From Pyrobaculum oguniense TE7 (lineage in GTDB: Archaea; Thermoproteota; Thermoprotei; Thermoproteales; Thermoproteaceae), in the NCBI GenBank assembly GCA_000247545.1, contig CP003316.1, positions 1,645,233 to 1,709,232 on the forward strand: a DNA stretch of 64,000 nucleotides, given 5' to 3'. The position numbers and the translations under genes were made by a program. Shown here piece by piece: positions 1 to 64,000 of this stretch. The notes below the pieces were generated by a model, which made no database searches, was not told where the DNA came from, and saw only the letters and a list, made by a program, of their open reading frames with translations. Positions within the stretch are counted from its first letter, which is position 1; each line of letters begins with the position of its first letter.

Positions 1-1
1 C

Positions 2-676
2 ATAGCTAAGGGGATATCGAGGAGAGGTGTTGTACCTGGGCTGTTTCTAGGGGCTCTCTTTACCACGTATCCCATCGCCGCCGTCTATGCCGGAGTTGGC
101 CCAGCAGCCTATCTGTTATACACGGCGCCTCTCTGGACTACCCTGGTGCTACTTCCCGCGGGGGAGCGGCCTAACAAGTGGGGCGCTGTTGCCGTAGCGC
201 TGGTTCTGGCGGCGGTGGCGGTTATGTTGCAGGCGTCGGCAAGCGGGGAGCTATCGGCAATAGGGCTGGTGACAGGCCTTGCCTCGGGGCTGTTCTACGG
301 GCTTTACATCGCAACGGCGCGGCTTATATCTAAACGCGGCGGGGCGAGGGATGCGTCCTACGGCGCAATGCCGTACTCAGTGGCGATCACAGCCCCCATA
401 CTCCTCTACCACGCGCAGATGAATCACGCCTTTCCCACAGCGAGCGAGATCCTCGCAGGCGCCTACATGGGGGTTTTCGGCACAGTACTGCCATATAGCC
501 TTTTCGCATCGGCGGTAGAGAAAGTTGAGGGGTCCAGAGCCTCTGTGGTGGCCTCGTCTGAGCCAGTGCTCGCCGCTCTGTGGGGGTACCTCCTCTTTGG
601 CCAGGCGCCGGGACCCCTAACGCTGGTCGCCTACATTCTGCTCACCGTAGCCGCCGTAATTGCGTCGAAAAAATGA
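2..676 (+). CDS. EamA/DMT-family membrane transporter (5' end outside window)
   Basis: The open frame runs from the window edge with no start codon in view, so the N-terminus is missing; the GTG at 146 is internal because upstream in-frame codons continue the hydrophobic pattern. About seven membrane segments are visible, and the end (a P-vl-aalwGy-lfGq motif followed by a last helix and a Lys-Lys tail) is typical of the second EamA repeat of drug/metabolite transporters. Family members export or import small metabolites; the substrate cannot be told. It ends with TGA at 674-676. Another EamA protein is encoded at 5132-5965, not obviously a recent duplicate. Confidence 0.85.
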   Translation: MAKGISRRGVVPGLFLGALFTTYPIAAVYAGVGPAAYLLYTAPLWTTLVLLPAGERPNKWGAVAVALVLAAVAVMLQASASGELSAIGLVTGLASGLFYGLYIATARLISKRGGARDASYGAMPYSVAITAPILLYHAQMNHAFPTASEILAGAYMGVFGTVLPYSLFASAVEKVEGSRASVVASSEPVLAALWGYLLFGQAPGPLTLVAYILLTVAAVIASKK

Positions 677-936
677 GATTGAGCAAAGTCGTTGAAAAAT
701 AGAGAAGTGACTGGCCTAGACAGCTACAAATTTCTACCTCATCACGTCGAGTGGGGCCAACGGTCCGCCGCGTGAACGCCAATAGGGCGCTAGCGTGGCT
801 GATGTAAGGTCGCAGTTGGAGTGTTTTTCACAGAAGGACCTCACGTTGTCGGTGTGAATTTTGCAAACAGGCTGGGCTTCGGGGCGTGCGCCAACAGCTT
901 GGCGAGGCTTGTCGAAAAAAGGCGTATGACACCTTT
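677..936. other. Intergenic stretch, possible short gene relic
   Basis: No intact gene is visible. On the plus strand about 805-960 reads without stop in a coding-like way (including FANRLGFGACANSLARLVEK, residues in one frame) and then ends, which could be the tail of a lost gene. I cannot assign a family. Confidence 0.2.
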
Positions 937-1254
937 CTATATCTTTACTAGCTTGCTGTGTCGCCGGTAGAGAGGTAGCATGTCTGGAGTTCTCACGTGG
1001 ATTTCGAAGGGGTCGCCAATGCCGGCTCTCCACAACTTCTCAAACACCACGCCGGGATTTATTGTGGTTATGACCAATACATCTATGTCGCTGGTAAGTA
1101 TGTGCCTTCCCTCGGCGACTGAGCCGAAGAGATATACCTCAGCGTCTGGATCCAGCGACTTAACCACGTATTTAATAACGGCCAGGTATTTGTCCAGGTT
1201 TTTAAACACCTCCTGCCTCCTCTTAGCGTCCTCTATCAAAAGCTTATCCGCCAC
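937..1254 (-). CDS. MNT-type minimal nucleotidyltransferase (antitoxin candidate)
   Basis: A 105-residue protein starting with GTG. The nucleotidyltransferase signature is clear: GSVAEG followed by SDIDVLV at about residues 43-60, i.e. the GS-x(n)-DxD metal-binding motif of MNT/KNTase domains. The family transfers a nucleotide to a partner, and in HEPN/MNT modules the MNT protein inactivates the HEPN RNase by AMPylation. The gene overlaps the end of the upstream HEPN gene by 11 nt, so the two are co-translated. Pairing as a toxin-antitoxin is inferred from this arrangement. Confidence 0.85.
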   Translation of the reverse strand: MADKLLIEDAKRRQEVFKNLDKYLAVIKYVVKSLDPDAEVYLFGSVAEGRHILTSDIDVLVITTINPGVVFEKLWRAGIGDPFEIHVRTPDMLPLYRRHSKLVKI

Positions 1255-1630
1255 TTATTATTTCGCTGACGAGGCTAAAAAGCCTTTCGGCCTCTTCCCT
1301 GGTGTACTCTCTTGGGATGTATCTGGCGTTTATGTAGGCGTCTTCTAATACTCCGAGCTCGAAGAGATATCTACTTAGCAACTCGCCGTAGCGCCGTCCC
1401 TCCTCTCCCGGAGCCGCGTCGGCCAGGAGGCGTAGGAGGCGGCGTATGCCGCGCGTCCTGGGGTACTGCACCCCGTACTCCAGCAACTTGGCCTTAAGGA
1501 AGAGCTGGAGGGCCTCCTCCATGTTGAAAACCGCGAGGTCGTACATCCTGTTCTCAATCTGGAAGCGAGCTGTTTGGAGAAAGGCCCGGGATCTCCTCTT
1601 CAGAGTCTCCGCCTTTTCTCTGGCCTCCAC
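1244..1630 (-). CDS. HEPN-domain protein (toxin candidate)
   Basis: A 128-residue, mostly helical protein with the HEPN pattern: an N-terminal helix rich in charged residues (KAETLKRRSRAFLQTARFQ), AVFNMEEALQLFLKAKLLEYG in the centre and INARYIPREYTREEAE near residue 100. That last motif matches archaeal HEPN proteins that pair with MNT nucleotidyltransferases. The classical RNase motif R-x(4-6)-H is not present in this form (a Tyr sits where His is expected), so nuclease activity is uncertain. It is the first gene of a two-gene unit with the MNT gene downstream. Confidence 0.8.
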   Translation of the reverse strand: MEAREKAETLKRRSRAFLQTARFQIENRMYDLAVFNMEEALQLFLKAKLLEYGVQYPRTRGIRRLLRLLADAAPGEEGRRYGELLSRYLFELGVLEDAYINARYIPREYTREEAERLFSLVSEIISGG

Positions 1631-1647
1631 CTATGGGATGAAGCTAA

Positions 1648-1660
1648 TAGTTTTTATTTG
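1648..1660. promoter_or_regulatory. Shared TATA region of the HEPN/MNT pair and mqnD-like gene
   Basis: The starts of the divergent genes (1630 minus, 1678 plus) are 47 nt apart. One A/T block, AGTTTTTATTTG, lies about 25 nt from both starts and can be read as a TATA box in either direction. Both transcripts would be leaderless. Confidence 0.5.
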
Positions 1661-1677
1661 TCCTCCAGGCAGCCTCT

Positions 1678-2484
1678 ATGCTCAAGATAGCCCACTCCCC
1701 CGACGCCGACGACGCCTACATGTTCTACGGCATCGCCTCAGGTGCTGTAAAGCTACCAGCGCCGTATGTTGAGTTCCTATCTGACATAGAGACTCTCAAC
1801 AAGCTGGCCATCGAGGAGCTCCTCGACATAACGGCTGTAAGCGCCCACGCCCTGGCCTACATTTGTGACAGGTACTACGTCATGTCGGTGGGGGCCTCCA
1901 TGGGCGAGGGCTACGGCCCCGTCGTGGTGGGGAGGGGAGTGGATCGTCCGCGGCACGTGGCAGTGCCTGGGAGGTACACCACTGCGGCCCTCCTAGTCAG
2001 GCTTGCCATGCCGCATGTCAAAACGGTGGAGATCCCCTTCGACAAGATCATGGATGCCGTGTCGGCCGGCGTGGTGGACGCAGGCGCGCTCATACACGAG
2101 GGGCAGATCACCTACAGCCGCCACGGCCTAAGGAAGATCCTAGACCTGGGAGAGTGGTGGCTCCGCGAGACGGGCCTCCCCACCCCCCTGGGGCTAGACG
2201 TAGTGAGGAAGACCTTGGGACGGGACTTCGCCGTAGCGGTTACGAGGGCCTTAGCAGAGTCTATCAAATACGCCGACGAGCACAGAGAAGAGGCCTTGAA
2301 GTACGCACAGAAGTTCTCCAGGGGGCTCACTCTCGAGGAGACTGCCAAGTTCGTCGACATGTACGTCAACGCGTATACCAGGGACATCGGCCAGAGGGGT
2401 AAGAAGGCGTTGGAGGAGCTCCTCGCCAGAGCAAAAGAGGCGGGGCTAGCGCCGGGGTGCATCCCCGATTACATAGATTTATAG
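1678..2484 (+). CDS. mqnD: MqnD/MqnA-family protein, putative 1,4-dihydroxy-6-naphthoate synthase
   Basis: A 268-residue protein with the start motif HSPDADDAYMFYGI, matching the SPxxDD/NDT-FxFYxL opening of the MqnD/MqnA (VitK2_biosynth, DUF178) family, and a two-lobed periplasmic-binding-like fold pattern further on. MqnD converts cyclic dehypoxanthine futalosine to 1,4-dihydroxy-6-naphthoate in the futalosine route to menaquinone, in the cytoplasm. The length is usual for MqnD. Menaquinone use is consistent with a respiring Thermoproteales host. The choice between MqnD and the sister enzyme MqnA is not certain. The ATG lies about 25 nt after a TATA-like block. Confidence 0.75.
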   Translation: MLKIAHSPDADDAYMFYGIASGAVKLPAPYVEFLSDIETLNKLAIEELLDITAVSAHALAYICDRYYVMSVGASMGEGYGPVVVGRGVDRPRHVAVPGRYTTAALLVRLAMPHVKTVEIPFDKIMDAVSAGVVDAGALIHEGQITYSRHGLRKILDLGEWWLRETGLPTPLGLDVVRKTLGRDFAVAVTRALAESIKYADEHREEALKYAQKFSRGLTLEETAKFVDMYVNAYTRDIGQRGKKALEELLARAKEAGLAPGCIPDYIDL

Positions 2485-2502
2485 TGCCCCATATTACCCA
2501 CT

Positions 2503-4869
2503 GTGATTTTTGACGTTGTTAAGGCAGAGGTGGAGAGGGCTAGGATAGCTCGCCACAGGAGGCTAGTGGTGGTCACTGGGAGGGACGACAAGAAGCTAGC
2601 GGAGGCGGCTGCCGAGGCGCTTAGGGGCTACGAGGCGGCGGGGGGCGGCGGGGAGGGGCTGTACATGTTCCAGCCCGAGTTCGCAGACGCCAACAGGAGG
2701 ATGAATTACTTCAGAGACGCCATGTCGGGGACGTTTCTAGAGGTGGATTTCAGGCCTTATAAAGACACGCCAAAGTTGCTCGGCACCACCTACAACTTCG
2801 CCGTTTTGGATCTAGTCAACGACTTAAAGCCCAACGACGTCGGGCGCCTCGGCGGCGTGGTGAGGGGCGGGGGGCTATACGTCTTTTTGGTGCCGCCTTT
2901 AGAGACGTGGAGGGGCTACGTGACTAAGTTCCAATCTACGCTCCTGGTGCCTCAGTTCACCCCGGCTGACTTGAGGCACAGGCTAAAGGAGCGGTTCTGG
3001 CGTAGCCTATATAGCCACGGGGGCGTTGTGATATATGACGCAGATCGCGGCGAGGTGTTGAAGGGGTCTGGCATAGATGTAGTGGAGCCCTATGAGCCGA
3101 AGAGGCCGGAGCCGCCGGAGAAGGCTGTAATCCCCCTGAAGATATATCGCCTCGCCGCGACCCAGGACCAGGTAGAGGTGCTCAAGTTATTCGAGACGCT
3201 GTACAACAAGCCGAAGAGAAAGCAAGCAATTGTCGTCATAGCCGATAGGGGGAGGGGTAAAAGCGCGGCGCTGGGGCTCGGCCTCGCGGGGCTGGGCCAC
3301 AAGCTCAGGAAGGCGAAGGCCAGGGTCCAAATCGTGGTTAGCGCCATGGAGTACACAAACCTGGAGACGCTTTTAGAATTCGCCGTCAAGGGCCTAGAGG
3401 CCCTGGGCTACAAGCCGGGTCTTGAGAAGGAGGGCGGGGAGATAAGGGCGATTAAGGCGAGCGGGATCTTCATAGACGTGGTTACGCCGTATATGTTGCT
3501 CAAGCGCGAAAACGCCGACATAGTCGCCATCGACGAGGCGGCCGCAGTGCCTCTGCCAGTGCTCTACACCGTCCACAAGAAGTTCGACCGGGTGGTCTTC
3601 GCCTCGACGATCCACGGCTACGAGGGGGCAGGCCGCGGCTTCTCCATACGCTTCCTCAAATACCTCAGAGAGTCTAAGGACACAGACGTCCACCTCTACG
3701 AGATGAGAGAGCCTATTAGATACGGCCCTGGCGACCCGGTAGAGCGTTGGCTCTTCGACGTGTTCCTCCTAAACGCCGAGCCTGCTAAGATCGAGCCAGA
3801 GGATCTAGAATACGTCAAGAGGAAGGAGGTGGTCTACCTAAAAGAGGAGGACGTCGTGAAAGACGAGGAGGCGTTTAGGCAGTTCTTCGGCATCTACGTA
3901 CAGGCCCACTACCGAAACGAGCCAGACGACTTGGGCATGCTCCTCGACGCGCCGCACCACACAGCCAGGGCGTTGGCTCTCCCCAACGGCAAAATCGTGG
4001 TCTCGGTGGAGCTGGCCTACGAGGGGGGCCTAGACGACCTCTCCATAGACCAAGCGCTTAGGGGGCTGAAGTTGCCTGGCAACATTATTCCAGACCGCTT
4101 CCTTAAGTACTGGCGCCTCCCCGAATTCGCCAAGCTGAGGGGGTGGCGTATAGTGAGGATTGCCACCCACCCAGAGCTACAAGACATGGGCCTCGGCACA
4201 GAGATGCTGAAAAAAGTCGAGGAGGAGGCGAGACAACTCGGCTTGGACTACGTCGGGGTCGGATTCGGCGTCTACGACAAGCTCCTCAAGTTCTGGGTTA
4301 GGAACGGCTACGTCCCCATCCACCTCTCCCCCGAGCGCAACCCATCGTCTGGGGAGTACAGCGTCTTACTGGTTAAACCCCTCAACGAGAAGGCTGAGGC
4401 CTATGTTAAGTACGCAAACGTCGAGTTTAGGCGGCGCCTGGTCCACTCGCTCATGGGGCCCTATAGTGACCTCCTACCCACCGAGGTTAGGCTCCTCCTG
4501 GAGGACTGGGGCTGGGACATAGACGGCGCTCCTGCCCTCTCCAAGAACCAGCTGGACAGGCTGGTGGCATACGCCTTCGGCCCCATGACTTACGAAAACG
4601 TGACCGACGCCGTGTACATGCTCGCCACCCAGTACTTCTACTCCGCCAGGACAAGAAGACCTACGTTGCCCGAGGTGGCCGAGCGCATACTTATTAGTAA
4701 GGTGCTACAAGCCCGCCCGTGGAAAGACGCAGCTGAGGCGGCAGGAATCAGGAGAGGCGACCTAATGCTGGTACTAAGAGAGATTGTGAAGGTCCTGCTC
4801 TTCTACTACTACGGCGGAGAGTTCGACGTCCCGCTCTTTGTCGTCGGCACCGTGAAGGGAAAAGACTAA
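2503..4869 (+). CDS. tmcA: tRNA(Met) cytidine acetyltransferase TmcA
   Basis: A 788-residue protein with the TmcA/Kre33/NAT10 layout: N-terminal DUF1726-like region, RecD-type helicase ATPase with Walker A ADRGRGKSA (about residue 247) and Walker B VAIDEAAAVPLP, then a GNAT acetyltransferase domain (ATHPELQDMGLGTEM near residue 553), and a C-terminal tRNA-binding tail. It uses ATP and acetyl-CoA to make N4-acetylcytidine in RNA; in hyperthermophilic archaea this modification is widespread and supports growth at high temperature. It starts with GTG 18 nt after the upstream gene, with a TATA-like ATTTATA about 25 nt before the start, so it may have its own leaderless transcript. Confidence 0.95.
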   Translation: MIFDVVKAEVERARIARHRRLVVVTGRDDKKLAEAAAEALRGYEAAGGGGEGLYMFQPEFADANRRMNYFRDAMSGTFLEVDFRPYKDTPKLLGTTYNFAVLDLVNDLKPNDVGRLGGVVRGGGLYVFLVPPLETWRGYVTKFQSTLLVPQFTPADLRHRLKERFWRSLYSHGGVVIYDADRGEVLKGSGIDVVEPYEPKRPEPPEKAVIPLKIYRLAATQDQVEVLKLFETLYNKPKRKQAIVVIADRGRGKSAALGLGLAGLGHKLRKAKARVQIVVSAMEYTNLETLLEFAVKGLEALGYKPGLEKEGGEIRAIKASGIFIDVVTPYMLLKRENADIVAIDEAAAVPLPVLYTVHKKFDRVVFASTIHGYEGAGRGFSIRFLKYLRESKDTDVHLYEMREPIRYGPGDPVERWLFDVFLLNAEPAKIEPEDLEYVKRKEVVYLKEEDVVKDEEAFRQFFGIYVQAHYRNEPDDLGMLLDAPHHTARALALPNGKIVVSVELAYEGGLDDLSIDQALRGLKLPGNIIPDRFLKYWRLPEFAKLRGWRIVRIATHPELQDMGLGTEMLKKVEEEARQLGLDYVGVGFGVYDKLLKFWVRNGYVPIHLSPERNPSSGEYSVLLVKPLNEKAEAYVKYANVEFRRRLVHSLMGPYSDLLPTEVRLLLEDWGWDIDGAPALSKNQLDRLVAYAFGPMTYENVTDAVYMLATQYFYSARTRRPTLPEVAERILISKVLQARPWKDAAEAAGIRRGDLMLVLREIVKVLLFYYYGGEFDVPLFVVGTVKGKD

Positions 4870-5131
4870 GACACCCTAATTACGAGTCCACACATGCCGG
4901 AGGAGCTCGACAGGTGGTACGTCTTTCAACCTACGCATGTACCCTGGCCGTTTGCCACTCGCGAGGTTTTAGTCGTGATTTCTGGACGCTGACAAGGCTG
5001 ACCGCCGTAAACGGCCATCGCATATGAAGACGTTACAGAAGCTGTCTACAAAGCGATAAAAGCCCTGCCCCGGGGTTCAAAGCGATGGTTAGGCGCTCCC
5101 TTTTCAGAACTTGTGACTGAACAGAGGCGTG
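4870..5131. other. Intergenic, weak coding relics on plus strand
   Basis: Two short open stretches (4894-4992 and about 5020-5157) read in a coding-like way, the second including AYEDVTEAVYKAIKAL. They may be scraps of a solute-binding protein gene, but the match is too short to name. Nothing else is visible. Confidence 0.2.
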
Positions 5132-5965
5132 TTACCGTACGGCTACACCCATTGTAATGGCTATTGCGATAAAGATCGCCACGGCGCCGAGTGCTTGTCT
5201 CGGTGTAATTTGTTCTATGCCAGAAGCCTTGGCATAAAGCTGTGTTACTAGCGGTGACATTGAGACGAGTATTGTGGTGACGGCAAGGCCGATCTTCTCT
5301 ACCGAAAAGGCGAAGAGCGTCGATCCGACACCTAAATCTAGAATCGACGCGGCGGCAAATGCTGGGGACTTGACAACTCTCAGTCTCCCCCGCGCCGCGA
5401 GGTACACGCCCAGCGGAACACATGCAGACAGGGCTCTGATATAGGCGATGGCGGCGGGGGGAACTCCTTGAAGCGACGCCAGCTTAACGGCGGTCATTCC
5501 AAGCGACCACAACAAGGCGGCGCCGAATGCCGCGGCTAACCCCACGGGGCTTATCCTCACCTCTCCCCCTCTCGCCAGCAGGGCCACCCCCAGCACCACC
5601 AACGCCGAAGATAGAAAAAGAAGCGGCGTCACCTTCTCGCCTAGAAGGAGGGCGAAGTACTGGGCTATTATCACATAAGTATAAACCACCGGCGCCGCCA
5701 CGGAGCCGCCGACTTTGTGAATTGCGTAGAAATAGAGGCTGTCGCCCAGGAGGAGTGTCACCACACCGCTCAGCGCAGCAGCCCATACTCCTTTTGTATC
5801 ACCCACGCCGAGGAGCACAGGCCACATAAATAGGGAGACGTAGAGGAGACGAGAGAAGTTAACTGTTGCGGCGCCGACACTCTCCATGTGGCGCTTGTAG
5901 AGAAAAATAACGAGAGCCCAAATAGTAGCCGCGGTGAGTGCCGCCGCCAAACCCGCTCCCTCCAT
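5132..5965 (-). CDS. EamA/DMT-family membrane transporter
   Basis: A 277-residue protein with about ten hydrophobic segments arranged as two EamA repeats of five, the usual size of the 10-TMS drug/metabolite transporter family. It should sit in the cytoplasmic membrane and move a small metabolite; the substrate is unknown. The ATG overlaps the TAA of the aIF2-beta gene (TAATG), so it is probably read on the same transcript and translationally coupled. Confidence 0.85.
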   Translation of the reverse strand: MEGAGLAAALTAATIWALVIFLYKRHMESVGAATVNFSRLLYVSLFMWPVLLGVGDTKGVWAAALSGVVTLLLGDSLYFYAIHKVGGSVAAPVVYTYVIIAQYFALLLGEKVTPLLFLSSALVVLGVALLARGGEVRISPVGLAAAFGAALLWSLGMTAVKLASLQGVPPAAIAYIRALSACVPLGVYLAARGRLRVVKSPAFAAASILDLGVGSTLFAFSVEKIGLAVTTILVSMSPLVTQLYAKASGIEQITPRQALGAVAIFIAIAITMGVAVR

Positions 5966-6369
5966 TAGAGCGGCTTAACGGGAGTCGACGCGCCGCAGGC
6001 CAGGCATTTCATTACAAAAACCCTCCCCTCTTTCTTCAGCTCTGTGTCGATGGAGTTGCAGACTGGACATACCACGTAATACCTTATGAAGCGTTCGTAG
6101 ACTGCCTCTACTACTTTGGGTGACTTCTCGCCGTGTAGCGTAAATACGTCGCCCTCCACGGTGCCCGGCACGGCGAGCTCCTTCTGGAAGAACTTCGCCA
6201 TGAAGTATATGTCTCTGTTAAGTCTCTTTGCGATTGCCCCGAAGTTGGGTATTATGGTCTTCCTGGGCATGTTCTCAACTTGTATCTTCGGGATCTCCGT
6301 CCTCCTCTGGGCTTTCGGGGCGACTAAGGTATATGCCCTTTCTAGAAGGGCGAGGTACTCCTTGTCCAT
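5965..6369 (-). CDS. Translation initiation factor aIF2, beta subunit
   Basis: A 134-residue protein matching archaeal aIF2-beta: a short N-terminal helix, a central alpha/beta domain ([19 protein letters not shown], then GDVFTLHG), and a C-terminal zinc ribbon with CPVC and CLAC cysteine pairs at about residues 102 and 124. With alpha and gamma subunits it carries initiator Met-tRNA to the small ribosomal subunit. A TATA-like TTTATTTATAAA lies about 25 nt upstream of the ATG. An EamA transporter gene overlaps its stop codon; the link between the two is probably only operonic. Confidence 0.95.
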
Positions 6370-6408
6370 GGGGGGTGGAAAACTGACTTTATTTATAAAT
6401 TTAGAAAG

Positions 6409-6957
6409 CTAGGCGGGCTTGAACCAGTAGGTTATGTAGTTCTCTCCGGGCCTCCTGTCGACGAGGAGTCTCATCTTCATTCCTGGTTTTAGAGTTTTTG
6501 GGTCGGCCTCGACCCACGCGGTGATGTTGAACCCGTCTGGCATCTTGACTATGCCGACGACGTAGTCGGCGTGGTGCGAGAAGCTGGCGGGCTTGACGTT
6601 GATCACAGTCCACGTTATTAGCTCCCCCACTGGGCTAGTCTCGCGCCACTCCATGTCAGAAGCCTTGCACCTGGGACAGTCTGCCTGGGGTGGGAAGAAC
6701 TTGGCGCCGCACCTCTTGCAGACTGTGTAGAGCAACTTCCCCTCTCTGAGCCCGTCTACGAACTTGGCGATTTTGTTTACGGAGAGGGTGAACCTCAGCC
6801 TCAGCTCGCGGACGTCTACCCACAACAGCGCCCCGCTTTTCGGGTCCTTGTATACGGGGAGTCCGGTGGCTCCTATCAACGTCTCCAGTTGCTTCAGCGG
6901 CTCTTTGTACAGCTTGTCTAGGGTCTTACTGACCGAGTTGACCACGTTGTCGGACAT
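6409..6957 (-). CDS. DUF35 OB-fold protein with zinc ribbon (acyl-CoA thiolase partner)
   Basis: A 182-residue protein. A rubredoxin-like zinc ribbon (CKRC then CPRC, about residues 82-98) is followed by an OB-fold (TWTVINVKPASF, ADYVVGIVKM), the DUF35/DUF35_N arrangement. Such proteins form complexes with archaeal thiolases and HMG-CoA synthases and channel acetoacetyl-CoA. The stop of the thiolase gene lies one base before this ATG, so this is the third gene of the ACAD-thiolase-DUF35 unit. The first ~60 residues precede the zinc ribbon and are longer than in the shortest homologues. Confidence 0.85.
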   Translation of the reverse strand: MSDNVVNSVSKTLDKLYKEPLKQLETLIGATGLPVYKDPKSGALLWVDVRELRLRFTLSVNKIAKFVDGLREGKLLYTVCKRCGAKFFPPQADCPRCKASDMEWRETSPVGELITWTVINVKPASFSHHADYVVGIVKMPDGFNITAWVEADPKTLKPGMKMRLLVDRRPGENYITYWFKPA

Positions 6958-6958
6958 A

Positions 6959-8134
6959 TCAGCTCAGGCTGAGGATTGTCACAAAGGCGTAGTGGCCTGT
7001 GCCTCCTATGTTGTGCGCCAACGCCATCCCCTTCCTTATCGGCGCCTGCCTCGACTTCTCTACTTGTTGCCTCAGTTGCCTCGTAAGCTCCGCGATCATC
7101 GAAACGCCGGTTGCGCCTATTGGGTGTCCCTTGGCCTTTAGACCGCCGTCGACGTTTACGGGTATTAAGCCGCCGATGTAGGTCTGGCCCTCCCTCACCA
7201 GCTTGTAGCCCTCGCCCCTCTTCGCAAAGCCCAAGTCTTCGTAGGCCATTATCTCTGCGATGGTGAAGCAGTCGTGTACCTCGGCCACGTCTAGGTACTT
7301 AACAGGCTCTAGTGGATCTATGCCGGCCTTCTTGTAGGCCATCTGGGCGGCGATTTGGGCGGCCTCTAGGCCTATGAAGTCAAGCCTCTTGCTCAGATTT
7401 GCCGTGCCGTTGGCGTATCCTATGGCTTTTATCCACACCGGCGTGTCTGTAATCTTCTTCGCCGCTTCTTCGCTTGCCAGGATCACGGCGGATGAGCCGT
7501 CTGTAATTGGGCTACTGTCGTAGAGCTTAAGCGGCCAGGCGACGTAGCGAGAGTTTAGACACTCCTCCACGGTAATGGCCTTTTGGAACTGCGCCTTGGG
7601 GTTGAGTGAGCCGTAGTAGTGGTTCTTGACGGCTACTTTGCACAGATCCTCCTCGGTGGCGCCGTATCTGTGCATGTAGGCGGTGGCATATAGGGCGTAG
7701 TAGCCGGGGAAGGTGAGCCCGAAGTTCTCGAATTCCCAGAAGTAGTTCCCCGCCCTGCCTATGAACTCCACCACTGTGGGGGTGGGCGACTCGTTCATTT
7801 TCTCCACCCCAATTACCATCACTATGTCCGACTCCCCGCTGGCGACCATGTGGTATGCAGTTCTAACCGCTGCGGAGCCGGTGGCGCAAGCCGCCTCCAC
7901 CCTCACGCCGCTTTTCGGGACGAGGCCGCAGTACTCGCCTACCACCACCGCCGGCAACATTTCCGAAGACCACCCGCCCACATTACCCACTACAAAAGCC
8001 TCGATATCCTCGGTGCCGAGGCGCGCGTCGTCGAGCGCCTCCTTTACCGACTCCCACGCAAGCTCTGGGAGGGAGACATCTGTCCTATTTCCAAATTTAC
8101 TAGTCCCGACACCTACAACTGCGACTTTTCTCAT
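6959..8134 (-). CDS. Thiolase-family protein (acetyl-CoA C-acyltransferase type)
   Basis: A 391-residue archaeal thiolase. The nucleophilic cysteine is Cys83 in EAACATGSAA; the GHPIGATG motif lies near residue 338, with HNIGGTGHY near 374. The usual second catalytic CxG is replaced by HNIGG, as in the archaeal thiolase subfamily that works together with a DUF35 protein. It condenses acetyl-CoA or cleaves 3-ketoacyl-CoA. It sits between acyl-CoA dehydrogenase and DUF35 with 1-4 nt spacing. A role in acetoacetyl-CoA cleavage at the end of the 4-hydroxybutyrate cycle or in fatty-acid breakdown is inferred. Confidence 0.9.
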   Translation of the reverse strand: MRKVAVVGVGTSKFGNRTDVSLPELAWESVKEALDDARLGTEDIEAFVVGNVGGWSSEMLPAVVVGEYCGLVPKSGVRVEAACATGSAAVRTAYHMVASGESDIVMVIGVEKMNESPTPTVVEFIGRAGNYFWEFENFGLTFPGYYALYATAYMHRYGATEEDLCKVAVKNHYYGSLNPKAQFQKAITVEECLNSRYVAWPLKLYDSSPITDGSSAVILASEEAAKKITDTPVWIKAIGYANGTANLSKRLDFIGLEAAQIAAQMAYKKAGIDPLEPVKYLDVAEVHDCFTIAEIMAYEDLGFAKRGEGYKLVREGQTYIGGLIPVNVDGGLKAKGHPIGATGVSMIAELTRQLRQQVEKSRQAPIRKGMALAHNIGGTGHYAFVTILSLS

Positions 8135-8138
8135 AAAA

Positions 8139-9371
8139 TTAGGTGACTAGCTTGGCTACTTCGTCTGGGATCTGCCCCTTCTCCTTCAGTAGCCTTACTA
8201 ACTGGCGGTAGGCTACAAGTTTTTGGATATTATTGGCGCCCTCGTATATCTGGGTGATCTTCACGCTTCTCAAAAACCTCTCAACTCCCGTCTCCCTAAT
8301 GACGCCGACCCCGCCGTGTAGGTTTATCGCTTCTGAAATGACCTCCTCGGCTACCTCGGTGGCGTAGAACTTAGCCAGAGAGGCGACGAAGGTGAACTCT
8401 CTCCTGTCCTCGTCGGCAAGTTTTGCGGCGAGGTATGTCAAGAGCCTTGCAGAGAAGATCTTCGCCATCATCTCAACTAGGCTGAACTGGATTGCTTGGA
8501 AGAAGGCTATGGGGTAGCCAAAGGCTTGCCTCTGGTGTACGTAGCGGAACGCCATCTCAAAAGCCGCCTGAGCCATCCCCACGGCCTGCGCCGCCACGCC
8601 GATTCTCGTGCGGTCGAAGGTCTCCATGGCGTATAGGAAGCCCATCCCCTCCTCCCCAACTCTATTCTCGTCAGGCACCTCCACATTCTCGAGAACCAGC
8701 TCACAGGCGTGGTTCCCAAACAAGCCCATTTTGTGGTAGCACTGCTCCACCTTGAACCCCGGCGTGTCTTTCTCCACCACGAAGAAGGTGAGGCCTAGAT
8801 ACCTCAGCCTCTTGTCAGGCGGCGGGTACGTCCTTGCGAGCACGATGAAGTAGTCGGCCACGTCGGAACTGCTGATAAACGCCTTCCTTCCATTAATTAC
8901 CCACTTGTCGCCCTTCTTCTCAGCCTTCGTTTGTATACCCGCGACGTCGGAACCACAGCAGGGCTCAGTAACTGCAAAAGCGCCGAACTTCTCGCCGCGG
9001 GCGATGGGGGGTACGTACTTCTGTTTCTGCTCTTCAGTGCCGTAGAGCATTATGGGGGTGAGGAACAGCTCGTTGGTGCCGAAGTAGACGCTCAGGCCGG
9101 GCAAGACGCGGCAGAACTCCTCTGACATGATCACGGCCATTCTGTGGTCGCCGCCCTGGCCGCCGTATTTCTCAGGTATTCCAATACCAAAGAACCCCTG
9201 CTCCGCTATCTTTTTCAAAAGATCTCGAGGCACCTGGTCTGTCTCCTCCACCTCCATGGCCTTGGGCGCCACCTCCCTCTCCAAAAATTCCCGTACAGCC
9301 TTTCTAAACATTTCGTGTTCAGGGGTCAACACAACCGAGAAGTCCTCTACGGAGTCGAATGGGAACACCAT
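8139..9371 (-). CDS. Acyl-CoA dehydrogenase
   Basis: A 410-residue flavoprotein with the full ACAD layout: N-terminal helical domain, beta domain (AVTEPCCGSDVAGIQTKAEK, KWVINGRKAFISSSD) and C-terminal helical domain with the FAD/substrate motifs QAFGYPIAFFQAIQF and INLHGGVGVIRETGVERFLRS. It oxidises acyl-CoA to enoyl-CoA and passes electrons to ETF. First gene of the minus-strand acyl-CoA operon; its promoter region (9372-9480) is shared with the divergent CoA ligase. A truncated relic of another ACAD gene occurs at 59439. Confidence 0.93.
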   Translation of the reverse strand: MVFPFDSVEDFSVVLTPEHEMFRKAVREFLEREVAPKAMEVEETDQVPRDLLKKIAEQGFFGIGIPEKYGGQGGDHRMAVIMSEEFCRVLPGLSVYFGTNELFLTPIMLYGTEEQKQKYVPPIARGEKFGAFAVTEPCCGSDVAGIQTKAEKKGDKWVINGRKAFISSSDVADYFIVLARTYPPPDKRLRYLGLTFFVVEKDTPGFKVEQCYHKMGLFGNHACELVLENVEVPDENRVGEEGMGFLYAMETFDRTRIGVAAQAVGMAQAAFEMAFRYVHQRQAFGYPIAFFQAIQFSLVEMMAKIFSARLLTYLAAKLADEDRREFTFVASLAKFYATEVAEEVISEAINLHGGVGVIRETGVERFLRSVKITQIYEGANNIQKLVAYRQLVRLLKEKGQIPDEVAKLVT

Positions 9372-9451
9372 GCGCCCCCCGCGCTCCTCGTCTTATAAAT
9401 ATTGACATCGACAATAGAATTAATTCATCCGATGTAAAATCTTAAAAAAGC

Positions 9452-9460
9452 TTTTAAAAG
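9452..9460 (+). promoter_or_regulatory. TATA box of the CoA ligase gene
   Basis: TTTTAAAAG lies 21-29 nt before the GTG at 9481. The A-rich stretch just upstream could act as the BRE. The spacing predicts a leaderless mRNA. Confidence 0.6.
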
Positions 9461-9480
9461 AGTCATGATATTCTTTCTTT

Positions 9481-11220
9481 GTGATGAACAGTAAAGAGAT
9501 ATTTGATAAATATATAAAGACTAGAATCTGGGCTAAGAACTACGACGAGGGCGTACCACCTGAGGTTCAGGTTAACCCCTCGCCGCTTTTCTCCTACCTA
9601 GACAGACAAGTTGCGGAAAACGGCGGAAGAGCCGCATATATCTACTTCAATAATAAGATTTCTTTCAAGACAGTAGGCGAGCACAGCGATAGAGTTGCCT
9701 CCGCCTTAAAGGAGTGGGGTTTAGGAAAAGGCGACGTCGTTGCAATTTACATGCCCAACACGCCTGCCTTCCCCATTGTCTACTACGGCGCCTTGAAGAT
9801 AGGCGCTGTGGTAACGCCGATGAACCCGCTCTACACGCCTAGGGAGGTGGCTTGGCAGGCAAAAGATGCGGGCGCTCACGTCATCTTCGCCGCTGATGTC
9901 CTATACAAAAACGTAGAGGAGGCTGCGAAGATGTATCAATTTGACCGCGTCGTAGTGGTGGAGGTTGCAGAGTATATGCCCGCCTTTATTAAACCTCTGG
10001 CTAAAATGAGGCTTAAGCCGCCGAAGATTCAATACGGGGGACGGGTAATTCCCTACAGAGATCTCCTTGGCTACAGCCCCACCTCGTATCGGGCGACGAT
10101 CAACCCCACGGAGGATCTCGCCGCGTTGATGTATACAGGGGGCACAACAGGCCTGCCCAAGGGGGCTGAGATTACCCACGGCAACATTTCGGCGAATCTC
10201 CAGCAGCTGAAGCCCCTGTACGACGCCGTGAAGCGCAAAAGGGGATTAGAGGGACTAGTGATGATGGGGCTCCTTCCGTGGTACCACATATACGGCCAAG
10301 TTACTGTAATGCACTACGGAATTTTTGACGGCGCCACGGTCGTGGTGATGCCCCGGCCGGACGTAGAGCAGTTAATGAAGTGGGTGCAGAAATACAACGT
10401 CCACGTGTTGCACGGCGTCCCCACCCTCTACAACATGATCATTAATCATCCAAAAGCAAGGGAGTTCAATCTCAGAAGTTTGGCTTTCTGCATCTCCGGC
10501 GCGGCGCCACTACCAGGCGAGGTGGCGAAGAAATTCGAAGAACTAACAGGCGCCACGCTTAGAGAGGGCTATGGGCTAACCGAGACTGCCGTTGTGACAC
10601 ATGTCAATCCGCTGTACGGAAAGGCGAAGATTGGGTCAATAGGCCTCCCCATCCCCTCCACATACGCCGCTATTGCAGATCCAGAAAAGCCTGAACTCCT
10701 CCCGCCAAACCAGGTTGGGGAGTTGGTGATATCTGGGCCGCAGGTATTTAGGGGATATCACAATCGGCCGGAGGAAAACGCACAGGCCTTTTTTGAGTGT
10801 TGCGGCTTGAGGTGGTTTAGGACGGGAGACATGGCGTATATGGACGAGGAGGGCTACTTCTACATTGTGGACAGGAAGAAGGACATGATCAAGTACAAAG
10901 GCTACTCCGTCTTCAGCCGGGAGGTAGAGGAAGTGCTTTATCAACACCCATGCGTAAAGGAGGCGGCCGTCATCGGCGTGCCCCACCCCGAGGCCGGCGA
11001 GATACCCAAAGCCTTTATAGTACTAAGGGAAGAGTGCAAGGGCAAGATCACCGCGGAGGACATCATTAAGTGGACGGAGGATAAGCTTGCCCACTACAAG
11101 AGGCCACGTGCTGTGGAGTTTAGAGATGACCTCCCCAAGTCGGCTGTGGGGAAGATACTCAAGCGCGAGTTGAAGGCCCAGGAGCTTGCAAAGCTACAGG
11201 CGGCTCAACAAAAAGCTTAA
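9481..11220 (+). CDS. AMP-binding acyl-CoA synthetase (medium/long-chain type)
   Basis: A 579-residue adenylate-forming enzyme. The ATP/AMP signature MYTGGTTGLPKG is near residue 218, YGLTE near 364, the hinge region YMDEEGYFYIVDRKKDMIKYKGY near 458, and the catalytic C-terminal Lys in KSAVGKILKREL. It activates a carboxylic acid to its CoA ester with ATP. It lies head-to-head with the acyl-CoA dehydrogenase operon, suggesting a joint role in acyl-chain use. The substrate chain length cannot be read from sequence; 4-hydroxybutyrate-CoA ligase is an alternative. Start taken at GTG 9481 (ATG follows at 9484), placed by the TATA box. Confidence 0.9.
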   Translation: MMNSKEIFDKYIKTRIWAKNYDEGVPPEVQVNPSPLFSYLDRQVAENGGRAAYIYFNNKISFKTVGEHSDRVASALKEWGLGKGDVVAIYMPNTPAFPIVYYGALKIGAVVTPMNPLYTPREVAWQAKDAGAHVIFAADVLYKNVEEAAKMYQFDRVVVVEVAEYMPAFIKPLAKMRLKPPKIQYGGRVIPYRDLLGYSPTSYRATINPTEDLAALMYTGGTTGLPKGAEITHGNISANLQQLKPLYDAVKRKRGLEGLVMMGLLPWYHIYGQVTVMHYGIFDGATVVVMPRPDVEQLMKWVQKYNVHVLHGVPTLYNMIINHPKAREFNLRSLAFCISGAAPLPGEVAKKFEELTGATLREGYGLTETAVVTHVNPLYGKAKIGSIGLPIPSTYAAIADPEKPELLPPNQVGELVISGPQVFRGYHNRPEENAQAFFECCGLRWFRTGDMAYMDEEGYFYIVDRKKDMIKYKGYSVFSREVEEVLYQHPCVKEAAVIGVPHPEAGEIPKAFIVLREECKGKITAEDIIKWTEDKLAHYKRPRAVEFRDDLPKSAVGKILKRELKAQELAKLQAAQQKA

Positions 11221-11246
11221 TTTTCCCCCCCGACACCCGCCTTTCT

Positions 11247-12191
11247 GTGAAAATAGGGAGTTTAGAGGTGGGGGAAGTAGGGCTTGGTGCTTGGCAGGCG
11301 GGGGGCGGTGCGTGGAGTGTGGACTTCGCAGAGCTGAGGAGGGCCTATGAATACGCCCTCGACAACGGGATAAGTTTCATCGACACGGCCGAGGTGTACG
11401 GTAATGGGAAGAGCGAGGAGTTCGTAGGGGATCTGGTGAAGAATAGGCCGCATGTCGTCGTTGCGACGAAGGTGGCAGGCTTCCACTGGGGGCGTATATT
11501 GAAGAGCGCAGAGCGGAGCAGGAGCAGACTTGGCCGGATTGACTTGTTGCAGTTCCACTGGCCGCCTCCTATCTACGTACCCATTTGCAAAGTTGTTAGG
11601 GATCTGGAAAAGGCCGTTACGTCTGGGCTGACGGCCGAAATAGGCGTGAGCAATTTCGACGTAGCGCTTATGGAAAAAGCAGCTACATGTACCAAGAAGT
11701 ACGAGATAGTGTCAGACCAAGTGGAGTACAACCCTCTTAAGCGAGTTGCCGAGAGGCTCATATCTCTCGGAAGGTCGAGAAGGTTTGTGGTGATTGCGTG
11801 GAGCCCCCTAGCTAAGGGCGCGGTGGTTAAGGAGAACCTAGGCGGTGACCGCGCCCGTATGGTGGACCCCACAATCCGCCGGGCGCACACGCCTGAGGGC
11901 CGCCGCGTGGTTCAGACTGTGAGGAGAATTGCAGAGTCGAGGGGGGCTTCGCCAGCTGCAGTTGTGTTGGCTTGGCACAAGGCAAAGGGGTCCTACCCAA
12001 TACCTGGCGTAAAAAACGTGAAACAAGCCGCAGAGGTGGTGGAGGCTCTGAAACTGAACCTCACCGAGCAAGAGGTGAGGCAGATAGACGAGGCGTCTGC
12101 TGTTTTTAATGAAGGGAAGTTGTGGCCCAGCTTCTTTAGATACGTCCCAGGTTTTCTCATGAAAGCCGCCTTCTACGTCGCTAAGATCTAA
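11247..12191 (+). CDS. Aldo/keto reductase
   Basis: A 314-residue (beta/alpha)8 oxidoreductase. The AKR catalytic residues can be picked out: Asp and Tyr in DTAEVYGNGKSE, Lys in VATKV and His in QFHWP; the cofactor-binding end has IAWSPLAKGAV and PIPGVKNVKQAAEV. It reduces aldehydes or ketones with NAD(P)H in the cytoplasm. It starts with GTG 26 nt after the CoA ligase stop and is probably on the same transcript. The natural substrate is not evident. Confidence 0.9.
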   Translation: MKIGSLEVGEVGLGAWQAGGGAWSVDFAELRRAYEYALDNGISFIDTAEVYGNGKSEEFVGDLVKNRPHVVVATKVAGFHWGRILKSAERSRSRLGRIDLLQFHWPPPIYVPICKVVRDLEKAVTSGLTAEIGVSNFDVALMEKAATCTKKYEIVSDQVEYNPLKRVAERLISLGRSRRFVVIAWSPLAKGAVVKENLGGDRARMVDPTIRRAHTPEGRRVVQTVRRIAESRGASPAAVVLAWHKAKGSYPIPGVKNVKQAAEVVEALKLNLTEQEVRQIDEASAVFNEGKLWPSFFRYVPGFLMKAAFYVAKI

Positions 12192-12553
12192 AGCAGAAGG
12201 CGAAACACAGAAGAAATCAGCGGCTCCGCGCAGAAAGCTCATAAGAATAATTTACGAAGTATCGGTAGTCCGCGAGGAGTGGATGACGTCTGTGAAGCCA
12301 AACAACTCTGTTTCCAAGACTTGTGCGGCCCTATTCATCACTTTTCCGTTAACGACGTTTGAGCTCTGCCCCATCTGCTATATGGCAAAGCCGTGTGTAG
12401 GTGCGTTAGGGGGGGGGTTTAATGTTGACTTTTACAACGTTATCTTCATCACAGTAACGAGGCTATGGGCTGCGGTGTGCTATGAAATTGTGGGGGCCCT
12501 TGTTTCTTAATTTTCTTTCTGTGTTTCTTGAAAAAATTGTCGTTTATCAACAA
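12192..12553. other. Intergenic, no convincing gene
   Basis: About 360 bases without a supported gene. A 75-codon open frame at 12283-12510 has no recognisable family, a biased hydrophobic/Cys content and no promoter at the right distance. The stretch holds a nine-G run near 12411-12420. Confidence 0.3.
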
Positions 12554-12569
12554 TATAAATATATAAAAT
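12554..12569 (+). promoter_or_regulatory. TATA box of the hydroxyacyl-CoA dehydrogenase/hydratase gene
   Basis: TATAAATATATAAAAT is centred about 27 nt before ATG 12589. This placement is the reason for choosing that ATG rather than the TTG at 12577. Confidence 0.65.
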
Positions 12570-12588
12570 CTGTTTTTTGCTGTCTTCC

Positions 12589-14577
12589 ATGCCAAAGATT
12601 GCGGTTATTGGTGCCGGCACAATGGGGCATGGAATTGCTGAGCTTTTCGCCATCGCGGGCTACGAGGTTGCTCTGGTGGATATTGCTGAAGATTTTCTAA
12701 AAAAAGCTTTACAAAATATTGAGTGGTCTTTGAGGAAGCTTGCGGAGAAAGGGCAGGTTAAAGAAGATCCATCTGTTATTCTTTCAAGAATTAAACCTAT
12801 TGTAAACGATGTGTGTAAGGCGGTTGAGGGGGCTGAGCTCATGGTCGAGGCCGCGGTTGAGAATATAGACGTGAAAAAGAAGGTGTTTTCGGAAGCTGAC
12901 CGCTGCGCTCCTCCAAATGCCATACTTGCCACAAACACCTCATCGTTGCCCATTACTGAAATAGCAGAGGCGGTGAGACCAGAGAGGAAGCCACTTGTCG
13001 TCGGCATGCACTTCTTCAACCCGCCTGTCCTGATGCCGCTTGTTGAGATAATAAAGGGGGCCTACACGAGCGACGAGACTGTGAAAAAGATTGCCGACTA
13101 CGCCGCGAAGCTTGGCAAGCAGACTGTAGTGGTGAATAAGGACGTCCCTGGGTTTATTGTAAATCGCATACTTGCGAGGGTGAACGAGGCTGCGTGCTGG
13201 ATGGTCGCCCGCGGCGAGGCTACAATACAGGAGGTGGACTCCGCCCTGATGTACAAGGCGGGGTTGCCCATGGGCGCGTTTATACTCATGGACTACACCG
13301 GTATAGACGTCGTATGTTTTATAGGAGACGCCATGTTGAAGCGCGGCTTCAAGTCGCATCCATGTCCTGTAATTACTCAGAAGTGTCAAGAGAAGAAATT
13401 CGGCGTCAAAACCGGCGAGGGCTTCTACAAGTACCCAGCGCCGGGGAAGTTCCAGTGGCCGGAGGTGCCCAAGTCGGCTGGTGACAAGATCGACGTGACG
13501 TATCTACTAGCGCCAGCCATAAACGAGGCCGCCTACTTGCTACGAGAGGGGATTGCCACCAGAGAGGATATCGACAAGGCGGTGAAGCTGGGCCTTAACT
13601 GGCCGAAGGGGCCGCTGGAATTTGCAGACGAGCTGGGTATAGACGCGGTGGTGAAGGCGTTGGAGACGTGGAGACAAAAAACTGGATATGAAGAGTACGA
13701 GCCGGATCCGTTGCTTAAGGAGATGGTCTCGCAGGGTAAAACTGGCAAGAAAGCCGGCGAGGGATTCTACACTTACGTAAAGGCCGAGGAGAAGAAGTTA
13801 GAGACTCTCATAGTGCGTTACGAGCCCGGCATGGCGTGGATAATTCTGAACAGGCCGGAGAGACTCAACGCCATAAATCCCAAGATGATCGAGGAGCTCT
13901 GGCGGGTGCTGGACGAGATCGAGCAGATGGACTACGAAAAGGTGAGGGTGGTGGTAATCACGGGCGACGGCAGGGCGTTCTCCGCCGGGGCCGACGTGAC
14001 GGGCTTCATGGGCGCCACCCCCGTCACCATCTTCAAGGTGTCGAGGAAGCTTCAGATGCTGTACGAGAGACTGGAGATGTTGGACAGGCCGGTTATATGC
14101 GGGCTGAACGGCTACACGTTGGGCGGAGGCCTGGAGCTGGCCATGGCCTGCGACTTCCGCATTGCGGCTGAGACCGCCGAGCTGGGCCAGCCGGAGATAA
14201 ACCTAGGCTTCATACCCGGCGCCGGCGGCACTCAGCGCCTCGCTCGTCTAATTGGGAGGGATCGGGCCAAGGAGCTGATATTCACAGGCGACAGGATACC
14301 GGCGAGGGAGGCGGAGAGGCTCGGCCTTGTCCACAAGGTGGTGCCGCCTGACAAGCTTGAACAGGAGCTGAGGGCGTTCGCGGCGAAGCTCGCCGAGAAG
14401 CCGCCGCTGGCTCTCGCCATGGCGAAATATGCCATAAACTTCGGCCTGGAGGCGCCTCAATGGGTGGGGATGATGCTAGAGGCGACGCAGTTCGGCCTAC
14501 TGTTCAGCACAGAGGATGTAATAGAAGGCGTGTCGTCGTTCTTGCAGAAGAAAAAGCCGCAGTTCAAAGGGAGATAG
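12589..14577 (+). CDS. Bifunctional 3-hydroxyacyl-CoA dehydrogenase / enoyl-CoA hydratase (crotonyl-CoA hydratase type)
   Basis: A 662-residue fusion. Residues 1 to about 390 are a 3-hydroxyacyl-CoA dehydrogenase: Rossmann motif GAGTMGHGIAELF at the start, NTSSLPI, and two copies of the C-terminal 3HCDH domain (FGVKTGEGFYKYP and KKAGEGFYTYV). From about residue 405 follows a crotonase domain: GRAFSAGADV, GYTLGGGLELAMACD (oxyanion hole) and INLGFIPGAGGTQRL with the catalytic Glu. In Thermoproteales a fused enzyme of this order converts crotonyl-CoA to acetoacetyl-CoA in the dicarboxylate/4-hydroxybutyrate cycle. It could equally serve beta-oxidation with the neighbouring CoA ligase, ACAD and thiolase. 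Confidence 0.93.
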   Translation: MPKIAVIGAGTMGHGIAELFAIAGYEVALVDIAEDFLKKALQNIEWSLRKLAEKGQVKEDPSVILSRIKPIVNDVCKAVEGAELMVEAAVENIDVKKKVFSEADRCAPPNAILATNTSSLPITEIAEAVRPERKPLVVGMHFFNPPVLMPLVEIIKGAYTSDETVKKIADYAAKLGKQTVVVNKDVPGFIVNRILARVNEAACWMVARGEATIQEVDSALMYKAGLPMGAFILMDYTGIDVVCFIGDAMLKRGFKSHPCPVITQKCQEKKFGVKTGEGFYKYPAPGKFQWPEVPKSAGDKIDVTYLLAPAINEAAYLLREGIATREDIDKAVKLGLNWPKGPLEFADELGIDAVVKALETWRQKTGYEEYEPDPLLKEMVSQGKTGKKAGEGFYTYVKAEEKKLETLIVRYEPGMAWIILNRPERLNAINPKMIEELWRVLDEIEQMDYEKVRVVVITGDGRAFSAGADVTGFMGATPVTIFKVSRKLQMLYERLEMLDRPVICGLNGYTLGGGLELAMACDFRIAAETAELGQPEINLGFIPGAGGTQRLARLIGRDRAKELIFTGDRIPAREAERLGLVHKVVPPDKLEQELRAFAAKLAEKPPLALAMAKYAINFGLEAPQWVGMMLEATQFGLLFSTEDVIEGVSSFLQKKKPQFKGR

Positions 14578-14690
14578 GCCCCCCGGGACAACCCCCAAAA
14601 TCCGGCTTTTTAACAAACTTAATAATGAATATCCATTGTGCCTCAACTTATCTCTAGATTTTAGGCTTAAAAATCCCAATATAAATCTGC

Positions 14691-14864
14691 TTAGTGAAAG
14701 GTCAATGCTACCTCTGGTGCTGTGAAGCCGATCTTTTTATGTGACCCATCGCAATGGGGTTTATTTGCAGAGTGACCGCACCTACACAAATATGCTACCG
14801 GCTTTCCTTCAATTGATATTTCATATGGGCCATTCGGTATTGCTCTAACTGATACCTTAGCCAT
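14691..14864 (-). CDS. CDGSH-type iron-sulfur protein (57 residues)
   Basis: A complete 57-residue frame from ATG 14864 to TAA 14691. It carries CRCGHSANKPHCDGSH at residues 27-42, which fits the CDGSH signature C-x-C-x2-[ST]-x3-P-x-C-D-G-x-H: three Cys and one His that hold a [2Fe-2S] cluster, as in mitoNEET-type proteins. Small stand-alone CDGSH proteins are common in archaea and are thought to act in redox or iron handling in the cytoplasm. A TATA box ATTTATAAAT (14883-14892) lies 19-28 nt upstream, giving a leaderless mRNA. The last residues (EVALTFH) complete the usual beta-strand tail. Confidence 0.9.
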   Translation of the reverse strand: MAKVSVRAIPNGPYEISIEGKPVAYLCRCGHSANKPHCDGSHKKIGFTAPEVALTFH

Positions 14865-15103
14865 GGCAATTAACCGAAATCCATTTATAAATATGGTACC
14901 ATAAAATTATATAAGTACATATTTTGTACGCCAAGCTCACGAAGACAAAGCTCAGATGCAACGAAGTGTGTCATAAATAAAAATTAAGGGCACAGACCTC
15001 GGCGAGGATTATAACGTTCTAAGACGAACTTAGGCAAGGTGGGGGAGATACCCTCTGCGTGCACAATTGTCAACCGGCGAGCAAAACAGAAAGCTAACCT
15101 ACA

Positions 15104-15160
15104 TGTGTAAAACAACATCGTCCACATATGGCTCCATCTGCTCGCCACACAGCTCCTAAA
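15104..15160 (-). pseudogene. Inverted relic resembling the start of the M42 peptidase gene
   Basis: Read on the minus strand, about 55 nt align with 15275-15340 of the adjacent M42 gene. The best block codes MEPYVDDVVLHM against MEPYVDEVVVDRW, with the 20-nt core differing at one base. After it a stop codon follows. It looks like a scrap of a second M42-like gene or an inverted duplication of this one. No other part of the peptidase is visible in 14900-15200. Confidence 0.45.
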
Positions 15161-15207
15161 GACTTGTTCTTCACAATTTTTAAAAACTCTTACGCCCTGG
15201 CCCTCAC

Positions 15208-16297
15208 ATGGAGGAGTTCGTACAGCTTTTGAAAAAACTTTCGGAGGCCAGGGGGCCGCGGGCTTCGAAGACGAGGTTAGGGAGGTTGTGGTAAGGGAAA
15301 TGGAGCCCTATGTGGACGAGGTAGTTGTGGACAGGTGGGGCAACATCATTGGGGTGAAGAGGGGGCGTCTGACTACAGGGCCATGGTGGCGGCGCACATC
15401 GACGAGATCGGACTCGTCGTGGACCACATAGAGAAGGAGGGCTACCTGAGATTCAGACCAATTGGAGGGTGGAATGAGGTTATTCTCGTCAGCCAGCGGG
15501 TCTGGGTGAGGACTTCAGATGGCCGGTGGATAAGAGGGGTTGTGGGGTCTCTGCCGCCGCATGTAACGCCAAGCGGGAAGGAGCGCGAGGCGCCTGAGAT
15601 TAAGGACTTGTTTATAGACATCGGCGTGTCTAGCAGAGAGGAGGCGGAGAAGCTAGGCGTCACCGTCGGATCTGTGGCTGTACTGGATAGGGAATTCGCC
15701 GTGTTTAACGGAAAGGTGGTCACCGGGAAGGCGTTTGACGACAGGTTGGGAGTAGCCGTGATGCTCTACGCCTTGAGGATGCTGGAAAAACTACCTGTCA
15801 CCCTCTACGCCGTGGCGACAGTCCAGGAGGAGGTTAGACTCCGCGGGGCAAGCGTCGCTGCAGAGCGAATTAATCCCCACTACGCTATTGCCCTGGGCAC
15901 CACCATTGCCGCCGACGTACCGGGCGTCTGGGAGAGGCTTCACGTAACGAAGTTGGGCAAGGGCCCGGCCATAAAGGTGCTGGACGGCGGTGGGGGTGGC
16001 CTATTCATAGCCCACCCAGGCCTGAGGGATCACACCGTGAAGTTGGCGAGGGAGCTCGGGATCCCCTACCAGATGGAGGTGCTTTACGGCGGTACCACCG
16101 ACGCCATGGCCATAGCCTTTAGGAGGGAGGGCGTCCCCGCCGCTGTTATCTCGGTGCCTACGCGGTATATCCACTACCCGGTGGAGGTCCTCGACGTGGA
16201 GGACGCCGTAAACGCGGCTAAGTTGCTTAAGGCAACTCGGAAAGAACTACGCCGGAGATTGTGGAGAAGTTTCTTGACAAGAGAGTTAAGTAGCTAG
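15208..16297 (+). CDS. M42-family aminopeptidase, frame broken twice near the N-terminus
   Basis: M42 (FrvX/TET-like) peptidases are cytoplasmic di-metal aminopeptidases. The ATG at 15208 has a TATA box (TTTTTAAAAAC) 25 nt upstream, but the reading frame changes at a G5 run (15251-15255) and again at a G5 run (15361-15365); adding one G at each restores a continuous protein, about 363 residues. The rest, open from 15335, has the metal and catalytic residues: AAHIDEIGLV, FDDRLG, VQEEVRLRGA, YGGTTDAM and a final IHYP. Either both G runs are sequencing errors or the gene is a recent pseudogene; translation from GTG 15335 would give a protein lacking about 45 residues. Confidence 0.8.
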
Positions 16298-16902
16298 CTT
16301 CGCTTTACTTCCCCTGTCACCAGGTACCAGGCGTGGTTGGCTATATACACTGCGTGGTCCGACGCCCTTTCTAGAAGTCTCAGCACGACGGTTTCCGCTA
16401 CTTTGCACCGGTCTGCTCCGCTCAGCACGTCGAGCAGCGCCTCTTCGTATGCCTTGTCTACTATTTCGTCATCCATTTTCTCCACTTCTCTTATGCCAGA
16501 TGCGTCTCGTCTGAGGAACATGTCCACCGCCCTAGCGACCATCTGCTTCACCACCTCTCCGACCTCGGCCACTCTCTTGGACCAACATCCGGAGCCTATT
16601 TTCCTCACCACAGTGGCGACATCGAGGGCGTAACGCGCCACTCTGTAGATGTCGTACGAGATAAAAAGCGCGCTTTTCAAAAAACGCAAGTCGCTGGCAA
16701 CAGGCCCGTACCGCGCAACCGCCTCCATTACCAAGTCAGATATCTCGTGGTGGATGTCGTGTATCGTAGATGCCATTTTCCTAATCTTCTCGACATCGGG
16801 CTCTTCTTTAAGAGCCTCGTCCAACGCCTCAATTGCGATTTTGGCGCCGTTGTTGATTTTTCTAGATATCTCCTCCTCGGCTATGTCAAGCAATCTCCTC
16901 AT
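16294..16902 (-). CDS. PhoU-like / DUF47 helical protein
   Basis: A 202-residue all-helical protein with the PhoU/DUF47 pattern: repeated E-x3-D/H metal-binding helices such as STIHDIHHEISDLVMEAVARYG and a final ERASDHAVYIANHAWYLVTGEV, which corresponds to the conserved E/DxxxD...ERxxDHa motif of PhoU domains. Such proteins modulate phosphate transport in the cytoplasm. Its stop overlaps the end of the convergent M42 gene by 4 nt. A weak copy of the TTCATACGAA palindrome (TTCATATGTC, 16936-16945) lies 34-43 nt upstream of the ATG, the same spacing as at the Pst promoters. Confidence 0.75.
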   Translation of the reverse strand: MRRLLDIAEEEISRKINNGAKIAIEALDEALKEEPDVEKIRKMASTIHDIHHEISDLVMEAVARYGPVASDLRFLKSALFISYDIYRVARYALDVATVVRKIGSGCWSKRVAEVGEVVKQMVARAVDMFLRRDASGIREVEKMDDEIVDKAYEEALLDVLSGADRCKVAETVVLRLLERASDHAVYIANHAWYLVTGEVKRS

Positions 16903-17014
16903 GTGTGATTAATGTCATAAATTATTAAACTATTTTTCATATGTCCCGCACCTCGGCATCGCTGTCTCTGGAAATATACTAGGCTTACAACTGGGTAGCT
17001 CTCTGTTAGGTGCA

Positions 17015-17719
17015 CTAGACTCCTAGATACGCCTTTTTTACGTGCTCGTTTTCTACTAACTCGCTGGCGGGTCCCTTAAGGATTATTCTCCCGTTTTCTA
17101 ACACATATGAGTAGTCGCTTATTTCAAGCGCCGCGGCGACGTTTTGCTCCACTAGGAGGACTGACATCTCTTTTTTTAGTTGGCTTATTGTCTGGAATAG
17201 GTCTGCCACGACTTTGGGGGCCAGACCGGCGCTGGGTTCATCTATCAGCAACACCTTGGGCCTTGCCATGAGGGCCCTAGCCACCGCCAGCATTTGTTGC
17301 TCCCCGCCGCTCATGGTGCCAGCCTTCTGCTTTCTCCTCTCCTTCAGCCGCGGGAATAGCGTATACACCAACTCAAGGCTGTCGTGTATCTTATCCCTTG
17401 CCCTCTTCGTGTAGGCGCCCATCAGGAGGTTCTCTTCCACGGTCATTTCTGGGAAAAGCCTCCTACCCTCTGGGACGAGGGATATTCCGAGCTCTACTTT
17501 TCTGTGCGGTGGGAGCCACGTCACGTCTACGCCCTCGAGCTCTACGACGCCGTCCCACGGCTTCACAACCCCCATTACTGTTAGCAACGTCGTGGTTTTG
17601 CCGGCGCCATTAGGGCCAAGAATCGACACAACCGAGCCGCTGGGCGCTTCGAATGATACGCCGAACAGTACCTGCAACCTGCCGTACCCCGACGCCAAGT
17701 TTGAAACTCTCAGCGCCAT
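17015..17719 (-). CDS. livF: Branched-chain amino-acid ABC transporter ATPase LivF
   Basis: A 234-residue ABC ATPase: Walker A GPNGAGKTT, Q-loop before EGRRLFPEMTVEENL (a LivF hallmark), signature MSGGEQQMLAVARAL and Walker B VLLIDEPSAGLAPK. It powers uptake of leucine/isoleucine/valine or related compounds together with LivG and the LivH/LivM permease. Last gene of a five-gene minus-strand operon; overlaps livG by 10 nt. Confidence 0.92.
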   Translation of the reverse strand: MALRVSNLASGYGRLQVLFGVSFEAPSGSVVSILGPNGAGKTTTLLTVMGVVKPWDGVVELEGVDVTWLPPHRKVELGISLVPEGRRLFPEMTVEENLLMGAYTKRARDKIHDSLELVYTLFPRLKERRKQKAGTMSGGEQQMLAVARALMARPKVLLIDEPSAGLAPKVVADLFQTISQLKKEMSVLLVEQNVAAALEISDYSYVLENGRIILKGPASELVENEHVKKAYLGV

Positions 17720-18447
17720 GACTTTCCCAGGTAGACTTCTATTACTCTAGGGTCGTTTAGCGCTTTTTCGGGGGGGCCCTCAGCTATTACGCGCCCCTGG
17801 TGCATGACCACGACTCTGTGGGCTAACTGCGCCACCGCTCTCATGCGGTGCTCCACCAGAGAAATCGCGGCGATACCCCTCTCCTCAGCCAGTCTCTTCA
17901 CTAAGCGGACCATCTCGTCTATTTCCGTCGGGGACAGGCCAGCCATCACTTCGTCCATGAGCAACAGCTTGGGATTGCTCGCAAGGGCCCTGGCTAGTTC
18001 CAGTAGGCGGAGCTCGTTGAAGGTAAGCTTACCTGCCAGCTGGTTTCTCTTTTCATACAGCTTTACGTACCTCAGCGCCTCCTCTGCCGCCTCGAAGGCT
18101 CTGCGCTTGTCATAGCCGCCGTTGAAGATTGCGCCGACAACTACGTTTTCCAGAACTGTCAAGTCGGGGAAGGGCCTCGGCACTTGGAACGCTCTGGCAA
18201 TTCCCAGCGCCGCCCTCTTATATGCTGGGAGCTTCGTCACGTCGCGCCCCTCGAACAGCACCCTCCCTTCGTCTGGCTTATAGACGCCGTTTATTACGTT
18301 GAGCAACGTAGTCTTTCCAGACCCGTTTGGACCCACCACTGCGACGAACTCTCCCCTGTCGATTTCTAAAGACACGCCGTCCAAGGCGCGTAGGCCGCCG
18401 AATTTCTTAACCACGTTCTCTACTAGTAACAGCTTCATGGCAGCCAA
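17710..18447 (-). CDS. livG: Branched-chain amino-acid ABC transporter ATPase LivG
   Basis: A 245-residue ABC ATPase with Walker A GPNGSGKTT and the LivG-type helical insert (AFQVPRPFPDLTVLENVVVGAIF). The signature region reads LTFNELRLLELARAL instead of LSxGxxR, and Walker B continues DEVMAGL instead of DEPxxGL; this deviant pair is seen in one LivG subgroup and is probably functional next to a normal LivF partner. C-terminal end VIEVYLGKSW is typical of LivG. It overlaps livM by 13 nt. Confidence 0.9.
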   Translation of the reverse strand: MAAMKLLLVENVVKKFGGLRALDGVSLEIDRGEFVAVVGPNGSGKTTLLNVINGVYKPDEGRVLFEGRDVTKLPAYKRAALGIARAFQVPRPFPDLTVLENVVVGAIFNGGYDKRRAFEAAEEALRYVKLYEKRNQLAGKLTFNELRLLELARALASNPKLLLMDEVMAGLSPTEIDEMVRLVKRLAEERGIAAISLVEHRMRAVAQLAHRVVVMHQGRVIAEGPPEKALNDPRVIEVYLGKSWR

Positions 18448-19397
18448 GACCTAAGACTTGGTATAAGCTCTCTCAGCGTGCCCACGACCCCCTTTGGCAT
18501 GAACACCACAACTAGGAACACTATTAGGGCTGTGACGAGGGCCTGGAGGCCGGGTAGGTATATCCCCACTAGGTACCTCACGCCGAAGTATATGAGGCCT
18601 CCTATGATAGGCCCGGTGACCGTGCCGGCGCCGCCAAGGAACATCACGGCTAGTCCGTCGAGGATGTACTCAACGAAGAAGACGTTTTCAGGAAAAACTT
18701 GCATATTCCCCAAGCTGAAATACGCCGCGCCGAGAAGCCCCGAGAGAGAGGCACTGGTCATAAATGCCATTAGCTTGTATTTCGTGGGGTTGATTCCCAT
18801 GACCTTTGCCGCATCTTCGTCTTGTCTAATCGCCGCCAGGGCAAAGCCTGCCTTGCTGGCTTGTATGAGGTACATCGCCACCACGGCAATTAGGCCAGTT
18901 GCGAGGATCAGCACCGTCGAGCCCACATTGGCAAGAAATAGTGCTGTGTCTCTGCCAAAGGCCTGAAACATGCTGGAGCTGAGTATAAGACCGGCGCCTC
19001 CTCCCCAAATATTGGCGCCGACGATAAGATGTTTCACGCCTTCGTTCACCCCTATAGTGGCAATGGCGAAGTATGCCCCTCTCAGCCTGAGGGCTATGGC
19101 GCCCACCAAAGAGGCTAGAGAAGCTGCAAGGCTTACACCGAGCAATAGGCCGAGCGGAAGCGCCAATATTCCGAGCCACGTCATGTAGTACACAGTGACG
19201 CCGAGACCGTAGGCGCCCATGGCCAAGAAGGCGACGTATCCGAAGTCCACGTAGCCGGTGAGGCCGACGAAGATGTTAACGGCTTGTCCCAGCGCCATGA
19301 AGAAGGCTATTGAGGCAATCAACTTGGAGTACTGGGGGAATACAAAGGCAAGAGCCATCAGCAGTAAGTACGTCCCCAAGGGGATATAGGGCCTCAT
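18435..19397 (-). CDS. livM: Branched-chain amino-acid ABC transporter permease LivM
   Basis: A 320-residue membrane protein with 8-10 hydrophobic segments. The LivM motif GYVDFGYVAFLAMGAYG is near residue 48, and the ATPase-contact (EAA-like) loop near residues 195-212 (AIRQDEDAAKVMGINPTKYKL). It forms the transmembrane pore with LivH. ATG overlaps the livH stop by 4 nt. Confidence 0.92.
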   Translation of the reverse strand: MRPYIPLGTYLLLMALAFVFPQYSKLIASIAFFMALGQAVNIFVGLTGYVDFGYVAFLAMGAYGLGVTVYYMTWLGILALPLGLLLGVSLAASLASLVGAIALRLRGAYFAIATIGVNEGVKHLIVGANIWGGGAGLILSSSMFQAFGRDTALFLANVGSTVLILATGLIAVVAMYLIQASKAGFALAAIRQDEDAAKVMGINPTKYKLMAFMTSASLSGLLGAAYFSLGNMQVFPENVFFVEYILDGLAVMFLGGAGTVTGPIIGGLIYFGVRYLVGIYLPGLQALVTALIVFLVVVFMPKGVVGTLRELIPSLRSWLP

Positions 19398-20266
19398 ATC
19401 CTAAACAGCCCAGTTGGCCTTAACAGTAGTATAAGCAGAAGCATGACGAATGCGAGGAATAGCGCCATCTGCGAAGGCTCTGCGAAACCGGCTAGGGAGA
19501 AGAGGTAGAATCCCACAGATTCAAATACGCCGAACAGCAACCCAGCGACGTAGGTGCCGGCCACTGAGCCGAGGCCGCCCATGACGGCGATGACGAAGCC
19601 CATCAACGTGTAGGGGCCGCCCATGTAGGGGTTGATCCCGACGGGAATGAACAAGGTGAGGAACACGCCTCCGAGAGTTGTAATTCCTATGCCCAGGGCG
19701 GAGCTAAAGGCGAAGACCCTATCTACGTTCACCCCAACTACCATAGCCCCGACTGGGTCCTGGACAACTGCTCTCACCGCGCGGCCGAAGTAGGTCCACC
19801 TCAAGACCAGCTCCAGGGCTATGGTAATCATCAGGGCTAGAATTGCGCCTATTAGTTTAGTCAGCTCTATCTGGAGGCCTGCAACCTCAACGGAGCCTAT
19901 AGTCCACCTGTAGCCCACGAAGTCGGGTCCCCAGATCAGCCTCGCTACCTCTGCGAGAAGGGCGCCGAGCGCGAACAAGGCGACTAAGATATTCAACTCA
20001 GCCTTCCCCAGCCTCTTGATAACCCCAGCATATACCAAGTAGCCTGCGGCGATCCCGATTGCAAAAGCTAAGAGGGATGAGGCGAATGGAGGGATAGCTA
20101 AGGCCACAAACGCCGTGTAGGCGATGTATGCTCCTATCATGATAAAGGCTCCATGTGCCACATTGGCCACTCTGAGCACTCCAAAAATGAGGCTGAGGCC
20201 GAGGGTGGTGAGTCCGTAGATAGAGCCAATTATAATACCGGTTAAAAAATATGGGGTTATGTCCAT
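19394..20266 (-). CDS. livH: Branched-chain amino-acid ABC transporter permease LivH
   Basis: A 290-residue membrane protein of the LivH type: N-terminal GLTTLGLSLIFGVLRVANVAHG, a cytoplasmic loop with RAVVQDPVGAMVVGVNVDRV, and GGLGSVAGTYVAGLLFGV near the end. Partner of LivM. It starts at the last base of the binding-protein stop codon, so the genes are tightly coupled. Confidence 0.92.
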   Translation of the reverse strand: MDITPYFLTGIIIGSIYGLTTLGLSLIFGVLRVANVAHGAFIMIGAYIAYTAFVALAIPPFASSLLAFAIGIAAGYLVYAGVIKRLGKAELNILVALFALGALLAEVARLIWGPDFVGYRWTIGSVEVAGLQIELTKLIGAILALMITIALELVLRWTYFGRAVRAVVQDPVGAMVVGVNVDRVFAFSSALGIGITTLGGVFLTLFIPVGINPYMGGPYTLMGFVIAVMGGLGSVAGTYVAGLLFGVFESVGFYLFSLAGFAEPSQMALFLAFVMLLLILLLRPTGLFRI

Positions 20267-21645
20267 TATTTACAGAGCTTCCCAGCCGCCTTTTCGTCCC
20301 AAGTCAGGCTTGGGTAGAGGAGCTTGCCATCAGCAACAACGGCGGGCCAAACAACATATCTGTTTCCTCCCTGCCACTGGATCACCACCATGGAGTGGGC
20401 CACGTTCAGGTTCGTGGTGGGGTCTAATTTGAACTCGCCGAAGAACGTCATAAACCTCGCGTTCTGCAAAGCGTCGAGCACCTTATCGGACTTGGCCGAC
20501 ATAGCCTTCTGTACGCCGTATAGGATTGTCAATACACCCTTGGCTCCCCACGCCGCGTGGTAGCCGGGATCCACCTCATGGCCGCCCATCTGCTTAGCAA
20601 TCTTCCTGAAATACTCGATGAACTCCTCCTTAGTGGGGCCAAACCACTCGACGTTTCTCTGCTTTGCAAGGTCTGGCGTGTACTTGACACCGGGCTCCCA
20701 GTGGGAGGGTCCCACTACGCACTCTGCCTTGGCGCCGAGGGCCTTGTAGAAGTCCGGCACTAGAGGGGCAACCGAAAGGGCGATGAGCTTGGCGTCTACC
20801 TTCTGCTCTGCCAACTGCTGGACCGCCAGTTGGCCGTCGGCGAAGTGGGAAGCCACGATGATCACATCGGGTGCGGCCTGCTTGACCTTTAGAATTTGCG
20901 GCGTCAGATCCTTAGGCGAGGAGGGGTATACCTCGTAGACGACTACTTGCAAGCCGAGCTTCTCGGCGTAGGCCTTGGCGCCCTCTGCCACCTGTCTGTT
21001 AAACTCGCTGTCTCTGTACAGGATGGCCACTTTTTTAACTGTGGGGTCGGTCTTCACTACCATGTCCAGCACCGGGATCATGTACTGGCTGGCGGGCGCG
21101 GCGACGCCGATGACGTATTTAAAGCCCTGCTGGAATATGCGGTCTGACGCCGCGCCGACCACGGCCATCAACACACCGTATTTCTCGGCGATCGGCGACA
21201 CTCCAAGTGCCAAGTCTGAGCCGTAGGGGCTGAGGAGGAAGTGCACCTTGTCCTGGGTGATGAGCGACTCCGTAATGCTCTGAGCCAGCTCAAGCTTAGA
21301 CTCGCTGTCTCTGTAGATAAGCTTAACCTTAACCTTCTTCCCGCCGCAGTCAAGGCCGCCGTTGTCGTTAAACCAGTTCACCACCGCAAGCGCCCCCCAC
21401 AGTGAGTACTGCCCCTCAGCCGCGTATCTACCAGAAATAGGCATCGCGGTGCCTATGACGACCTCATCGGGGCACTCACCAGTCTGCATCGTTGACGTCT
21501 GCTGGGAGGAGGTGGGCTGCGCAGTAGTTATCGGAGTTGTTGTGGGGGCCTGAGCCGGGGGTTGGGAGGCAAGCCACGCGCCTACTCCAATTAGCAGAAC
21601 CGCCACCACTGCGATAACTGCAAGTAGTGTTTTGGAGACAGCCAT
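20266..21645 (-). CDS. ABC transporter substrate-binding protein, Liv/amide-urea type
   Basis: A 459-residue type I binding protein (Peripla_BP_6). An N-terminal hydrophobic anchor (residues 5-27) is followed by a Thr/Ser/Gln/Pro-rich linker to about residue 55, as is usual for archaeal binding proteins tethered outside the membrane. The core opens with VVIGTAMPISGRYAAEGQYSLWGA. It captures branched-chain amino acids or a related amide for LivHMGF. First gene of the operon. The substrate within the Liv class (amino acids, urea or amides) is not settled. Confidence 0.88.
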   Translation of the reverse strand: MAVSKTLLAVIAVVAVLLIGVGAWLASQPPAQAPTTTPITTAQPTSSQQTSTMQTGECPDEVVIGTAMPISGRYAAEGQYSLWGALAVVNWFNDNGGLDCGGKKVKVKLIYRDSESKLELAQSITESLITQDKVHFLLSPYGSDLALGVSPIAEKYGVLMAVVGAASDRIFQQGFKYVIGVAAPASQYMIPVLDMVVKTDPTVKKVAILYRDSEFNRQVAEGAKAYAEKLGLQVVVYEVYPSSPKDLTPQILKVKQAAPDVIIVASHFADGQLAVQQLAEQKVDAKLIALSVAPLVPDFYKALGAKAECVVGPSHWEPGVKYTPDLAKQRNVEWFGPTKEEFIEYFRKIAKQMGGHEVDPGYHAAWGAKGVLTILYGVQKAMSAKSDKVLDALQNARFMTFFGEFKLDPTTNLNVAHSMVVIQWQGGNRYVVWPAVVADGKLLYPSLTWDEKAAGKLCK

Positions 21646-21728
21646 GATACACGTCTAGTAAGGATGCTTTAAAAGCGTTATTGCTAATTAACTATAATTA
21701 TAGATATTTGCAAAGGTTTATTATATAT

Positions 21729-22535
21729 TTAGTAAAGCCTGCCTGTGACGTACTTTTCTGTCAGCTCGTGTTTCGGGTTGGTGAAGACCTCTTTGGTGGG
21801 GCCCGTCTCCACTATCTGGCCCTTGTAGAGGAAGGCCACGTAGTCGCTTATCCTCGCCGCTTGAGGCGGGTAATGAGTGACCAAGACAATGGTCATCTCC
21901 TTCTTGAGCTCGAGGAAGAGGGCCTCTATCTTGGCTGTATTTTCAGGGTCGAGGTTTGCAGTGGGCTCATCGGCAAGCAGAACCTCGGGATTAAAAGCCA
22001 ATGCGCGGGCAATGCACAACCTCTGCTGTTGTCCACCTGACAGCTTACCTGCCGGGGCGTTGAGCCTATCCTTAACCTCATCCCACAGCTGAGCCTTTTC
22101 GAGCGCCTGCTTTACTCTCTGGAAAAGCTCTCTCCTACCGTTGACAAGGCGGTTTAGCTTAAGGCCCAGCGCCACGTTTTCAAATATTGACAGGTTAGGT
22201 ATGGGGTTTGGGATTTGGAAAATCATCTGTACGCGCTTCCTCAGCTCTACAACATCCATTTCGAAGATAGAGCGCCCGTCTAGCAGGACATCGCCTTTTA
22301 CCCTCGCATCTGGGTATATCTCGATAAGGCGGTTTAAAACTCTCAATATGGTAGACTTGCCGCTCCCCGACGGCCCCATAAGTGCCGTTATGGTATTTGG
22401 GGATATCTCTAGGTTCACCCCCCGCAAAACCTCTAGAGAGCCAAAAGCAACCTCTAGGTTCTTTATAACAACCCCACTCTTAGAACTCGTCATACTGCCA
22501 ACCATCACTTCTGTCTCTCCGACCACCTTTCCCAT
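21729..22535 (-). CDS. pstB: Phosphate ABC transporter ATPase PstB
   Basis: A 268-residue ABC ATPase: Walker [10 protein letters not shown], PstB-type insert ([30 protein letters not shown] region), signature [15 protein letters not shown] and Walker [15 protein letters not shown]. It drives phosphate import with PstA/PstC. A 115-nt gap separates it from pstA; it has its own TATA (about 22553-22561) with a palindromic site directly upstream. The first ~18 residues precede the conserved core and a later start is possible. Confidence 0.92.
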
Positions 22536-22567
22536 AACTCCCCGAATAGGTGTCTTTTAATAGAAAA

Positions 22568-22577
22568 TTCGTATGAA
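22568..22577. promoter_or_regulatory. Putative Pho operator upstream of pstB
   Basis: TTCGTATGAA, a 10-bp near-palindrome, 33-42 nt before the pstB start and adjoining the TATA box. Identical sites at the same spacing precede pstS and the AbrB/PhoU gene. Confidence 0.7.
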
Positions 22578-22650
22578 CATAGGCTATGAAGCTGCGGATA
22601 TTAGCCGCGAGCCCTCCTCCAATCATATGTACAAAACCGGCTAATTGCGC

Positions 22651-23658
22651 TTATCTCTTCTGCGCCGCAAGCTTGGCGACTGCGAAAAGGGTAAGCACTA
22701 TTACCAATAACACGGCGGCTGCGCCGTATGCCGATTCGATCTGTACGTCGTAGGGGGTCTGGGCGGCGTACCAGATCCACAGCGGAATCGCTGCCGTGGC
22801 CTGGGTGAACGGCGCGTAGTAAATATTTCCTAATGCTGTAAATAGGAGCGGCGCGGTTTCGCCGGCTATCTTCGCCGTGCCTAACAGAGCGGCTGTGAGC
22901 ACAGCTCTCGAAACCGCCTTCCTCAACACGATGAACATCGCTTTGAACTCACGGCCGCTGATAGAATAAGCCGCTTCGCGAATGCTATCGGGTATAGACG
23001 CATACGCGCTCGCGGTAACTAAGGCCACGTAGGGTATCATGATTATAGACAAGGCCAAAGCGCCCGCGTACGCGTTATATCCCCCAAGAGGCCCGATGAA
23101 CTGTCCCACCCCATCTCCCAGCGCGGAAGTTAGCCACTCAGACAGCGGGCTAAGCAACGTGCGGTTTAAGTCCTCGATCACAAACACGAACACAGCGTAG
23201 ACAAAAAGACCTATGGTAATAGTCGGGAACTCCACCAAGACGTTTACACTGGCACGCGCCACATTGGCAAAGGCCTCCTTCCTCATTTCGCCGATGTACA
23301 CGCCTATGGGAAACCCAACGATGAAGCCCACAACAGCGCCTAGCGCAGTCATGTACAGAGTTCCTACCAGAAGCGGACCTATGCCCCACCTGTCGGCAAA
23401 GGGGTCTGGGGGCAGTCTTGTAAGAAACTCCCAGAGACTGTACAGAGTTCCTACTAGAAGCCGGCCTACGCCCCACCTGTCGGCGAGGGGGTCTGGGGGC
23501 AGCCATGCGAGAAACTCCCACGGACTGCCCAGTTGTTTTACAATTGCCGATACACCTTTGAACATCACGTCTCCTATTATCAAAAACAGCGGCAACACGG
23601 CTAAAACCCCCATTGCTAAAAACAGCGCGAGACCCAAAACACTTATTAGCCGCCTCAT
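22651..23658 (-). CDS. pstA: Phosphate ABC transporter permease PstA, with internal duplication
   Basis: A 335-residue membrane protein of the PstA type (GFIVGFPIGVYIGEMRK, SAYASIPDSIREAAYSISGREFKAMF as the EAA loop, and GTAKIAGETAPLLFTALGN). It forms the phosphate pore with PstC. Residues about 45-102 contain two tandem copies of a 29-residue unit (WEFL-x-LPPDP-x-ADRWG-x-G-x-LLVGTLY), which makes the first extracytoplasmic loop longer than in relatives. The ATG overlaps the pstC stop by 4 nt. Confidence 0.92.
   Translation of the reverse strand: MRRLISVLGLALFLAMGVLAVLPLFLIIGDVMFKGVSAIVKQLGSPWEFLAWLPPDPLADRWGVGRLLVGTLYSLWEFLTRLPPDPFADRWGIGPLLVGTLYMTALGAVVGFIVGFPIGVYIGEMRKEAFANVARASVNVLVEFPTITIGLFVYAVFVFVIEDLNRTLLSPLSEWLTSALGDGVGQFIGPLGGYNAYAGALALSIIMIPYVALVTASAYASIPDSIREAAYSISGREFKAMFIVLRKAVSRAVLTAALLGTAKIAGETAPLLFTALGNIYYAPFTQATAAIPLWIWYAAQTPYDVQIESAYGAAAVLLVIVLTLFAVAKLAAQKR
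23352..23525. repeat. Two tandem 87-bp repeats inside pstA
   Basis: Units 23352-23438 and 23439-23525 are near-identical and keep frame (87 = 3 x 29). The differences are mostly single bases, so the duplication is not brand new. Confidence 0.9.
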
Positions 23659-24590
23659 GTCGTTGCTCTTTGAAGGATATAGATGGCGACGGCGTTTATG
23701 GCTAGTCCAACAACTGCAAGCAAGAGCGCGCCTGCGAAGAGCGCCGGCACCATGAACTGGTAGGAGTGTGCGTTGGGGAACTGCAACGCTATGAGCGAGG
23801 AGATTGTTATACCGCTTTCAAATGGGTTGAGGGTAAACCTAGCGAAGTTCCCGCCCACAACCATCGCCACAGCTACCGTTTCGCCCATCGCCCTCCCCAG
23901 GGCAAGAAATAACCCCCCGAAAATATAGTTTTTCACATAGCGTAGCTTGACCAGCACAGCCTCGAATTTCGTAGCACCAATAGCATATATCGCCTCCTCT
24001 ATGTGTCTAGGAACAAGAGCATATCCCTCTCTTATCACCGCCGCGGCGTAGGGCGTAATCATTATGGCTAACAGTATAGCTGCTGTGAAAAGCGTCAACG
24101 GAGCCGTCATTACCTCACCAAAACCCAGCCATGTGGACACTGTGTTGACGACAGATTGCAACACGGGTCCGAGGACAAAAAGCCCCCACAAGCCGTAGAT
24201 AACAGTCGGCATTGCCGCCGTCAAATCATTAAGCGCCCCGAAGACCCCACGCAACCTTTGCGGTAGCATCTCGTTGATGGTAACGGCCACCCCCACCGCC
24301 AGGGGCATTGCCACGGTTATGGCGATCGCAGAGGTAATCAGCGTCCCCACGAGGGCGTTGAGAACACCGTAACTCTCTCGGGGGGGATCCCAGTCGCTGT
24401 TGACAAACACCGCAAGACCATCTCTCTCAAGTAGGGGAAGCGCCTCCCATGCGAATGTGGCCACTAACGCCGCAATTATCGCGACGTTTATCGCGGCGAT
24501 GAGGCGTAGCCCCCACCTTGTTTTGATAAAAAGAAGTGTGAAGGCCGACAAGAGGTAGAAGGTTATGAACAGCACTAAAAAGATAGCCAT
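23655..24590 (-). CDS. pstC: Phosphate ABC transporter permease PstC
   Basis: A 311-residue permease with about six or seven membrane segments. PstC features: GTLITSAIAITVAMPLAVGV, DLTAAMPTVIYGLWGLFV, and the EAA loop EGYALVPRHIEEAIYAIGAT; GRAMGETVAVAMVVGG follows. It lies between pstS and pstA, 20 nt after the pstS stop. Confidence 0.93.
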   Translation of the reverse strand: MAIFLVLFITFYLLSAFTLLFIKTRWGLRLIAAINVAIIAALVATFAWEALPLLERDGLAVFVNSDWDPPRESYGVLNALVGTLITSAIAITVAMPLAVGVAVTINEMLPQRLRGVFGALNDLTAAMPTVIYGLWGLFVLGPVLQSVVNTVSTWLGFGEVMTAPLTLFTAAILLAIMITPYAAAVIREGYALVPRHIEEAIYAIGATKFEAVLVKLRYVKNYIFGGLFLALGRAMGETVAVAMVVGGNFARFTLNPFESGITISSLIALQFPNAHSYQFMVPALFAGALLLAVVGLAINAVAIYILQRATT

Positions 24591-24610
24591 GGGTTAAAAA
24601 AATAGGTTAT

Positions 24611-25930
24611 TTAAGGCTTAACTTGCTCTAGTGCTTGGAGCCCAATCCGCGCGACTGATTCTGGTAGCGGTATATAGCCCTCTACTAGTTGCTTCTGCCC
24701 ATCTGCTAACACCCACTTGAAGAACTCTTTCAACAGCATAGTCTTGGCTGCTGCGTCGCCGTAGCCCTCAGCGGCGTAGTCCTTCCACAAGAAGACGTAG
24801 ACAAACGCCAGTATTGGGTAGCCGGCGGGCGGGTTTGTGAACTCTATCGACACGGGGTTCCAGTCAGCATCTGGCGAGGGGGGAGCTCCGTATTTCGCCA
24901 CGTAGCGCCTCAAACCCGCATCGGCCCCAGCTGATACGGCCTCAGCGGTTGGGAAGTAGTATTTTCCGTCATTGTCGTTTTTCAGATAGGCAACGCCGCC
25001 GATCTTGTCATATTTGTCTCTGTTCTTCCACCAGTAGGCGTACTCAACGTAGCCGATGGAGTAGGGCGTCTGGAGTACCGTCTGGGCGACGCCCTCGTTG
25101 CCCTTTGCGCCGGTGCCCTTGGCCTTCTCGTCTGCCGGCCACTTCACCGTATAGCCCCAGCCCACGGTCTGGTTCCACGGCGGATAAGCCAGAGCCAGGT
25201 ATAGGGTAAACGCCGCGGTGGTGCCAGAGCCGTCGCTCCTGTGCACGGCCACGATGTCCTTGCACGGGAGCTTCAGACCTGGGTTCAGCTTCTGGATCCT
25301 CTCGTCGCACCACTGCTTTATCTCGCCCATGTAGATCAACGAGATCACCTCAGACGTTAAGTTGAGGTACTTCCCAGTCTTCTCATACGCCGCCTCCGGT
25401 ATGTTGTACACCAATACGATAGAGCCTATCACCACTGGGAACTGGACAAACCTGCCCTTCACCTCTTGGTATTTGTCTCTCGGCATCGGGACGTCCGACG
25501 CGCCGAAGTCCAGCTTCTTGGCCAAGAACTGGGCAGCGCCCGCGCCTGAGCCTATGGACTGGTAGTTGACCTGGGCTCCCGTCAATTCGTAAAACCTCTT
25601 AGACCACGTAATCATCTGGGGGTTGACAAATGTCGAGCCGCCACCTGTAATAGCTCCGCTTAGACGAGGCGGCTTAGTCGTGGCCTGGGTGGGGCTTGGC
25701 GTAGTTTGAGTAGGGCTTGGCGTCTGTTGAGCGCCCTGCCCCACAGCAGTGGCTGGCTGTGTATTTTGCCCTCCAGTCGTCCCAGAGCCAGGCGGCGTAG
25801 CCTCGCTGGGGCTAGTCGTTGTTTGAGTCGTGCCAGGCCCCCCCGTGCCGGGGGGAGATGCCAGAAGCGCCAATGCAATTGCTACAACTACAACCGCCGC
25901 GACGGCCGGGATTAACAGTTTCGGTTTCAT
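24611..25930 (-). CDS. pstS: Phosphate-binding protein PstS
   Basis: A 439-residue protein: N-terminal membrane anchor (residues 5-25), a long Thr/Gln/Pro/Ser-rich linker to about residue 92, then the PstS core opening GAITGGGSTFVNPQMITWSK with GSGAGAAQF, DFGASDVPM and HRSDGSGTT phosphate-contact motifs. It captures phosphate outside the cell for PstCAB. First gene of the pstSCA transcript, with a palindromic site and TATA-like ATTAAG upstream. Confidence 0.94.
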   Translation of the reverse strand: MKPKLLIPAVAAVVVVAIALALLASPPGTGGPGTTQTTTSPSEATPPGSGTTGGQNTQPATAVGQGAQQTPSPTQTTPSPTQATTKPPRLSGAITGGGSTFVNPQMITWSKRFYELTGAQVNYQSIGSGAGAAQFLAKKLDFGASDVPMPRDKYQEVKGRFVQFPVVIGSIVLVYNIPEAAYEKTGKYLNLTSEVISLIYMGEIKQWCDERIQKLNPGLKLPCKDIVAVHRSDGSGTTAAFTLYLALAYPPWNQTVGWGYTVKWPADEKAKGTGAKGNEGVAQTVLQTPYSIGYVEYAYWWKNRDKYDKIGGVAYLKNDNDGKYYFPTAEAVSAGADAGLRRYVAKYGAPPSPDADWNPVSIEFTNPPAGYPILAFVYVFLWKDYAAEGYGDAAAKTMLLKEFFKWVLADGQKQLVEGYIPLPESVARIGLQALEQVKP

Positions 25931-25963
25931 GGACGTGCTGTAAAAGCTATTTGATTAAGATTT

Positions 25964-25973
25964 TTCATACGAA
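25964..25973. promoter_or_regulatory. Putative Pho operator upstream of pstS
   Basis: TTCATACGAA, the reverse complement of the pstB site, 34-43 nt before the pstS start and just upstream of its TATA-like element. Confidence 0.7.
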
Positions 25974-26157
25974 TTGGCCGAACGTTGGCGGATGAGGACT
26001 GAGCAGAATTGAGAAGATGACATATGTCCCCCCGCTTCCTTCGCTATCTGTGTGGGGGGTGTCCAGGCTTGCCCAAGTGAACCTGGCGGTTCAGAGCTTT
26101 CTGTAGGCCTCCACTTCTGCTCATAGGCTGTTGCGGCGTCGAAGCGGCTTGGGGGGA

Positions 26158-26184
26158 GCCGCCTGCTTACCTAGGCGGGTGGCT
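26158..26184 (-). terminator. Hairpin at the end of the PaREP1 gene
   Basis: AGCCGCCT and AGGCGGGTGGCT can pair around GCTTACCT at the stop codon of the PaREP1 gene. Whether it ends transcription is not known; archaeal terminators are usually T-runs. Confidence 0.25.
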
Positions 26185-26650
26185 ACATCTCTCTTTCGAT
26201 GTAGGGCAACCTCGCCTTGACTGCCTCGGCGTCTAGCTTTGCCTTGTGGAAGCCCCAGACGTGGAGGTAGTTGGCGCTGTCCCATGCCTCCATAAACCAG
26301 TCGCCCAGCTGCCGGCTAATCGCCGCCACTGCCTTCTCTAGATCTGCAACAGTCCACCTACCCCTCTTATCCACTCTCTCAAGTACCTCAGCCAGTCCTA
26401 GGCGGATGGCTAGGGCCTTGACGCACTCCTCGGCGGCTTTGTAAAGCTTCTCCGACGCCTGTACAGGGTCGCTGTCAGATAGCCTTCTACCCTCCTCTAG
26501 ATACTTCGCACCAAGCTCCGACCTCGCCTCGGCCACCGCGTCGGGGTCCCAGCAGGCGAGCTTAGCCAATGCTTCTATTATGGCGGCTTCTGGATCTAAC
26601 CCCCTCTCTACGAGCTCATCCACTACCGCCTTTGGTACGGCAACCTCCAC
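26183..26650 (-). CDS. PaREP1-family protein
   Basis: A 155-residue helical protein that fits PaREP1 (Pyrobaculum repeat family 1): EEGRRLSDSDPVQASEKLYKAAEECVKALA in the centre, then DLEKAVAAISRQLGDWFMEAWDSANYLHVWGFHKAKLDAEAV. The family is multi-copy in Thermoproteales and related to HEPN domains; the exact role is unknown. No MNT partner is adjacent here. It lies alone between pstS and the AbrB/PhoU gene. Confidence 0.88.
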   Translation of the reverse strand: MEVAVPKAVVDELVERGLDPEAAIIEALAKLACWDPDAVAEARSELGAKYLEEGRRLSDSDPVQASEKLYKAAEECVKALAIRLGLAEVLERVDKRGRWTVADLEKAVAAISRQLGDWFMEAWDSANYLHVWGFHKAKLDAEAVKARLPYIEREM

Positions 26651-26803
26651 GACATATATCTTACAGCGATATTTGTCCCTAATAATCGGCTCTTCACCGA
26701 GGACCTAGACTGTGCTCTTCACCAGAGCTCATGGGAGCGATATTGTTATTTCATATTACTATAAGCCGCACTCGTTGCGTTTGCTGGGTTGAGTATAGAG
26801 AGA

Positions 26804-26813
26804 TTCGTATGAA
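26804..26813. promoter_or_regulatory. Putative Pho operator upstream of the AbrB/PhoU gene
   Basis: TTCGTATGAA, 33-42 nt before ATG 26846, running straight into the TATA box ATATTTAAAAA (about 26813-26823). Confidence 0.7.
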
Positions 26814-26845
26814 TATTTAAAAAAAGGACAAATTTCAATAGGCAT

Positions 26846-27739
26846 ATGAACATAACGAGAAGGAGTGTGCTCAGAGTTAGGGGCTCCTACGTGGTATACC
26901 TCCCTAAGAGATGTGTCGATTCTTATGCCCCAAGAGAGGTGGAGATGTTTTGGGAAGACGGCTTTATTGGGATAAAGCCGTCAGCACGGAGCATCGTAGA
27001 GGCGGGCCCCGCGGCGGTGTACATAATAAGCGCCTTTGCAGCCGGCGCCGATGAGGCGTATGTGAAGGCCCCGCTGGAGGAGGTGCAGAAGGCTTTGAAG
27101 GTGGTCTACGCTGAGGTGGCCGAGTCGGAGGGGGGCTACGTGGTACGGTTTGTGGACAAGTATACAGAAAAGGAGCCCGTGGTGGAGCTGATGTACCACT
27201 CCCTGGTCTACGCCCTCTCCCTCGCCTCAAGGGGCGCCGCCACGATTAAGACGTTGCAGGCTATAGACGACGAAGTAGACCGGATGAGGCTTGTGGTGAA
27301 TAGGCTGTGCGCCAAGTATCCCACCCCCACCTGCCCCTTCTACGTACAGCTGGCGAGGTACTACGAGAGGGCCCTAGACCACGTCATTGAGCTGTACGGC
27401 GAGAAGCCGGCCCCCCAGCTGTGGAGGTTGCTCCTAAACACGACAGAGGAGCTGGGCACCGCGCTGGAAGCAGGTGATCCTGAGGCGCTTGTCCAGTTCT
27501 TGTCCACGGCTAGAGGAAGGAGGTTCGAGGTCACCCAGCTGGCGAGGGGCGAGCTCCAGACGCTACACGCCGACAGGGTGATTGACTACCTCACAAACGC
27601 CGCCGAGGTGTACCTCGACTTGAGTATTTACAAAGCAGTCAAGAAGTCGCCCTCCGGTAGCCAGGTGGGGGCTACTCGCCGCGGGGCTCGAGATGAGAAG
27701 TCGGGAAAAGGCGCCTCGCTCGGCGCGGCGAAAACTTAA
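26846..27739 (+). CDS. PhoU-like phosphate regulator with AbrB-type N-terminal domain
   Basis: A 297-residue protein. The first ~45 residues match a SpoVT/AbrB DNA-binding domain (VLRVRGSYVVYLPKRCVDS...VEMFWEDGFIGIKPS); the rest is helical with PhoU-like E/D-rich helices (DDEVDRMRLVVNRL, ARYYERALDHVIELYGE, HADRVIDYLTNAAEVYLDL). Archaeal proteins of this build regulate phosphate uptake and may bind DNA directly. It sits beside the Pst operon and carries the same palindromic site in its own promoter, so it may regulate itself and pst. The last 30 residues are a basic, low-complexity tail. A paralogue is at 32576. Confidence 0.87.
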   Translation: MNITRRSVLRVRGSYVVYLPKRCVDSYAPREVEMFWEDGFIGIKPSARSIVEAGPAAVYIISAFAAGADEAYVKAPLEEVQKALKVVYAEVAESEGGYVVRFVDKYTEKEPVVELMYHSLVYALSLASRGAATIKTLQAIDDEVDRMRLVVNRLCAKYPTPTCPFYVQLARYYERALDHVIELYGEKPAPQLWRLLLNTTEELGTALEAGDPEALVQFLSTARGRRFEVTQLARGELQTLHADRVIDYLTNAAEVYLDLSIYKAVKKSPSGSQVGATRRGARDEKSGKGASLGAAKT

Positions 27740-28134
27740 GAGAAGCGGCCCTTAGTTTCAGCAGTACTGGCAGGCGGTCGGCACCAGCGCCTCGGCGCTT
27801 TATGTCATCGGGGATTGATGCCGCCTTCATGTTCAGCTGAGATTCCTGTTAAGGCAAGATTTGCACTTAAAATTTCTCTTTGGCCTCCAATGCCTGCGGA
27901 TAATTACGACCCCTCTAAATCGCTTGGCGGCTGTCTAACGGCTTCTCAATTTGCGGCGTTGTTGCCTAGACGGCGTTTGTAAGATGGCGCCTGCTTCTTG
28001 GATGTTCTGTAGGAGATGGCCGAGCTCTCGCTTGGAGTTGTTAGCCGTGTCTTACTTAACGCGAAAATTTTAATAAAGTAGCAGTTGCGTTTTTTAGTAG
28101 GGTAAAATTTACAATTGAAATCGGCCTTAGGGCT
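27740..28134. other. Intergenic, no convincing gene
   Basis: About 395 bases. Short coding-like stretches occur on both strands (for example a 38-codon minus-strand frame near 27950-28060) but none has a start, promoter and family match together. An A/T-rich block near 28063-28080 could be the old promoter of the NRAMP relic downstream. Confidence 0.3.
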
Positions 28135-29224
28135 GTGAGGCTTATTGGCCTTGCCACTGTGGTGAGCGTCGCGTATCTTGACCCGGGAACTTCGGCGCCA
28201 ACATCGCGTTGGGTGCTAAGTTCGGCCTAAGCCTTTTGTGAGTGGCGCAACTCTCCGGGGCGCTAGCCGTGATGTACCAGTACATCTCCGGCGTGTTTAG
28301 AAAGCGGGATGGGGTTGCTAGTCTGGGCTAAGCTTCGCCCACTCCGTCCGATGTACATTGCGGCGGTACTAGCTGCCGCGCTGGCCACAGACCTGGCCGA
28401 GTTCGTGGGGCTGATCGTGGCCTCTAAGCTGTTGCTCGGCGCCCCGGTCTACGTAGCCGCGGTGCTGGGGTCTCTGGACGTAGTCCTCCTGCTCCTCCTC
28501 GGCGACCGCGGCAGGGCCTACTTCAGCGCCATCGGCCTACTGGCCTCGGTGGCGGGGGCCAGCTTCTTGCTGGAGTTGCTCATGGTGAAGCCTGATCTTC
28601 TCTCTGTCCTATATCACTCGCTTGTGCCTACCTTAGACGGGGGGCAGGCCCTTACGCTTTCAGGCGCCACGGTGATGCCGCATGCCGTTTTGCTACACTC
28701 CCACATAGTCGGGGGGCTGGACATGAGGAGTCGTCGGTTGCAAACGCTGTACAACCTCGGCCTTGCGTCCGTGGTGAACGCCTCAATGCAGGTAATGGCC
28801 GCCTACGCCCTCTATGGGCGGGACGTAGATATAAGCACCGCTCCGAAGGTGCTAGAGCCGCTCTACGGCCCCCTAGCGGGACTTGCGTTCTCTATCCGCT
28901 TCTGTCTTCTGGGCCAGCCTCGTCAGCGGTGTCGGTCCAAGCCAAGGCGCTTGTTCTGGAGCTCATTTTCGGGAGGCCCGCGGCGATGGACTCGGCCAGG
29001 TTGCGTTTAGGCTCGTCATCATCATCATCCCCACGGCGGCTATGCTGGCCACAGGCGTAGACCCCCTAACCGTGCTAGTGTACAGCCAGGTGGTGCTGAG
29101 CATGGCGCTTCCGGCCGTGTTGATACCGCCGGCGGCCTTCTCAAAGCCCTACATATCCAGAAAGCTGGCCGCCGCCTACGCCGCGACGGCCTTTGTTGCA
29201 TTAGACGTAGTTACTGTTTTGTAA
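28135..29224 (+). pseudogene. NRAMP-family metal transporter, decayed
   Basis: Pieces of one NRAMP (MntH-like) protein appear in order across all three plus frames: DPG then NFGANIALGAKFGLSLL, LSGALAVMYQYISGV, MYIAAVLAAALATDLAEFVG, TLSGATVMPHAVLLHS (NRAMP MPH motif), and TGVDPLTVLVYSQVVLSMALP. Lesions include a frameshift in the DPGN motif near 28190, an in-frame TGA near 28238 where Trp is expected, a frameshift near 28320, and two more near 28900 and 29010. NRAMP proteins import Mn(II) or Fe(II) with protons. With five or so separate lesions the gene is dead. Confidence 0.85.
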
Positions 29225-29225
29225 T

Positions 29226-29637
29226 ATGGACCTCGCCTCTATGAGGAGGGGCCACGAGGTGAAGGACGTAAGGCCGGAGCACTACCTCGAGGCCATATAT
29301 GCCTTGTCTAAGGAGGGCCGGGCCACCTAGGGCGCGTTGGCGGAGGCCCTGGGGGTGATGCCCAGCTCTGCGCAGAAGATGGTGCGGAGGCTGGAGGAGC
29401 AGGGCTACGTGATTTACGAGGGGCGGGGTAGAGATAACCCAGCGGGGCCGCGAACTGGTGGACCGGCTCAACAAGTCGCACAGAACTCTGGCCGAGCTCT
29501 TTAAGCTCATAGGCGTGGAGGAGGAGCTGGCGGAGGCAGAGGCCGAGAAGCTGGAACACGTAATAGATCCAAAGGTGGTAGAGCGACTCGCCGAGTTTGT
29601 GGAGGCGCTGAAGGCGATGAGGCGCATCCTCACATAA
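29226..29637 (+). pseudogene. DtxR/MntR-family metal-dependent repressor, decayed
   Basis: Follows the NRAMP relic directly. The ATG frame gives RPEHYLEAIYALSKEGRAT, then a TAG at about 29328, then GALAEALGVMPSSAQKMVRRL and EEQGYVIYEGRG, matching the DtxR winged-helix domain. A frameshift near 29430 moves to another frame with ITQRGRELVDRLNKSHRTLAE, ELFKLIGVEEELAEAEAEKL and EHVID (dimerisation domain). The product would have repressed the metal transporter. Both lesions are in conserved parts. Confidence 0.85.
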
Positions 29638-29873
29638 GGGGCGTGCCCCCGCGTAACTTGGCGACATGGGTAAAGGCGGCGATTAGCCGTGCCTAGAAAA
29701 CGCAAAGCCGTTACCTGGCTGCGTGTTAGCGTAAGGTGCTTTGTCTTCACTGGGCGCAAGCTTAGCCGATTTTCTGCTGTTTACCCGTTTTTCTGCTTCT
29801 TTGGCCAATAGGCATTTAGCCGTTGTTATTTCAGCTTCTAAGTCGTAATAACGGCACGGAATTGAGCTCTCCC

Positions 29874-30272
29874 CTACTGTTTGGGTTGTGGCGGCATCTT
29901 CAGCTCTATGAGGGTTTTGAGTAATCCTGGCTCTATGCCCGCTATGTTTATGATGTAGGTCAACGCCCTCCTCAAAGAGTCGAAGCCGATCACCGCGAGG
30001 AGGGCTGCGGCGTTTTGAAACTCTCCTGGACACCTACTCCTTACCGAAAGAAGCAGAACTCCGTAGAGTAGCGAGAGATAATTGACGTTGTCTGTAAGGC
30101 CCTTAACCGTTAGCTCAACAGCTATGCGAGTTGCCCCTTCTAGATCGCCTAAGGCGCTGAGATCTACCTCTAGGCCTAACTGCCTCAGCCGCTCCTCAGC
30201 TTCGCGCAAAGCTTCTGGACATATCCGCGGCTCGACGCCGAGGGCAGGTAGTATGTCTAGGCCTATTAACAT
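29874..30272 (-). CDS. Uncharacterised protein of the roadblock/V4R gene set
   Basis: A 132-residue protein without a family I can name. N-terminal LDILPALGVEPRICPEALREAEERLRQLG is followed by amphipathic and hydrophobic helices (VNYLSLLYGVLLLSVRS). Its ATG overlaps the V4R-like gene stop by 7 nt, so it is the last member of a three-gene operon with roadblock and V4R-like proteins. The helical pattern suggests a soluble interaction partner rather than a membrane protein, but this is only a guess. Confidence 0.6.
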   Translation of the reverse strand: MLIGLDILPALGVEPRICPEALREAEERLRQLGLEVDLSALGDLEGATRIAVELTVKGLTDNVNYLSLLYGVLLLSVRSRCPGEFQNAAALLAVIGFDSLRRALTYIINIAGIEPGLLKTLIELKMPPQPKQ

Positions 30273-30721
30273 TGCTTCACGATTTTCGCTCTAATTCTGT
30301 CACCCTCTAGCTCCATTTCTACAGGTTCCATGCAAAGAGCCCTCAAGAAGCCGGAGAGATACCTGGCCACTGCCGGGTCCGCCGGCACGGGTAGTTCCTC
30401 CATTTCGATGATGTCCTCGGCTAACTTCACGCGGCCGAAGCCGCCCACCTTGGCCAACTGCGGCAATTCCTTTGCCACGTCGTCGAAATTGCTCCACCCC
30501 ATTGTCTCCGTAGTCGCGGCGCCCATGGCGTAGCCCAGTTTTTCCAACACCACGAGGCTACCCTCGGCCAAGACCGCGTCCAGTTCCTTAAGCACCTTGT
30601 AAATTACGTCGGCAGGTATGGCTACCACCCGCCGGCCTTTATAGGCCATCACCCCCGAGTCTAGGTCGATCTTTATCTCGCCTCTGAGGAGCTTTTTAAG
30701 AGCTGAGAGAAGCTCGATCAT
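30266..30721 (-). CDS. V4R-like (4-vinyl-reductase-type) domain protein
   Basis: A 151-residue protein whose pattern matches V4R domains: KLGYAMGAATTETMGW in the helix, KVGGFGRVKLAED for the conserved G-x-G-R-v-x-l strand, and AVARYLSGFLRALCMEPVEM for the 'fl.Gfl.gl.g.pv' helix; the closing EGDRIRAKIV strand fits. The zinc-binding Cys usually found near the end is only partly kept (KQC terminus). V4R domains bind small ligands in signalling or enzyme assembly. It overlaps the upstream roadblock gene by 4 nt. Confidence 0.6.
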   Translation of the reverse strand: MIELLSALKKLLRGEIKIDLDSGVMAYKGRRVVAIPADVIYKVLKELDAVLAEGSLVVLEKLGYAMGAATTETMGWSNFDDVAKELPQLAKVGGFGRVKLAEDIIEMEELPVPADPAVARYLSGFLRALCMEPVEMELEGDRIRAKIVKQC

Positions 30722-31077
30722 ATCCCGGCCAGCCTTTTAGCGAGTCTCTCCAGCTCTAGCATTATCAGACCCAGATTGGCGTCGGGAGACGCAACCGCTA
30801 TTACATAAAGATCCTTGGCAGGCCAAGCCAAAAGTACCCTATTCTCGTAGTACGCTATGAAGTTCCTCACAGAGCCTATTTTCAGCTCCTCACCTACCCT
30901 CTTCAGCGATCCCAGCGCCAGTGCCGTAAGGGCTGCCACAGTCTTGGCATCCATGCCAGGGGAGATGTGTGCTACGGGCAAGCCATCTCTCCTAGCCAAA
31001 ACGACAGCTTGGACATCGCCCCCAACTCTGCTTAGAAAGGTGGAGAGCTCCTCCTTATAACGCGATTCAAGAGACAC
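30718..31077 (-). CDS. Roadblock/LC7-domain protein
   Basis: A 119-residue protein that is a single roadblock/LC7 domain: N-terminal helix ESRYKEELSTFLSRVGG, strand DVQAVVLARRDGLPVAHIS, the long helix DAKTVAALTALALGSLKRVGEEL, and strands NRVLLAWPAKDLYVIAVAS. Such proteins (MglB-like) usually act as GTPase-activating or scaffold partners of small Ras-like GTPases; no GTPase gene is seen nearby. First gene of an operon with the V4R-like and an unknown gene. A TATA-like TTTTAAAG lies about 20 nt upstream. Confidence 0.8.
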   Translation of the reverse strand: MSLESRYKEELSTFLSRVGGDVQAVVLARRDGLPVAHISPGMDAKTVAALTALALGSLKRVGEELKIGSVRNFIAYYENRVLLAWPAKDLYVIAVASPDANLGLIMLELERLAKRLAGI

Positions 31078-31157
31078 TTATCCACAAGATCTCGTTCTTT
31101 AAAACTTTACGTTACAGTACCCTTCTGCTAATGCAAGGACACTACAGATTTATGCTA

Positions 31158-31219
31158 CTCGACGACGTTCGAGTCCACGGTTCTACCGTGCGGAGGCGAG
31201 CGGCTACCTTGCGGCAAGG
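31158..31219. ncRNA. Candidate structured RNA: three consecutive hairpins
   Basis: In the 220-bp gap between two minus-strand genes three perfect hairpins follow each other: CTCGA/TCGAG (31158-31173), CACGGT/ACCGTG (31176-31190) and CCTTG/CAAGG (31207-31219). The stretch is GC-rich compared with flanking spacer and has no open frame. Strand and identity are unknown. Confidence 0.35.
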
Positions 31220-31298
31220 GGTCGCGCCCTAGTCCGACGATATAATTCACGGCGGGTTGCGAACCTCTTTCGCTGGGGCGCCGCAAAGGCTTTGTCGC

Positions 31299-31667
31299 TC
31301 AGCCCCGGAGTGCGTGGGGGCGGCGTTGCCTCCTCACCTCCTCCTCTGCCATCAGCACGGCAAGGCCGAACTCTTCGGTTTCGAAAAATTTGACAGCTCC
31401 CGTTGGGAATATCACCGCGGCCCGCCTCCCGTCAAACGCCACCGCGAATTCCCCAGGCGGCTCCTCGGCGGCTGGGGCAGAGCCCTCGGCATCTGATGCG
31501 TACAGCAACTTCGCAGGCCAAGCCCTTCTCAGAAAGCCCTCCTTATCCACATACGCCTTAAAGGCGTGGTCACCGTGAATTACGATAAACTCGTCAAATT
31601 CCCTCCTGTCCTCCGGCCACTCAACCGACACGGCTTTTTTACAGACGGGACAAACTATTTTAGCCAT
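31299..31667 (-). CDS. Uncharacterised zinc-ribbon-like protein
   Basis: A 122-residue protein. The N-terminus holds CPVC at residues 6-9 and HGDH at about 31-34, enough to bind one zinc (CCHH). The rest has the pattern of a small alpha/beta domain; FLRRAWPAKLLY resembles the AWPAKDLY strand of the neighbouring roadblock protein, which may or may not be meaningful. No function can be given. It faces away from the small plus-strand gene at 31683, with overlapping promoters. Confidence 0.6.
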   Translation of the reverse strand: MAKIVCPVCKKAVSVEWPEDRREFDEFIVIHGDHAFKAYVDKEGFLRRAWPAKLLYASDAEGSAPAAEEPPGEFAVAFDGRRAAVIFPTGAVKFFETEEFGLAVLMAEEEVRRQRRPHALRG

Positions 31668-31682
31668 TGTCGATCTTTAAAT

Positions 31683-31943
31683 GTGTATTTAATATTTGAG
31701 CAGGACGTAGCGAAGGGGGAGCTTTCAGATGCGGAAAAGGAGCTTTTATCTAAATACCTAGCTAGGGCAAAGGAAGTTCTGCCCAACGTGAAGTATATGT
31801 ACATAAAGACAAAAGATGGCGAGTACATAGGAGTGGGGAAGGGGGAGGCTTTTGTATTCGTAAAGGCCGTGGGGGACCCCCTGGGGGTCGCCCTGTTACG
31901 GGCTGAAGAGATCCTCAACCTCCTCGGCAAGTCTGAAGGCTAG
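31683..31943 (+). CDS. Uncharacterised small protein
   Basis: An 86-residue frame from GTG 31683, chosen because a TATA-like CTATTTTA lies about 25-30 nt upstream and the frame is coding-like from that point (YLIFEQDVAKGELSDAEKEL onward). The later part, VKYMYIKTKDGEYIGVGKGE, is a beta-hairpin pattern. No family recognised. Its 3' end overlaps the convergent roadblock gene by 48 nt, so the two messages are partly antisense to each other. Confidence 0.55.
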   Translation: MYLIFEQDVAKGELSDAEKELLSKYLARAKEVLPNVKYMYIKTKDGEYIGVGKGEAFVFVKAVGDPLGVALLRAEEILNLLGKSEG

Positions 31944-32249
31944 GTAGTCCAACATTTCTAAGTCAGCTGCTGGCTGTGCTATAATTGCTACGGCCAACCT
32001 GTCGCCGGCCCGCACGACCACATAGAAGTCGTCTAAGACGAGGTCGATGCCGCGCACTGAAGATTTCAAATAGGAGGCGATCTCCCCGGCCCTTGTTAAA
32101 AATGCCGAGATCCTCACCAGCATTTCCGAATCGCCTCCTTTATGTGCGACAAGCACGCCGCTTTTGTGAAAAACGGCGATGTTCAAAACACCGGGTATCT
32201 CCGCCGCCGCCTCCTCCAACACGATCCTCAACCTCTCCTGCACCGACAT
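31896..32249 (-). CDS. Roadblock/LC7-domain protein
   Basis: A 117-residue roadblock domain starting at ATG 32249: helix VQERLRIVLEEAAAEIPGV, strand LNIAVFHKSGVLVAHKGG, helix EMLVRISAFLTRAGEIASYL, strands DFYVVVRAGDRLAVAIIAQ. The start is set by a TATA box (TATATAA read on the minus strand, about 32268-32275). Second roadblock protein in this set, not closely similar to the one at 30718. Overlaps the convergent gene at 31683. Confidence 0.78.
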   Translation of the reverse strand: MSVQERLRIVLEEAAAEIPGVLNIAVFHKSGVLVAHKGGDSEMLVRISAFLTRAGEIASYLKSSVRGIDLVLDDFYVVVRAGDRLAVAIIAQPAADLEMLDYLAFRLAEEVEDLFSP

Positions 32250-32279
32250 GGAGGAGGGTGGACACCGTGTTATATACAT

Positions 32280-32550
32280 TAGCGTCTCAGCGGCCTAGCT
32301 ATCTCCGTAATGTTGTAAAATAGCGTCGCGCCCACACACATGGCTGTGGTGTTGGCCTTTGGCCTATACAACACGCCTTCTACCCTATCATAATGTAGAG
32401 TACCAAGAGGTACGTGAAAAATGCCGCATGTGGAGATCAAAGCAACGGAGTATTAATCATCGCCGTTGTCGATGGGGGCATGCCGGAGCACCTTTTAGAG
32501 AGGGGGTTAGGGAGCTTTTGAAAGGGGCGGGCTACTCCTTCTGCAAAGAA
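32280..32550. other. Intergenic, possible gene relic
   Basis: No intact gene. About 32410-32540 on the plus strand reads VLIIAVVDGGMPEHLLER and, after a shift, VRELLKGAGYSFCKEN, which looks like a scrap of a lost protein gene. The longer open frame here (32359-32730) runs into the next gene in the wrong frame and is not supported. Confidence 0.25.
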
Positions 32551-32575
32551 AATAAATATGCCCGAACTATTGGCC

Positions 32576-33412
32576 ATGGAGCTTCGGAGGCTTATAAGAA
32601 TCCGCGGCTCTTATCTCGTGTATCTCCCCAAAAAAGTGGCCGCCTTGTACGAAACTCCCGATGTTGTTGTATACTGGGAGGGGCGCTTCGTCGGCGTCAC
32701 GCCGCCCGCCAGGAGGAGATATGCGAGTAATATATCAGCGCCTCAAATAGTCGTGGCCGGCTACGCCGCGGGATTAGACGAGCTGTACATTCCTAAAAAC
32801 GGCGGCGCGGCCAGGGGGCTTGAGAAGGTATACGCTGAGTGGACAGAGGAGGGAGGGCTGTTAAAAATTCGATATATTGACAAATACGCCGATAAGTCTG
32901 AAGTGGTGGAGAGGATGTTAAAAATAGCCCTCTACCTGCTAGAGGGCTTGGAGAAGGGGACGGCCACTAAAAAGACCGTGGAAGCAGCCGACGACGAGAC
33001 CGATTTGCTGAGGCTGACAGTGAATAGGCTGTGCGCCAGACAGCCCACTCCTAAATGCGCCTTTTATATCCAATTGGCCAGGTACTACGAGAGGGCTGTG
33101 GATCACATCAGAGAGCTGTACGCAGAGTCGCACACCCCCGAGCTTTGGAGGCTGTTGTACAACACCGCGCGGGAGCTCGCGAAGATTCACAACAGACGCA
33201 ACGTAGAGGACATAGTCAAGTTTCTTTCCACAATCCCCTCGAGGCGCTTTGCAGTAATGCAGACGGCCCGGAGCGAGTTGGCGATGCTACACGCCGTCAG
33301 AGTAGTGGACTATTTTGAAAACGCCGCCGAGGTCTACTTAGACTTAACGCTTTACGACAACGCGGAAATAACAGCCGAAGAGGCGGCTAGGCACAGCGCC
33401 GAAATGCGCTGA
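32576..33412 (+). CDS. PhoU-like regulator with AbrB-type N-terminal domain (second copy)
   Basis: A 278-residue paralogue of the 26846 protein: AbrB-type N-terminus (LIRIRGSYLVYLPKKVAALY, VVVYWEGRFVGVTPP) and PhoU-like helices (DDETDLLRLTVNRLCARQPT, ARYYERAVDHIRELYAE, HAVRVVDYFENAAEVYLDL). The ATG at 32576 aligns with the paralogue's start and lies about 20-30 nt after an A/T-rich AAAATAAATA; the ATG at 32558 is inside that block. Unlike the first copy it has no TTCGTATGAA site upstream, so its control should differ. It ends without the basic tail of the first copy. Confidence 0.85.
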   Translation: MELRRLIRIRGSYLVYLPKKVAALYETPDVVVYWEGRFVGVTPPARRRYASNISAPQIVVAGYAAGLDELYIPKNGGAARGLEKVYAEWTEEGGLLKIRYIDKYADKSEVVERMLKIALYLLEGLEKGTATKKTVEAADDETDLLRLTVNRLCARQPTPKCAFYIQLARYYERAVDHIRELYAESHTPELWRLLYNTARELAKIHNRRNVEDIVKFLSTIPSRRFAVMQTARSELAMLHAVRVVDYFENAAEVYLDLTLYDNAEITAEEAARHSAEMR

Positions 33413-33514
33413 GGCGGCCGTACAAACCAGAAGGCAGAGGTTTACCGTCTCTCTTGCCGTCAAATAAGACAATAGATAGGGCAGAGCTGAAGGGCGAGAT
33501 AACCGGCAGACTAG

Positions 33515-33630
33515 TCGGGCCGCCGGGATTCGAACCCGGGACCGCCCGTTACAGGCCCTGGGGGTTTAGGGGAATGTCCCCCAGGGGGCTGTCTACAGCC
33601 GGGCGCTCTCAACCGCTGAGCTACGGCCCG
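33515..33630 (-). tRNA. tRNA-Tyr (GTA) with intron
   Basis: Read on the minus strand: acceptor CGGGCCG pairs with CGGCCCG, D-arm GCTC/GAGC, T-arm CCGGG-TTCGAAT-CCCGG, discriminator A at 33515. The anticodon loop begins CTGTAG, giving anticodon GUA. About 42 nt of extra sequence (near 33551-33592), itself able to form a strong CCCCCTGGGGG/CCCCCAGGG-type helix, interrupts the gene after position 37, the canonical archaeal intron site. The pair 31-39 would be G-A after splicing, so the exact splice point should be treated as tentative. Confidence 0.85.
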
Positions 33631-33654
33631 CTGTTTCCATAATGTTATAAGCTA

Positions 33655-33669
33655 TTTAAACTTTTCTCC
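33655..33669 (-). promoter_or_regulatory. tRNA-Tyr promoter (BRE + TATA)
   Basis: On the minus strand GGAGAAAAGTTTAAA, ending 25 nt before the tRNA 5' end. Both tRNA-Arg genes in this window have the same element with one base changed. Confidence 0.7.
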
Positions 33670-33780
33670 TCTGAATTCGGCGCGAGGCCTAAAAGGGCGT
33701 AATTGAGGCGACAGCAACGCCAAACCGACAAGCGCCTTCCCAACTAATTTACGTTTAATAAGCCACAACGCTATTGCCCC

Positions 33781-34110
33781 GTGGACTGTTTAAAGGAGGC
33801 CGTGGAGAAATTTAAACTAGTGTTCGGGAGGGAGGCGCTGGTTGAAATTCTGGAATACAGCCAAGATAAAATCGTCGCCTGGTTCGGCGGCAATATGTGC
33901 TACACTTGCGGCGCAGTGGACTATTTTGACGACTTCGCCTCCATGTACTCCGACTGCGCCGGAGAGGAGTGGGGAGTAGAGTCGTACGAACAAAACCCAG
34001 ACGGCACTTACGCCGTTGTTCTAAGGCCTAAAAAATTGCTACGCAACAAGAGGAGGCACGTTAAAATAATAATTAACGGCGAGGAGCTCAGTTACTTTGT
34101 TGAGGGCTGA
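33781..34110 (+). CDS. Uncharacterised protein
   Basis: A 109-residue protein starting with GTG 33781; TATA-like GTTTAATA lies about 27 nt upstream. Central CYTCGAVDYFDDFASMYSDC contains three Cys, and GEEWGVESYEQNPDGTYAVV precedes a basic strand (LRNKRRHVKIIING). The pattern is of a small alpha/beta protein, perhaps metal- or disulfide-stabilised. No family recognised. It lies upstream of the SWIM gene but 160 nt away and with a separate promoter. Confidence 0.55.
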   Translation: MDCLKEAVEKFKLVFGREALVEILEYSQDKIVAWFGGNMCYTCGAVDYFDDFASMYSDCAGEEWGVESYEQNPDGTYAVVLRPKKLLRNKRRHVKIIINGEELSYFVEG

Positions 34111-34270
34111 ATTTCGACAACATCTGGCGAGTCCCTCCAGGTGATCTACAGAGCACGATCCCCGGCTTTGCGATCCCCAAGAGAGATGCCGTACTCCCAC
34201 GCCAGGGTTCGCGGCATGCCAGGAGGAGTATAAAAACTTTAAAACAACACAGCGAGTTAAGTAGTGATTT

Positions 34271-34843
34271 ATGCCACACCCGTTGTACGCCGCTATTGAA
34301 CAGCTAAAAGAGGACTTCCCCGGCAAGTCTTACTCGTGGATTAAACGGGCTTTGCTGAGGCTCGGCGACGTGAAGGAAGTGCGCGACGACCTCTACCTCG
34401 TTGAGGGAAGGAGGGAGCTGGGCGACTGGAAGCCGTTGTATCAAGTGTGGTTTTCTGAAAGGGAGGGGAAGTGGCACTGCACTTGCTATTTCTCAACGTT
34501 CGGAATGCGCCGCAGGCGGGATATATGCACTCACGTGGCGGCGGTAATGCTTTTCCGCAGATACAAGAGGGCGCTTGAAAAGTTACAGCGCAGGCGCGTC
34601 TACGTGGCGGAGGCCGAGGTGGAGTGCAGAGGGCGGCTGACGGCAAACGGAGAGCTGTACGTAAAGCCGATAGGGAGGAGAGACCTCGCATTTTTCGCCA
34701 ATCCCCGCTACCGCGTGTTTGTAATATCAGACGTAAGGCGCATTGTCATTAAATGCGGCAGTTATGACGTGGTAGAGGCAGAGGGCGAGGAGGTGCCGCT
34801 GGCGACGGCTAAGTTCCTTGCCGAGAGGTTTTATGAGAGTTAA
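34271..34843 (+). CDS. SWIM zinc-finger protein
   Basis: A 190-residue protein with a SWIM-type zinc finger at about residues 74-98: CTC, a run of basic residues (FGMRRRRD), then CTHVAAVMLF, i.e. CxCx(n)CxH. SWIM domains bind nucleic acid or protein. The flanks are basic (RRYKRALEKLQRRRVYV) and the C-terminal half is alpha/beta. A TATA box in ATAAAAACTTTAAAAC precedes the ATG. It overlaps the downstream PIN-like gene by 11 nt and heads a set that leads into exported and membrane proteins. Its precise job is not known. Confidence 0.8.
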   Translation: MPHPLYAAIEQLKEDFPGKSYSWIKRALLRLGDVKEVRDDLYLVEGRRELGDWKPLYQVWFSEREGKWHCTCYFSTFGMRRRRDICTHVAAVMLFRRYKRALEKLQRRRVYVAEAEVECRGRLTANGELYVKPIGRRDLAFFANPRYRVFVISDVRRIVIKCGSYDVVEAEGEEVPLATAKFLAERFYES

Positions 34844-35243
34844 GACGAGGAAGGGCGTCTTCGAGCTGGCGGCAGACACATGGGCGAATTATCGCAGACT
34901 TTATGTAGACGTCTTCTCGGTGGCGGCCTCGCTCTCCTACCCCGAGGAGCTCTTTAAATCGGCGGCTGAAGCCGGGATAAACGCCGTGTTTGTAATCGAC
35001 GCCTGGCACGAGTCGCACATGCCGCTGGCCAGGCGGTATTTAGAGCTGTGTAGGCGCTATGGCCTTGAGTGCAGATTGTCAGAACAAAAGCCCGCCGAGA
35101 TTTACGCCGTAGAGCTGTGCGAGGCCGAATGCAACGGCGAGTGCGCCGTCGTCACTAGGGATTACGACGCGGTATTACACGCCAGCAAATGCGCCGTGTT
35201 GATGCCTCGGGGCGGCAGGTTTTGGCGCGTGTTTAAGAGGTGA
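34833..35243 (+). CDS. Uncharacterised PIN-like protein
   Basis: A 136-residue protein starting inside the end of the SWIM gene (ATG 34833). The second half has VFVIDAWHESHMPLARRYLE and AVVTRDYDAVLHASKCAVLMP, which resembles the alternating strand-acidic residue pattern of PIN/NYN-like nucleases, but the N-terminal acidic residue is not obvious. Assigning nuclease activity would be premature. Its stop TGA overlaps a GTG of the next frame, so the set may be co-translated. Confidence 0.55.
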   Translation: MRVKTRKGVFELAADTWANYRRLYVDVFSVAASLSYPEELFKSAAEAGINAVFVIDAWHESHMPLARRYLELCRRYGLECRLSEQKPAEIYAVELCEAECNGECAVVTRDYDAVLHASKCAVLMPRGGRFWRVFKR

Positions 35244-35362
35244 GTTGCTTAGACGCCGCGTTAGTAGAGTCCATAAGGCGCCTTTTTGAAAATTATACAG
35301 AAGCGCGGCGGAGTTTCTGTAAGTTTTACAGCGAAAAAAAATACTGGGAGTTTCTTCTCTAT

Positions 35363-36421
35363 ATGCGGGGCGTAAGAGTTATATACAAAATGGCGTTGTT
35401 GGCCGTGGTGTTGCTGGCCAACGCCGCCTATGCCGGCGACGAGGCTTTTATAGTGAACTCGCTGTTAGGGGCGTTTTCGCTTGTAGACGTGCCCGACGCT
35501 CTTCTGCCCCGCTACGAGCTATTCCACACTGCCTACGTGACGCAGAGCGGAATAACCATAGCCGACTCGCCCCTAATACCCGGCGGAAACGTCACGGAGC
35601 TGGCCCGGCTGGCCAAGGCCTTATTCCACGACCTTAAACAGCAATACGGCGCTGGGCAGTTGCAAATAGTTGTAAACGAGACTGGGATATACGCGTACCA
35701 AAACGGCACTTTGGCATATGCCATGACTACGTCAGTGCCTCAAGACGCGGCTGGCTGGCTGGCAGTGGAGTTCGGCAATTGGACTTCAAAACAGCTGAGC
35801 TCAAACGCCTGGCTTAACTACACACGGGTTAAAACTGACGCCGGGGAGTGGCTACTCCTCTATTACGCGGAGTATATAAACGAGACCCACCGCCTCTTTG
35901 TAATCACTCTGGCCGAGATAGAGGGCGGCGGCTACGGCCGGGCCTTCACCTGGGCTAACTACTGGTTTAAGAACAAGACTGTCTACTTCGGCGACTGGAT
36001 TGTGGTGGAGGGCAACTTCACTCTCTCGCAGTACTACGCCTTGCTATCCACAGCAGTGGACAAACTGGCCAAGAAGTGGCAGGCCTCAGACAAGCAGTAC
36101 AAGCCCCAGGCCTATCCGCAAATATCCCAAGCCCTGATGCAGATGTCAAGGGCAGTGGCAGGCACGGACATAGACGCCGCGTTGAAAAAGGGATACGCGC
36201 TGGTGACGGATTATACATTAATACCTGCTATCGTGGCTGGCGTGGCCGCAGGGGTATTTGCAGCTTATGGGAGTTATCGATATACTGGTAATTTAGGCAG
36301 AGCGGCGGCTTGTGGTCTTTGGGTTGGCGTAAATACATTCTTTTCAATTGTAATACCAAATCCGTGGTTTGCTGCCTACTTTGTTATCAGGACCGGTGCC
36401 ATTGGGGTCATGATTTGTTGA
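35363..36421 (+). CDS. Exported, sequon-rich protein of unknown function
   Basis: Taken from ATG 35363 it has 352 residues: a signal peptide (YKMALLAVVLLANAAYA, cleavage likely before GDE), a long extracellular part with at least eight N-glycosylation sequons (NVT, NET, NGT, NWT, NYT, NET, NKT, NFT), and two hydrophobic segments near the C-terminus (LIPAIVAGVAAGVFAAYG; WFAAYFVIRTGAIGVMIC). The frame is open upstream to a GTG at 35240 overlapping the previous stop; that start would put 41 charged residues before the signal and is less likely. Probably a cell-surface glycoprotein. Confidence 0.65.
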   Translation: MRGVRVIYKMALLAVVLLANAAYAGDEAFIVNSLLGAFSLVDVPDALLPRYELFHTAYVTQSGITIADSPLIPGGNVTELARLAKALFHDLKQQYGAGQLQIVVNETGIYAYQNGTLAYAMTTSVPQDAAGWLAVEFGNWTSKQLSSNAWLNYTRVKTDAGEWLLLYYAEYINETHRLFVITLAEIEGGGYGRAFTWANYWFKNKTVYFGDWIVVEGNFTLSQYYALLSTAVDKLAKKWQASDKQYKPQAYPQISQALMQMSRAVAGTDIDAALKKGYALVTDYTLIPAIVAGVAAGVFAAYGSYRYTGNLGRAAACGLWVGVNTFFSIVIPNPWFAAYFVIRTGAIGVMIC

Positions 36422-36422
36422 T

Positions 36423-37181
36423 ATGGGTAAACTCGAGCCCATTCTTTTTTCTACCTTGGTGATGGGCTTTAGCGTTTTCATTGCTTTTTTTAAAATCCGC
36501 CCGTATCTTCTCCCATTTGTTACATACATAGTCTCTCTCCACATTGTATACTTCATAACAGCGTCTGGACTAGGCCTTCAGAATGTCTCGCGCCCCTCCG
36601 CCTATTTAGCCCTTACGTCAATATTCACACTCATTTATCTATTCTACTTCTTTTACGAGCCGGCCGTAGGGCCGCCTCTTGAAGCGCCCTATCTCGCATT
36701 AGCGTTGCTAGGCTTTAATATATTCCTCCTTTATACTATATTTCAACAACTTGATGTAAATACAGGAAAGGTCACGCTTTTAAAAAGCGGCCTCTGGGCG
36801 TTAAGCCGGCGTTTTATTGTGCTGAGGGTTTTGAAATTCGCCGGCTTGACCGGAGCGGCTGCGGCAGCTATGTGGCTTGTGTTGGGGCAGTCGCCGCATC
36901 CCTTTGTCAACGCGCTTTATGCCGCGTTAGTATACACGTTGTATGGGCTACGCTATGTGGACGTCCCGCTTATAGTATACACACTGCCCCACATCTCCTT
37001 AATACTCGCCGCGACAGCGTCCGGGCTTGGCGACTTGGCAGTTTCCATAGCCACATCTACGCCGTATGTAGCCAACGCCATTTGCCTATTCTGCCGCCGA
37101 GCTGAGCCGAGGACAGATGTAAAACAAAATGGCGACACCGACGGGAAATTAAGGCGCATGCTGAGCGCGAGTAATGAATAA
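36423..37181 (+). CDS. Polytopic membrane protein, unknown
   Basis: A 252-residue protein with about six or seven hydrophobic segments (for example VMGFSVFIAFFKI, YLALTSIFTLIYLFYFF, LALALLGFNIFLLYTIF, LIVYTLPHISLILAATA). A central loop LKSGLWALSRRFIVLRVLK is basic and likely cytoplasmic. No family recognised. It follows the exported glycoprotein by 1 nt and overlaps the next gene by 8 nt. Confidence 0.65.
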   Translation: MGKLEPILFSTLVMGFSVFIAFFKIRPYLLPFVTYIVSLHIVYFITASGLGLQNVSRPSAYLALTSIFTLIYLFYFFYEPAVGPPLEAPYLALALLGFNIFLLYTIFQQLDVNTGKVTLLKSGLWALSRRFIVLRVLKFAGLTGAAAAAMWLVLGQSPHPFVNALYAALVYTLYGLRYVDVPLIVYTLPHISLILAATASGLGDLAVSIATSTPYVANAICLFCRRAEPRTDVKQNGDTDGKLRRMLSASNE

Positions 37182-37587
37182 ACCTCCCATTAAAAACCTC
37201 CGTACTTTTAATATTTCCATCTTAAGTTTCTCCATAATATTTTTCCTTTCCGCCTTCTATTTCTCCGGCCTAGAGGGTGCCGTTGCGTTTATTAGACTAT
37301 TCCTCCTCTCCGGTGCTTTTTTTGTCATGGTCCTCTTCATCGCATATAAACTAGCGGGCGCAAAGGTGGCAATAGCCGTCGCAGTCTTGATGGGGTATAT
37401 AGTCGTGCCTCTCGTGATGGAGCTGAGAGTTGAGCTGCCGGTGTTTTATGCTAACGTTGCCCTCACGCCTATTACTGCCTATTTCGGGCTTAGGGGAGAC
37501 GACTTCGACCGCAAAATGGCGTTATTAGCCAACGAGTTATTTCTGGCGTATGTAGTACTTTTAATAGCCAGTTATTACTGGGGCTAG
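37174..37587 (+). CDS. Small membrane protein, unknown
   Basis: A 137-residue protein with four or five hydrophobic segments and few charged residues apart from GLRGDDFDRKMALL near the end. The codon use is A/T-richer at the start than in neighbours. No family recognised; co-directional and overlapping with the upstream membrane-protein gene. Confidence 0.6.
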   Translation: MNKPPIKNLRTFNISILSFSIIFFLSAFYFSGLEGAVAFIRLFLLSGAFFVMVLFIAYKLAGAKVAIAVAVLMGYIVVPLVMELRVELPVFYANVALTPITAYFGLRGDDFDRKMALLANELFLAYVVLLIASYYWG

Positions 37588-37671
37588 CCCCGCCCAGCGC
37601 CTAGCCGAGCGCGGAGGCTGAGGCAATAGGCATCGGCGTTGTGCTTAAAACTGCAGTTATTGAGAATTGCT

Positions 37672-38184
37672 ATGGCATCTGGGGACGTCGCCATATCTCG
37701 CGGTTCTGACCACGTGACCAGACGTCTTCCTCAAACTTTTGCCGCGTTTAGTGGGAGATTCGTTTCGTTCTATGTCTTTCTCACGGCCTTGGCCCTAATT
37801 ATCTTGACGTATTATGCGTTGAACAGCGCCGCGTCTAGCGACTGGGGGGTCTTTGAGTATTTAAAAAACGTCGCTGTTTCCCTCTCCATTGCGGCTTCTA
37901 TTGCATCAGTCTTCCCGCCTGAGAGGCGTGAGGAAATCGCGGTGCTAATGGGAGAGTTAGGCTCTGTGCTTGCCTTTCTTGCCGTTGCCGCCCCCAGTAA
38001 AATCTGGCTCTACGCCGCCCTCTCCCTATCTCCCCTTGCGGTTTTCGGCTTAGTAAAAGGCGATAGAGAGGCTTCAATTGCGGCCGTGGTTCTCCTAACG
38101 GCGTATTTTCTTCCGCCGTGGGCCTACGCGATATTTCTAGTGTTTTTACTCGCACCGATTTTCACGCGGCGCGTTAAAACATGA
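37672..38184 (+). CDS. Membrane protein, unknown
   Basis: A 170-residue protein from ATG 37672; a TATA-like CTTAAAACT about 25-30 nt upstream supports this start over the GTG at 37639. Four or five membrane segments (VSFYVFLTALALIILTYYAL, ELGSVLAFLAVAA, WLYAALSLSPLAVFGLV, YAIFLVFLLAPIF). The short loop GLVKGDREAS resembles LRGDDFDRKM of the previous protein (both place ..GD.. before the last helix), so the two may be distant relatives. Overlaps the next gene by 4 nt. Confidence 0.6.
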   Translation: MASGDVAISRGSDHVTRRLPQTFAAFSGRFVSFYVFLTALALIILTYYALNSAASSDWGVFEYLKNVAVSLSIAASIASVFPPERREEIAVLMGELGSVLAFLAVAAPSKIWLYAALSLSPLAVFGLVKGDREASIAAVVLLTAYFLPPWAYAIFLVFLLAPIFTRRVKT

Positions 38185-38843
38185 GTAGCTGCATCCAGAG
38201 GGCGCCCCAGCGGCGTCTAGATTATAGAGATTTCGTCGCAATTCTAGCCATTTACCTGCTCTTCTCAATCTGGCTCTCACAACTAATACCCGAGGAGATG
38301 AGCCTCGCCTACGTGGTATTCACGTCCTCTTATTTCGCCGCGGCGTTTTTAACGGCCGCGCCTTATTACAAATTCGCCCCGGCTGATCCCGCCATTTACT
38401 TCGTCATAATTCTCTACTTCCGCCTAGCCGCTGAGCCAGACCCGCCGTCCCGCGCGATTTCCCTCTTCTTTTCCGGCCTTATGCCGTTTTTTCTCTACGC
38501 CTGGGCTTGTCACTTCGCCGGCCTTCGGCAGAGCCCGCGAGGCTTGTTGCACTTCTGGGCCGTGGCAGGATCTGCGGCGTTTTTCCACGGGTTGCTGGCC
38601 GGGCCCGGGCCCTCCCTCGCCCTAAATATATTACTAGCCGCGTTGTTCCACGCCTATCCCACAACGCAAAAGGCGTATTTACTCCCTTGGATATCCGCCG
38701 GATTAGCCGCGGCGTTGCGCGGCGGGTATTTAGCCGAAATCGCCGCCACGGCACTGCCGTATTTAACAACTGCGGCGTATACCTCCGCGCGGAGCGGGTT
38801 ACTAGCCGGCAAGTCTCCTTTAAGTAAAAAGGGCGTTTTGTGA
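38181..38843 (+). CDS. Polytopic membrane protein, unknown
   Basis: A 220-residue protein with about seven hydrophobic segments (VAILAIYLLFSIWLS, YVVFTSSYFAAAFLTA, AISLFFSGLMPFFLYAWA, and others) and a short basic C-terminus. It ends the 34.2-38.8 kb gene set. I recognise no family. Confidence 0.6.
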   Translation: MSSCIQRAPQRRLDYRDFVAILAIYLLFSIWLSQLIPEEMSLAYVVFTSSYFAAAFLTAAPYYKFAPADPAIYFVIILYFRLAAEPDPPSRAISLFFSGLMPFFLYAWACHFAGLRQSPRGLLHFWAVAGSAAFFHGLLAGPGPSLALNILLAALFHAYPTTQKAYLLPWISAGLAAALRGGYLAEIAATALPYLTTAAYTSARSGLLAGKSPLSKKGVL

Positions 38844-39496
38844 TAGCACATCTGAGCGCATCACAGCAAGGGCAATTATATGATACCTATGGGCGCGGCG
38901 ACCGAGTAGGGAACACAGCAACCGCCAGATGCTATGTGGAGTAGGGCCAATTACGCCCTCTGACAACGCCTCTTTTACGAGCTGTATGGGCTATTACGTA
39001 GTTCCCGGCGCCCTTGGGATCTTAGGGCGCCGCGGTGTACTTTCAGAGGTTGAGCATAGCCGCGTGGGGAAGTTTCTACAACGCCAATTTTTATAATCGT
39101 GGAACAAATTCTAAGCAACCGTATCTACTTCCGCCCCTATGAAAAGACGGCGGATCTTATATAGCTGCCGCTTGTGAAATCGGTTTCTGTCATTGCTACA
39201 CTTCAATAAACTGCCAAAAAGTGGAGCTTGCCGTGACTCCCGATGTTGCGTTTTACTCAATGTTCCTCCAGAGAAGTCGCTGTTATACACGGCGTTATTT
39301 TTCGCTGACAACCGCCTACTTAGGGCTTCGGTTGGGAAATTGCCCTTTTAGCCCACACATCGCTCTTGGTGAGCGTAGTCCGATAGCCGCTTTCTGCCTC
39401 TGCCCGGCGACTAGACGCGGTGTATGATACGCAAGGCCGCGGGACCAGTGGCTGAGCGAGCGCAGGTTACAGGTGGGGGTTGGGAGAAGAATTTGG
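38844..39496. other. 650-bp gene-poor stretch before tRNA-Arg
   Basis: No supported gene on either strand; open frames are short and lack family similarity. One perfect hairpin stands out (GGCGCCCT/AGGGCGCC at 39007-39031). The region has mixed composition and may be decayed sequence next to a tRNA gene. Confidence 0.4.
39007..39031. repeat. Perfect inverted repeat, 8-bp arms
   Basis: GGCGCCCT, 9-nt loop, AGGGCGCC. In gene-free sequence 180 bp after the last membrane-protein gene; function unknown. Confidence 0.5.
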
Positions 39497-39571
39497 CGGG
39501 CCCGATGGGATTTGAACCCACGACCTACGGCTTAGAAGGCCGCCGCTCTATCCAGGCTGAGCTACGGGCCC
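39497..39571 (-). tRNA. tRNA-Arg (TCT), first copy
   Basis: 75 nt without intron. Acceptor GGGCCCG/CGGGCCC with discriminator G, D-arm GCTC/GAGC, anticodon arm GCGGC-CTTCTAA-GCCGT giving anticodon UCU, T-arm GTGGG-TTCAAAT-CCCAT. An identical gene lies at 60673-60747 in the same orientation. Confidence 0.95.
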
Positions 39572-39594
39572 TCTGGGTGTAGTATATGTCGGAA

Positions 39595-39609
39595 TTTAAG
39601 CTTTTCTCC
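39595..39609 (-). promoter_or_regulatory. tRNA-Arg promoter (BRE + TATA)
   Basis: GGAGAAAAGCTTAAA on the minus strand, about 25 nt before the tRNA 5' end; identical at the second tRNA-Arg gene. Confidence 0.7.
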
Positions 39610-39708
39610 TTCTCCCGCAACAGTTCACTTAGACAACGCCGGCAACGTATGGGTCGACCCCGTTTTGAACTCTCCTCAATAATACGCGCCTAAGTTGGCA
39701 TCGGCAAC

Positions 39709-39930
39709 TTAGTGTACCCACACTCTTGCCCTTCTCAACACGTCTATGAATTCCTCAAGTGACAAGCCGGATAGCCTCTGCGCCAGTCTTAAATCGCCAG
39801 TTTCTATGAATAGCTCCACAGCTCCCCGAATTGGCGGCGGCAGGCCGTTGATATATTCCCAGTCAGCCGCCCTCCGCCTTTCTTCCCGAAGCTCCTTCTC
39901 TCTTTCTAAAAGCCAGTCGAGAAGGCTCAT
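39709..39930 (-). CDS. Small antitoxin-like protein (paralogue of 40417-40638)
   Basis: A 73-residue helical protein: LEREKELREERRRAADWEYI, then RGAVELFIETGDLRLAQRLSGLSLEEFIDVLRRARV. The last half looks like a helix-turn-helix used by small antitoxins. It starts within the stop codon of the PIN gene (ATGA overlap), so it is translated with it. A close paralogue sits on the other side of the PIN gene. Antitoxin function is inferred from position. Confidence 0.7.
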   Translation of the reverse strand: MSLLDWLLEREKELREERRRAADWEYINGLPPPIRGAVELFIETGDLRLAQRLSGLSLEEFIDVLRRARVWVH

Positions 39931-40427
39931 AACCCCAGTCTTTGGAGATCTCTTTTTGAAAACCTATGGGCAGTCTCCTCCTGGTATTTAAGGATATCCT
40001 CTTTTGATAAGAGCCCTCTTCCCATTAGTTCTATTAATACGTCAAAAGCCCTCCACACTCTGGCCCGGGAGTATAAAAACTGGGCGGCGTAGGCGCCGCC
40101 GTTTTCGGACAACACGACGTATCCCCTTGTCTCAGCCACAGAGAGGCAATACGCCTCTGGGTAATCCACGCCTCTAACTGGGTAGCGTCTGCTGAACGAA
40201 ATTAAGCGAAGAGCGGCTTCTCTAAATTCGGCGAGCTCAGGGAAGAGAGCCATTTTGCCGCTTGCCAGAGAGCGCGATAGCCACTCCAGCGTTGCCGCCG
40301 ATTTCACTTCGGCGAGGACGGGCTCTGGGATCCACACCAGTTGGAAGACGTGAAATAACAGATCTCTTTTTGAATACCTTGCCCAGTCGATTAGGAAGGA
40401 TGTGTCGGCAATGGCCTCAGTTGACAT
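39927..40427 (-). CDS. PIN-domain nuclease (VapC-like toxin candidate)
   Basis: A 166-residue PIN protein. First acidic residue in IADTSFLIDWARYSK (Asp8); conserved Glu in EPVLAEVKS; third motif GVDYPEAYCLSVAETRGYVVLSENG with Asp/Glu positions. PIN toxins cleave RNA (tRNA, rRNA) with Mg2+ or Mn2+. It overlaps both flanking antitoxin-like genes, giving the unusual order antitoxin-PIN-antitoxin. The protein is somewhat longer than common VapC (130-140), with an extra C-terminal helix (KEDILKYQEETAHRFSKRDL). Confidence 0.8.
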   Translation of the reverse strand: MSTEAIADTSFLIDWARYSKRDLLFHVFQLVWIPEPVLAEVKSAATLEWLSRSLASGKMALFPELAEFREAALRLISFSRRYPVRGVDYPEAYCLSVAETRGYVVLSENGGAYAAQFLYSRARVWRAFDVLIELMGRGLLSKEDILKYQEETAHRFSKRDLQRLGL

Positions 40428-40638
40428 GCGGTATTCTTGCCTTTATTCTCAATTCGTTGAACTCCTCAACTGTAATGCCGGCGATTTTAGCCGCGACGTA
40501 GAGATCCCCCGTCTCGACGTAAAACTCCAGGGCTATTCTGAGGCGCGGAGGTTGCGACTTTATAAACTCCCAGTCAGCCTCCCTCGCCCGTATCTCTCTG
40601 GCCTCTTTCTCTCGCTCAATTAACTCCTCTAAAGTCAC
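40417..40638 (-). CDS. Small antitoxin-like protein (paralogue of 39709-39930)
   Basis: Read from GTG 40638 the protein has 73 residues, the same length as its paralogue; a TATA box (TATATAAAAT on the minus strand, about 40656-40665) lies about 20-28 nt upstream. Shared pattern: ADWEFI..PP..RIALEFYVETGDLYVAAKIAGITVEEFNELRIKARI. A longer upstream frame to 40740 is open but would run past this TATA. It overlaps the PIN gene by 11 nt and is the first gene of the trio. Confidence 0.7.
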   Translation of the reverse strand: MTLEELIEREKEAREIRAREADWEFIKSQPPRLRIALEFYVETGDLYVAAKIAGITVEEFNELRIKARIPHVN

Positions 40639-40764
40639 GTTATACTCTACCACCCATTTTATATACCTAACCCCGGGGTGAAAAACAGCGACAAGACTAG
40701 CAATCTCTTGCCTTATTGCGCCACGATCTGCGTAAAACATATTTAGAGGAGTCGACCCCGAGGT

Positions 40765-41226
40765 GTGAGGCTGTATCTATTTGGCGTCCTCGCGCTACTT
40801 CACTTACCTGTGGCGTGGGATTGGCTCTACTTGTTTTACCCAGCGATTTTCTTACTTGACGTATTTGCCCCAGTTGCTTACGTAGCCGTAGGGGTTGACC
40901 CCCTCGCCGCCTTTGTGGCAACGTGGACAGCCCTAACGGGACTTTACGGCCTTACCTATGAGGCAGTGGGGAGGTGGGAGTGGTTTAGGAGGCTTGTTGA
41001 AAAAATAGCCAAGTTAAAGGGGGTTAGAGTGCGCTGGGCTGGGTACTTAGCCGTTGTAGCCTCAGCAGTTATGCTGGGAGCCATGCCCACAGCGCTAGTG
41101 GTAAGGCTACTGGGCCTGCCCCAGGCAAAAGCTCTTCTAATTTACACAACAGCGGCGTTGGTTTTTTCACTACTCAGCGCCTACCTAACAGATCTCGTGA
41201 AAAAAGTCTTCGCTACGCTTATTTAA
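40765..41226 (+). CDS. Membrane protein, unknown
   Basis: A 153-residue protein starting with GTG; a TATA-like ATATTTAG is about 23-27 nt upstream. Four or five hydrophobic segments, with a basic cytoplasmic loop RRLVEKIAKLKGVRVRWAGY in the middle. The small-exporter-like motif VMLGAMPTALVVRLLGLPQAKALLIYT resembles DUF2162/small multi-drug export protein (COG2426-type) C-termini, so it may belong there; the match is weak. Confidence 0.6.
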   Translation: MRLYLFGVLALLHLPVAWDWLYLFYPAIFLLDVFAPVAYVAVGVDPLAAFVATWTALTGLYGLTYEAVGRWEWFRRLVEKIAKLKGVRVRWAGYLAVVASAVMLGAMPTALVVRLLGLPQAKALLIYTTAALVFSLLSAYLTDLVKKVFATLI

Positions 41227-41356
41227 AAACTTAGTCTTGAAATCACCGCAACGTTTTCATTAGTCCCACTCTGACTTATTGCGTGTCTGACAAAAGGCAT
41301 TTAATCGCACCTAAGTGACGGAGGAAATGCTTTTATATAAACTGCCATGTCGTCAC

Positions 41357-41797
41357 ATGGAATTAGTAGATTTAATAAGCATGTTGCTATCGAAAGGCGT
41401 TGAGCATGTGTTGTCAGAACTCCCACAGCTAGTAAGAGACAAAAAGATTGAAAAAGATGACTTAGTGCTAATACTTAACTACGCGCTTCTTGAAAGACTT
41501 AAGTCGCTAGACGACGGGATTAAGTCGCTTGAAAAAGAGCTTGGCAAAAGGTTTGAATCTCTTGAAAGAGAGATAAGCGCCTTGAGATCAGACGTGAAGG
41601 AGATGCACAAAGAAATTAAAGAAATGAGAAGAGAGCTAAGTGAAAGAATTGAAAATATGCATAAAGACTTACGCGAGCGGCTAGACTTAATAAGCAATCA
41701 ATTAAGAGTATTAAACGCAAATATAGCATCGACATATGAGCTGACGTCTAAGGTAGTTGCGATGCTCATGGCAAAAGGGACTCCACTACCCTCCTAA
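41357..41797 (+). CDS. Coiled-coil protein, unknown
   Basis: A 146-residue protein from ATG 41357; TATA box TTTTATATAA (41332-41341) fixes the start. Residues about 15-55 are a compact helical part (LISMLLSKGVEHVLSELPQL). From about 55 to 125 there is a heptad-rich coiled coil (SLDDGIKSLEKELGKRFESL, then EMHKEIKEMRRELSERIENM). Such proteins are frequent near accessory loci in Thermoproteales; function unknown. Codon use is A/T-richer than in most genes here. Confidence 0.7.
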   Translation: MELVDLISMLLSKGVEHVLSELPQLVRDKKIEKDDLVLILNYALLERLKSLDDGIKSLEKELGKRFESLEREISALRSDVKEMHKEIKEMRRELSERIENMHKDLRERLDLISNQLRVLNANIASTYELTSKVVAMLMAKGTPLPS

Positions 41798-42312
41798 ATC
41801 GCGGGTTCGGCGCAACGGCTGGGCTCCGCTTTTAACACTCGCCGCGTTTATAGCGATATTTCAACTGTCTAGATTTAACTAACGCACAAATAGTTGAAAT
41901 ATGATGTGTTAACGCCGTGTTGAATAGCGCGCCGTTTTTAGCCGTCGTGTTATCTCGTGCCAGCTAACACGCTTTACATTCATAAAGGTTCCTACTTAAT
42001 GAGTCCAAGAGTATTTTAGTTAAGAATACAGAACTTTTGGGGTATCTGACATTGAATTTCTATCAATGATATACACATCATATCAAAGTTCATCAAGAAG
42101 GAGAGTGATTGATTTTTTGCCATTTCTATCAAAATAGATTAAAAGATATTACTACACAATACAGACTCTATGTCATTTATCGTGGCGTTTCTCATTTACA
42201 CTTTGTAAGTCTTTGCACCTGTCAGAAACCGTTCATACAGGAATTAAGAAGTGTACGACGCAGCGGGGGTGAGGAAAAGCCGTGACCACCTCCACACAGT
42301 GAGATGTTTTCT
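41798..42312. other. A/T-rich gene-free stretch
   Basis: About 515 bases, markedly more A/T-rich than surrounding genes between 41950 and 42200. An ATTTCTATCAA sequence occurs twice (about 42055 and 42121). No gene or RNA recognised. Confidence 0.4.
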
Positions 42313-42933
42313 CTAGGACAATAGAAGTTGAAATGTCAAAGTACTACTCTGTAACTCGACGCAAGCAACTACGCGCCTATCGATTTGCTCACCTCTCTTT
42401 AGCGCCTGGGCGATTATTTCCTCGTTGCTTAGTAGGCACCAGAAGATCCTCAGCTTAACGTCCTCTGAGATGAGCAGATCGCGGCTCAGCTTCTTTGCAC
42501 ACTGCCTGTCGTGCTCTCGGAACCTTCGCCTTCAGCGGCGACACTTTCACACACACATCGCCAAATGTCACACTTGTGAAACACGCCTCGGCGCTCTCGA
42601 ATTCTTCGATCTTAGCCTCGACGGCTTCTACCATTTCATGCTAGTGAGGAACTCATTGACATAGCTTTCATCTACGGCGTATGGCTTTAACAGCTCCACC
42701 TCCAGCTTAGCCACTCGCCCATCCCCCGTAATCCACACGGCCACCTCTGCAAGTCCGGAAAGAACAAGACTAGGCTCGCCTTCGCGGACAACTGCGAAGT
42801 AGCGCCTAGATAAGTCTTTTATAATTCGCTCTTGCGGCGGCGTGTATGTAGCCATTGCCTCTGTGGTCAATTCACTCGTATAGATAACCCCTACCTTCGG
42901 CGGCTCAGTGATCAGCACGTTGTACAACTTCAT
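42313..42933 (-). pseudogene. Frameshifted gene of unknown family
   Basis: The intact-looking 101-residue frame (42628-42933: ATYTPPQERIIKDLSRRYFA, EVAVWITGDGRVAKLEVELL) is only the first half. After its TAG a neighbouring frame continues in coding style (MVEAVEAKIEEFESAEACFT) and, past a second shift near 42521, a third frame gives REHDRQCAKKLSRDLLISED, KLRIFWCLLSNEEIIAQALK down to a TAG at 42313. Joined, a protein of about 205 residues results. The first change could also be a natural ATG overlap of two genes. Function unknown. Confidence 0.55.
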
Positions 42934-43031
42934 GAAAAATAGGTAACACGGAAATTAATATCTTTAAACTCACTGCGTAGCTCTTAGCCCCTAGTCCACC
43001 GGCCTTGGAGGTTCTGCAACAGGCGCTGGCC

Positions 43032-43193
43032 CTATCCAAGCTGTACCCCAGCAACGATAGAAAGGACTAGTAGCAAGGGAAGGAGCAACTTCATGGGGAG
43101 CCTCGGGGCGTAGAGCTCCTTGTAGACGTAGAGAAGGAGGACATGCCACACGAACAGCGCCCCAATTGTCAAGATTTGCCTAACTAGATCCAT
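43032..43193 (-). CDS. Small two-helix membrane protein (53 residues)
   Basis: ATG 43193 to TAG 43032. The protein has two hydrophobic segments, ILTIGALFVWHVLLLYVY and KLLLPLLLVLSIVAGV, joined by KELYAPRLP, a clean hairpin membrane protein. No family known to me. The next gene (43224) is divergent, 30 nt away. Coding status rests on the regular hydrophobic pattern only. Confidence 0.45.
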   Translation of the reverse strand: MDLVRQILTIGALFVWHVLLLYVYKELYAPRLPMKLLLPLLLVLSIVAGVQLG

Positions 43194-43223
43194 AAGCCCC
43201 TACAGGCAACGTATCTATATCTG

Positions 43224-43829
43224 TTGACGGTATTTATCCCTCAAATTCTTCTTTATATTTCGCACCGGCTAGATATCACAGGAGTCTCTTCGTTCATGTA
43301 CAGCTTCGTCGATGAGACGCAAGATTTATTTTACAGTTTTTCAAGCTCTATGCCGTTGAACATACCGTGTTACTACAAAGGGCTATTCGTCGTACTCCTA
43401 GTATTCGTCTTGACAGGGTTTGTGACCTATGTGATAATCAAATCCCCAGCCCCCCATATTCTAAAAATTTTTGTCTCCTCCGTAATTTTAGGTGCGCTTT
43501 TATCAGTCCTTCTCTGGGTTCCGAAGGAGTCACATATACAGGTGGGTGGGGTGTTGCTGGTGGGGCTTGTACGTAGGAAGTTTATCGAAGGCGAAGTTGT
43601 AGAGGAGTATAGCTACGACGAGGTCAAGCGGAGGCTCTCATTTGTCCCCGTCGGCAACAGGATTATCTTGCAGTGCTTCTTCTGGGGCCTTTATGGGAGC
43701 TTTCAGAGACGTAGCGGCGAGTGGGTAAGCGTAGACGTATACGCCGGTAGGGACTGCATGGGGAGGTGGCTACTGGTAAGAAAGAGGGGGCAGGACAGAT
43801 ATCTCCTGGTCTGTCCCGGCAATGTATGA
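43224..43829 (+). CDS. Membrane-anchored protein, unknown
   Basis: A 201-residue frame from TTG 43224; a later ATG (43296, MYSFVDETQDLF) is a possible start. Two strong hydrophobic helices (LFVVLLVFVLTGFVTYVII and ILKIFVSSVILGALLSVLLWV) are followed by a soluble domain of about 95 residues with alternating strands (GGVLLVGLVRRKFIEGEVVE, GRWLLVRKRGQDRYLLVCPG). The stop overlaps the next ATG (ATGA), so the two are coupled. No family recognised. Confidence 0.55.
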   Translation: MTVFIPQILLYISHRLDITGVSSFMYSFVDETQDLFYSFSSSMPLNIPCYYKGLFVVLLVFVLTGFVTYVIIKSPAPHILKIFVSSVILGALLSVLLWVPKESHIQVGGVLLVGLVRRKFIEGEVVEEYSYDEVKRRLSFVPVGNRIILQCFFWGLYGSFQRRSGEWVSVDVYAGRDCMGRWLLVRKRGQDRYLLVCPGNV

Positions 43830-44224
43830 TTCTGTTCTTGCTCTCGGCTTTTAGGCTTGGGTGGCTCTTGCAGTTCCTCGCCGTGTGCAGCCCATTCTGG
43901 CTCGCCGCAACTATGTGGACGCCGGCGCTGGGGGCCTTGCTCGAGCTGAAGAGGGAGGGCAAGCTCAGGCCTAGGCCTCTTGGTGAGGAGTGGCCGGGCT
44001 TGAAGACTCTGTACAAGGCCACCCTACCTGCGGCATTTTGGCTGGCGCTGACGATCCTACTGGCATACTTCGTGGTAGGGCCCACCGCCTCACGCTCTCA
44101 AAAAGGTAAATTACCGCCGTGCCCCTCTTGCCGCCCAGCGCAAGGCCCTGGAGAAGCCGCGATACGACTACAGAGAGAATCGCCATATTTCGCTATACCG
44201 AATAGGAGGGCACCACGTCAATGA
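43826..44224 (+). CDS. Probable truncated CPBP-type membrane protein
   Basis: From ATG 43826 (overlapping the previous stop) the frame gives LQFLAVCSPFWLAATMWTPA and LGALLELKREGKLRP, then a second helix (PAAFWLALTILLAYFVVG). This is like the N-terminal part of CPBP intramembrane metalloproteases (Abi family), where a W-T/S-P-a-l-G-A-l motif opens the protein. After about residue 93 the frame turns into Pro/Ser/Arg-rich sequence with no membrane segments, and the catalytic EExxxR and HxxxN motifs are missing. Probably a 3'-truncated gene joined to foreign sequence. Confidence 0.4.
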   Translation: MILFLLSAFRLGWLLQFLAVCSPFWLAATMWTPALGALLELKREGKLRPRPLGEEWPGLKTLYKATLPAAFWLALTILLAYFVVGPTASRSQKGKLPPCPSCRPAQGPGEAAIRLQRESPYFAIPNRRAPRQ

Positions 44225-44976
44225 GGGCAGGGGCTAAGCCGGCAAACGTGGGCGCAGTGTATTGTTATCCCCTTCTTGTAGCTATCGTTTATATAGCAAA
44301 AACATGGCCTAAGGGGGCTAGTTAAGAGTACAAGGGAAAATATAGAAAAATACCTGCAAGCAAAGTCAGATTTTGTGACGGAAAGAACGCCGTTTCGGCA
44401 TAGGTCGCAGCCACTACGAGGAGATGCGTCGCACCACTTAAGGCCTAGACATCTCAGTAGCTACTAGACTCGGTCTTGTGGTCAGGTAAAAATTAAGTTA
44501 TTACGATATTCTTAAGACTATAAAACGATTTGCAAAATTAAATAAAAACAATTAGCTTGTTGCTTATATAGTATTTCGGGTAGAATATTCTTTTTCTGGA
44601 AATTTTTCCATACGTGAGGTTTTCACGTCATTAAAGGAACTCGCATAGCGGTAAGCACACCCTTTATGATATGCTCGCTCCCATTGGCGCTTTTTAGATA
44701 GATTTTTAAACGGCGCTAACCTGCCGCCTACCGCCTTCATGGTCACGTTGCTTTACTTATATTAGGGTACTTAACTACTCAAACCCAATAGAGCATCACG
44801 CGGTGTAGTGTACAATGCATTTTGTTACTTTACAGAAAATCAGTGTTAGAAGTCTCTTGGCGCATGTGTGCGTTGCATAAAGTCTACCCGATATCTACAT
44901 GCGGTTAGCTACTCAGTCTGCGGCAAAAAAGGGAGAGAGAAAACTAGCATTAAGCCGTTTTTAGCTTATGCCGCTT
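44225..44976. other. 750-bp A/T-rich gene-free stretch
   Basis: No supported gene. A short coding-like run near 44325-44465 on the plus strand (STRENIEKYLQAKSDFVTERT) stops without a partner frame. A TATA-like cluster and poly-A/T tracts lie at 44510-44560. Likely decayed accessory DNA upstream of nothing on this strand and downstream of the sugar ABC operon. Confidence 0.35.
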
Positions 44977-46314
44977 CTAGATTAGGCCCCTCCTCTTACT
45001 TTCATCAACGAGTATCTTATGCATCTGCTTTACCGCGTCTTCAGCCGTGAGGGAGTCGTTGAGGAACCTGGCTATAACCTCGTTTAGGGGGCGTGAAACT
45101 GAGGGCCAGATGGGCGATGTCCGTGCTGGTATGCCGGCCTCCATTACCTTGACGTAGGCCTCGGCGAGTCTGTTGCGCTGTCTAACCTCGGTGCTTTGGT
45201 ATACGGTGAACCTAGTGGGCGGCATGGAGGTTTCTAAGTGAGCCTTTAACTGCCCCTCGTAGGAGGTGGCGAGCCGGACAAACTGCTTGGCTAGCTCCTT
45301 CCTTTCCGAAAATTTAGGGACAACGTAGCACCAGATACCAGTGTTGGAAACTGGACCCTTTTTACCTGGAAGAGGCATAATCTCAACCTTGCCTACCACC
45401 CTGGATCTCTCAGGGTTGTCTACATACTGTATCCAGCCGTTCCACACCAGGCCGCTGAACGCCTCACCTGAGTAGACAGACTCATGTATTTCCCGGAGGT
45501 TTGTCCACGTAGCGATCTGTGGGTGGCCGTACCGCTTGAAGATTTTGAGCGCCCTAAGAGCCTCCACCGCCTCTTGGGAGTCCAGCACAGGTGTCACGCC
45601 ATCCTTTGGGTCGAAGTACGCCCCGCCGTAGGCCATCAGCGTCACGGCGTATGCGTCCCCCGCCGCGCCATCGCCCTGGCCTAATGTTAGGTTGCCCGTG
45701 AAGGCATAGACGCCACTTGGCAATTTCTCGGAGGCCTCCTCGGTCAACCTAAGGATGTCATCCATTGACTTTGGCGGAGATTCGCCCAACTTCTCGAGCA
45801 GATCCCGGCGATAGAAGTAGAAGTTGAAGTTGCCCAATATGGGGACAGCCCAGAGGCCGCCGATTGCGCGTACTCTCTCAACTAACCTCGACGGATAGCC
45901 AAAGAGATCAACTCCATCTATCTCCTCGGCGTACTCATTAAAGTCTAAAAGCCACGGCTCGTCAAGATACAAGACGTCGTATTCAGAAGAGCGGTTCCGC
46001 ATTGCAAGGACGGCTATGGAATATAAATCGTTGTACCCCTTAGGGACGTAGTCAACCTCAGCACCGGTTTTAGAGCGGAAGTAGGGAATGAGGCCCTTTC
46101 TGTGAACCTCTTCGTGGTAGTCGGAGCGGGCTAGCACTTTGATAGAAGAAGCTTGCGCCGGTGAGGAGACTTGCTGAATAGTTTCTTTAGTAATAAGTTC
46201 TTCCTTTTTTCTACCATTGTTAAAGAGAGTAAAGGCCACGGCGCCCACGGCTGTGGCGGTAACTATGCCGGCAGTTATGGCCATTAGCTTTCTGCGTCCG
46301 ATTTTCGAACTCAT
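44977..46314 (-). CDS. Sugar-type ABC transporter substrate-binding protein (copy 1)
   Basis: A 445-residue group-1 extracellular binding protein (MalE/UgpB-like). Start at ATG 46314 gives a Tat-like/anchor N-terminus GRRKLMAITAGIVTATAVGA and a short linker; the earlier open frame to 46443 lacks sense. Core motifs: DVLYLDEPWLLDFNEYAEEI, LWAVPILGNFNFYFYRRDLL, AYGGAYFDPKDGVTPVLDSQ. It is clearly paralogous to the protein at 49294-50637 throughout. It comes last in the operon order, 325 nt after the second permease gene, and may have its own promoter. Confidence 0.85.
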   Translation of the reverse strand: MSSKIGRRKLMAITAGIVTATAVGAVAFTLFNNGRKKEELITKETIQQVSSPAQASSIKVLARSDYHEEVHRKGLIPYFRSKTGAEVDYVPKGYNDLYSIAVLAMRNRSSEYDVLYLDEPWLLDFNEYAEEIDGVDLFGYPSRLVERVRAIGGLWAVPILGNFNFYFYRRDLLEKLGESPPKSMDDILRLTEEASEKLPSGVYAFTGNLTLGQGDGAAGDAYAVTLMAYGGAYFDPKDGVTPVLDSQEAVEALRALKIFKRYGHPQIATWTNLREIHESVYSGEAFSGLVWNGWIQYVDNPERSRVVGKVEIMPLPGKKGPVSNTGIWCYVVPKFSERKELAKQFVRLATSYEGQLKAHLETSMPPTRFTVYQSTEVRQRNRLAEAYVKVMEAGIPARTSPIWPSVSRPLNEVIARFLNDSLTAEDAVKQMHKILVDESKRRGLI

Positions 46315-46639
46315 ACGAGGGATTTCACGCTTGTTGATATCTGTTCTACATATGCTAGTGCCCATAGGCGAACGAGACGTCAAAGATTGTTTCTTTGATA
46401 TGCATATGAATCTATACGGCAAAGCGGCCTTGAGGAACTTCAATCCAGAGCTAGGAAGCTATGAGTAATGCTTAACCATGGGGGTTTACTCACAGATATG
46501 TTACTGGTGGAGTTAGCAATGTGTGTTGTTCACCTCTTAACGATAGCTGCACATGTTGTGATTTTCCGCTACTTGGAAGACGAAGAAAAGGAAGCGGTAA
46601 TTCTAACAGCTGACGTCGTGGCCTAAAAACCGATCTTTT

Positions 46640-47431
46640 TCACTTACCAAAATGTATTTTTGTCATTGCCTGCGCCGCGATGCCTACCATCAAGATGGGC
46701 GGAATTGACGCCATAACCGAAGCGGCGGAGATTACATTCCAGTCGAAGCCGTACTCGGACGACACGAGGTGGCCGATCAACACCGATGCGGTGTACTTAG
46801 ACGGAGCGTTGATGAATATCGCGGCGTATAGGTACTCGCCCCAGACCTCGATTAGCGTGAGCGCTGCCACTGCTAGGGTTGCGTTGCGCATGGCAGGTAC
46901 CGCGATGTAGAAAAAGCGTTTCACCGGAGACGCTCCGTCCACCCTAGCCGCTGCTTCCACCTCCGGGCTGATCTCGTAGGCGAAAGCCAGCATTATCCAC
47001 AGGGCCATCGGGAGGGAATAGATCTGATACGCGAGGGCAAGGCCTAAGTGGCTGTCCAGTAGGCCCATCCCCCGAAGGGTCTCATAGACCGCCACCAACA
47101 GGGCGCTAGGCGGCAAGCTGCGGGTAAGCGCCGTCAAGGCGAGCACCGCCACGAAAAAGCGGAGGGTGAAACCAAGCTTAGCCACGGCATATGAGGTGGG
47201 AAGTGCCACGGCGACGCTGAAGGCGGCGGCTAACAGCCCAACCAGTGCCGAGTTTAAAAGGGCTTGGCCTATGCCGAGGTCCAGAACCTTGGCGTATCCC
47301 TCCACCGAGGGAGGATTAGGTGGTAGGGAGTACTGGCCGGCATTTAGAAAGGACGCCATCACCACCACTGCCAGTGGCGATACAGCGGTGAGCAACGCCA
47401 ACGTTACAGCAACTGAGCTTAGGCGCGCCAT
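46640..47431 (-). CDS. Sugar-type ABC transporter permease (MalG-like)
   Basis: A 263-residue permease with six membrane segments. The EAA loop reads YEISPEVEAAARVDGASPVKRFFYIAVPAM-type (about residues 155-180), typical of MalG/UgpE. C-terminal residues FGK end after the last helix. It overlaps the MalF-like gene by 13 nt. Confidence 0.9.
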   Translation of the reverse strand: MARLSSVAVTLALLTAVSPLAVVVMASFLNAGQYSLPPNPPSVEGYAKVLDLGIGQALLNSALVGLLAAAFSVAVALPTSYAVAKLGFTLRFFVAVLALTALTRSLPPSALLVAVYETLRGMGLLDSHLGLALAYQIYSLPMALWIMLAFAYEISPEVEAAARVDGASPVKRFFYIAVPAMRNATLAVAALTLIEVWGEYLYAAIFINAPSKYTASVLIGHLVSSEYGFDWNVISAASVMASIPPILMVGIAAQAMTKIHFGK

Positions 47432-48264
47432 GTCTTCGCCACTAGATACACGTAGGGGACAATCGCCGCCATGGAGATGCCAAGCAACACCACAGAGACG
47501 GCGCTGGCCAGCCCCAAGTCCAGAGTATAGATCCCGCGCGTGTAGAGGTACAGCTCCAGCGTCGTCGTGGAATCACCGGGACCGCCTCTAGTGAGTAGCC
47601 ACACCTTGACGAAGATCCTAAACGCATCTATCAGCCTGAGGAACAAAGCGGCTAAAATGGCGGAGCTGGCTAAGGGTAGCACCACCCTCAAGGCCATGGA
47701 GAACCCCCTAGCTCCATCGATACGGGCGGCTGAGATAACCTCCGGCGGGACGGCAAGCAACCCGGCGAAGACTACTAAAGTAACGAAGGGGGTAAGCTGC
47801 AAAACGTCTAAGCCGACAATCGCCCAGAGGGCGGTGTCGGGATTGCCTAAAAAGTCTGGGATTCTAAACCCGAAAAACTCGGCAACTGGAGCTAGCGCCC
47901 CCCTTCTATAATCCAACATATATCTCCAGAAAACCACGTAGGTCACGGACGGGACCAGGTAGGGTATTGTTAGAAGCCCCACGTATACACCCCGGCGCCT
48001 CGTCCACATGAGACCATAGGCAAGGGCCACGCCGATAGCTGTCTCGAGGAGAGCAGCCGTTGCGACGAACGTAACCGTCACAGCCAAGGCTTTGGAAAAG
48101 GTGGGGTCGGAAAAAAGCTGGAAGTAGTTATCCCATCCGACAAATTTGGGCGGCCCAACAGCCACTTTGTAGTAGTGTAGGGATAGGGCAACTGTGTAGA
48201 TGATTCCGACGATGAAAAGCCCAAGGGCTATAAGGCCGGGGGACGCAAGTACCCACCTAATCAT
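47419..48264 (-). CDS. Sugar-type ABC transporter permease (MalF-like)
   Basis: From ATG 48264 the protein has 281 residues with six membrane segments; the EAA loop is VPPEVISAARIDGARGFSMALRVVLP-type. The longer open frame upstream (to 48351) would overlap the ATPase gene by 95 nt and adds a basic, non-membrane stretch, so 48264, which overlaps the ATPase stop by 8 nt, is preferred. Partner of the MalG-like permease. Confidence 0.9.
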   Translation of the reverse strand: MIRWVLASPGLIALGLFIVGIIYTVALSLHYYKVAVGPPKFVGWDNYFQLFSDPTFSKALAVTVTFVATAALLETAIGVALAYGLMWTRRRGVYVGLLTIPYLVPSVTYVVFWRYMLDYRRGALAPVAEFFGFRIPDFLGNPDTALWAIVGLDVLQLTPFVTLVVFAGLLAVPPEVISAARIDGARGFSMALRVVLPLASSAILAALFLRLIDAFRIFVKVWLLTRGGPGDSTTTLELYLYTRGIYTLDLGLASAVSVVLLGISMAAIVPYVYLVAKTWRA

Positions 48265-49201
48265 GAAGCTCCACGCTGCTGATCGGCGCCAGCTTGACTT
48301 TAGATCCCGGTTGGACTTTTTTGTCAAGGTAAATCTTAACAAGCCCCCCATCCAACTGGACGAAGGCTACCCAGCCGCGCCCCCGGTACTCAACGTCGAG
48401 AACCACGCCGCTGAAATCGCCTTCGCCTATCACGACGCCGTCAGGTGGGAAGGCAAGATAGCGGCCGTTAAGAGATATTACGTTGTGGCCAAGAAACCTA
48501 GCCACTTTGGAACAACACGGCTTCTTGTATAGCTCATCCGGCGGGGCAACCTGGGCGAATTTACCTCCCATCAAGACAGCGACTCTATCGGCTATGGAGA
48601 AGCCCTCCTCCCTATCGTGCGTCACCATGATGGTGGTGATAGCTAGCTTTTTGACAAGTCTTTTAAGCTCGGAGCGGACTCCCTCCCTTAGGGCGGGGTC
48701 TATGTTGCTAAACGGCTCGTCCATGAGTAAGAGCCTCGGCCTCTTGACAATCGCCCGAGCCACTGCTACCCTCTGTCTCTGGCCACCCGACAGCTGGTGG
48801 GGCTTCTTGTGCAACACCTCCGTTATGTTAAGCATTTCGGCCACTTCTCTGACTGCCTTTTCTATATCACGCTTGCTCCACTTAGCCATCTTTAAAGGAA
48901 ACGCGATATTGTCGTACGCAGTCATGTGAGGATAGAGAGCATAGGACTGGAACACATACCCAACCCCCCTCCTCTCGGGCGGCACATAGACAACCTGTGA
49001 GTCGTCAACCAGCTCGCCTTCTATAAATAGCCTCCCCTTGGTTGGCCTAATTAGACCTGCGACAATGTTCAGAAAAGTGGACTTCCCCTCGCCGCTTGGC
49101 CCCAATATGACGAAAAACTCGGAGCGCTCAACTTCGACATTGAGATCTTCAAGAACCCTTTGTTGACCAAACCACTTGGAAATCCTCTCTGCTTTAAGCA
49201 T
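48257..49201 (-). CDS. Sugar-type ABC transporter ATPase (MalK/UgpC-like)
   Basis: A 314-residue ATPase: Walker A GPSGEGKST, signature LSGGQRQRVAVARAI, Walker B LLLMDEPFSNIDP, and a short C-terminal TOBE-like domain (from about residue 235; VVIGEGDFSGVVLDVEYRGR). It drives import by the two permeases. The C-terminal domain is shorter than in E. coli MalK, in keeping with many archaeal CUT1 ATPases. It comes second in the operon after the copy-2 binding protein. Confidence 0.92.
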   Translation of the reverse strand: MLKAERISKWFGQQRVLEDLNVEVERSEFFVILGPSGEGKSTFLNIVAGLIRPTKGRLFIEGELVDDSQVVYVPPERRGVGYVFQSYALYPHMTAYDNIAFPLKMAKWSKRDIEKAVREVAEMLNITEVLHKKPHQLSGGQRQRVAVARAIVKRPRLLLMDEPFSNIDPALREGVRSELKRLVKKLAITTIMVTHDREEGFSIADRVAVLMGGKFAQVAPPDELYKKPCCSKVARFLGHNVISLNGRYLAFPPDGVVIGEGDFSGVVLDVEYRGRGWVAFVQLDGGLVKIYLDKKVQPGSKVKLAPISSVELHD

Positions 49202-49293
49202 GCTTCAAAATTAGTGAAAGGGAAGAAGGTTTTTTGATGTGTGTATCATGCCACTCCCGTAGAGATCTCGTTCTTTGTGCACTTTCGTATGAA

Positions 49294-50637
49294 TTAGATC
49301 AAGCCTCTCTTCTTCGATGCATCTACAAGTATTCTCTGCATTTGTTTTACGGTTTCTTCGGCAGTTAGTTGATCGTTGAGGAATTTAGAAACCGCCGTAT
49401 TGAGCGCGCTTTCGGCGTCCATGTAGGCAGGTGAGGTCCGCGCAGGCGTAGCCACCTCTAGCAACCTGTAGTAGGCCTCAGCCAGTCGATTCTTCTCCTT
49501 TACCTTTGGATCTTGGAACACAGTATATCTCGAAGGCGGCATCTGGGCGTTGAGGTGTGCATACAGCTGGCCCTCAAAGGACGTGGCGAGCCGGACGTAC
49601 TCCTTTGCCAGTTCCCTGTTCTGTGAGTACTTAGGCACCACGTAGTACCAAACCCCCGTTTGAGCCACCGGTCCCTTTCTGCCAGGCAGAGGCATAACCT
49701 CCATCTTACCAACAATTCTTGACCTCTCCGGCACGTCAGCGTATTGCACCCAACCGTTCCACACAATCCCACACATGATCTCGCCTTGATATATAGCTTC
49801 TGAATACTCCGTGAGGTTAGTCCATGACATGTTTCTCGGATGGCCGAACTTCTTGAATAGATAGAGGGTCTTCAACGCCTCTATTCCTTCTTGGCTGTCC
49901 ACCACGGGCGTGACTCCGTCCTTCGGATCAAAGAGGGCGCCTCCGTAGGCAAGAAGTATTGTCGCATAAGCATCAGATACAGAGCTGGGTAAGTAAGCAC
50001 CGGCGGAGTACACGCCCCTGGGTAGCTTTTTTGACGACTCTTCCAGAAGCCTAGCTAGATCATCCATGGACTTGGGCGGCGACTCATTTAAGGTTTCCAA
50101 GAGATCACGTCTATAGAATAAGAAATTTGCATTGCCTACAATAGGCACAGCATAAAGACCATTGCCGACCCTCTGCTGATCCACAAGCTTCGCCGGGTAT
50201 CCCGTCAGATCAACCCCCTCTATAACCTCCACATGCGGCTTGAAATCGAGTAGCCACGGTTGATCTACGTACATGACATCGTATTCATTGGATTGTCTTT
50301 GCACTGCCAATACGCCGACCTGATAAAGGTCGTCGTAGCCCTTGGGGATGTACTTTACCTCAACGGGACCGACCTTAGATTGAAAGTATGGTACTAGGCC
50401 GTTTCTATGGATCTCCTCGTGATAGCCAGATCTTGCCAGTATTACAAGGCTCCTCCGCGTCTGTCCAGGTTGCGAAGGTGTTTGTTGAGCAGTGGCCGTC
50501 TGTGGCGGTGACTGCGTAGGTCGTGGGGTGCTAGAACCGCCAGGTCCTAGGGCAAGTAGAGCCCCACCGGTTGTTGCGATTACTGTTGCACCCGCCGCAA
50601 GATATAGGATTTGTCTCCGGGTTATCTTGTTTGACAT
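49294..50637 (-). CDS. Sugar-type ABC transporter substrate-binding protein (copy 2)
   Basis: A 447-residue group-1 binding protein, paralogue of copy 1. The N-terminus ITRRQILYLAAGATVIATTG has a twin-arginine and hydrophobic helix (Tat-type export is possible), then a Thr/Gln/Pro linker to about residue 60 and the core (LARSGYHEEIHRNGLVPYFQ, DPKDGVTPVVDSQEGIEALK). It begins the operon. A copy of the putative Pho operator with 8 of 10 bases kept (TTCATACGTA, 50671-50680) lies 34-43 nt before the ATG, so the substrate could be an organophosphate such as glycerol-3-phosphate rather than a plain sugar; this is inference. Confidence 0.87.
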   Translation of the reverse strand: MSNKITRRQILYLAAGATVIATTGGALLALGPGGSSTPRPTQSPPQTATAQQTPSQPGQTRRSLVILARSGYHEEIHRNGLVPYFQSKVGPVEVKYIPKGYDDLYQVGVLAVQRQSNEYDVMYVDQPWLLDFKPHVEVIEGVDLTGYPAKLVDQQRVGNGLYAVPIVGNANFLFYRRDLLETLNESPPKSMDDLARLLEESSKKLPRGVYSAGAYLPSSVSDAYATILLAYGGALFDPKDGVTPVVDSQEGIEALKTLYLFKKFGHPRNMSWTNLTEYSEAIYQGEIMCGIVWNGWVQYADVPERSRIVGKMEVMPLPGRKGPVAQTGVWYYVVPKYSQNRELAKEYVRLATSFEGQLYAHLNAQMPPSRYTVFQDPKVKEKNRLAEAYYRLLEVATPARTSPAYMDAESALNTAVSKFLNDQLTAEETVKQMQRILVDASKKRGLI

Positions 50638-50670
50638 GCCCGCTACGGAAATAAGAAACTAAAGGCGTTT

Positions 50671-50680
50671 TTCATACGTA
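50671..50680. promoter_or_regulatory. Possible Pho-type operator upstream of binding-protein copy 2
   Basis: TTCATACGTA, 8 of 10 bases as in the pst sites, and 34-43 nt before the start as at pstS. Confidence 0.35.
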
Positions 50681-50878
50681 GTAATTAATGAATGTGCCTG
50701 TACACTGTAGTAAATTCGGCGGTGGAGGCTGAGCTGGCATATGTCACTACAGCTTATTGTCTTAGTGATTCTTATGCTGACCCACGATCGGTTGGGGCTT
50801 AAAAGGGCATAGGCTTAGCGCGGCGGACACGAGGCGGGGGCATATCAGTTTAGCCTCTACCTGGGTTTCACTGCAGAT

Positions 50879-51784
50879 TTATAGCTTGAACCTTGCTCCC
50901 CGCCACTCAACCTCTTTTATAAAAAAGCTGGCCACGATGGCAGCGAGCGTAAAGAGCGGCGCTAATAGAGAAGCTGGAATGTATAAAAGGGAACACGGAG
51001 CCTTTAGCGCCAGCCTCCTCGCACAGCCGGCTACTGTGTAAACAAGGAACGTGCTCGGGTGGACTATCCACAGAGCTAGCCACGCAGCGATGAGCACTAC
51101 GCCTATCTTGACGAATGGAGGCCCCTCTCTTACGGCCATGGCGTACTGCCTTGCAAGCCACTTGAAAACTCCGCGGGGCCTCTCGGCTGGGGCGGGCCCC
51201 AAAAGGCGGAGGTAGACAAAGCGTATTGGAATCCCCAGAGCCTTTGCCTTACGGGTAGCGTACATATCATCGCTGAGAGCCTTGGATGCGCCTCGGAAGA
51301 CCTCTCTTAGCACGCCAGCTCTGCCGGCCATCGCACCTCCCCAGACGAATCTAGCCAAGCCCATTAAGGTGAAGCCCATATCGCTGGCGGCGGCGACCAC
51401 CCACCCCCAGAATCCACTCCCGTAGAGTAGCCGATAGCTTGTGGCCACTCCGTCGCCAGCGGCCTCCGCAAGGTAGACCGCATCTGAGGGGGTGAAGTAT
51501 ATGTCTGAGTCAAACAAAGCGACGTATTCGCATTTCGCGGCCGACAAGGCTGATTCCATTGCGGCGGCCTTGCCGACAGTGCCCACCCTTAGGCAGTTCT
51601 CCTCTCTGCACTCCTCGTCCCGATCCCTAACGACGACGGCATACCGCGCCGTGACGGCCAGCGGCTCGTCTAACCCCCTGGCGGGGATGTAGACGCAGAG
51701 TTCGCCTTCTAGGCGGCGCCGAGGGGGCCGACGAAGGTTGCGGAGCTCTGCAAGAAAAGGCGCGGCTACAACAAGCCAGTCCAT
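50879..51784 (-). CDS. GT2-like glycosyltransferase with C-terminal membrane segments (carotenoid operon)
   Basis: A 301-residue protein. The GT-A core shows ESALSAAKCEYVALFDSDIYF with the DxD metal motif (about residue 93), GGAMAGRAGVLREV (acceptor site) and LSDDMYATRKAKALGI; the C-terminal ~90 residues contain three hydrophobic segments. The layout is like ceramide-glucosyltransferase/GT2 (or GT21) enzymes. As fourth gene of the crt operon (overlap of 19 nt with the UbiA gene) it probably adds a sugar to a hydroxylated carotenoid at the membrane; substrate is inferred from context only. Confidence 0.8.
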   Translation of the reverse strand: MDWLVVAAPFLAELRNLRRPPRRRLEGELCVYIPARGLDEPLAVTARYAVVVRDRDEECREENCLRVGTVGKAAAMESALSAAKCEYVALFDSDIYFTPSDAVYLAEAAGDGVATSYRLLYGSGFWGWVVAAASDMGFTLMGLARFVWGGAMAGRAGVLREVFRGASKALSDDMYATRKAKALGIPIRFVYLRLLGPAPAERPRGVFKWLARQYAMAVREGPPFVKIGVVLIAAWLALWIVHPSTFLVYTVAGCARRLALKAPCSLLYIPASLLAPLFTLAAIVASFFIKEVEWRGARFKL

Positions 51785-52593
51785 ATATGCCTAGAGGCGT
51801 AGAAAAAGGCCAGGGCTCCCATCACCGCGTTGATCAACGGAAACCGCCAGTACCACTTCTCCACTAGGTGCGGCCTGGCGAAGAGGTAGAGGGCAATCGC
51901 AGGATAGACGAAGGAAGGGGCGGCCATGAGGTCCCTAGCGGTGAGCAGTACCGCCGAGGCAAGCCAATTGGCCAAAACGAAGAGCAAAGTACCCCTTCTC
52001 CCCAGCGCCACAGCCACTGTTCTCAGACCCGCCCTTTTGTCTGGTTCGATATCCGGAACCGCAGATAGGGCGTGCATGCCGGCAGTCCAGGCGATGCCCG
52101 CCGCCCATGCCCAGTGTGGCATGATTTTGCCAGACGCCGCGTAGTAGCCCAGCGCCGCCGGAACGATGTAAAGCCAGTTGCTGTAGGAGTCGAGAAACGG
52201 CCTCGCCTTGAGCCTGGCGGGCGGGGCGCTGTAAATAGCCGACAGCGCGATGTACAAGGCGAGTAGCGCGGCGGCTGTTGGGTCGAAGGCTAGGGGTATC
52301 CCCGCCGCGGCAGACACAGCCACGGCGCCGGCGAGCGCATCGGCGGATCCGTCGGCGGAGCGCTCGGGGCCCTTCTTCTTGGGGTTGAACTTGTCGGTGT
52401 CTATGTCGAATATGTCGTTTATGCCGTATAGGTAGAGGTTGGCAAAGAAGAGGAAGTAGAACACGCCGTACAAGAACATCGGGTTTGCGAAATCCCACAG
52501 CCCCCCGGCACCGGCGCCGTATCCGACGAGAAAAGGCCCCGCCGTGTACAGCCAGAACCGGGGCCTGCTGTGAACAAATAGCTCCCTCAACAT
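51766..52593 (-). CDS. UbiA-family prenyltransferase, probable lycopene elongase
   Basis: A 275-residue polytopic UbiA protein. The first aspartate motif is GINDIFDIDTDKFNPKKKGP (about residue 57), a form found in lycopene elongases of haloarchaea and actinobacteria (ND-x-F-D-x-D-x-D-x-x-N-P-K-K); the second motif is SAVPDIEPDKRAG (D-x-x-x-D). These enzymes add C5 units from dimethylallyl diphosphate to the ends of lycopene and often hydrate them, giving C45/C50 carotenoids. Placed between crtB and a glycosyltransferase, that role fits well. Menaquinone or lipid prenyltransferases share the fold and cannot be wholly ruled out. Confidence 0.83.
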   Translation of the reverse strand: MLRELFVHSRPRFWLYTAGPFLVGYGAGAGGLWDFANPMFLYGVFYFLFFANLYLYGINDIFDIDTDKFNPKKKGPERSADGSADALAGAVAVSAAAGIPLAFDPTAAALLALYIALSAIYSAPPARLKARPFLDSYSNWLYIVPAALGYYAASGKIMPHWAWAAGIAWTAGMHALSAVPDIEPDKRAGLRTVAVALGRRGTLLFVLANWLASAVLLTARDLMAAPSFVYPAIALYLFARPHLVEKWYWRFPLINAVMGALAFFYASRHIWTGLL

Positions 52594-52597
52594 GTCC

Positions 52598-53395
52598 TCA
52601 CGGCGCTAGTGAATTTTTCACCCATAACAGCACCACGTCGCGAAAACTAGGCCTCACCTTGCGCCTCAACACGAGACTAGGTTGCTTAGAGATAATCATG
52701 GCGGTCCTCTTGTAAAGGTCCGAGGCCGTCTTTATAGCTGGGCGGTACCTCCTTGGTATGTACTTGTACCCCTTCTCGGCCTCTCTCTGCACGGCGTGGT
52801 AGCGCGCCAATTCGTAGCGGATGAGCTCGTCGAAATGGGGGCCAGGCCTTATATCGCTCAACCCGAACTTGGCCAGATCCTCTTCGGGGATGTAAACCCG
52901 CCCCAGCCTCAAATCCTCCCCCACGTCCCTAATAATGTTGATAAGCTGGTAGGCCCTGCCCAGAAGCATCGCATATGGATGGGACTCGCGAGGTAGGCCT
53001 AGTATCCGAGCCATGAAGAGGCCTATCACCTCGGCCGAGCCGTACATATAGCGGAGGAGCTCACCATATGTGGCGTACCTCTGCTTATATAGATCCATCT
53101 CCATAGACTCCATAAAGGCTTCGACCCACCTCCTGTCAAAGCCGCGTCGTGCGGCCAGCTCGGCGAAGTCGCCTATTACAGGTGGACTGACGCGCCCATC
53201 CAAGGCGGCGTCTAGAAGCCTCCACGCGCGATAGAAGTGCTCGACCAGCGGCCTAGGCCTATCCACTAGGTCATCGACGTACCTAACAAAGGCGTAGAGC
53301 ACCGCCACCTCGTCCCTAACGGCCCTCGGGAACAAGTTGCTGGAGTAGAAGAAGTTCCGCCCTACTCTGAAAAAGGCGTAGTGTATGCTAGACAT
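52598..53395 (-). CDS. crtB: Phytoene synthase CrtB
   Basis: A 265-residue protein with the two aspartate-rich motifs of head-to-head prenyl synthases: YVDDLVD (residues 40-46) and INIIRDVGEDLRLGRVYIP (about 150-168). The start is ATG 53395, overlapping the crtI stop by 8 nt; the longer frame to 53482 lies inside crtI. It condenses two geranylgeranyl diphosphates to phytoene at the membrane. GGPP is available from archaeal lipid synthesis, so no crtE is needed nearby. Confidence 0.92.
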   Translation of the reverse strand: MSSIHYAFFRVGRNFFYSSNLFPRAVRDEVAVLYAFVRYVDDLVDRPRPLVEHFYRAWRLLDAALDGRVSPPVIGDFAELAARRGFDRRWVEAFMESMEMDLYKQRYATYGELLRYMYGSAEVIGLFMARILGLPRESHPYAMLLGRAYQLINIIRDVGEDLRLGRVYIPEEDLAKFGLSDIRPGPHFDELIRYELARYHAVQREAEKGYKYIPRRYRPAIKTASDLYKRTAMIISKQPSLVLRRKVRPSFRDVVLLWVKNSLAP

Positions 53396-54785
53396 AGTAC
53401 CGGGCCAAGATGTACGCCGAGGCAAGCACTGATGGCACGCCGATGCCCGGATGGGTGTACTGCCCCACGAAGTACAGCCCACGAACCACTCGGCTTCTCA
53501 TTAAAGGCCTGCCCAGGGCGGTCTGGCGTAGCGTGTGCCTGGGGCCAAGCGCCGTGCACTGGTAGGCGCCGTAGTAGTCGCAGAAGAAGCGGCTGGGAAA
53601 CTCCGCCAGCGTCTCGGCCGAGCCGCCGGTGGCCTCCGCCGCTAGCTTCTCGGCTAGCCCCCTTGGCCAATAGTCTACTCCAGGCGGCGAAGGCACTAGG
53701 ATAAACATGCTTGACCTCCCGGGCGGGGCCCAGTCGGGCTCCACTACGCTGGGCACGTGGAGGTAGAAAGAGGGGAGCTGAGGCATATCCCTGCCGCCGG
53801 TAAGGGCCGATAGGTGGCGCTCCCACTCAGAGATGTATATCAAGTGGGGCGGCCCCTCCCACCGATCCCCGCTCAGCAACGCCATATACGCAGACGGCGC
53901 CATCTTGACCCGGCCCCAGTAAGCCTCGCCGTAAGATCTGTACCGGGGCTCCAGAAGCTCCTCGCCTCGCTTGTAGTCGGCGTTGACCACCACCACGTCC
54001 GACCCCAAAACCCCGCTGGCTGTCTCCACGCCCCTCACTTTGCCGCCCTCCACCAAAATCCTCCTCGCCGCTGTGCATGACCTGAAGTCTACCCCCAGTC
54101 GGGCCCCGGCTTCTATTAAATTACGGATAACAGCGGCGAAGCCGCCCTTAGGCGCCTTAACACCTCTCACGAAAACGGAGTAGTTAAGAAGTAGGCCGTA
54201 GAGCGCGGGCAACTCGCGCGGGGGGCTCCCCAGAAACATGCTGTCATACTCCAAAAGGCGCTGTATTAAAGGCGATTTAAACCTCCTCTCCACAAGGCTT
54301 CCGAAACTGGTCACGAGGTACTTGGCGAAACCTACCCCGGCCCTTGCGGCCGACAGCATGTCGAGCCACGTCTCGTACTTTCTCAGCAACATGTGCTCCA
54401 CGACAACATGATACAGCCTGCCAGCTTCGCGCATGAGCTCAACAAAACGATCCCCCGCCCCCCGCTCCAGCTCTTCAAGGCGTTGCGGCAGATCTCTCCC
54501 TACCTCGATCTTGCCGTGGCTCCTGTCCACGAACATCATACTGGGGTTAAGCTCAGCCACCTCGTACGTCCTACCGCCGATCTCGCCCAACACCTTGTCT
54601 ATGACGTCGTCCATAAGGTACCACGTAGGACCTATCTCGACCCTGTGGCCACGGATGTCGTAAAGAACAGATCTACCGCCAAGTCTACAGTTCTTCTCTA
54701 CCAAAACAACCTCGTAGCCCCGTTTTGCGAGCAAAGCAGCAGAGGCCAACCCGCCGAAGCCGCCCCCTATTACGACAGCCCTCAT
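53388..54785 (-). CDS. crtI: Phytoene desaturase CrtI
   Basis: A 465-residue FAD enzyme: dinucleotide-binding VIGGGFGGLASAALLAKRGY at the N-terminus, RSVLYDIRGHRVEIGPTWYL (substrate-end motif), and the C-terminal GLYFVGQYTHPGIGVPSVLA signature of CrtI. It dehydrogenates phytoene to lycopene or neurosporene. First gene of the operon; a TATA-like TTATAAACA lies about 24 nt upstream. A symmetrical 31-bp element is found 190 nt upstream. Confidence 0.92.
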   Translation of the reverse strand: MRAVVIGGGFGGLASAALLAKRGYEVVLVEKNCRLGGRSVLYDIRGHRVEIGPTWYLMDDVIDKVLGEIGGRTYEVAELNPSMMFVDRSHGKIEVGRDLPQRLEELERGAGDRFVELMREAGRLYHVVVEHMLLRKYETWLDMLSAARAGVGFAKYLVTSFGSLVERRFKSPLIQRLLEYDSMFLGSPPRELPALYGLLLNYSVFVRGVKAPKGGFAAVIRNLIEAGARLGVDFRSCTAARRILVEGGKVRGVETASGVLGSDVVVVNADYKRGEELLEPRYRSYGEAYWGRVKMAPSAYMALLSGDRWEGPPHLIYISEWERHLSALTGGRDMPQLPSFYLHVPSVVEPDWAPPGRSSMFILVPSPPGVDYWPRGLAEKLAAEATGGSAETLAEFPSRFFCDYYGAYQCTALGPRHTLRQTALGRPLMRSRVVRGLYFVGQYTHPGIGVPSVLASAYILARYYV

Positions 54786-54812
54786 GAAAGCTTGCCGTTA
54801 ATCTTATAAACA

Positions 54813-55152
54813 TCTTTGTAAAACTATTTGTTACAGATAGACCCCTACCCCCGGTTAAGGACTCGCGACTACTTAAATCGAATAGGGGTATCCAGTGCTT
54901 CGCTATGCCACCCCCTGCGGTATCATTTGCGATATGGTTGTCATTGAATACTAGGTAAGTGCGTTTGGAAAACTGTCACCTACTGTGTCACAGTGACTGA
55001 CAGCTATCTTAGATCATACAGAAATTGGGATTAGCGACCACTTCTCCAAATGTTTCATTATTAGTATTGTGTCAAGCCCAACACGGTGTTGAAAGTAGCT
55101 GCGGTAATACCAGCCTAAAATTAACTTTCACGACACTGTTCGGTTGGTACAT
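54813..55152. other. Regulatory spacer between crtI and the 55180 gene
   Basis: 340 bases without a gene between divergent transcription units. It holds the nested palindrome at 54973-55003 and a second A/T-rich zone near 55140. Nothing else recognised. Confidence 0.4.
54973..55003. promoter_or_regulatory. Nested 31-bp palindrome (operator candidate)
   Basis: Arms CTGTCA and TGACAG enclose an inner ACTGTG-T-CACAGT, all symmetrical about position 54988, with 3-nt spacers on both sides. It could be a two-site operator for a dimeric regulator or an RNA hairpin. It lies midway between divergent genes crtI and 55180. Confidence 0.5.
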
Positions 55153-55179
55153 GTTAAAATATAGTTAGTTTCTACACTT

Positions 55180-55437
55180 GTGGAGGTGGCGATTGCAAGT
55201 ATTGTATTAGCTTTCCTAATGGGTATTGGGCTAGTTGCTCATTTGAAGACAAAGATGCCTAAGTTTTTAAAAGCTGTGGGAGTGGCCCAGCTGGCCCTTG
55301 CCATAGGCATAGCGCTCTACGTCGCTGTGACCCCCCTCCACGAAGAGCAGGTAATGTTCTACCTCTTCCTCGCTGCGATTTTGTGGGCCCTGGCATATAT
55401 GGAAAGGTCGAGGTGGCGATATGTCGCTACTCGATAA
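55180..55437 (+). CDS. Small membrane protein, unknown
   Basis: An 85-residue protein from GTG 55180, with TATA-like TTAAAATAT about 20-27 nt upstream. Three hydrophobic helices: VAIASIVLAFLMGIGLVAHL, GVAQLALAIGIALYVAV, VMFYLFLAAILWALAYM. The tail (RSRWRYVATR) overlaps the next gene. No family recognised. Confidence 0.6.
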   Translation: MEVAIASIVLAFLMGIGLVAHLKTKMPKFLKAVGVAQLALAIGIALYVAVTPLHEEQVMFYLFLAAILWALAYMERSRWRYVATR

Positions 55438-55918
55438 GCTTAGGAGCAAATACGAGGAAGAGGGCTGGAAGAGGCTAGGGGGGTTGCCCCTTGAGGCTTA
55501 TATCCTCGAGCTTTTCCTCGAGAGAAGACCCGTCCTCTTCCCCGGCGCTGTAGTCGAGAAATACTCCATATACGTCGTAGACTTCCCAACGGCGATGTCG
55601 GTTGCGACTAAAGAACAGGTAGTTAATACTCTGCAAACCACCTGGGATATAGTCCAGACATTAAATCTCTGGTCACCGAGCCACTATATGAGCACTGTAA
55701 GACTGGTGGTGCTTTCAAATTCTGTCGGCGACGACGTTAAAAACCTAGCAGTTAAGTACAGGAAGATTAGGGGGGTAAGGCTTGGTCTCCACGGCTTGAT
55801 TAGGCAATACCTTGTAGTTGTTGACACCGGCCGGGGAAAAATCTACGCTCATAAAGACTTGAAAAAACAGATAGGGTTATTCGAAGAACTATTTTCTGAA
55901 CCTCAGCGGGGGCCTTAG
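55421..55918 (+). CDS. Uncharacterised soluble protein
   Basis: A 165-residue protein that overlaps the upstream small membrane protein gene by 17 nt. The N-terminal LLDKLRSKYEEEGWKRLGGL is helical; then alternating strands (SIYVVDFPTAMSV, VRLVVLSNSVGDDV, LVVVDTGRGKIYAHKDLKKQ). No family recognised. Its 3' end overlaps the convergent cstA gene by 30 nt. Confidence 0.6.
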   Translation: MSLLDKLRSKYEEEGWKRLGGLPLEAYILELFLERRPVLFPGAVVEKYSIYVVDFPTAMSVATKEQVVNTLQTTWDIVQTLNLWSPSHYMSTVRLVVLSNSVGDDVKNLAVKYRKIRGVRLGLHGLIRQYLVVVDTGRGKIYAHKDLKKQIGLFEELFSEPQRGP

Positions 55919-57739
55919 CTGGTTTAAAAACCTCACAAAGTCGCCTAACGGGCCGCGGGGCAATGCGTAGAGCCTCTGCGATGCGTATCCCTCGCCGCCG
56001 CCTTTCACACCTTCTGCATCCACGTACTGCGGCTCTTTCGGCCTCTTCGCAGATCTGAACCAGCGTATAGTTGCGAACAGTATGAGAAAAGCGAGTACCA
56101 CAGTCGCTAAGGCCAAGAGCAGTATTAGAATGAAGACGGGGAGGTACAGCGCATCAGCCAAGGCTTTGCCAGTCTGCTGACCATATATACGCGAATACTC
56201 AGTATAGATAGACTGGATTAAAGGATTCTTCTGTGGACCGCCGGGCAAGGTGAAGAGCCATACGGCTATGGTGTGTATCAACGCAGTTAGAGTGGTGGCG
56301 TACATGTAGACAATACCCGGTATTAAGAACCAAATCCTCCTCCCATAAGATGCCAACACCACCGCGACTGTCGTTATAGCAAGTGCCACCAATACCTGGT
56401 TGACTGAGCCGAAGAGAGTCCACAGAGGCGTGGCAGCACCCGCCAGCGCCACTCCAAGAGATATCGCAAAACCTATAAAGCTTGCCACGTAGATGTTCCT
56501 CACGCCGAATAATTCGTATACAACGTACCTCGTGAGTCTCATAGAGGAGTCCATGGAGGTGAAGCCAAATGCCGTGGCTACCAAGGCTGCGAACGTAATT
56601 AATACTTTCACGTCAATGAAGGGCAATATCACATGAAGGAAACGCCCCCAACCAGTGACTGCTGCGCCGAGGCCAGGCGTGTACTCTCCCCAAGACAGCG
56701 CCATGGTTACAGCCATAAGTGATGTAATGCCAAGAAAACCTTCTCCGAGCATCGCGCCGTAACCTATGTGCCTGATATACTTCTCATTCGGCAACTGCTT
56801 CGCAGTAGTGCCGCTACTCACCAGCGAGTGGACTCCGCTCGCCGCGCCACATGCTATCAGAACACTGACGTATGGCCACACAGGTCTGTTCGCTATGTCT
56901 AGTCCGTATTTAAAAACCTCTTGCGTATTAACCAGCGGTGCTTGAATCGGGAAGTTCCCAATTAAAGCTCCAATTATACCGCCGCCGACACCGGCGAGAA
57001 GTAGGAAGGTATTAAGGTAGTCGCGTGGTTGAAGCAGTAGCCAAACTGGAAGTATAGACGCGACAAAGGCGTATATCATCAAGATTACTATCCACTCCAC
57101 TATGCCAAGTTTTATTGGATACAGAAAGCCCAGCCAAACCCCTAGCACGATAAATACAAGACCAGCTAAGGTAGAAATGACCAAGTTCACTCCCACTCTG
57201 TACAAAAGGATGCCCGTAATAATTGCTCCTAGCATAAATACCCACGTAGCTGTGGCCGCCTCTGGCGAGGTGCCGATCCACATTGTTGCGATCAAAACAC
57301 TGAAGACAGCATTCACAACTACCAACAAAATGAAGACAATTGCTAGGAAGAACTTCCTCAGAGAATCTCCGAGATACCTCCCAGCTATTGACATCACGGA
57401 GAGACCGCCGTGGCGCACAGATACGAATAGCGACGTCATGTCCTGCACAGCGCCGATAAAGACGGTGCCCAACACTATCCAGAGAAATGCCGGCAGGAAT
57501 CCAAACACCGCCGCGATTGCTGGGCCGGCAATTGGGCCCAGCCCCGCCACTGTGGCGAAGTGGTGGCCAAATAACACTACTGGGTTGCTCGGGACGTAGT
57601 CGACGTTATCTCTTTTTCTATGTGCTGGGGTTGGCCTACCTGGATCTACTCCCATTGATCTCTCAATTATAGTGGCGTACCACCGGAATGCTGCAAAAAA
57701 TACTACTATTACAATTAATGCAATAATTGTACTGCTCAT
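55889..57739 (-). CDS. cstA: Carbon starvation protein CstA-like transporter
   Basis: A 616-residue protein with about 16 hydrophobic segments and CstA hallmarks: NPVVLFGHHFATVAGLGPIAGPAIAAVFGF (in two parts, residues 51-80), VQDMTSLFVSVRHGGLSVMS, and SGTTAKQLPNEKYIRHIGYG. CstA proteins import peptides or pyruvate when carbon is short. Archaeal homologues usually lack the long C-terminal extension, as here. Starts at ATG 57739; the upstream spacer is shared with the divergent small gene at 57812. Confidence 0.92.
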   Translation of the reverse strand: MSSTIIALIVIVVFFAAFRWYATIIERSMGVDPGRPTPAHRKRDNVDYVPSNPVVLFGHHFATVAGLGPIAGPAIAAVFGFLPAFLWIVLGTVFIGAVQDMTSLFVSVRHGGLSVMSIAGRYLGDSLRKFFLAIVFILLVVVNAVFSVLIATMWIGTSPEAATATWVFMLGAIITGILLYRVGVNLVISTLAGLVFIVLGVWLGFLYPIKLGIVEWIVILMIYAFVASILPVWLLLQPRDYLNTFLLLAGVGGGIIGALIGNFPIQAPLVNTQEVFKYGLDIANRPVWPYVSVLIACGAASGVHSLVSSGTTAKQLPNEKYIRHIGYGAMLGEGFLGITSLMAVTMALSWGEYTPGLGAAVTGWGRFLHVILPFIDVKVLITFAALVATAFGFTSMDSSMRLTRYVVYELFGVRNIYVASFIGFAISLGVALAGAATPLWTLFGSVNQVLVALAITTVAVVLASYGRRIWFLIPGIVYMYATTLTALIHTIAVWLFTLPGGPQKNPLIQSIYTEYSRIYGQQTGKALADALYLPVFILILLLALATVVLAFLILFATIRWFRSAKRPKEPQYVDAEGVKGGGEGYASQRLYALPRGPLGDFVRFLNQLRPPLRFRK

Positions 57740-57770
57740 TTGAAGCGGAAAAACATTAGTATTTAAGGTT

Positions 57771-57780
57771 TTCTTATGAA
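57771..57780. promoter_or_regulatory. TTCTTATGAA between cstA and the Get3 operon
   Basis: 9 of 10 bases as in the pst palindrome; 32-41 nt from the cstA start and the same from the 57812 start. Symmetry may be coincidence. Confidence 0.3.
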
Positions 57781-57811
57781 AAAATTTATATATCCTTATA
57801 TACGCCGCTTT

Positions 57812-58138
57812 GTGTGTACAAACTCATATGTTCTTGAGAGAATTGAAAGATACTTTAAAATGCTGAGAAGCTATAAGAAAGACGTTGAAAGGTCAGTATC
57901 CGACTTAGAGAAGAAAGGAAAACTAGACAGAGGGCGGCTTGAGAAATACCTAGAGCTATTCAGCGATCCAGAGCTAGATAAGGTTCTAGACTACATAGGT
58001 ATCTTCAAGATAGACCCTAAGAAGGAGATTCTTGACCCCTTAAAGGAATCTCTTGACCTAATGAAGAGATTTTTGGAAAGTGGAGACCTTTCAATTGGTA
58101 AGAAATTAGTCGAGGCTACGAGGAGGATAAATGTTTGA
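57812..58138 (+). CDS. Small helical protein upstream of Get3
   Basis: A 108-residue protein taken from GTG 57812, placed about 26 nt after TATA-like TTTATATAT (57785-57793); an upstream ATG (57776) lies before that box and a downstream one is at 57863. Highly charged helices: RYFKMLRSYKKDVERSVSDL, PLKESLDLMKRFLESGDLSI. No family recognised. First of three overlapping genes ending with the ArsA/Get3 ATPase. Confidence 0.55.
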   Translation: MCTNSYVLERIERYFKMLRSYKKDVERSVSDLEKKGKLDRGRLEKYLELFSDPELDKVLDYIGIFKIDPKKEILDPLKESLDLMKRFLESGDLSIGKKLVEATRRINV

Positions 58139-58364
58139 AAAAATTCGCCTTTTCTTCAAGGGGATATTCGAACATAAGCTTTTCGGAGCCATTGAAGAAG
58201 ATCTGCATAGAAAAGACGTTGCAATGAGGTTATTTGTGCTAAGCGAATTCGCAGGTTTGCCCAACCCACTCTCCTACATACTTCTGGATATCATGCCTTA
58301 CTTACTTGCATCGGGGGGGTTTGAGGAGGCTTTTGAGGAGCCTAGCCTAGATTTCCACCCATGA
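58131..58364 (+). CDS. Small uncharacterised protein
   Basis: A 77-residue protein overlapping both neighbours (8 nt before, 4 nt after). N-terminal EKIRLFFKGIFEHKLFGAIEE, then VAMRLFVLSEFAGLPNPLSY and a mostly apolar LLDIMPYLLASGGFEEAFEEP. It has no clear membrane segment. The pattern FAGLPNPLSYILLDIMPYL looks like an interaction helix. Likely functions with Get3, by operon position. Confidence 0.6.
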   Translation: MFEKIRLFFKGIFEHKLFGAIEEDLHRKDVAMRLFVLSEFAGLPNPLSYILLDIMPYLLASGGFEEAFEEPSLDFHP

Positions 58365-59266
58365 CTCACCTAGTTTTCCTCGGGGGGAAGGGTGGCGTGG
58401 GGAAGACCACCTTGTCGTGTGCCATAGCCTACCAACTTGCCGTTGCTGGACGCAGGACATTGTTAGTATCCACAGATCCTGCGCACAGTGTGGGGGATGT
58501 GTTAGACATGGAGATAGGGCCCGCTCCTCGACGTGTTGTGGAGAACCTGTACGCTGTTGAGCTTGATTTGGAAAAAGTAGCTTTGGAGAAGGGGAAGCGG
58601 GTGATAGAAGTAGCGGCGAAGATAGTGCCGCCTGACATATACGAAGCTTTTAGTAAATACGTCGACGCCGTGGTTAGGGGTCCGGGGGTCGATGAATATG
58701 TCCTAGTAGAAAAAACTTTGGATTATGCCAACTCGGGTTACGACTTCGTAGTTTTTGACACTGCGCCAATTGGGCACACTTTCAAGTTGCTACAGCTTCC
58801 TGATCTTCTAAGGCGGTGGCTTGAACTCCTTAAACGACAGAGATTGACATATGTTAAATTGTCTAGAAATATAGCAAAACTTAAAGGCGAGACCCATCGT
58901 AGTGATCCCCTACTTGATTTCCTAGAAGCAACAGCAAAAAGAATAGAGGCAACTGCTCGAATTTTAAAAGACCCCAACGCTACAAGCTTCTTCCTAGTCG
59001 CGAATCCCGAAAAAGTGGTTCTTGACGAGACAATACGTTTTATAGAAAGGCTAAAGGAATTGGGGATACCGTTAAAGGGTGTTATAATGAACAAACACCG
59101 TGAACAGATTACCCCCAGAGTGCGCCACATGATTGAAAAAATTTCAAACTATATAGTAGCCTACGTATCGAACAACGAAGACGAGGTATACGGCATTGAG
59201 AAAATCGCCGCTATGGGGAAAATGATCGGATCTGTACTACAGATACTAAACCAGTCGGGCAAGTGA
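58361..59266 (+). CDS. ArsA/Get3-family ATPase
   Basis: A 301-residue SIMIBI ATPase with deviant Walker A GGKGGVGKTT (residues 8-17), A-loop VSTDPAHSVGDVL, switch II VVFDTAPIGHTFKLL and ARFxxNKxE-like MNKHREQITPRVRHM. Archaeal members resemble Get3, which moves tail-anchored membrane proteins, more than bacterial arsenite pumps; no ArsB gene is present. Two small partner genes precede it with overlapping ends. Confidence 0.88.
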   Translation: MTHLVFLGGKGGVGKTTLSCAIAYQLAVAGRRTLLVSTDPAHSVGDVLDMEIGPAPRRVVENLYAVELDLEKVALEKGKRVIEVAAKIVPPDIYEAFSKYVDAVVRGPGVDEYVLVEKTLDYANSGYDFVVFDTAPIGHTFKLLQLPDLLRRWLELLKRQRLTYVKLSRNIAKLKGETHRSDPLLDFLEATAKRIEATARILKDPNATSFFLVANPEKVVLDETIRFIERLKELGIPLKGVIMNKHREQITPRVRHMIEKISNYIVAYVSNNEDEVYGIEKIAAMGKMIGSVLQILNQSGK

Positions 59267-59438
59267 AGATCTACTTGCGTAACTCTTATGGTTAATGTGC
59301 GCAGAACCTCCAGGAAAGAGAAGATACCTCTTTGATAACTGCCCTTTTAGGCTCTCGCTTGGGGATCAACAAAATTTTGAGAGTCTTGATCCTGTCTCCT
59401 TCGAATAAAAACAGAATTATATGTAAATTTTTAATAAC

Positions 59439-59819
59439 ATGATTTCTGAAGAACACAAACTAACAGTTAAGGCAATTAGGGAATTTGTGGATTAGTACGT
59501 AAGGCCTAAGGCGAGTGGCATCGACAAGGGGGATTACCCGAGGCAACTGTCAAGACAGCTGGGGAAGATGAACCTCCTTACCTCGACGCTCCCGCAAGAT
59601 GTGGGAGGGGCAAGCGCAGACGCCTTGACACACATATTGATTGTGGAGGAGTTGGCCAGGGCAAGCCGAGCCTCGCCACTATTTTGGAAGTCCAGAGCTC
59701 CATGCTCGCGGAGGACCTGTACCACAACGGCAACAAGATGCACAGAGAAGAGGTTGTCCCGAAGCTTGCCTCCGGCGAGGCCGTTGGCGCCTTCACCCTC
59801 TCGGAGCCTTGTTGCGGCT
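59439..59819 (+). pseudogene. Acyl-CoA dehydrogenase fragment
   Basis: The start and about a quarter of an ACAD gene remain: ISEEHKLTVKAIREFVD then TAG (about 59491), YVRPKASGIDKGDYPRQLSR, LPQDVGGASADALTHILIVE, and after a shift near 59660 VQSSMLAEDLYHNGNKMHRE and SGEAVGAFTLSEPCCG. It ends just after the EPCCG motif, where unrelated sequence follows. An in-frame stop, a frameshift and a 3' truncation show it is dead. Confidence 0.85.
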
Positions 59820-59924
59820 TAGTAAACTTCCAAAGCCTGGCGGTGGCCCAGGTTAGTAGTCTTTAGCCTCTCGTTGTTTATAAGGGTCATTAGCATTTGT
59901 TCACAGGGCGGCCGCAACTTTGGG

Positions 59925-60362
59925 CTATACGAAGAGGCACTCCACACCTTCTTGCGCCGCGGTGCTGCAGAGCTTTTCGTCCCCAGTGACGAGCGGCGAT
60001 TGCACATTTACGGCAGACGCTATCTGCAAGGCGTCTGCTATGTAGAGCCCGTGCTTCTCCACGTATTTGCCCGCGTCAAGGATTAGGGCCACTGTCAGCG
60101 GGACGAGCCTCATCGCGCCGAGCCTCGTCAGCCTCCTCACGTCGCCCAGCAATCTCCCCCGTAGCACCGGGTACACGTCCAGCCTCCCCGCCTTTCTCGC
60201 GGCCTTGTGCATAGCCGACATGGCCTCCCCAATATTAAAAAGGCTGGTGTACAACAAGGCGTCTCCATTGTAGGCGTCGATGAACATCTTCCTCACTCTG
60301 TCCGAGCCAGGCTCCTTGATATACCTCTTAACCAACGCGCTGGTGTCAAGATATAGCTTCAT
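59925..60362 (-). CDS. vapC: VapC-type PIN toxin
   Basis: A 145-residue PIN protein: LDTSALVKRYIKEPG (first Asp, residue 5-6), NIGEAMSAMHK (Glu), LYIADALQIASAV (Asp), LVTGDEKLCSTA (Asp). It is an Mg2+-dependent RNase. The ATG lies 17 nt inside the vapB gene end, the classic VapBC arrangement. It sits just inside the right-hand tRNA-Arg gene. Confidence 0.9.
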   Translation of the reverse strand: MKLYLDTSALVKRYIKEPGSDRVRKMFIDAYNGDALLYTSLFNIGEAMSAMHKAARKAGRLDVYPVLRGRLLGDVRRLTRLGAMRLVPLTVALILDAGKYVEKHGLYIADALQIASAVNVQSPLVTGDEKLCSTAAQEGVECLFV

Positions 60363-60573
60363 CTCTCATCCCTCTCACCACAGCCGATGCTACCACCCCT
60401 AGATCCATTGGGTCGAAGTCCAGCTCCTCAGAGGCCGCGGGCACCTCGGCGAAGTACTCCCGCAGAATCCTCTCAAGCATCTGGGAGACGTCCACACCCT
60501 CACGCGCCGCTTCCTCCCTGAGCCTCCTCCACACCGCCGCGTCGATATATATGCTGGTACGAATTTTCTCCAT
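60346..60573 (-). CDS. vapB: VapB-type antitoxin (ribbon-helix-helix)
   Basis: A 75-residue protein: KIRTSIYIDAAVWRRLREEA is a ribbon-helix-helix beginning and VSQMLERILREYF the second helix; the acidic C-terminus (SEELDFDPMDLG) would block the toxin. Co-translated with vapC, and expected to repress its own promoter. Confidence 0.85.
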   Translation of the reverse strand: MEKIRTSIYIDAAVWRRLREEAAREGVDVSQMLERILREYFAEVPAASEELDFDPMDLGVVASAVVRGMRDEAIS

Positions 60574-60672
60574 AGATCCAAGACATGTGTGAGTATATAT
60601 GTCTTTGCCCAGTCGCTACGCCGGCTTACCGAATGGCGAGAGACGGTGGATTGGCTGGCTTCAGGAAAATGG

Positions 60673-60747
60673 CGGGCCCGATGGGATTTGAACCCACGAC
60701 CTACGGCTTAGAAGGCCGCCGCTCTATCCAGGCTGAGCTACGGGCCC
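60673..60747 (-). tRNA. tRNA-Arg (TCT), second copy
   Basis: 75 nt, identical to 39497-39571 in sequence and orientation, with anticodon UCU. Identity stops within about 2 nt on each side, apart from the promoter. Confidence 0.95.
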
Positions 60748-60770
60748 TTGTCACATTGACAAGGCGTTAT

Positions 60771-60785
60771 TTTAAGCTTTTCTCC
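60771..60785 (-). promoter_or_regulatory. tRNA-Arg promoter (BRE + TATA), second copy
   Basis: GGAGAAAAGCTTAAA on the minus strand, about 24-38 nt upstream of the tRNA 5' end. Confidence 0.7.
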
Positions 60786-60847
60786 ATACAGCTCACCAGA
60801 TTAATGCGATGAAGTATCGACGGCAGTAGCCCAACGTGGATACGCTT

Positions 60848-61705
60848 TTACACATCCCCGGGCAAATCTCCGAGACGGCGCGGCGGGGTCATTTTTAGGC
60901 GGAGCTCCTCCTCGGCGTCGAGATCGCGCCTAAACCTCCTGGCGAGGGTCAGCCTAAGCCTGTACCTCAGCCTGTCGCCGTCGCCGACAACGTAGTCGTC
61001 TGTCATATTGAAGAAGCCGCCTGGAGGGGCGCCTAGGGCCTCCAAGATCTGCAAAACATCGGAACGGCTTGGCACGCCTTTCGTAATTACCAGCACGGGC
61101 TCTGGGCCTCGGACCGGACGCCACGTAAACGCAACTGATTGGTTCGGCTTAGCCCTGGCCACCACCTCCTTCATCCTCGCCCTGCTGAGGAAGACGTCGT
61201 GTTCTCTTACGAGCTCCAGCCTGGCCTCCGAGTCATCTGGGGCGTAGAGCGATGGGTGGCCCTCCAGCCCGCCCTCAGTTCTGCTGATTGAGAGATACGC
61301 CGACCTCTCGCCGTCTGAGACGCTGAGCTGGGCCCTCCCCACCTCCACGGCGTAGTCCCCCACCCATTTTGTGAAGTACATCACCCACATGTCTGAGCCG
61401 TAGGCCACGTTCAGCTGGGCCCCCGAGGCCATTAGAACGCCCATATTGTCCACCGCAAGACCCGAGGCGGGGGCACGTGGCAGGTTGAAGAGGGCGTCGC
61501 CCCCCCACCCCCACCACCGGCGGCTCCTCGCTCACATCCAACATGGAGAGGCTCGCCCTGAACTCCTTCCCGCTGAAGTACTGGAGCGATGCTAGCCGAC
61601 CAGCACCGACCTAAGCCTGCCCATCCCCGTGACGGATACGGAGACCCAACCGCCGTCGTATTTCGCCGAGATACCCTCGAACTGGGCCAGGTTTAAAACC
61701 TTCAC
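60848..61705 (-). pseudogene. Frameshifted gene of unknown family downstream of an HTH regulator
   Basis: GTG 61705 has a TATA box (TTATATAT, 61726-61733) at the right distance and gives LNLAQFEGISAKYDGGWVSV up to a TAG near 61610. Another frame carries on (SLQYFSGKEFRASLSMLDVS), and after a C7/G7 run near 61500 the third frame gives DALFNLPRAPASGLAVDNMG and runs open to 60848. Joined, the protein is about 285 residues, rich in beta strands. The second lesion is in a homopolymer and could be a sequencing error; the first is not. No family recognised. Confidence 0.6.
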
Positions 61706-61734
61706 CGTGGTGTGTAGGTGGGGGGATATATAAG

Positions 61735-62517
61735 CTATATGCCGGGGGGCGGCCTCAGCTCGTAGCGCCTAAGGACGTAGATCCTGGCCTTCGGATCCGC
61801 GGCCTTCACCCTCTTGGCGTAGTCAGAGGCTGAGCCGAGGTCTGGGAAAGCCGCGGCGTAGAAGCCAACGGCGGCCGCAAAGCAACGGAAGAACTTTGAG
61901 GTCGTGGCGGGGGGCAGGTCGGACACCACCGCGAGGGCCGCGATGCCCGCCTTTTCGAGATTCACCCAGTAGGTGTAGTTGACGTTTCTCCTCGCCCACG
62001 CGAGTAGGGACCTCGCCTTGGTCTTCGGCAACCCCAGCTCCTCCACCAAGTCCGTCGAAGATATTGTGGGGTTGGACACAAGCCTCCTCAGGGCCTCCTT
62101 CTGGAGGGGGGTGAGCCTCTTCGGCGCCAGGCCCGGCACAAGCCACGGCTTGCCGTACTTGGCGGAGAGGGCCTCCAACTCGTCGAAGGTCTGGAAGGGC
62201 ACGCCGAAGACGTAGTGCCCCTCCAGCGTCTCGAACTTGAGAACCGTGTAGTCCTTGGGCTCCGACTCCGAGTAGAAAAAGGCGTAGTAGAGCCCCGCGA
62301 GGTCGGGCCTCACGTAGATCATAGGCGCCCCCACAAACCCCTCCTCCCTCAGCCTCTTAATGGCGTACCACACCGTCTGCCGGTTCATCCCCAGCTTCCG
62401 GGCAATGGCGCTGGGGGTGGCCCAGCTCTCCGTGAGAAGCATCACCAAGATCCTCCTCTCGTCGTAAGACAGCAACTCCACTAACCTATGTCTGTCGTCA
62501 CTATTAAACCTTTTCAT
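61735..62517 (-). CDS. Transcription regulator with two winged-helix domains
   Basis: A 260-residue protein from ATG 62517. The first HTH is clear (LVMLLTESWATPSAIARKLG, then NRQTVWYAIKRLREEGFVG), a ligand-binding-like middle part follows (AFFYSESEPKDYTVLKFETL), then a second HTH (LRRLVSNPTISSTDLVEELG, PKTKARSLLAWARRNVN). The layout resembles archaeal Bat/TrmB-like or Lrp-like regulators. It ends 30 nt before the frameshifted gene downstream and may control it. Confidence 0.75.
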   Translation of the reverse strand: MKRFNSDDRHRLVELLSYDERRILVMLLTESWATPSAIARKLGMNRQTVWYAIKRLREEGFVGAPMIYVRPDLAGLYYAFFYSESEPKDYTVLKFETLEGHYVFGVPFQTFDELEALSAKYGKPWLVPGLAPKRLTPLQKEALRRLVSNPTISSTDLVEELGLPKTKARSLLAWARRNVNYTYWVNLEKAGIAALAVVSDLPPATTSKFFRCFAAAVGFYAAAFPDLGSASDYAKRVKAADPKARIYVLRRYELRPPPGI

Positions 62518-62629
62518 AAGAAGGCAGAAACAAGCATATGTCAATGTTTGTTACAAACTTCTTGACGCAGGCACAAGTACGATAGCCGCCCTCAGAAAAC
62601 GCTTAAAAACACGGCGCCTCCGGCAGATC

Positions 62630-63190
62630 ATGTCAGAGCTGGAGGGGCTTCTGGAACTCCAGGCAGGATTCAAGTTGCAGGCATACGCCGTCATCGGCCT
62701 CTTGGCATTGATACCTCTCGCCGTCGTGCTGGGACTAGCAAGCCTGGCCCTGGCAGTCATCGTAATAGTCGTAGTTGCAATCGTCGTGGTGCTTGCCAAT
62801 CTCTTTGCCCTAATTCCCATATGGAGAGGGTACAGCGAAGTTTTTGGGAGGGGTAGCCTACCCGCCGTAGGCGCTGAACTGGGGTTAATCGCCGCGGCGG
62901 TGGGATTGCTCTCCCTACTCGCTTCTGCTCTGTGGCCGCCGGCGGGGGACTTGATCAACCTAGCGGCGGGGGTCCTCGGATTCGTCAGCTACGTCCTCGC
63001 CTACATCATAGGCGCGCGCCAGCTCTACCTAAAATACGAGGTTGACAGCTTCCACACAGCGTTTATCCTCTTTGTACTCATCTTCCTCGTGATACCCCCA
63101 ATAATAGGGATCTGGCTCATGTACAAAGGTTCAAGGGATGCTATTCGAAAGATAGAGCAGAGTGGGCCGCCTCGCCCTCCTTCTAGCTAG
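62630..63190 (+). CDS. DUF973/DUF996-like membrane protein
   Basis: A 186-residue protein with five or six membrane helices: two long ones near the N-terminus (AYAVIGLLALIPLAVVLGLA; ALAVIVIVVVAIVVVLANLF), further ones around residues 87-105 and 115-130, and a closing pattern FHTAFILFVLIFLVIPPIIG with WLMYKGSRDAIRKIEQ. Small membrane proteins of this build are annotated DUF973/DUF996 in Thermoproteales. TATA-like CTTAAAAACA lies about 22-30 nt before the ATG. Function unknown. Confidence 0.65.
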   Translation: MSELEGLLELQAGFKLQAYAVIGLLALIPLAVVLGLASLALAVIVIVVVAIVVVLANLFALIPIWRGYSEVFGRGSLPAVGAELGLIAAAVGLLSLLASALWPPAGDLINLAAGVLGFVSYVLAYIIGARQLYLKYEVDSFHTAFILFVLIFLVIPPIIGIWLMYKGSRDAIRKIEQSGPPRPPSS

Positions 63191-63303
63191 CGTTTACAAA
63201 CTACGCAAGGCCGGCCAGACGAGCGGGCAGTCCCCACCGCACAATTAAAAGTATAGACACGGGGTTTGCTACGTCCGAGACGGTGGGGCTGTCGTAGCTG
63301 AGG

Positions 63304-63891
63304 GTGGGGTTTAGGATTCTGCTGAACGCCGACTCGGTGTTGGCTGTCAGCGTCGCGACGGCCTTAGCCGTGTCGAGCGAGGTGAACCTGGTACTATTGG
63401 CTGTGCAAGTCGCTAACCTCGCCGGTGGCGCCGCTGTCTTTGGAAGCGCGCGCCAACTCCGTGCTGGCTACGCCGCTGTGCTTAGATCGATTAGCGAGCC
63501 TGCCGCTGGCGCTGAGATCTTGCTCATCGCCTCGGCGCTTTACACGGCACTGATGGCGTTGCCGCAACTTCTTTTCGTGCATTTCGGCTGGTTAGGCTGT
63601 GCCGCCGTGTTGGCAGTTCTGTTAGCCGGGCTCGTCGGCTACGTAAAGGCGTATATCGCGGGTGCGGGACGCTCTATGAAAAATAATGTAGAATACTTCC
63701 GCATCGCTTACATCCTCTTCGCGCTCTTCATCTTAGTACTCCCAACCATAGCGGCCCTCTGGCTAATGACCAAAGGTCTCGGAGAGACAAAGAGAAAACT
63801 CTCGCACGCCTATGTGGACAGTCGTCAAGCAAGGCATGGATCCTCCCCGAATCGTCACGCCAAAACACCAAGTCCATACCCCACGGCATAA
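63304..63891 (+). CDS. Membrane protein related to the 62630 gene
   Basis: A 195-residue frame with GTG-type start. The end shares the pattern of its neighbour: FRIAYILFALFILVLPTIAA, WLMTKGLGETKRKL. The first ~40 residues are weakly conserved and the true start may be further downstream or upstream (coding-like sequence without start precedes it). After about residue 165 the frame leaves the family and becomes Ser/His/Pro-rich, running antisense through a Rieske-like fragment. Confidence 0.55.
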   Translation: MGFRILLNADSVLAVSVATALAVSSEVNLVLLAVQVANLAGGAAVFGSARQLRAGYAAVLRSISEPAAGAEILLIASALYTALMALPQLLFVHFGWLGCAAVLAVLLAGLVGYVKAYIAGAGRSMKNNVEYFRIAYILFALFILVLPTIAALWLMTKGLGETKRKLSHAYVDSRQARHGSSPNRHAKTPSPYPTA

Positions 63892-63946
63892 CACGCTGAT
63901 TTTGTCCCGCGGTGCACCTTCTCAGCTTTAACAGGTCATATTTCAA
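63772..63946 (-). pseudogene. Fragment of a Rieske-type oxygenase
   Basis: On the minus strand, GMDLVFWRDDSGRIHALLDD then CPHRRARV is the N-terminal half of a Rieske [2Fe-2S] domain (the first Cys-x-His pair, normally followed by GxL). The sequence loses similarity after RARVFSL, and the second Cys/His pair is missing, so only a scrap is present, overlapping the tail of the plus-strand membrane protein gene. Confidence 0.5.
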
Positions 63947-64000
63947 TTATCCTCACGGCTGTTATATGGAGAGAGTTGAAATAACGCTTTGAACACGGCA

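Follow-up and report, generated by a model that had tools for sequence, protein, structure and literature searches.

In bacteria, pst and phoU are placed under a shared cis element in the Pho regulon governed by PhoR-PhoB, with signaling through Pst and PhoU, and the Pho boxes of this regulon are direct repeats. Phosphate sensing and control in archaea without two-component systems have been little studied outside the haloarchaea. In the latter group, the phosphate stimulon includes pst, a glycerol-3-phosphate ABC transporter, and a glycerophosphodiesterase (PMC6560208); the same paper also describes pho-boxes as a cis element of the pst promoters that is needed for up-regulation. A search of the open-access literature retrieved no crenarchaeal operator or regulator of the type described below.

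The locus analyzed here is best explained as a crenarchaeal variant of the archaeal PhoU-type Pho regulon. In Haloferax volcanii the gene for PhoU2 (HVO_2374) lies beside pst1, an arrangement similar to the linkage of pst with abrU, a gene encoding an AbrB-PhoU protein, in Pyrobaculum and Thermoproteus; nonetheless, haloarchaea and Pyrobaculum belong to different phyla, and their boxes are compared here by description. Set against the haloarchaeal pho-box, the Pyrobaculum operator TTCATATGAA comes as two phased copies at the fixed positions -42 and -97/-107, and divergent promoters share operators. The likeness to the bacterial Pho regulon lies in the target set (pst, phoU, and possibly an organophosphate-type transporter), in the PhoU component, and in the placement of pst and phoU under a common cis element (here at pstS, pstB and phoU), and it is a functional analogy, not homology. 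The Pyrobaculum system differs from it in that the PhoU domain is fused to the putative DNA-binding domain itself, and in that each site is a single 10-bp palindrome, unlike the bacterial direct repeats.

The window, that is, the whole 64-kb stretch of DNA that was analyzed, carries on its minus strand the genes pstS (24611..25930; TIGR00975, above cut-off), two permease genes of the pstC type (23655..24590) and the pstA type (22651..23658), both assigned from PF00528 and their position in the pst operon, and pstB (21729..22535), for which PstB models rank first in NCBIfam but fall slightly short of the cut-off. A distinct phoU gene (16294..16902, minus strand; PF01895) is also located nearby. 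On the plus strand, abrU1 (26846..27739) is separated from pst by a PaREP1 gene and encodes the candidate regulator, a protein with an AbrB/MazE-like N-terminus and a PhoU domain. A second AbrB-PhoU gene, abrU2 (32558..33412, plus strand), encodes a protein 97% identical to the product of the pst-linked gene of one relative (G001), and has no operator upstream.

The domain content of AbrU is evident at the level of the family. The C-terminal PhoU domain (PF01895) was detected in 17 of 19 AbrU homologs with a best value of 1.4e-7, the window protein reaching only 0.033, and TIGR02135 matched nine of the 19; the N-terminal AbrB/MazE-type domain (PF04014) was detected in nine of 19, the best value being also 1.4e-7. 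Taken alone, the window protein is below the Pfam cut-offs for both domains. An AlphaFold model of AbrU (pLDDT 85) has as its top Foldseek matches the PhoU structures 3l39, 4q25, 2i0m and 1t72, with probabilities of 0.96-1.0 and a best E-value of 0.014, none being below 0.001; no AbrB structure appears among these top matches. In the family alignments the residues R-x-S and LPK are invariant, as is the N-terminal hairpin region S-Y-x-x-x-LPK. This segment resembles the swapped-hairpin proteins AbrB, MazE and VapB, from which AbrU differs in having a C-terminal PhoU domain and not a toxin-binding tail or the form of a stand-alone regulator. An abrU gene was located in 17 of the 19 genomes of the family, and the other members of the class that were searched gave no match at E <= 1e-12. 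A search of 11 Pyrobaculum genomes for the response regulator domain PF00072 gave no match, whereas this domain was found in 12 of 14 control genomes, H. volcanii among them; a PhoB/PhoR circuit is therefore unlikely in Pyrobaculum.

An exact search of the window for TTCGTATGAA on either strand located it at 22568, 25964 and 26804, as the earlier note on this DNA had reported. These copies, hereafter O1, are found upstream of pstS (TTCGTATGAA, 25964..25973, minus strand, beginning at -43 from the start codon), pstB (TTCATACGAA, 22568..22577, minus strand, at -42), and abrU1 (TTCGTATGAA, 26804..26813, plus strand, at -42), and at the three promoters a TATA-like box starts directly downstream, so the fixed position next to TATA that had been proposed is confirmed. 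At abrU1 the operator is accompanied by a strong TATA box, TATTTAAAAA. The single proximal site described before is, however, only part of the architecture. Most of the phosphate-linked promoters carry a second, phased site (O2) that had been overlooked, 54-56 or 64-66 bp upstream of O1, and these two spacing classes are one helical turn apart. In the window, O2 is located at -98 of pstS (GACATATGTC, 26019..26028, minus strand, 55 bp from O1), at -96 of pstB (TACATATGAT, 22622..22631, minus strand, 54 bp), and at -96 of abrU1 (TTCATATTAC, 26750..26759, plus strand, 54 bp). At phoU, O1 is the weaker copy GACATATGAA (16936..16945, minus strand, at -43), and no distal O2 was recognizable upstream of it.

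Two binding-protein genes that belong to an ABC-transporter cluster of the SBP_bac_1 type (44977..50637, minus strand; two binding proteins, two permeases, and an ATPase) also have twin sites, which makes this cluster a candidate member of the regulon. The first of them, starting at 50637, has O1 at -43 (TACGTATGAA, 50671..50680, minus strand) and O2 at -108 (GACATATGCC, 50736..50745, minus strand, 65 bp away); the second, with its ATG at 46314, has O1 at -42 (AGCATATGTA, 46347..46356, minus strand) and O2 at -96 (TTCATATGCA, 46401..46410, minus strand, 54 bp away). A fourth exact copy of the palindrome, missing from the original set of sites, lies upstream of the ABC ATPase gene, at -92 (TTCATACGAA, 49284..49293, minus strand), and no proximal partner was seen for it. 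The weaker copies listed earlier at 16936 and 50671 stand, both at -43, but the one proposed for cstA (57771) does not: this one-mismatch site, at -41, lacks an O2 and is absent from the only ortholog found, that of G001. We also discarded a site at 62513 that shares bases with the likely start codon of an HTH gene, and a one-mismatch match at 33981 that is within a coding region.

The gene downstream of the 50671 site had been taken for a second copy of the phosphate-binding protein; its product is instead of the SBP_bac_1 type, sugar- or glycerol-3-phosphate-like, and not a PstS. The cluster resembles the archaeal glucose and the bacterial Ugp and Mal systems, in all cases below the curated cut-offs, and the known structures most similar to its SBP_bac_1 binding protein are those of sugar-binding proteins. 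An organophosphate is a plausible substrate for this transporter, given that the haloarchaeal stimulons include a glycerol-3-phosphate ABC transporter. In Pyrobaculum sp. WP30 the orthologs of the cluster carry sites as well, at -42 and -108 of the first binding-protein gene, at -42 of the second, and at about -42 and -97 of a 209-aa gene of unknown family once its ATG is placed. A gene of the WP30 cluster resembled a glycerophosphodiester phosphodiesterase by eye, but this found no support in Pfam, in a sequence search of the PDB, or in a single-sequence AlphaFold model (pLDDT 38), and the resemblance is at most a lead.

The complete genome of the strain (2,436,033 + 16,887 bp scanned, i.e. 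2.45 Mb) contains only four exact copies of TTCGTATGAA, three of them at pst or abrU, and two matches of the reversed pattern used as a control. The palindrome is hence not common at random positions, and as a bare string it is not over-represented in this genome; its distinctive feature is placement, not abundance, and the lack of enrichment makes a broad regulon unlikely. When the pattern RTAYGAA - TATA - ATG, built from the four phosphate promoters themselves, was used, ten matches were obtained, of which five correspond to phoU, pstB, pstS, abrU1 and the SBP_bac_1 gene at 50637; several of the other five are visibly coding. Among the other twin-site pairs of the genome that were inspected with their flanking sequence, none has a start codon in register.

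Given that the palindrome abuts TATA and that the bare string is not enriched, it could be argued that it belongs to the core promoter, as a BRE-like element, or that the similarity is due to chance. This reading is very improbable and has already been largely refuted. Among 384 promoters chosen without bias (those of ATG-start ORFs in the window, at 18 loci of relatives, and at one pilin locus), the mean best score at the O1 position is 4.5/10, and the twin-site threshold was passed by 21 promoters, 17 of which belong to pst, abrU or SBP genes; the remaining four are those of the two WP30 pilin copies, of cstA, and of an ORF that overlaps the promoter of cstA. A helically phased second site is not explained by a BRE either. 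In addition, ten non-redundant pstS promoters, all from relatives, were scored against TTCRTAYGAA. They average 7.4/10 at -42/-43 and 7.2 at -97/-98, the start codons having been hand-picked beforehand, mostly as the first ATG before the hydrophobic leader. This position-specific conservation is above all of 2000 dinucleotide shuffles, which gave a mean of 3.9 at -42 and a maximum of 5.8 at any offset.

In related species the motif stands at the same position of the pst promoters, so the site has passed both of the refuting checks that the earlier note proposed: the -42/-43 register of O1 is found in all 14 scored pstS promoters of the AbrU-linked lineages, including that of a genome only 74% complete (G008), and degeneracy of one operator within a pair is frequent. 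The core shared by the family is TTCATATGAA, with CATATG almost invariant, whereas TTCGTATGAA, with its G at position 4, is only the flavor of our species. In four compact divergent pstS/abrU regions (L043, L044, L048 and L057) the O1 of one gene is the O2 of the other. The exact sites of relatives outside pst and abrU are mostly within ORFs.

It had been suggested that the AbrB/PhoU protein is the regulator that reads these sites, and the comparison of genomes supports it as the candidate. In most Pyrobaculum and in two Thermoproteus-type genomes abrU adjoins pstSCAB, in most cases facing away from pstS as a divergent gene. The exception is Pyrobaculum sp. WP30 (G006), with abrU beside the SBP_bac_1 cluster and not beside pst; its pstS, although unlinked, still has TTCATATGAA at -97. 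Operators are absent from the second, unlinked pstS of two genomes (G004 and G005), from the upstream regions of distant non-pst AbrB-PhoU paralogs, and from pstS of a congener in which no AbrU was detected (G007; this assembly is 93% complete and split into 130 contigs, and an AbrU gene may have escaped detection). The linkage, the relocation in WP30 and these absences together support AbrU as the reader of the operators. Since neither WP30 abrU nor abrU2 has an operator upstream, autoregulation would not be universal.

A different transcription factor could read the operators, AbrU being only a target or acting on the transporter. The association of AbrU with the operators is correlative, the G008 genome has the site at pstS and no AbrU was found in it, and the separate PhoU encoded at 16294-16902 is close by. 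Against this, the transporter cluster that adjoins abrU, whichever it is, bears operators, the near-complete G007 genome, in which AbrU was not detected, has no operators, and AbrU has an AbrB/MazE-like segment of its own with the invariant hairpin region. Considering both sides, we regard another reader as improbable. The interpretation that we prefer, and consider likely from the sequence data, is that AbrU is a one-component phosphate regulator, that the palindrome is its operator, and that it controls pst, phoU, its own gene, and the SBP_bac_1 transporter.

In the mechanism that we propose, AbrU would occupy O1 and O2, probably as one dimer per site. O1, at about -42 to -33, would overlap the BRE expected just upstream of TATA; transcripts are usually leaderless in Pyrobaculum, with starts near +1. 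O2, 54-56 or 64-66 bp above, would look toward almost the same side of the helix; the separation of 5.2 or 6.1-6.2 helical turns suggests two dimers on one face, which probably touch each other or loop the DNA. Under phosphate-replete conditions AbrU would most likely block the loading of TBP/TFB at pst, phoU, abrU and the SBP_bac_1 transporter genes, and low phosphate, read via the PhoU domain, would release it.

Repression is modestly favored over activation, since PhoU proteins mostly act as negative effectors and since the abrU1 promoter pairs its site with a strong TATA. AbrU acting on the same operator as an activator, bound to O1 and O2 during starvation and recruiting TFB/TBP to a weak BRE/TATA, appears rather unlikely to us, albeit less so than a different reader. 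O1 ends where BRE/TATA begins, and a position abutting these elements is also used by archaeal activators. Furthermore, the pho-boxes of H. salinarum are described as essential for pst induction (PMC6560208). The classical role of PhoU proteins as negative effectors and the combination of site and strong TATA at abrU1, more typical of negative autoregulation, speak against activation, and neither point is decisive.

If AbrU is the regulator as we favor, one fused protein would do the job of a bacterial two-component system. More tentatively, and with somewhat less than even confidence, the system may constitute a one-component Pho switch in which phased operator pairs allow one looped complex to act on two divergent promoters, controlling the transporters for inorganic phosphate and possibly for organophosphate without response regulators. 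AbrU and the operator TTCATATGAA, at sharply defined positions, form a concrete and testable pair, and twin phased operators beside BRE/TATA offer a simple system to study the interplay of an archaeal regulator with TBP/TFB. Natural controls are provided by genomes, and by individual pst copies, that lack the regulator or the operator, and by an interrupted regulator gene whose operators are kept.

Two further observations concern the relatives. In one of them (G004) abrU is interrupted by a stop codon, and its operators remain. In L060/L065, a site is located at -51 of an SBP_bac_1 gene and, at the same time, at -42 of a divergent gene encoding an unknown secreted protein.

A block of 3.65 kb (window 32550-36199), which begins about 26 nt ahead of abrU2, one of the two AbrB-PhoU (AbrU) genes of the window, shares 98.4% identity with the region downstream of the pst-linked abrU in a relative's genome, G001, whereas the DNA identity of the pst genes between the window and G001 is merely about 71-77%. 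This difference points to a recent exchange, the breakpoint of which separates abrU2 from its operator region. A branched-chain amino-acid-type (liv) ABC operon is placed between pstB and phoU in the window (17015-21645), and a homologous operon likewise flanks pstB in G001.

In another relative, G004, the pst-linked abrU (L048 8989-9790) carries an in-frame TGA within the PhoU part, and the operators upstream of the interrupted gene are still intact. The TGA could possibly represent a natural loss of the regulator, or else a sequencing error.

Sites were also found outside pst and abrU. Two Pyrobaculum genomes conserve an exact TTCATACGAA (position 1501 of loci L060 and L065) in the region that separates an SBP_bac_1 gene from a divergently transcribed gene for a secreted protein; relative to the secreted-protein gene the site is at -42. 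In the SBP cluster of Pyrobaculum sp. WP30, a 209-aa gene (L045 3631-4260) resembles, by eye only, a degenerate glycerophosphodiester phosphodiesterase, an identity that received no support from Pfam, PDB or an AlphaFold model. In the P. oguniense genome itself, outside the window (L193 1037; G000:C1:1031951), a 118-aa ORF is preceded by TTCATATCAA at -42 and by a TATA box; no second site was seen at this promoter, and the ORF is a possible further target. Finally, two near-identical archaeal pilin-like genes of WP30 (L079 8022-8131 and 15552-15661) each carry two copies of TTCATATGAA at -43, which belong, together with the TATA box, to a 66-bp tandem repeat; these copies may reflect AbrU regulation or chance.
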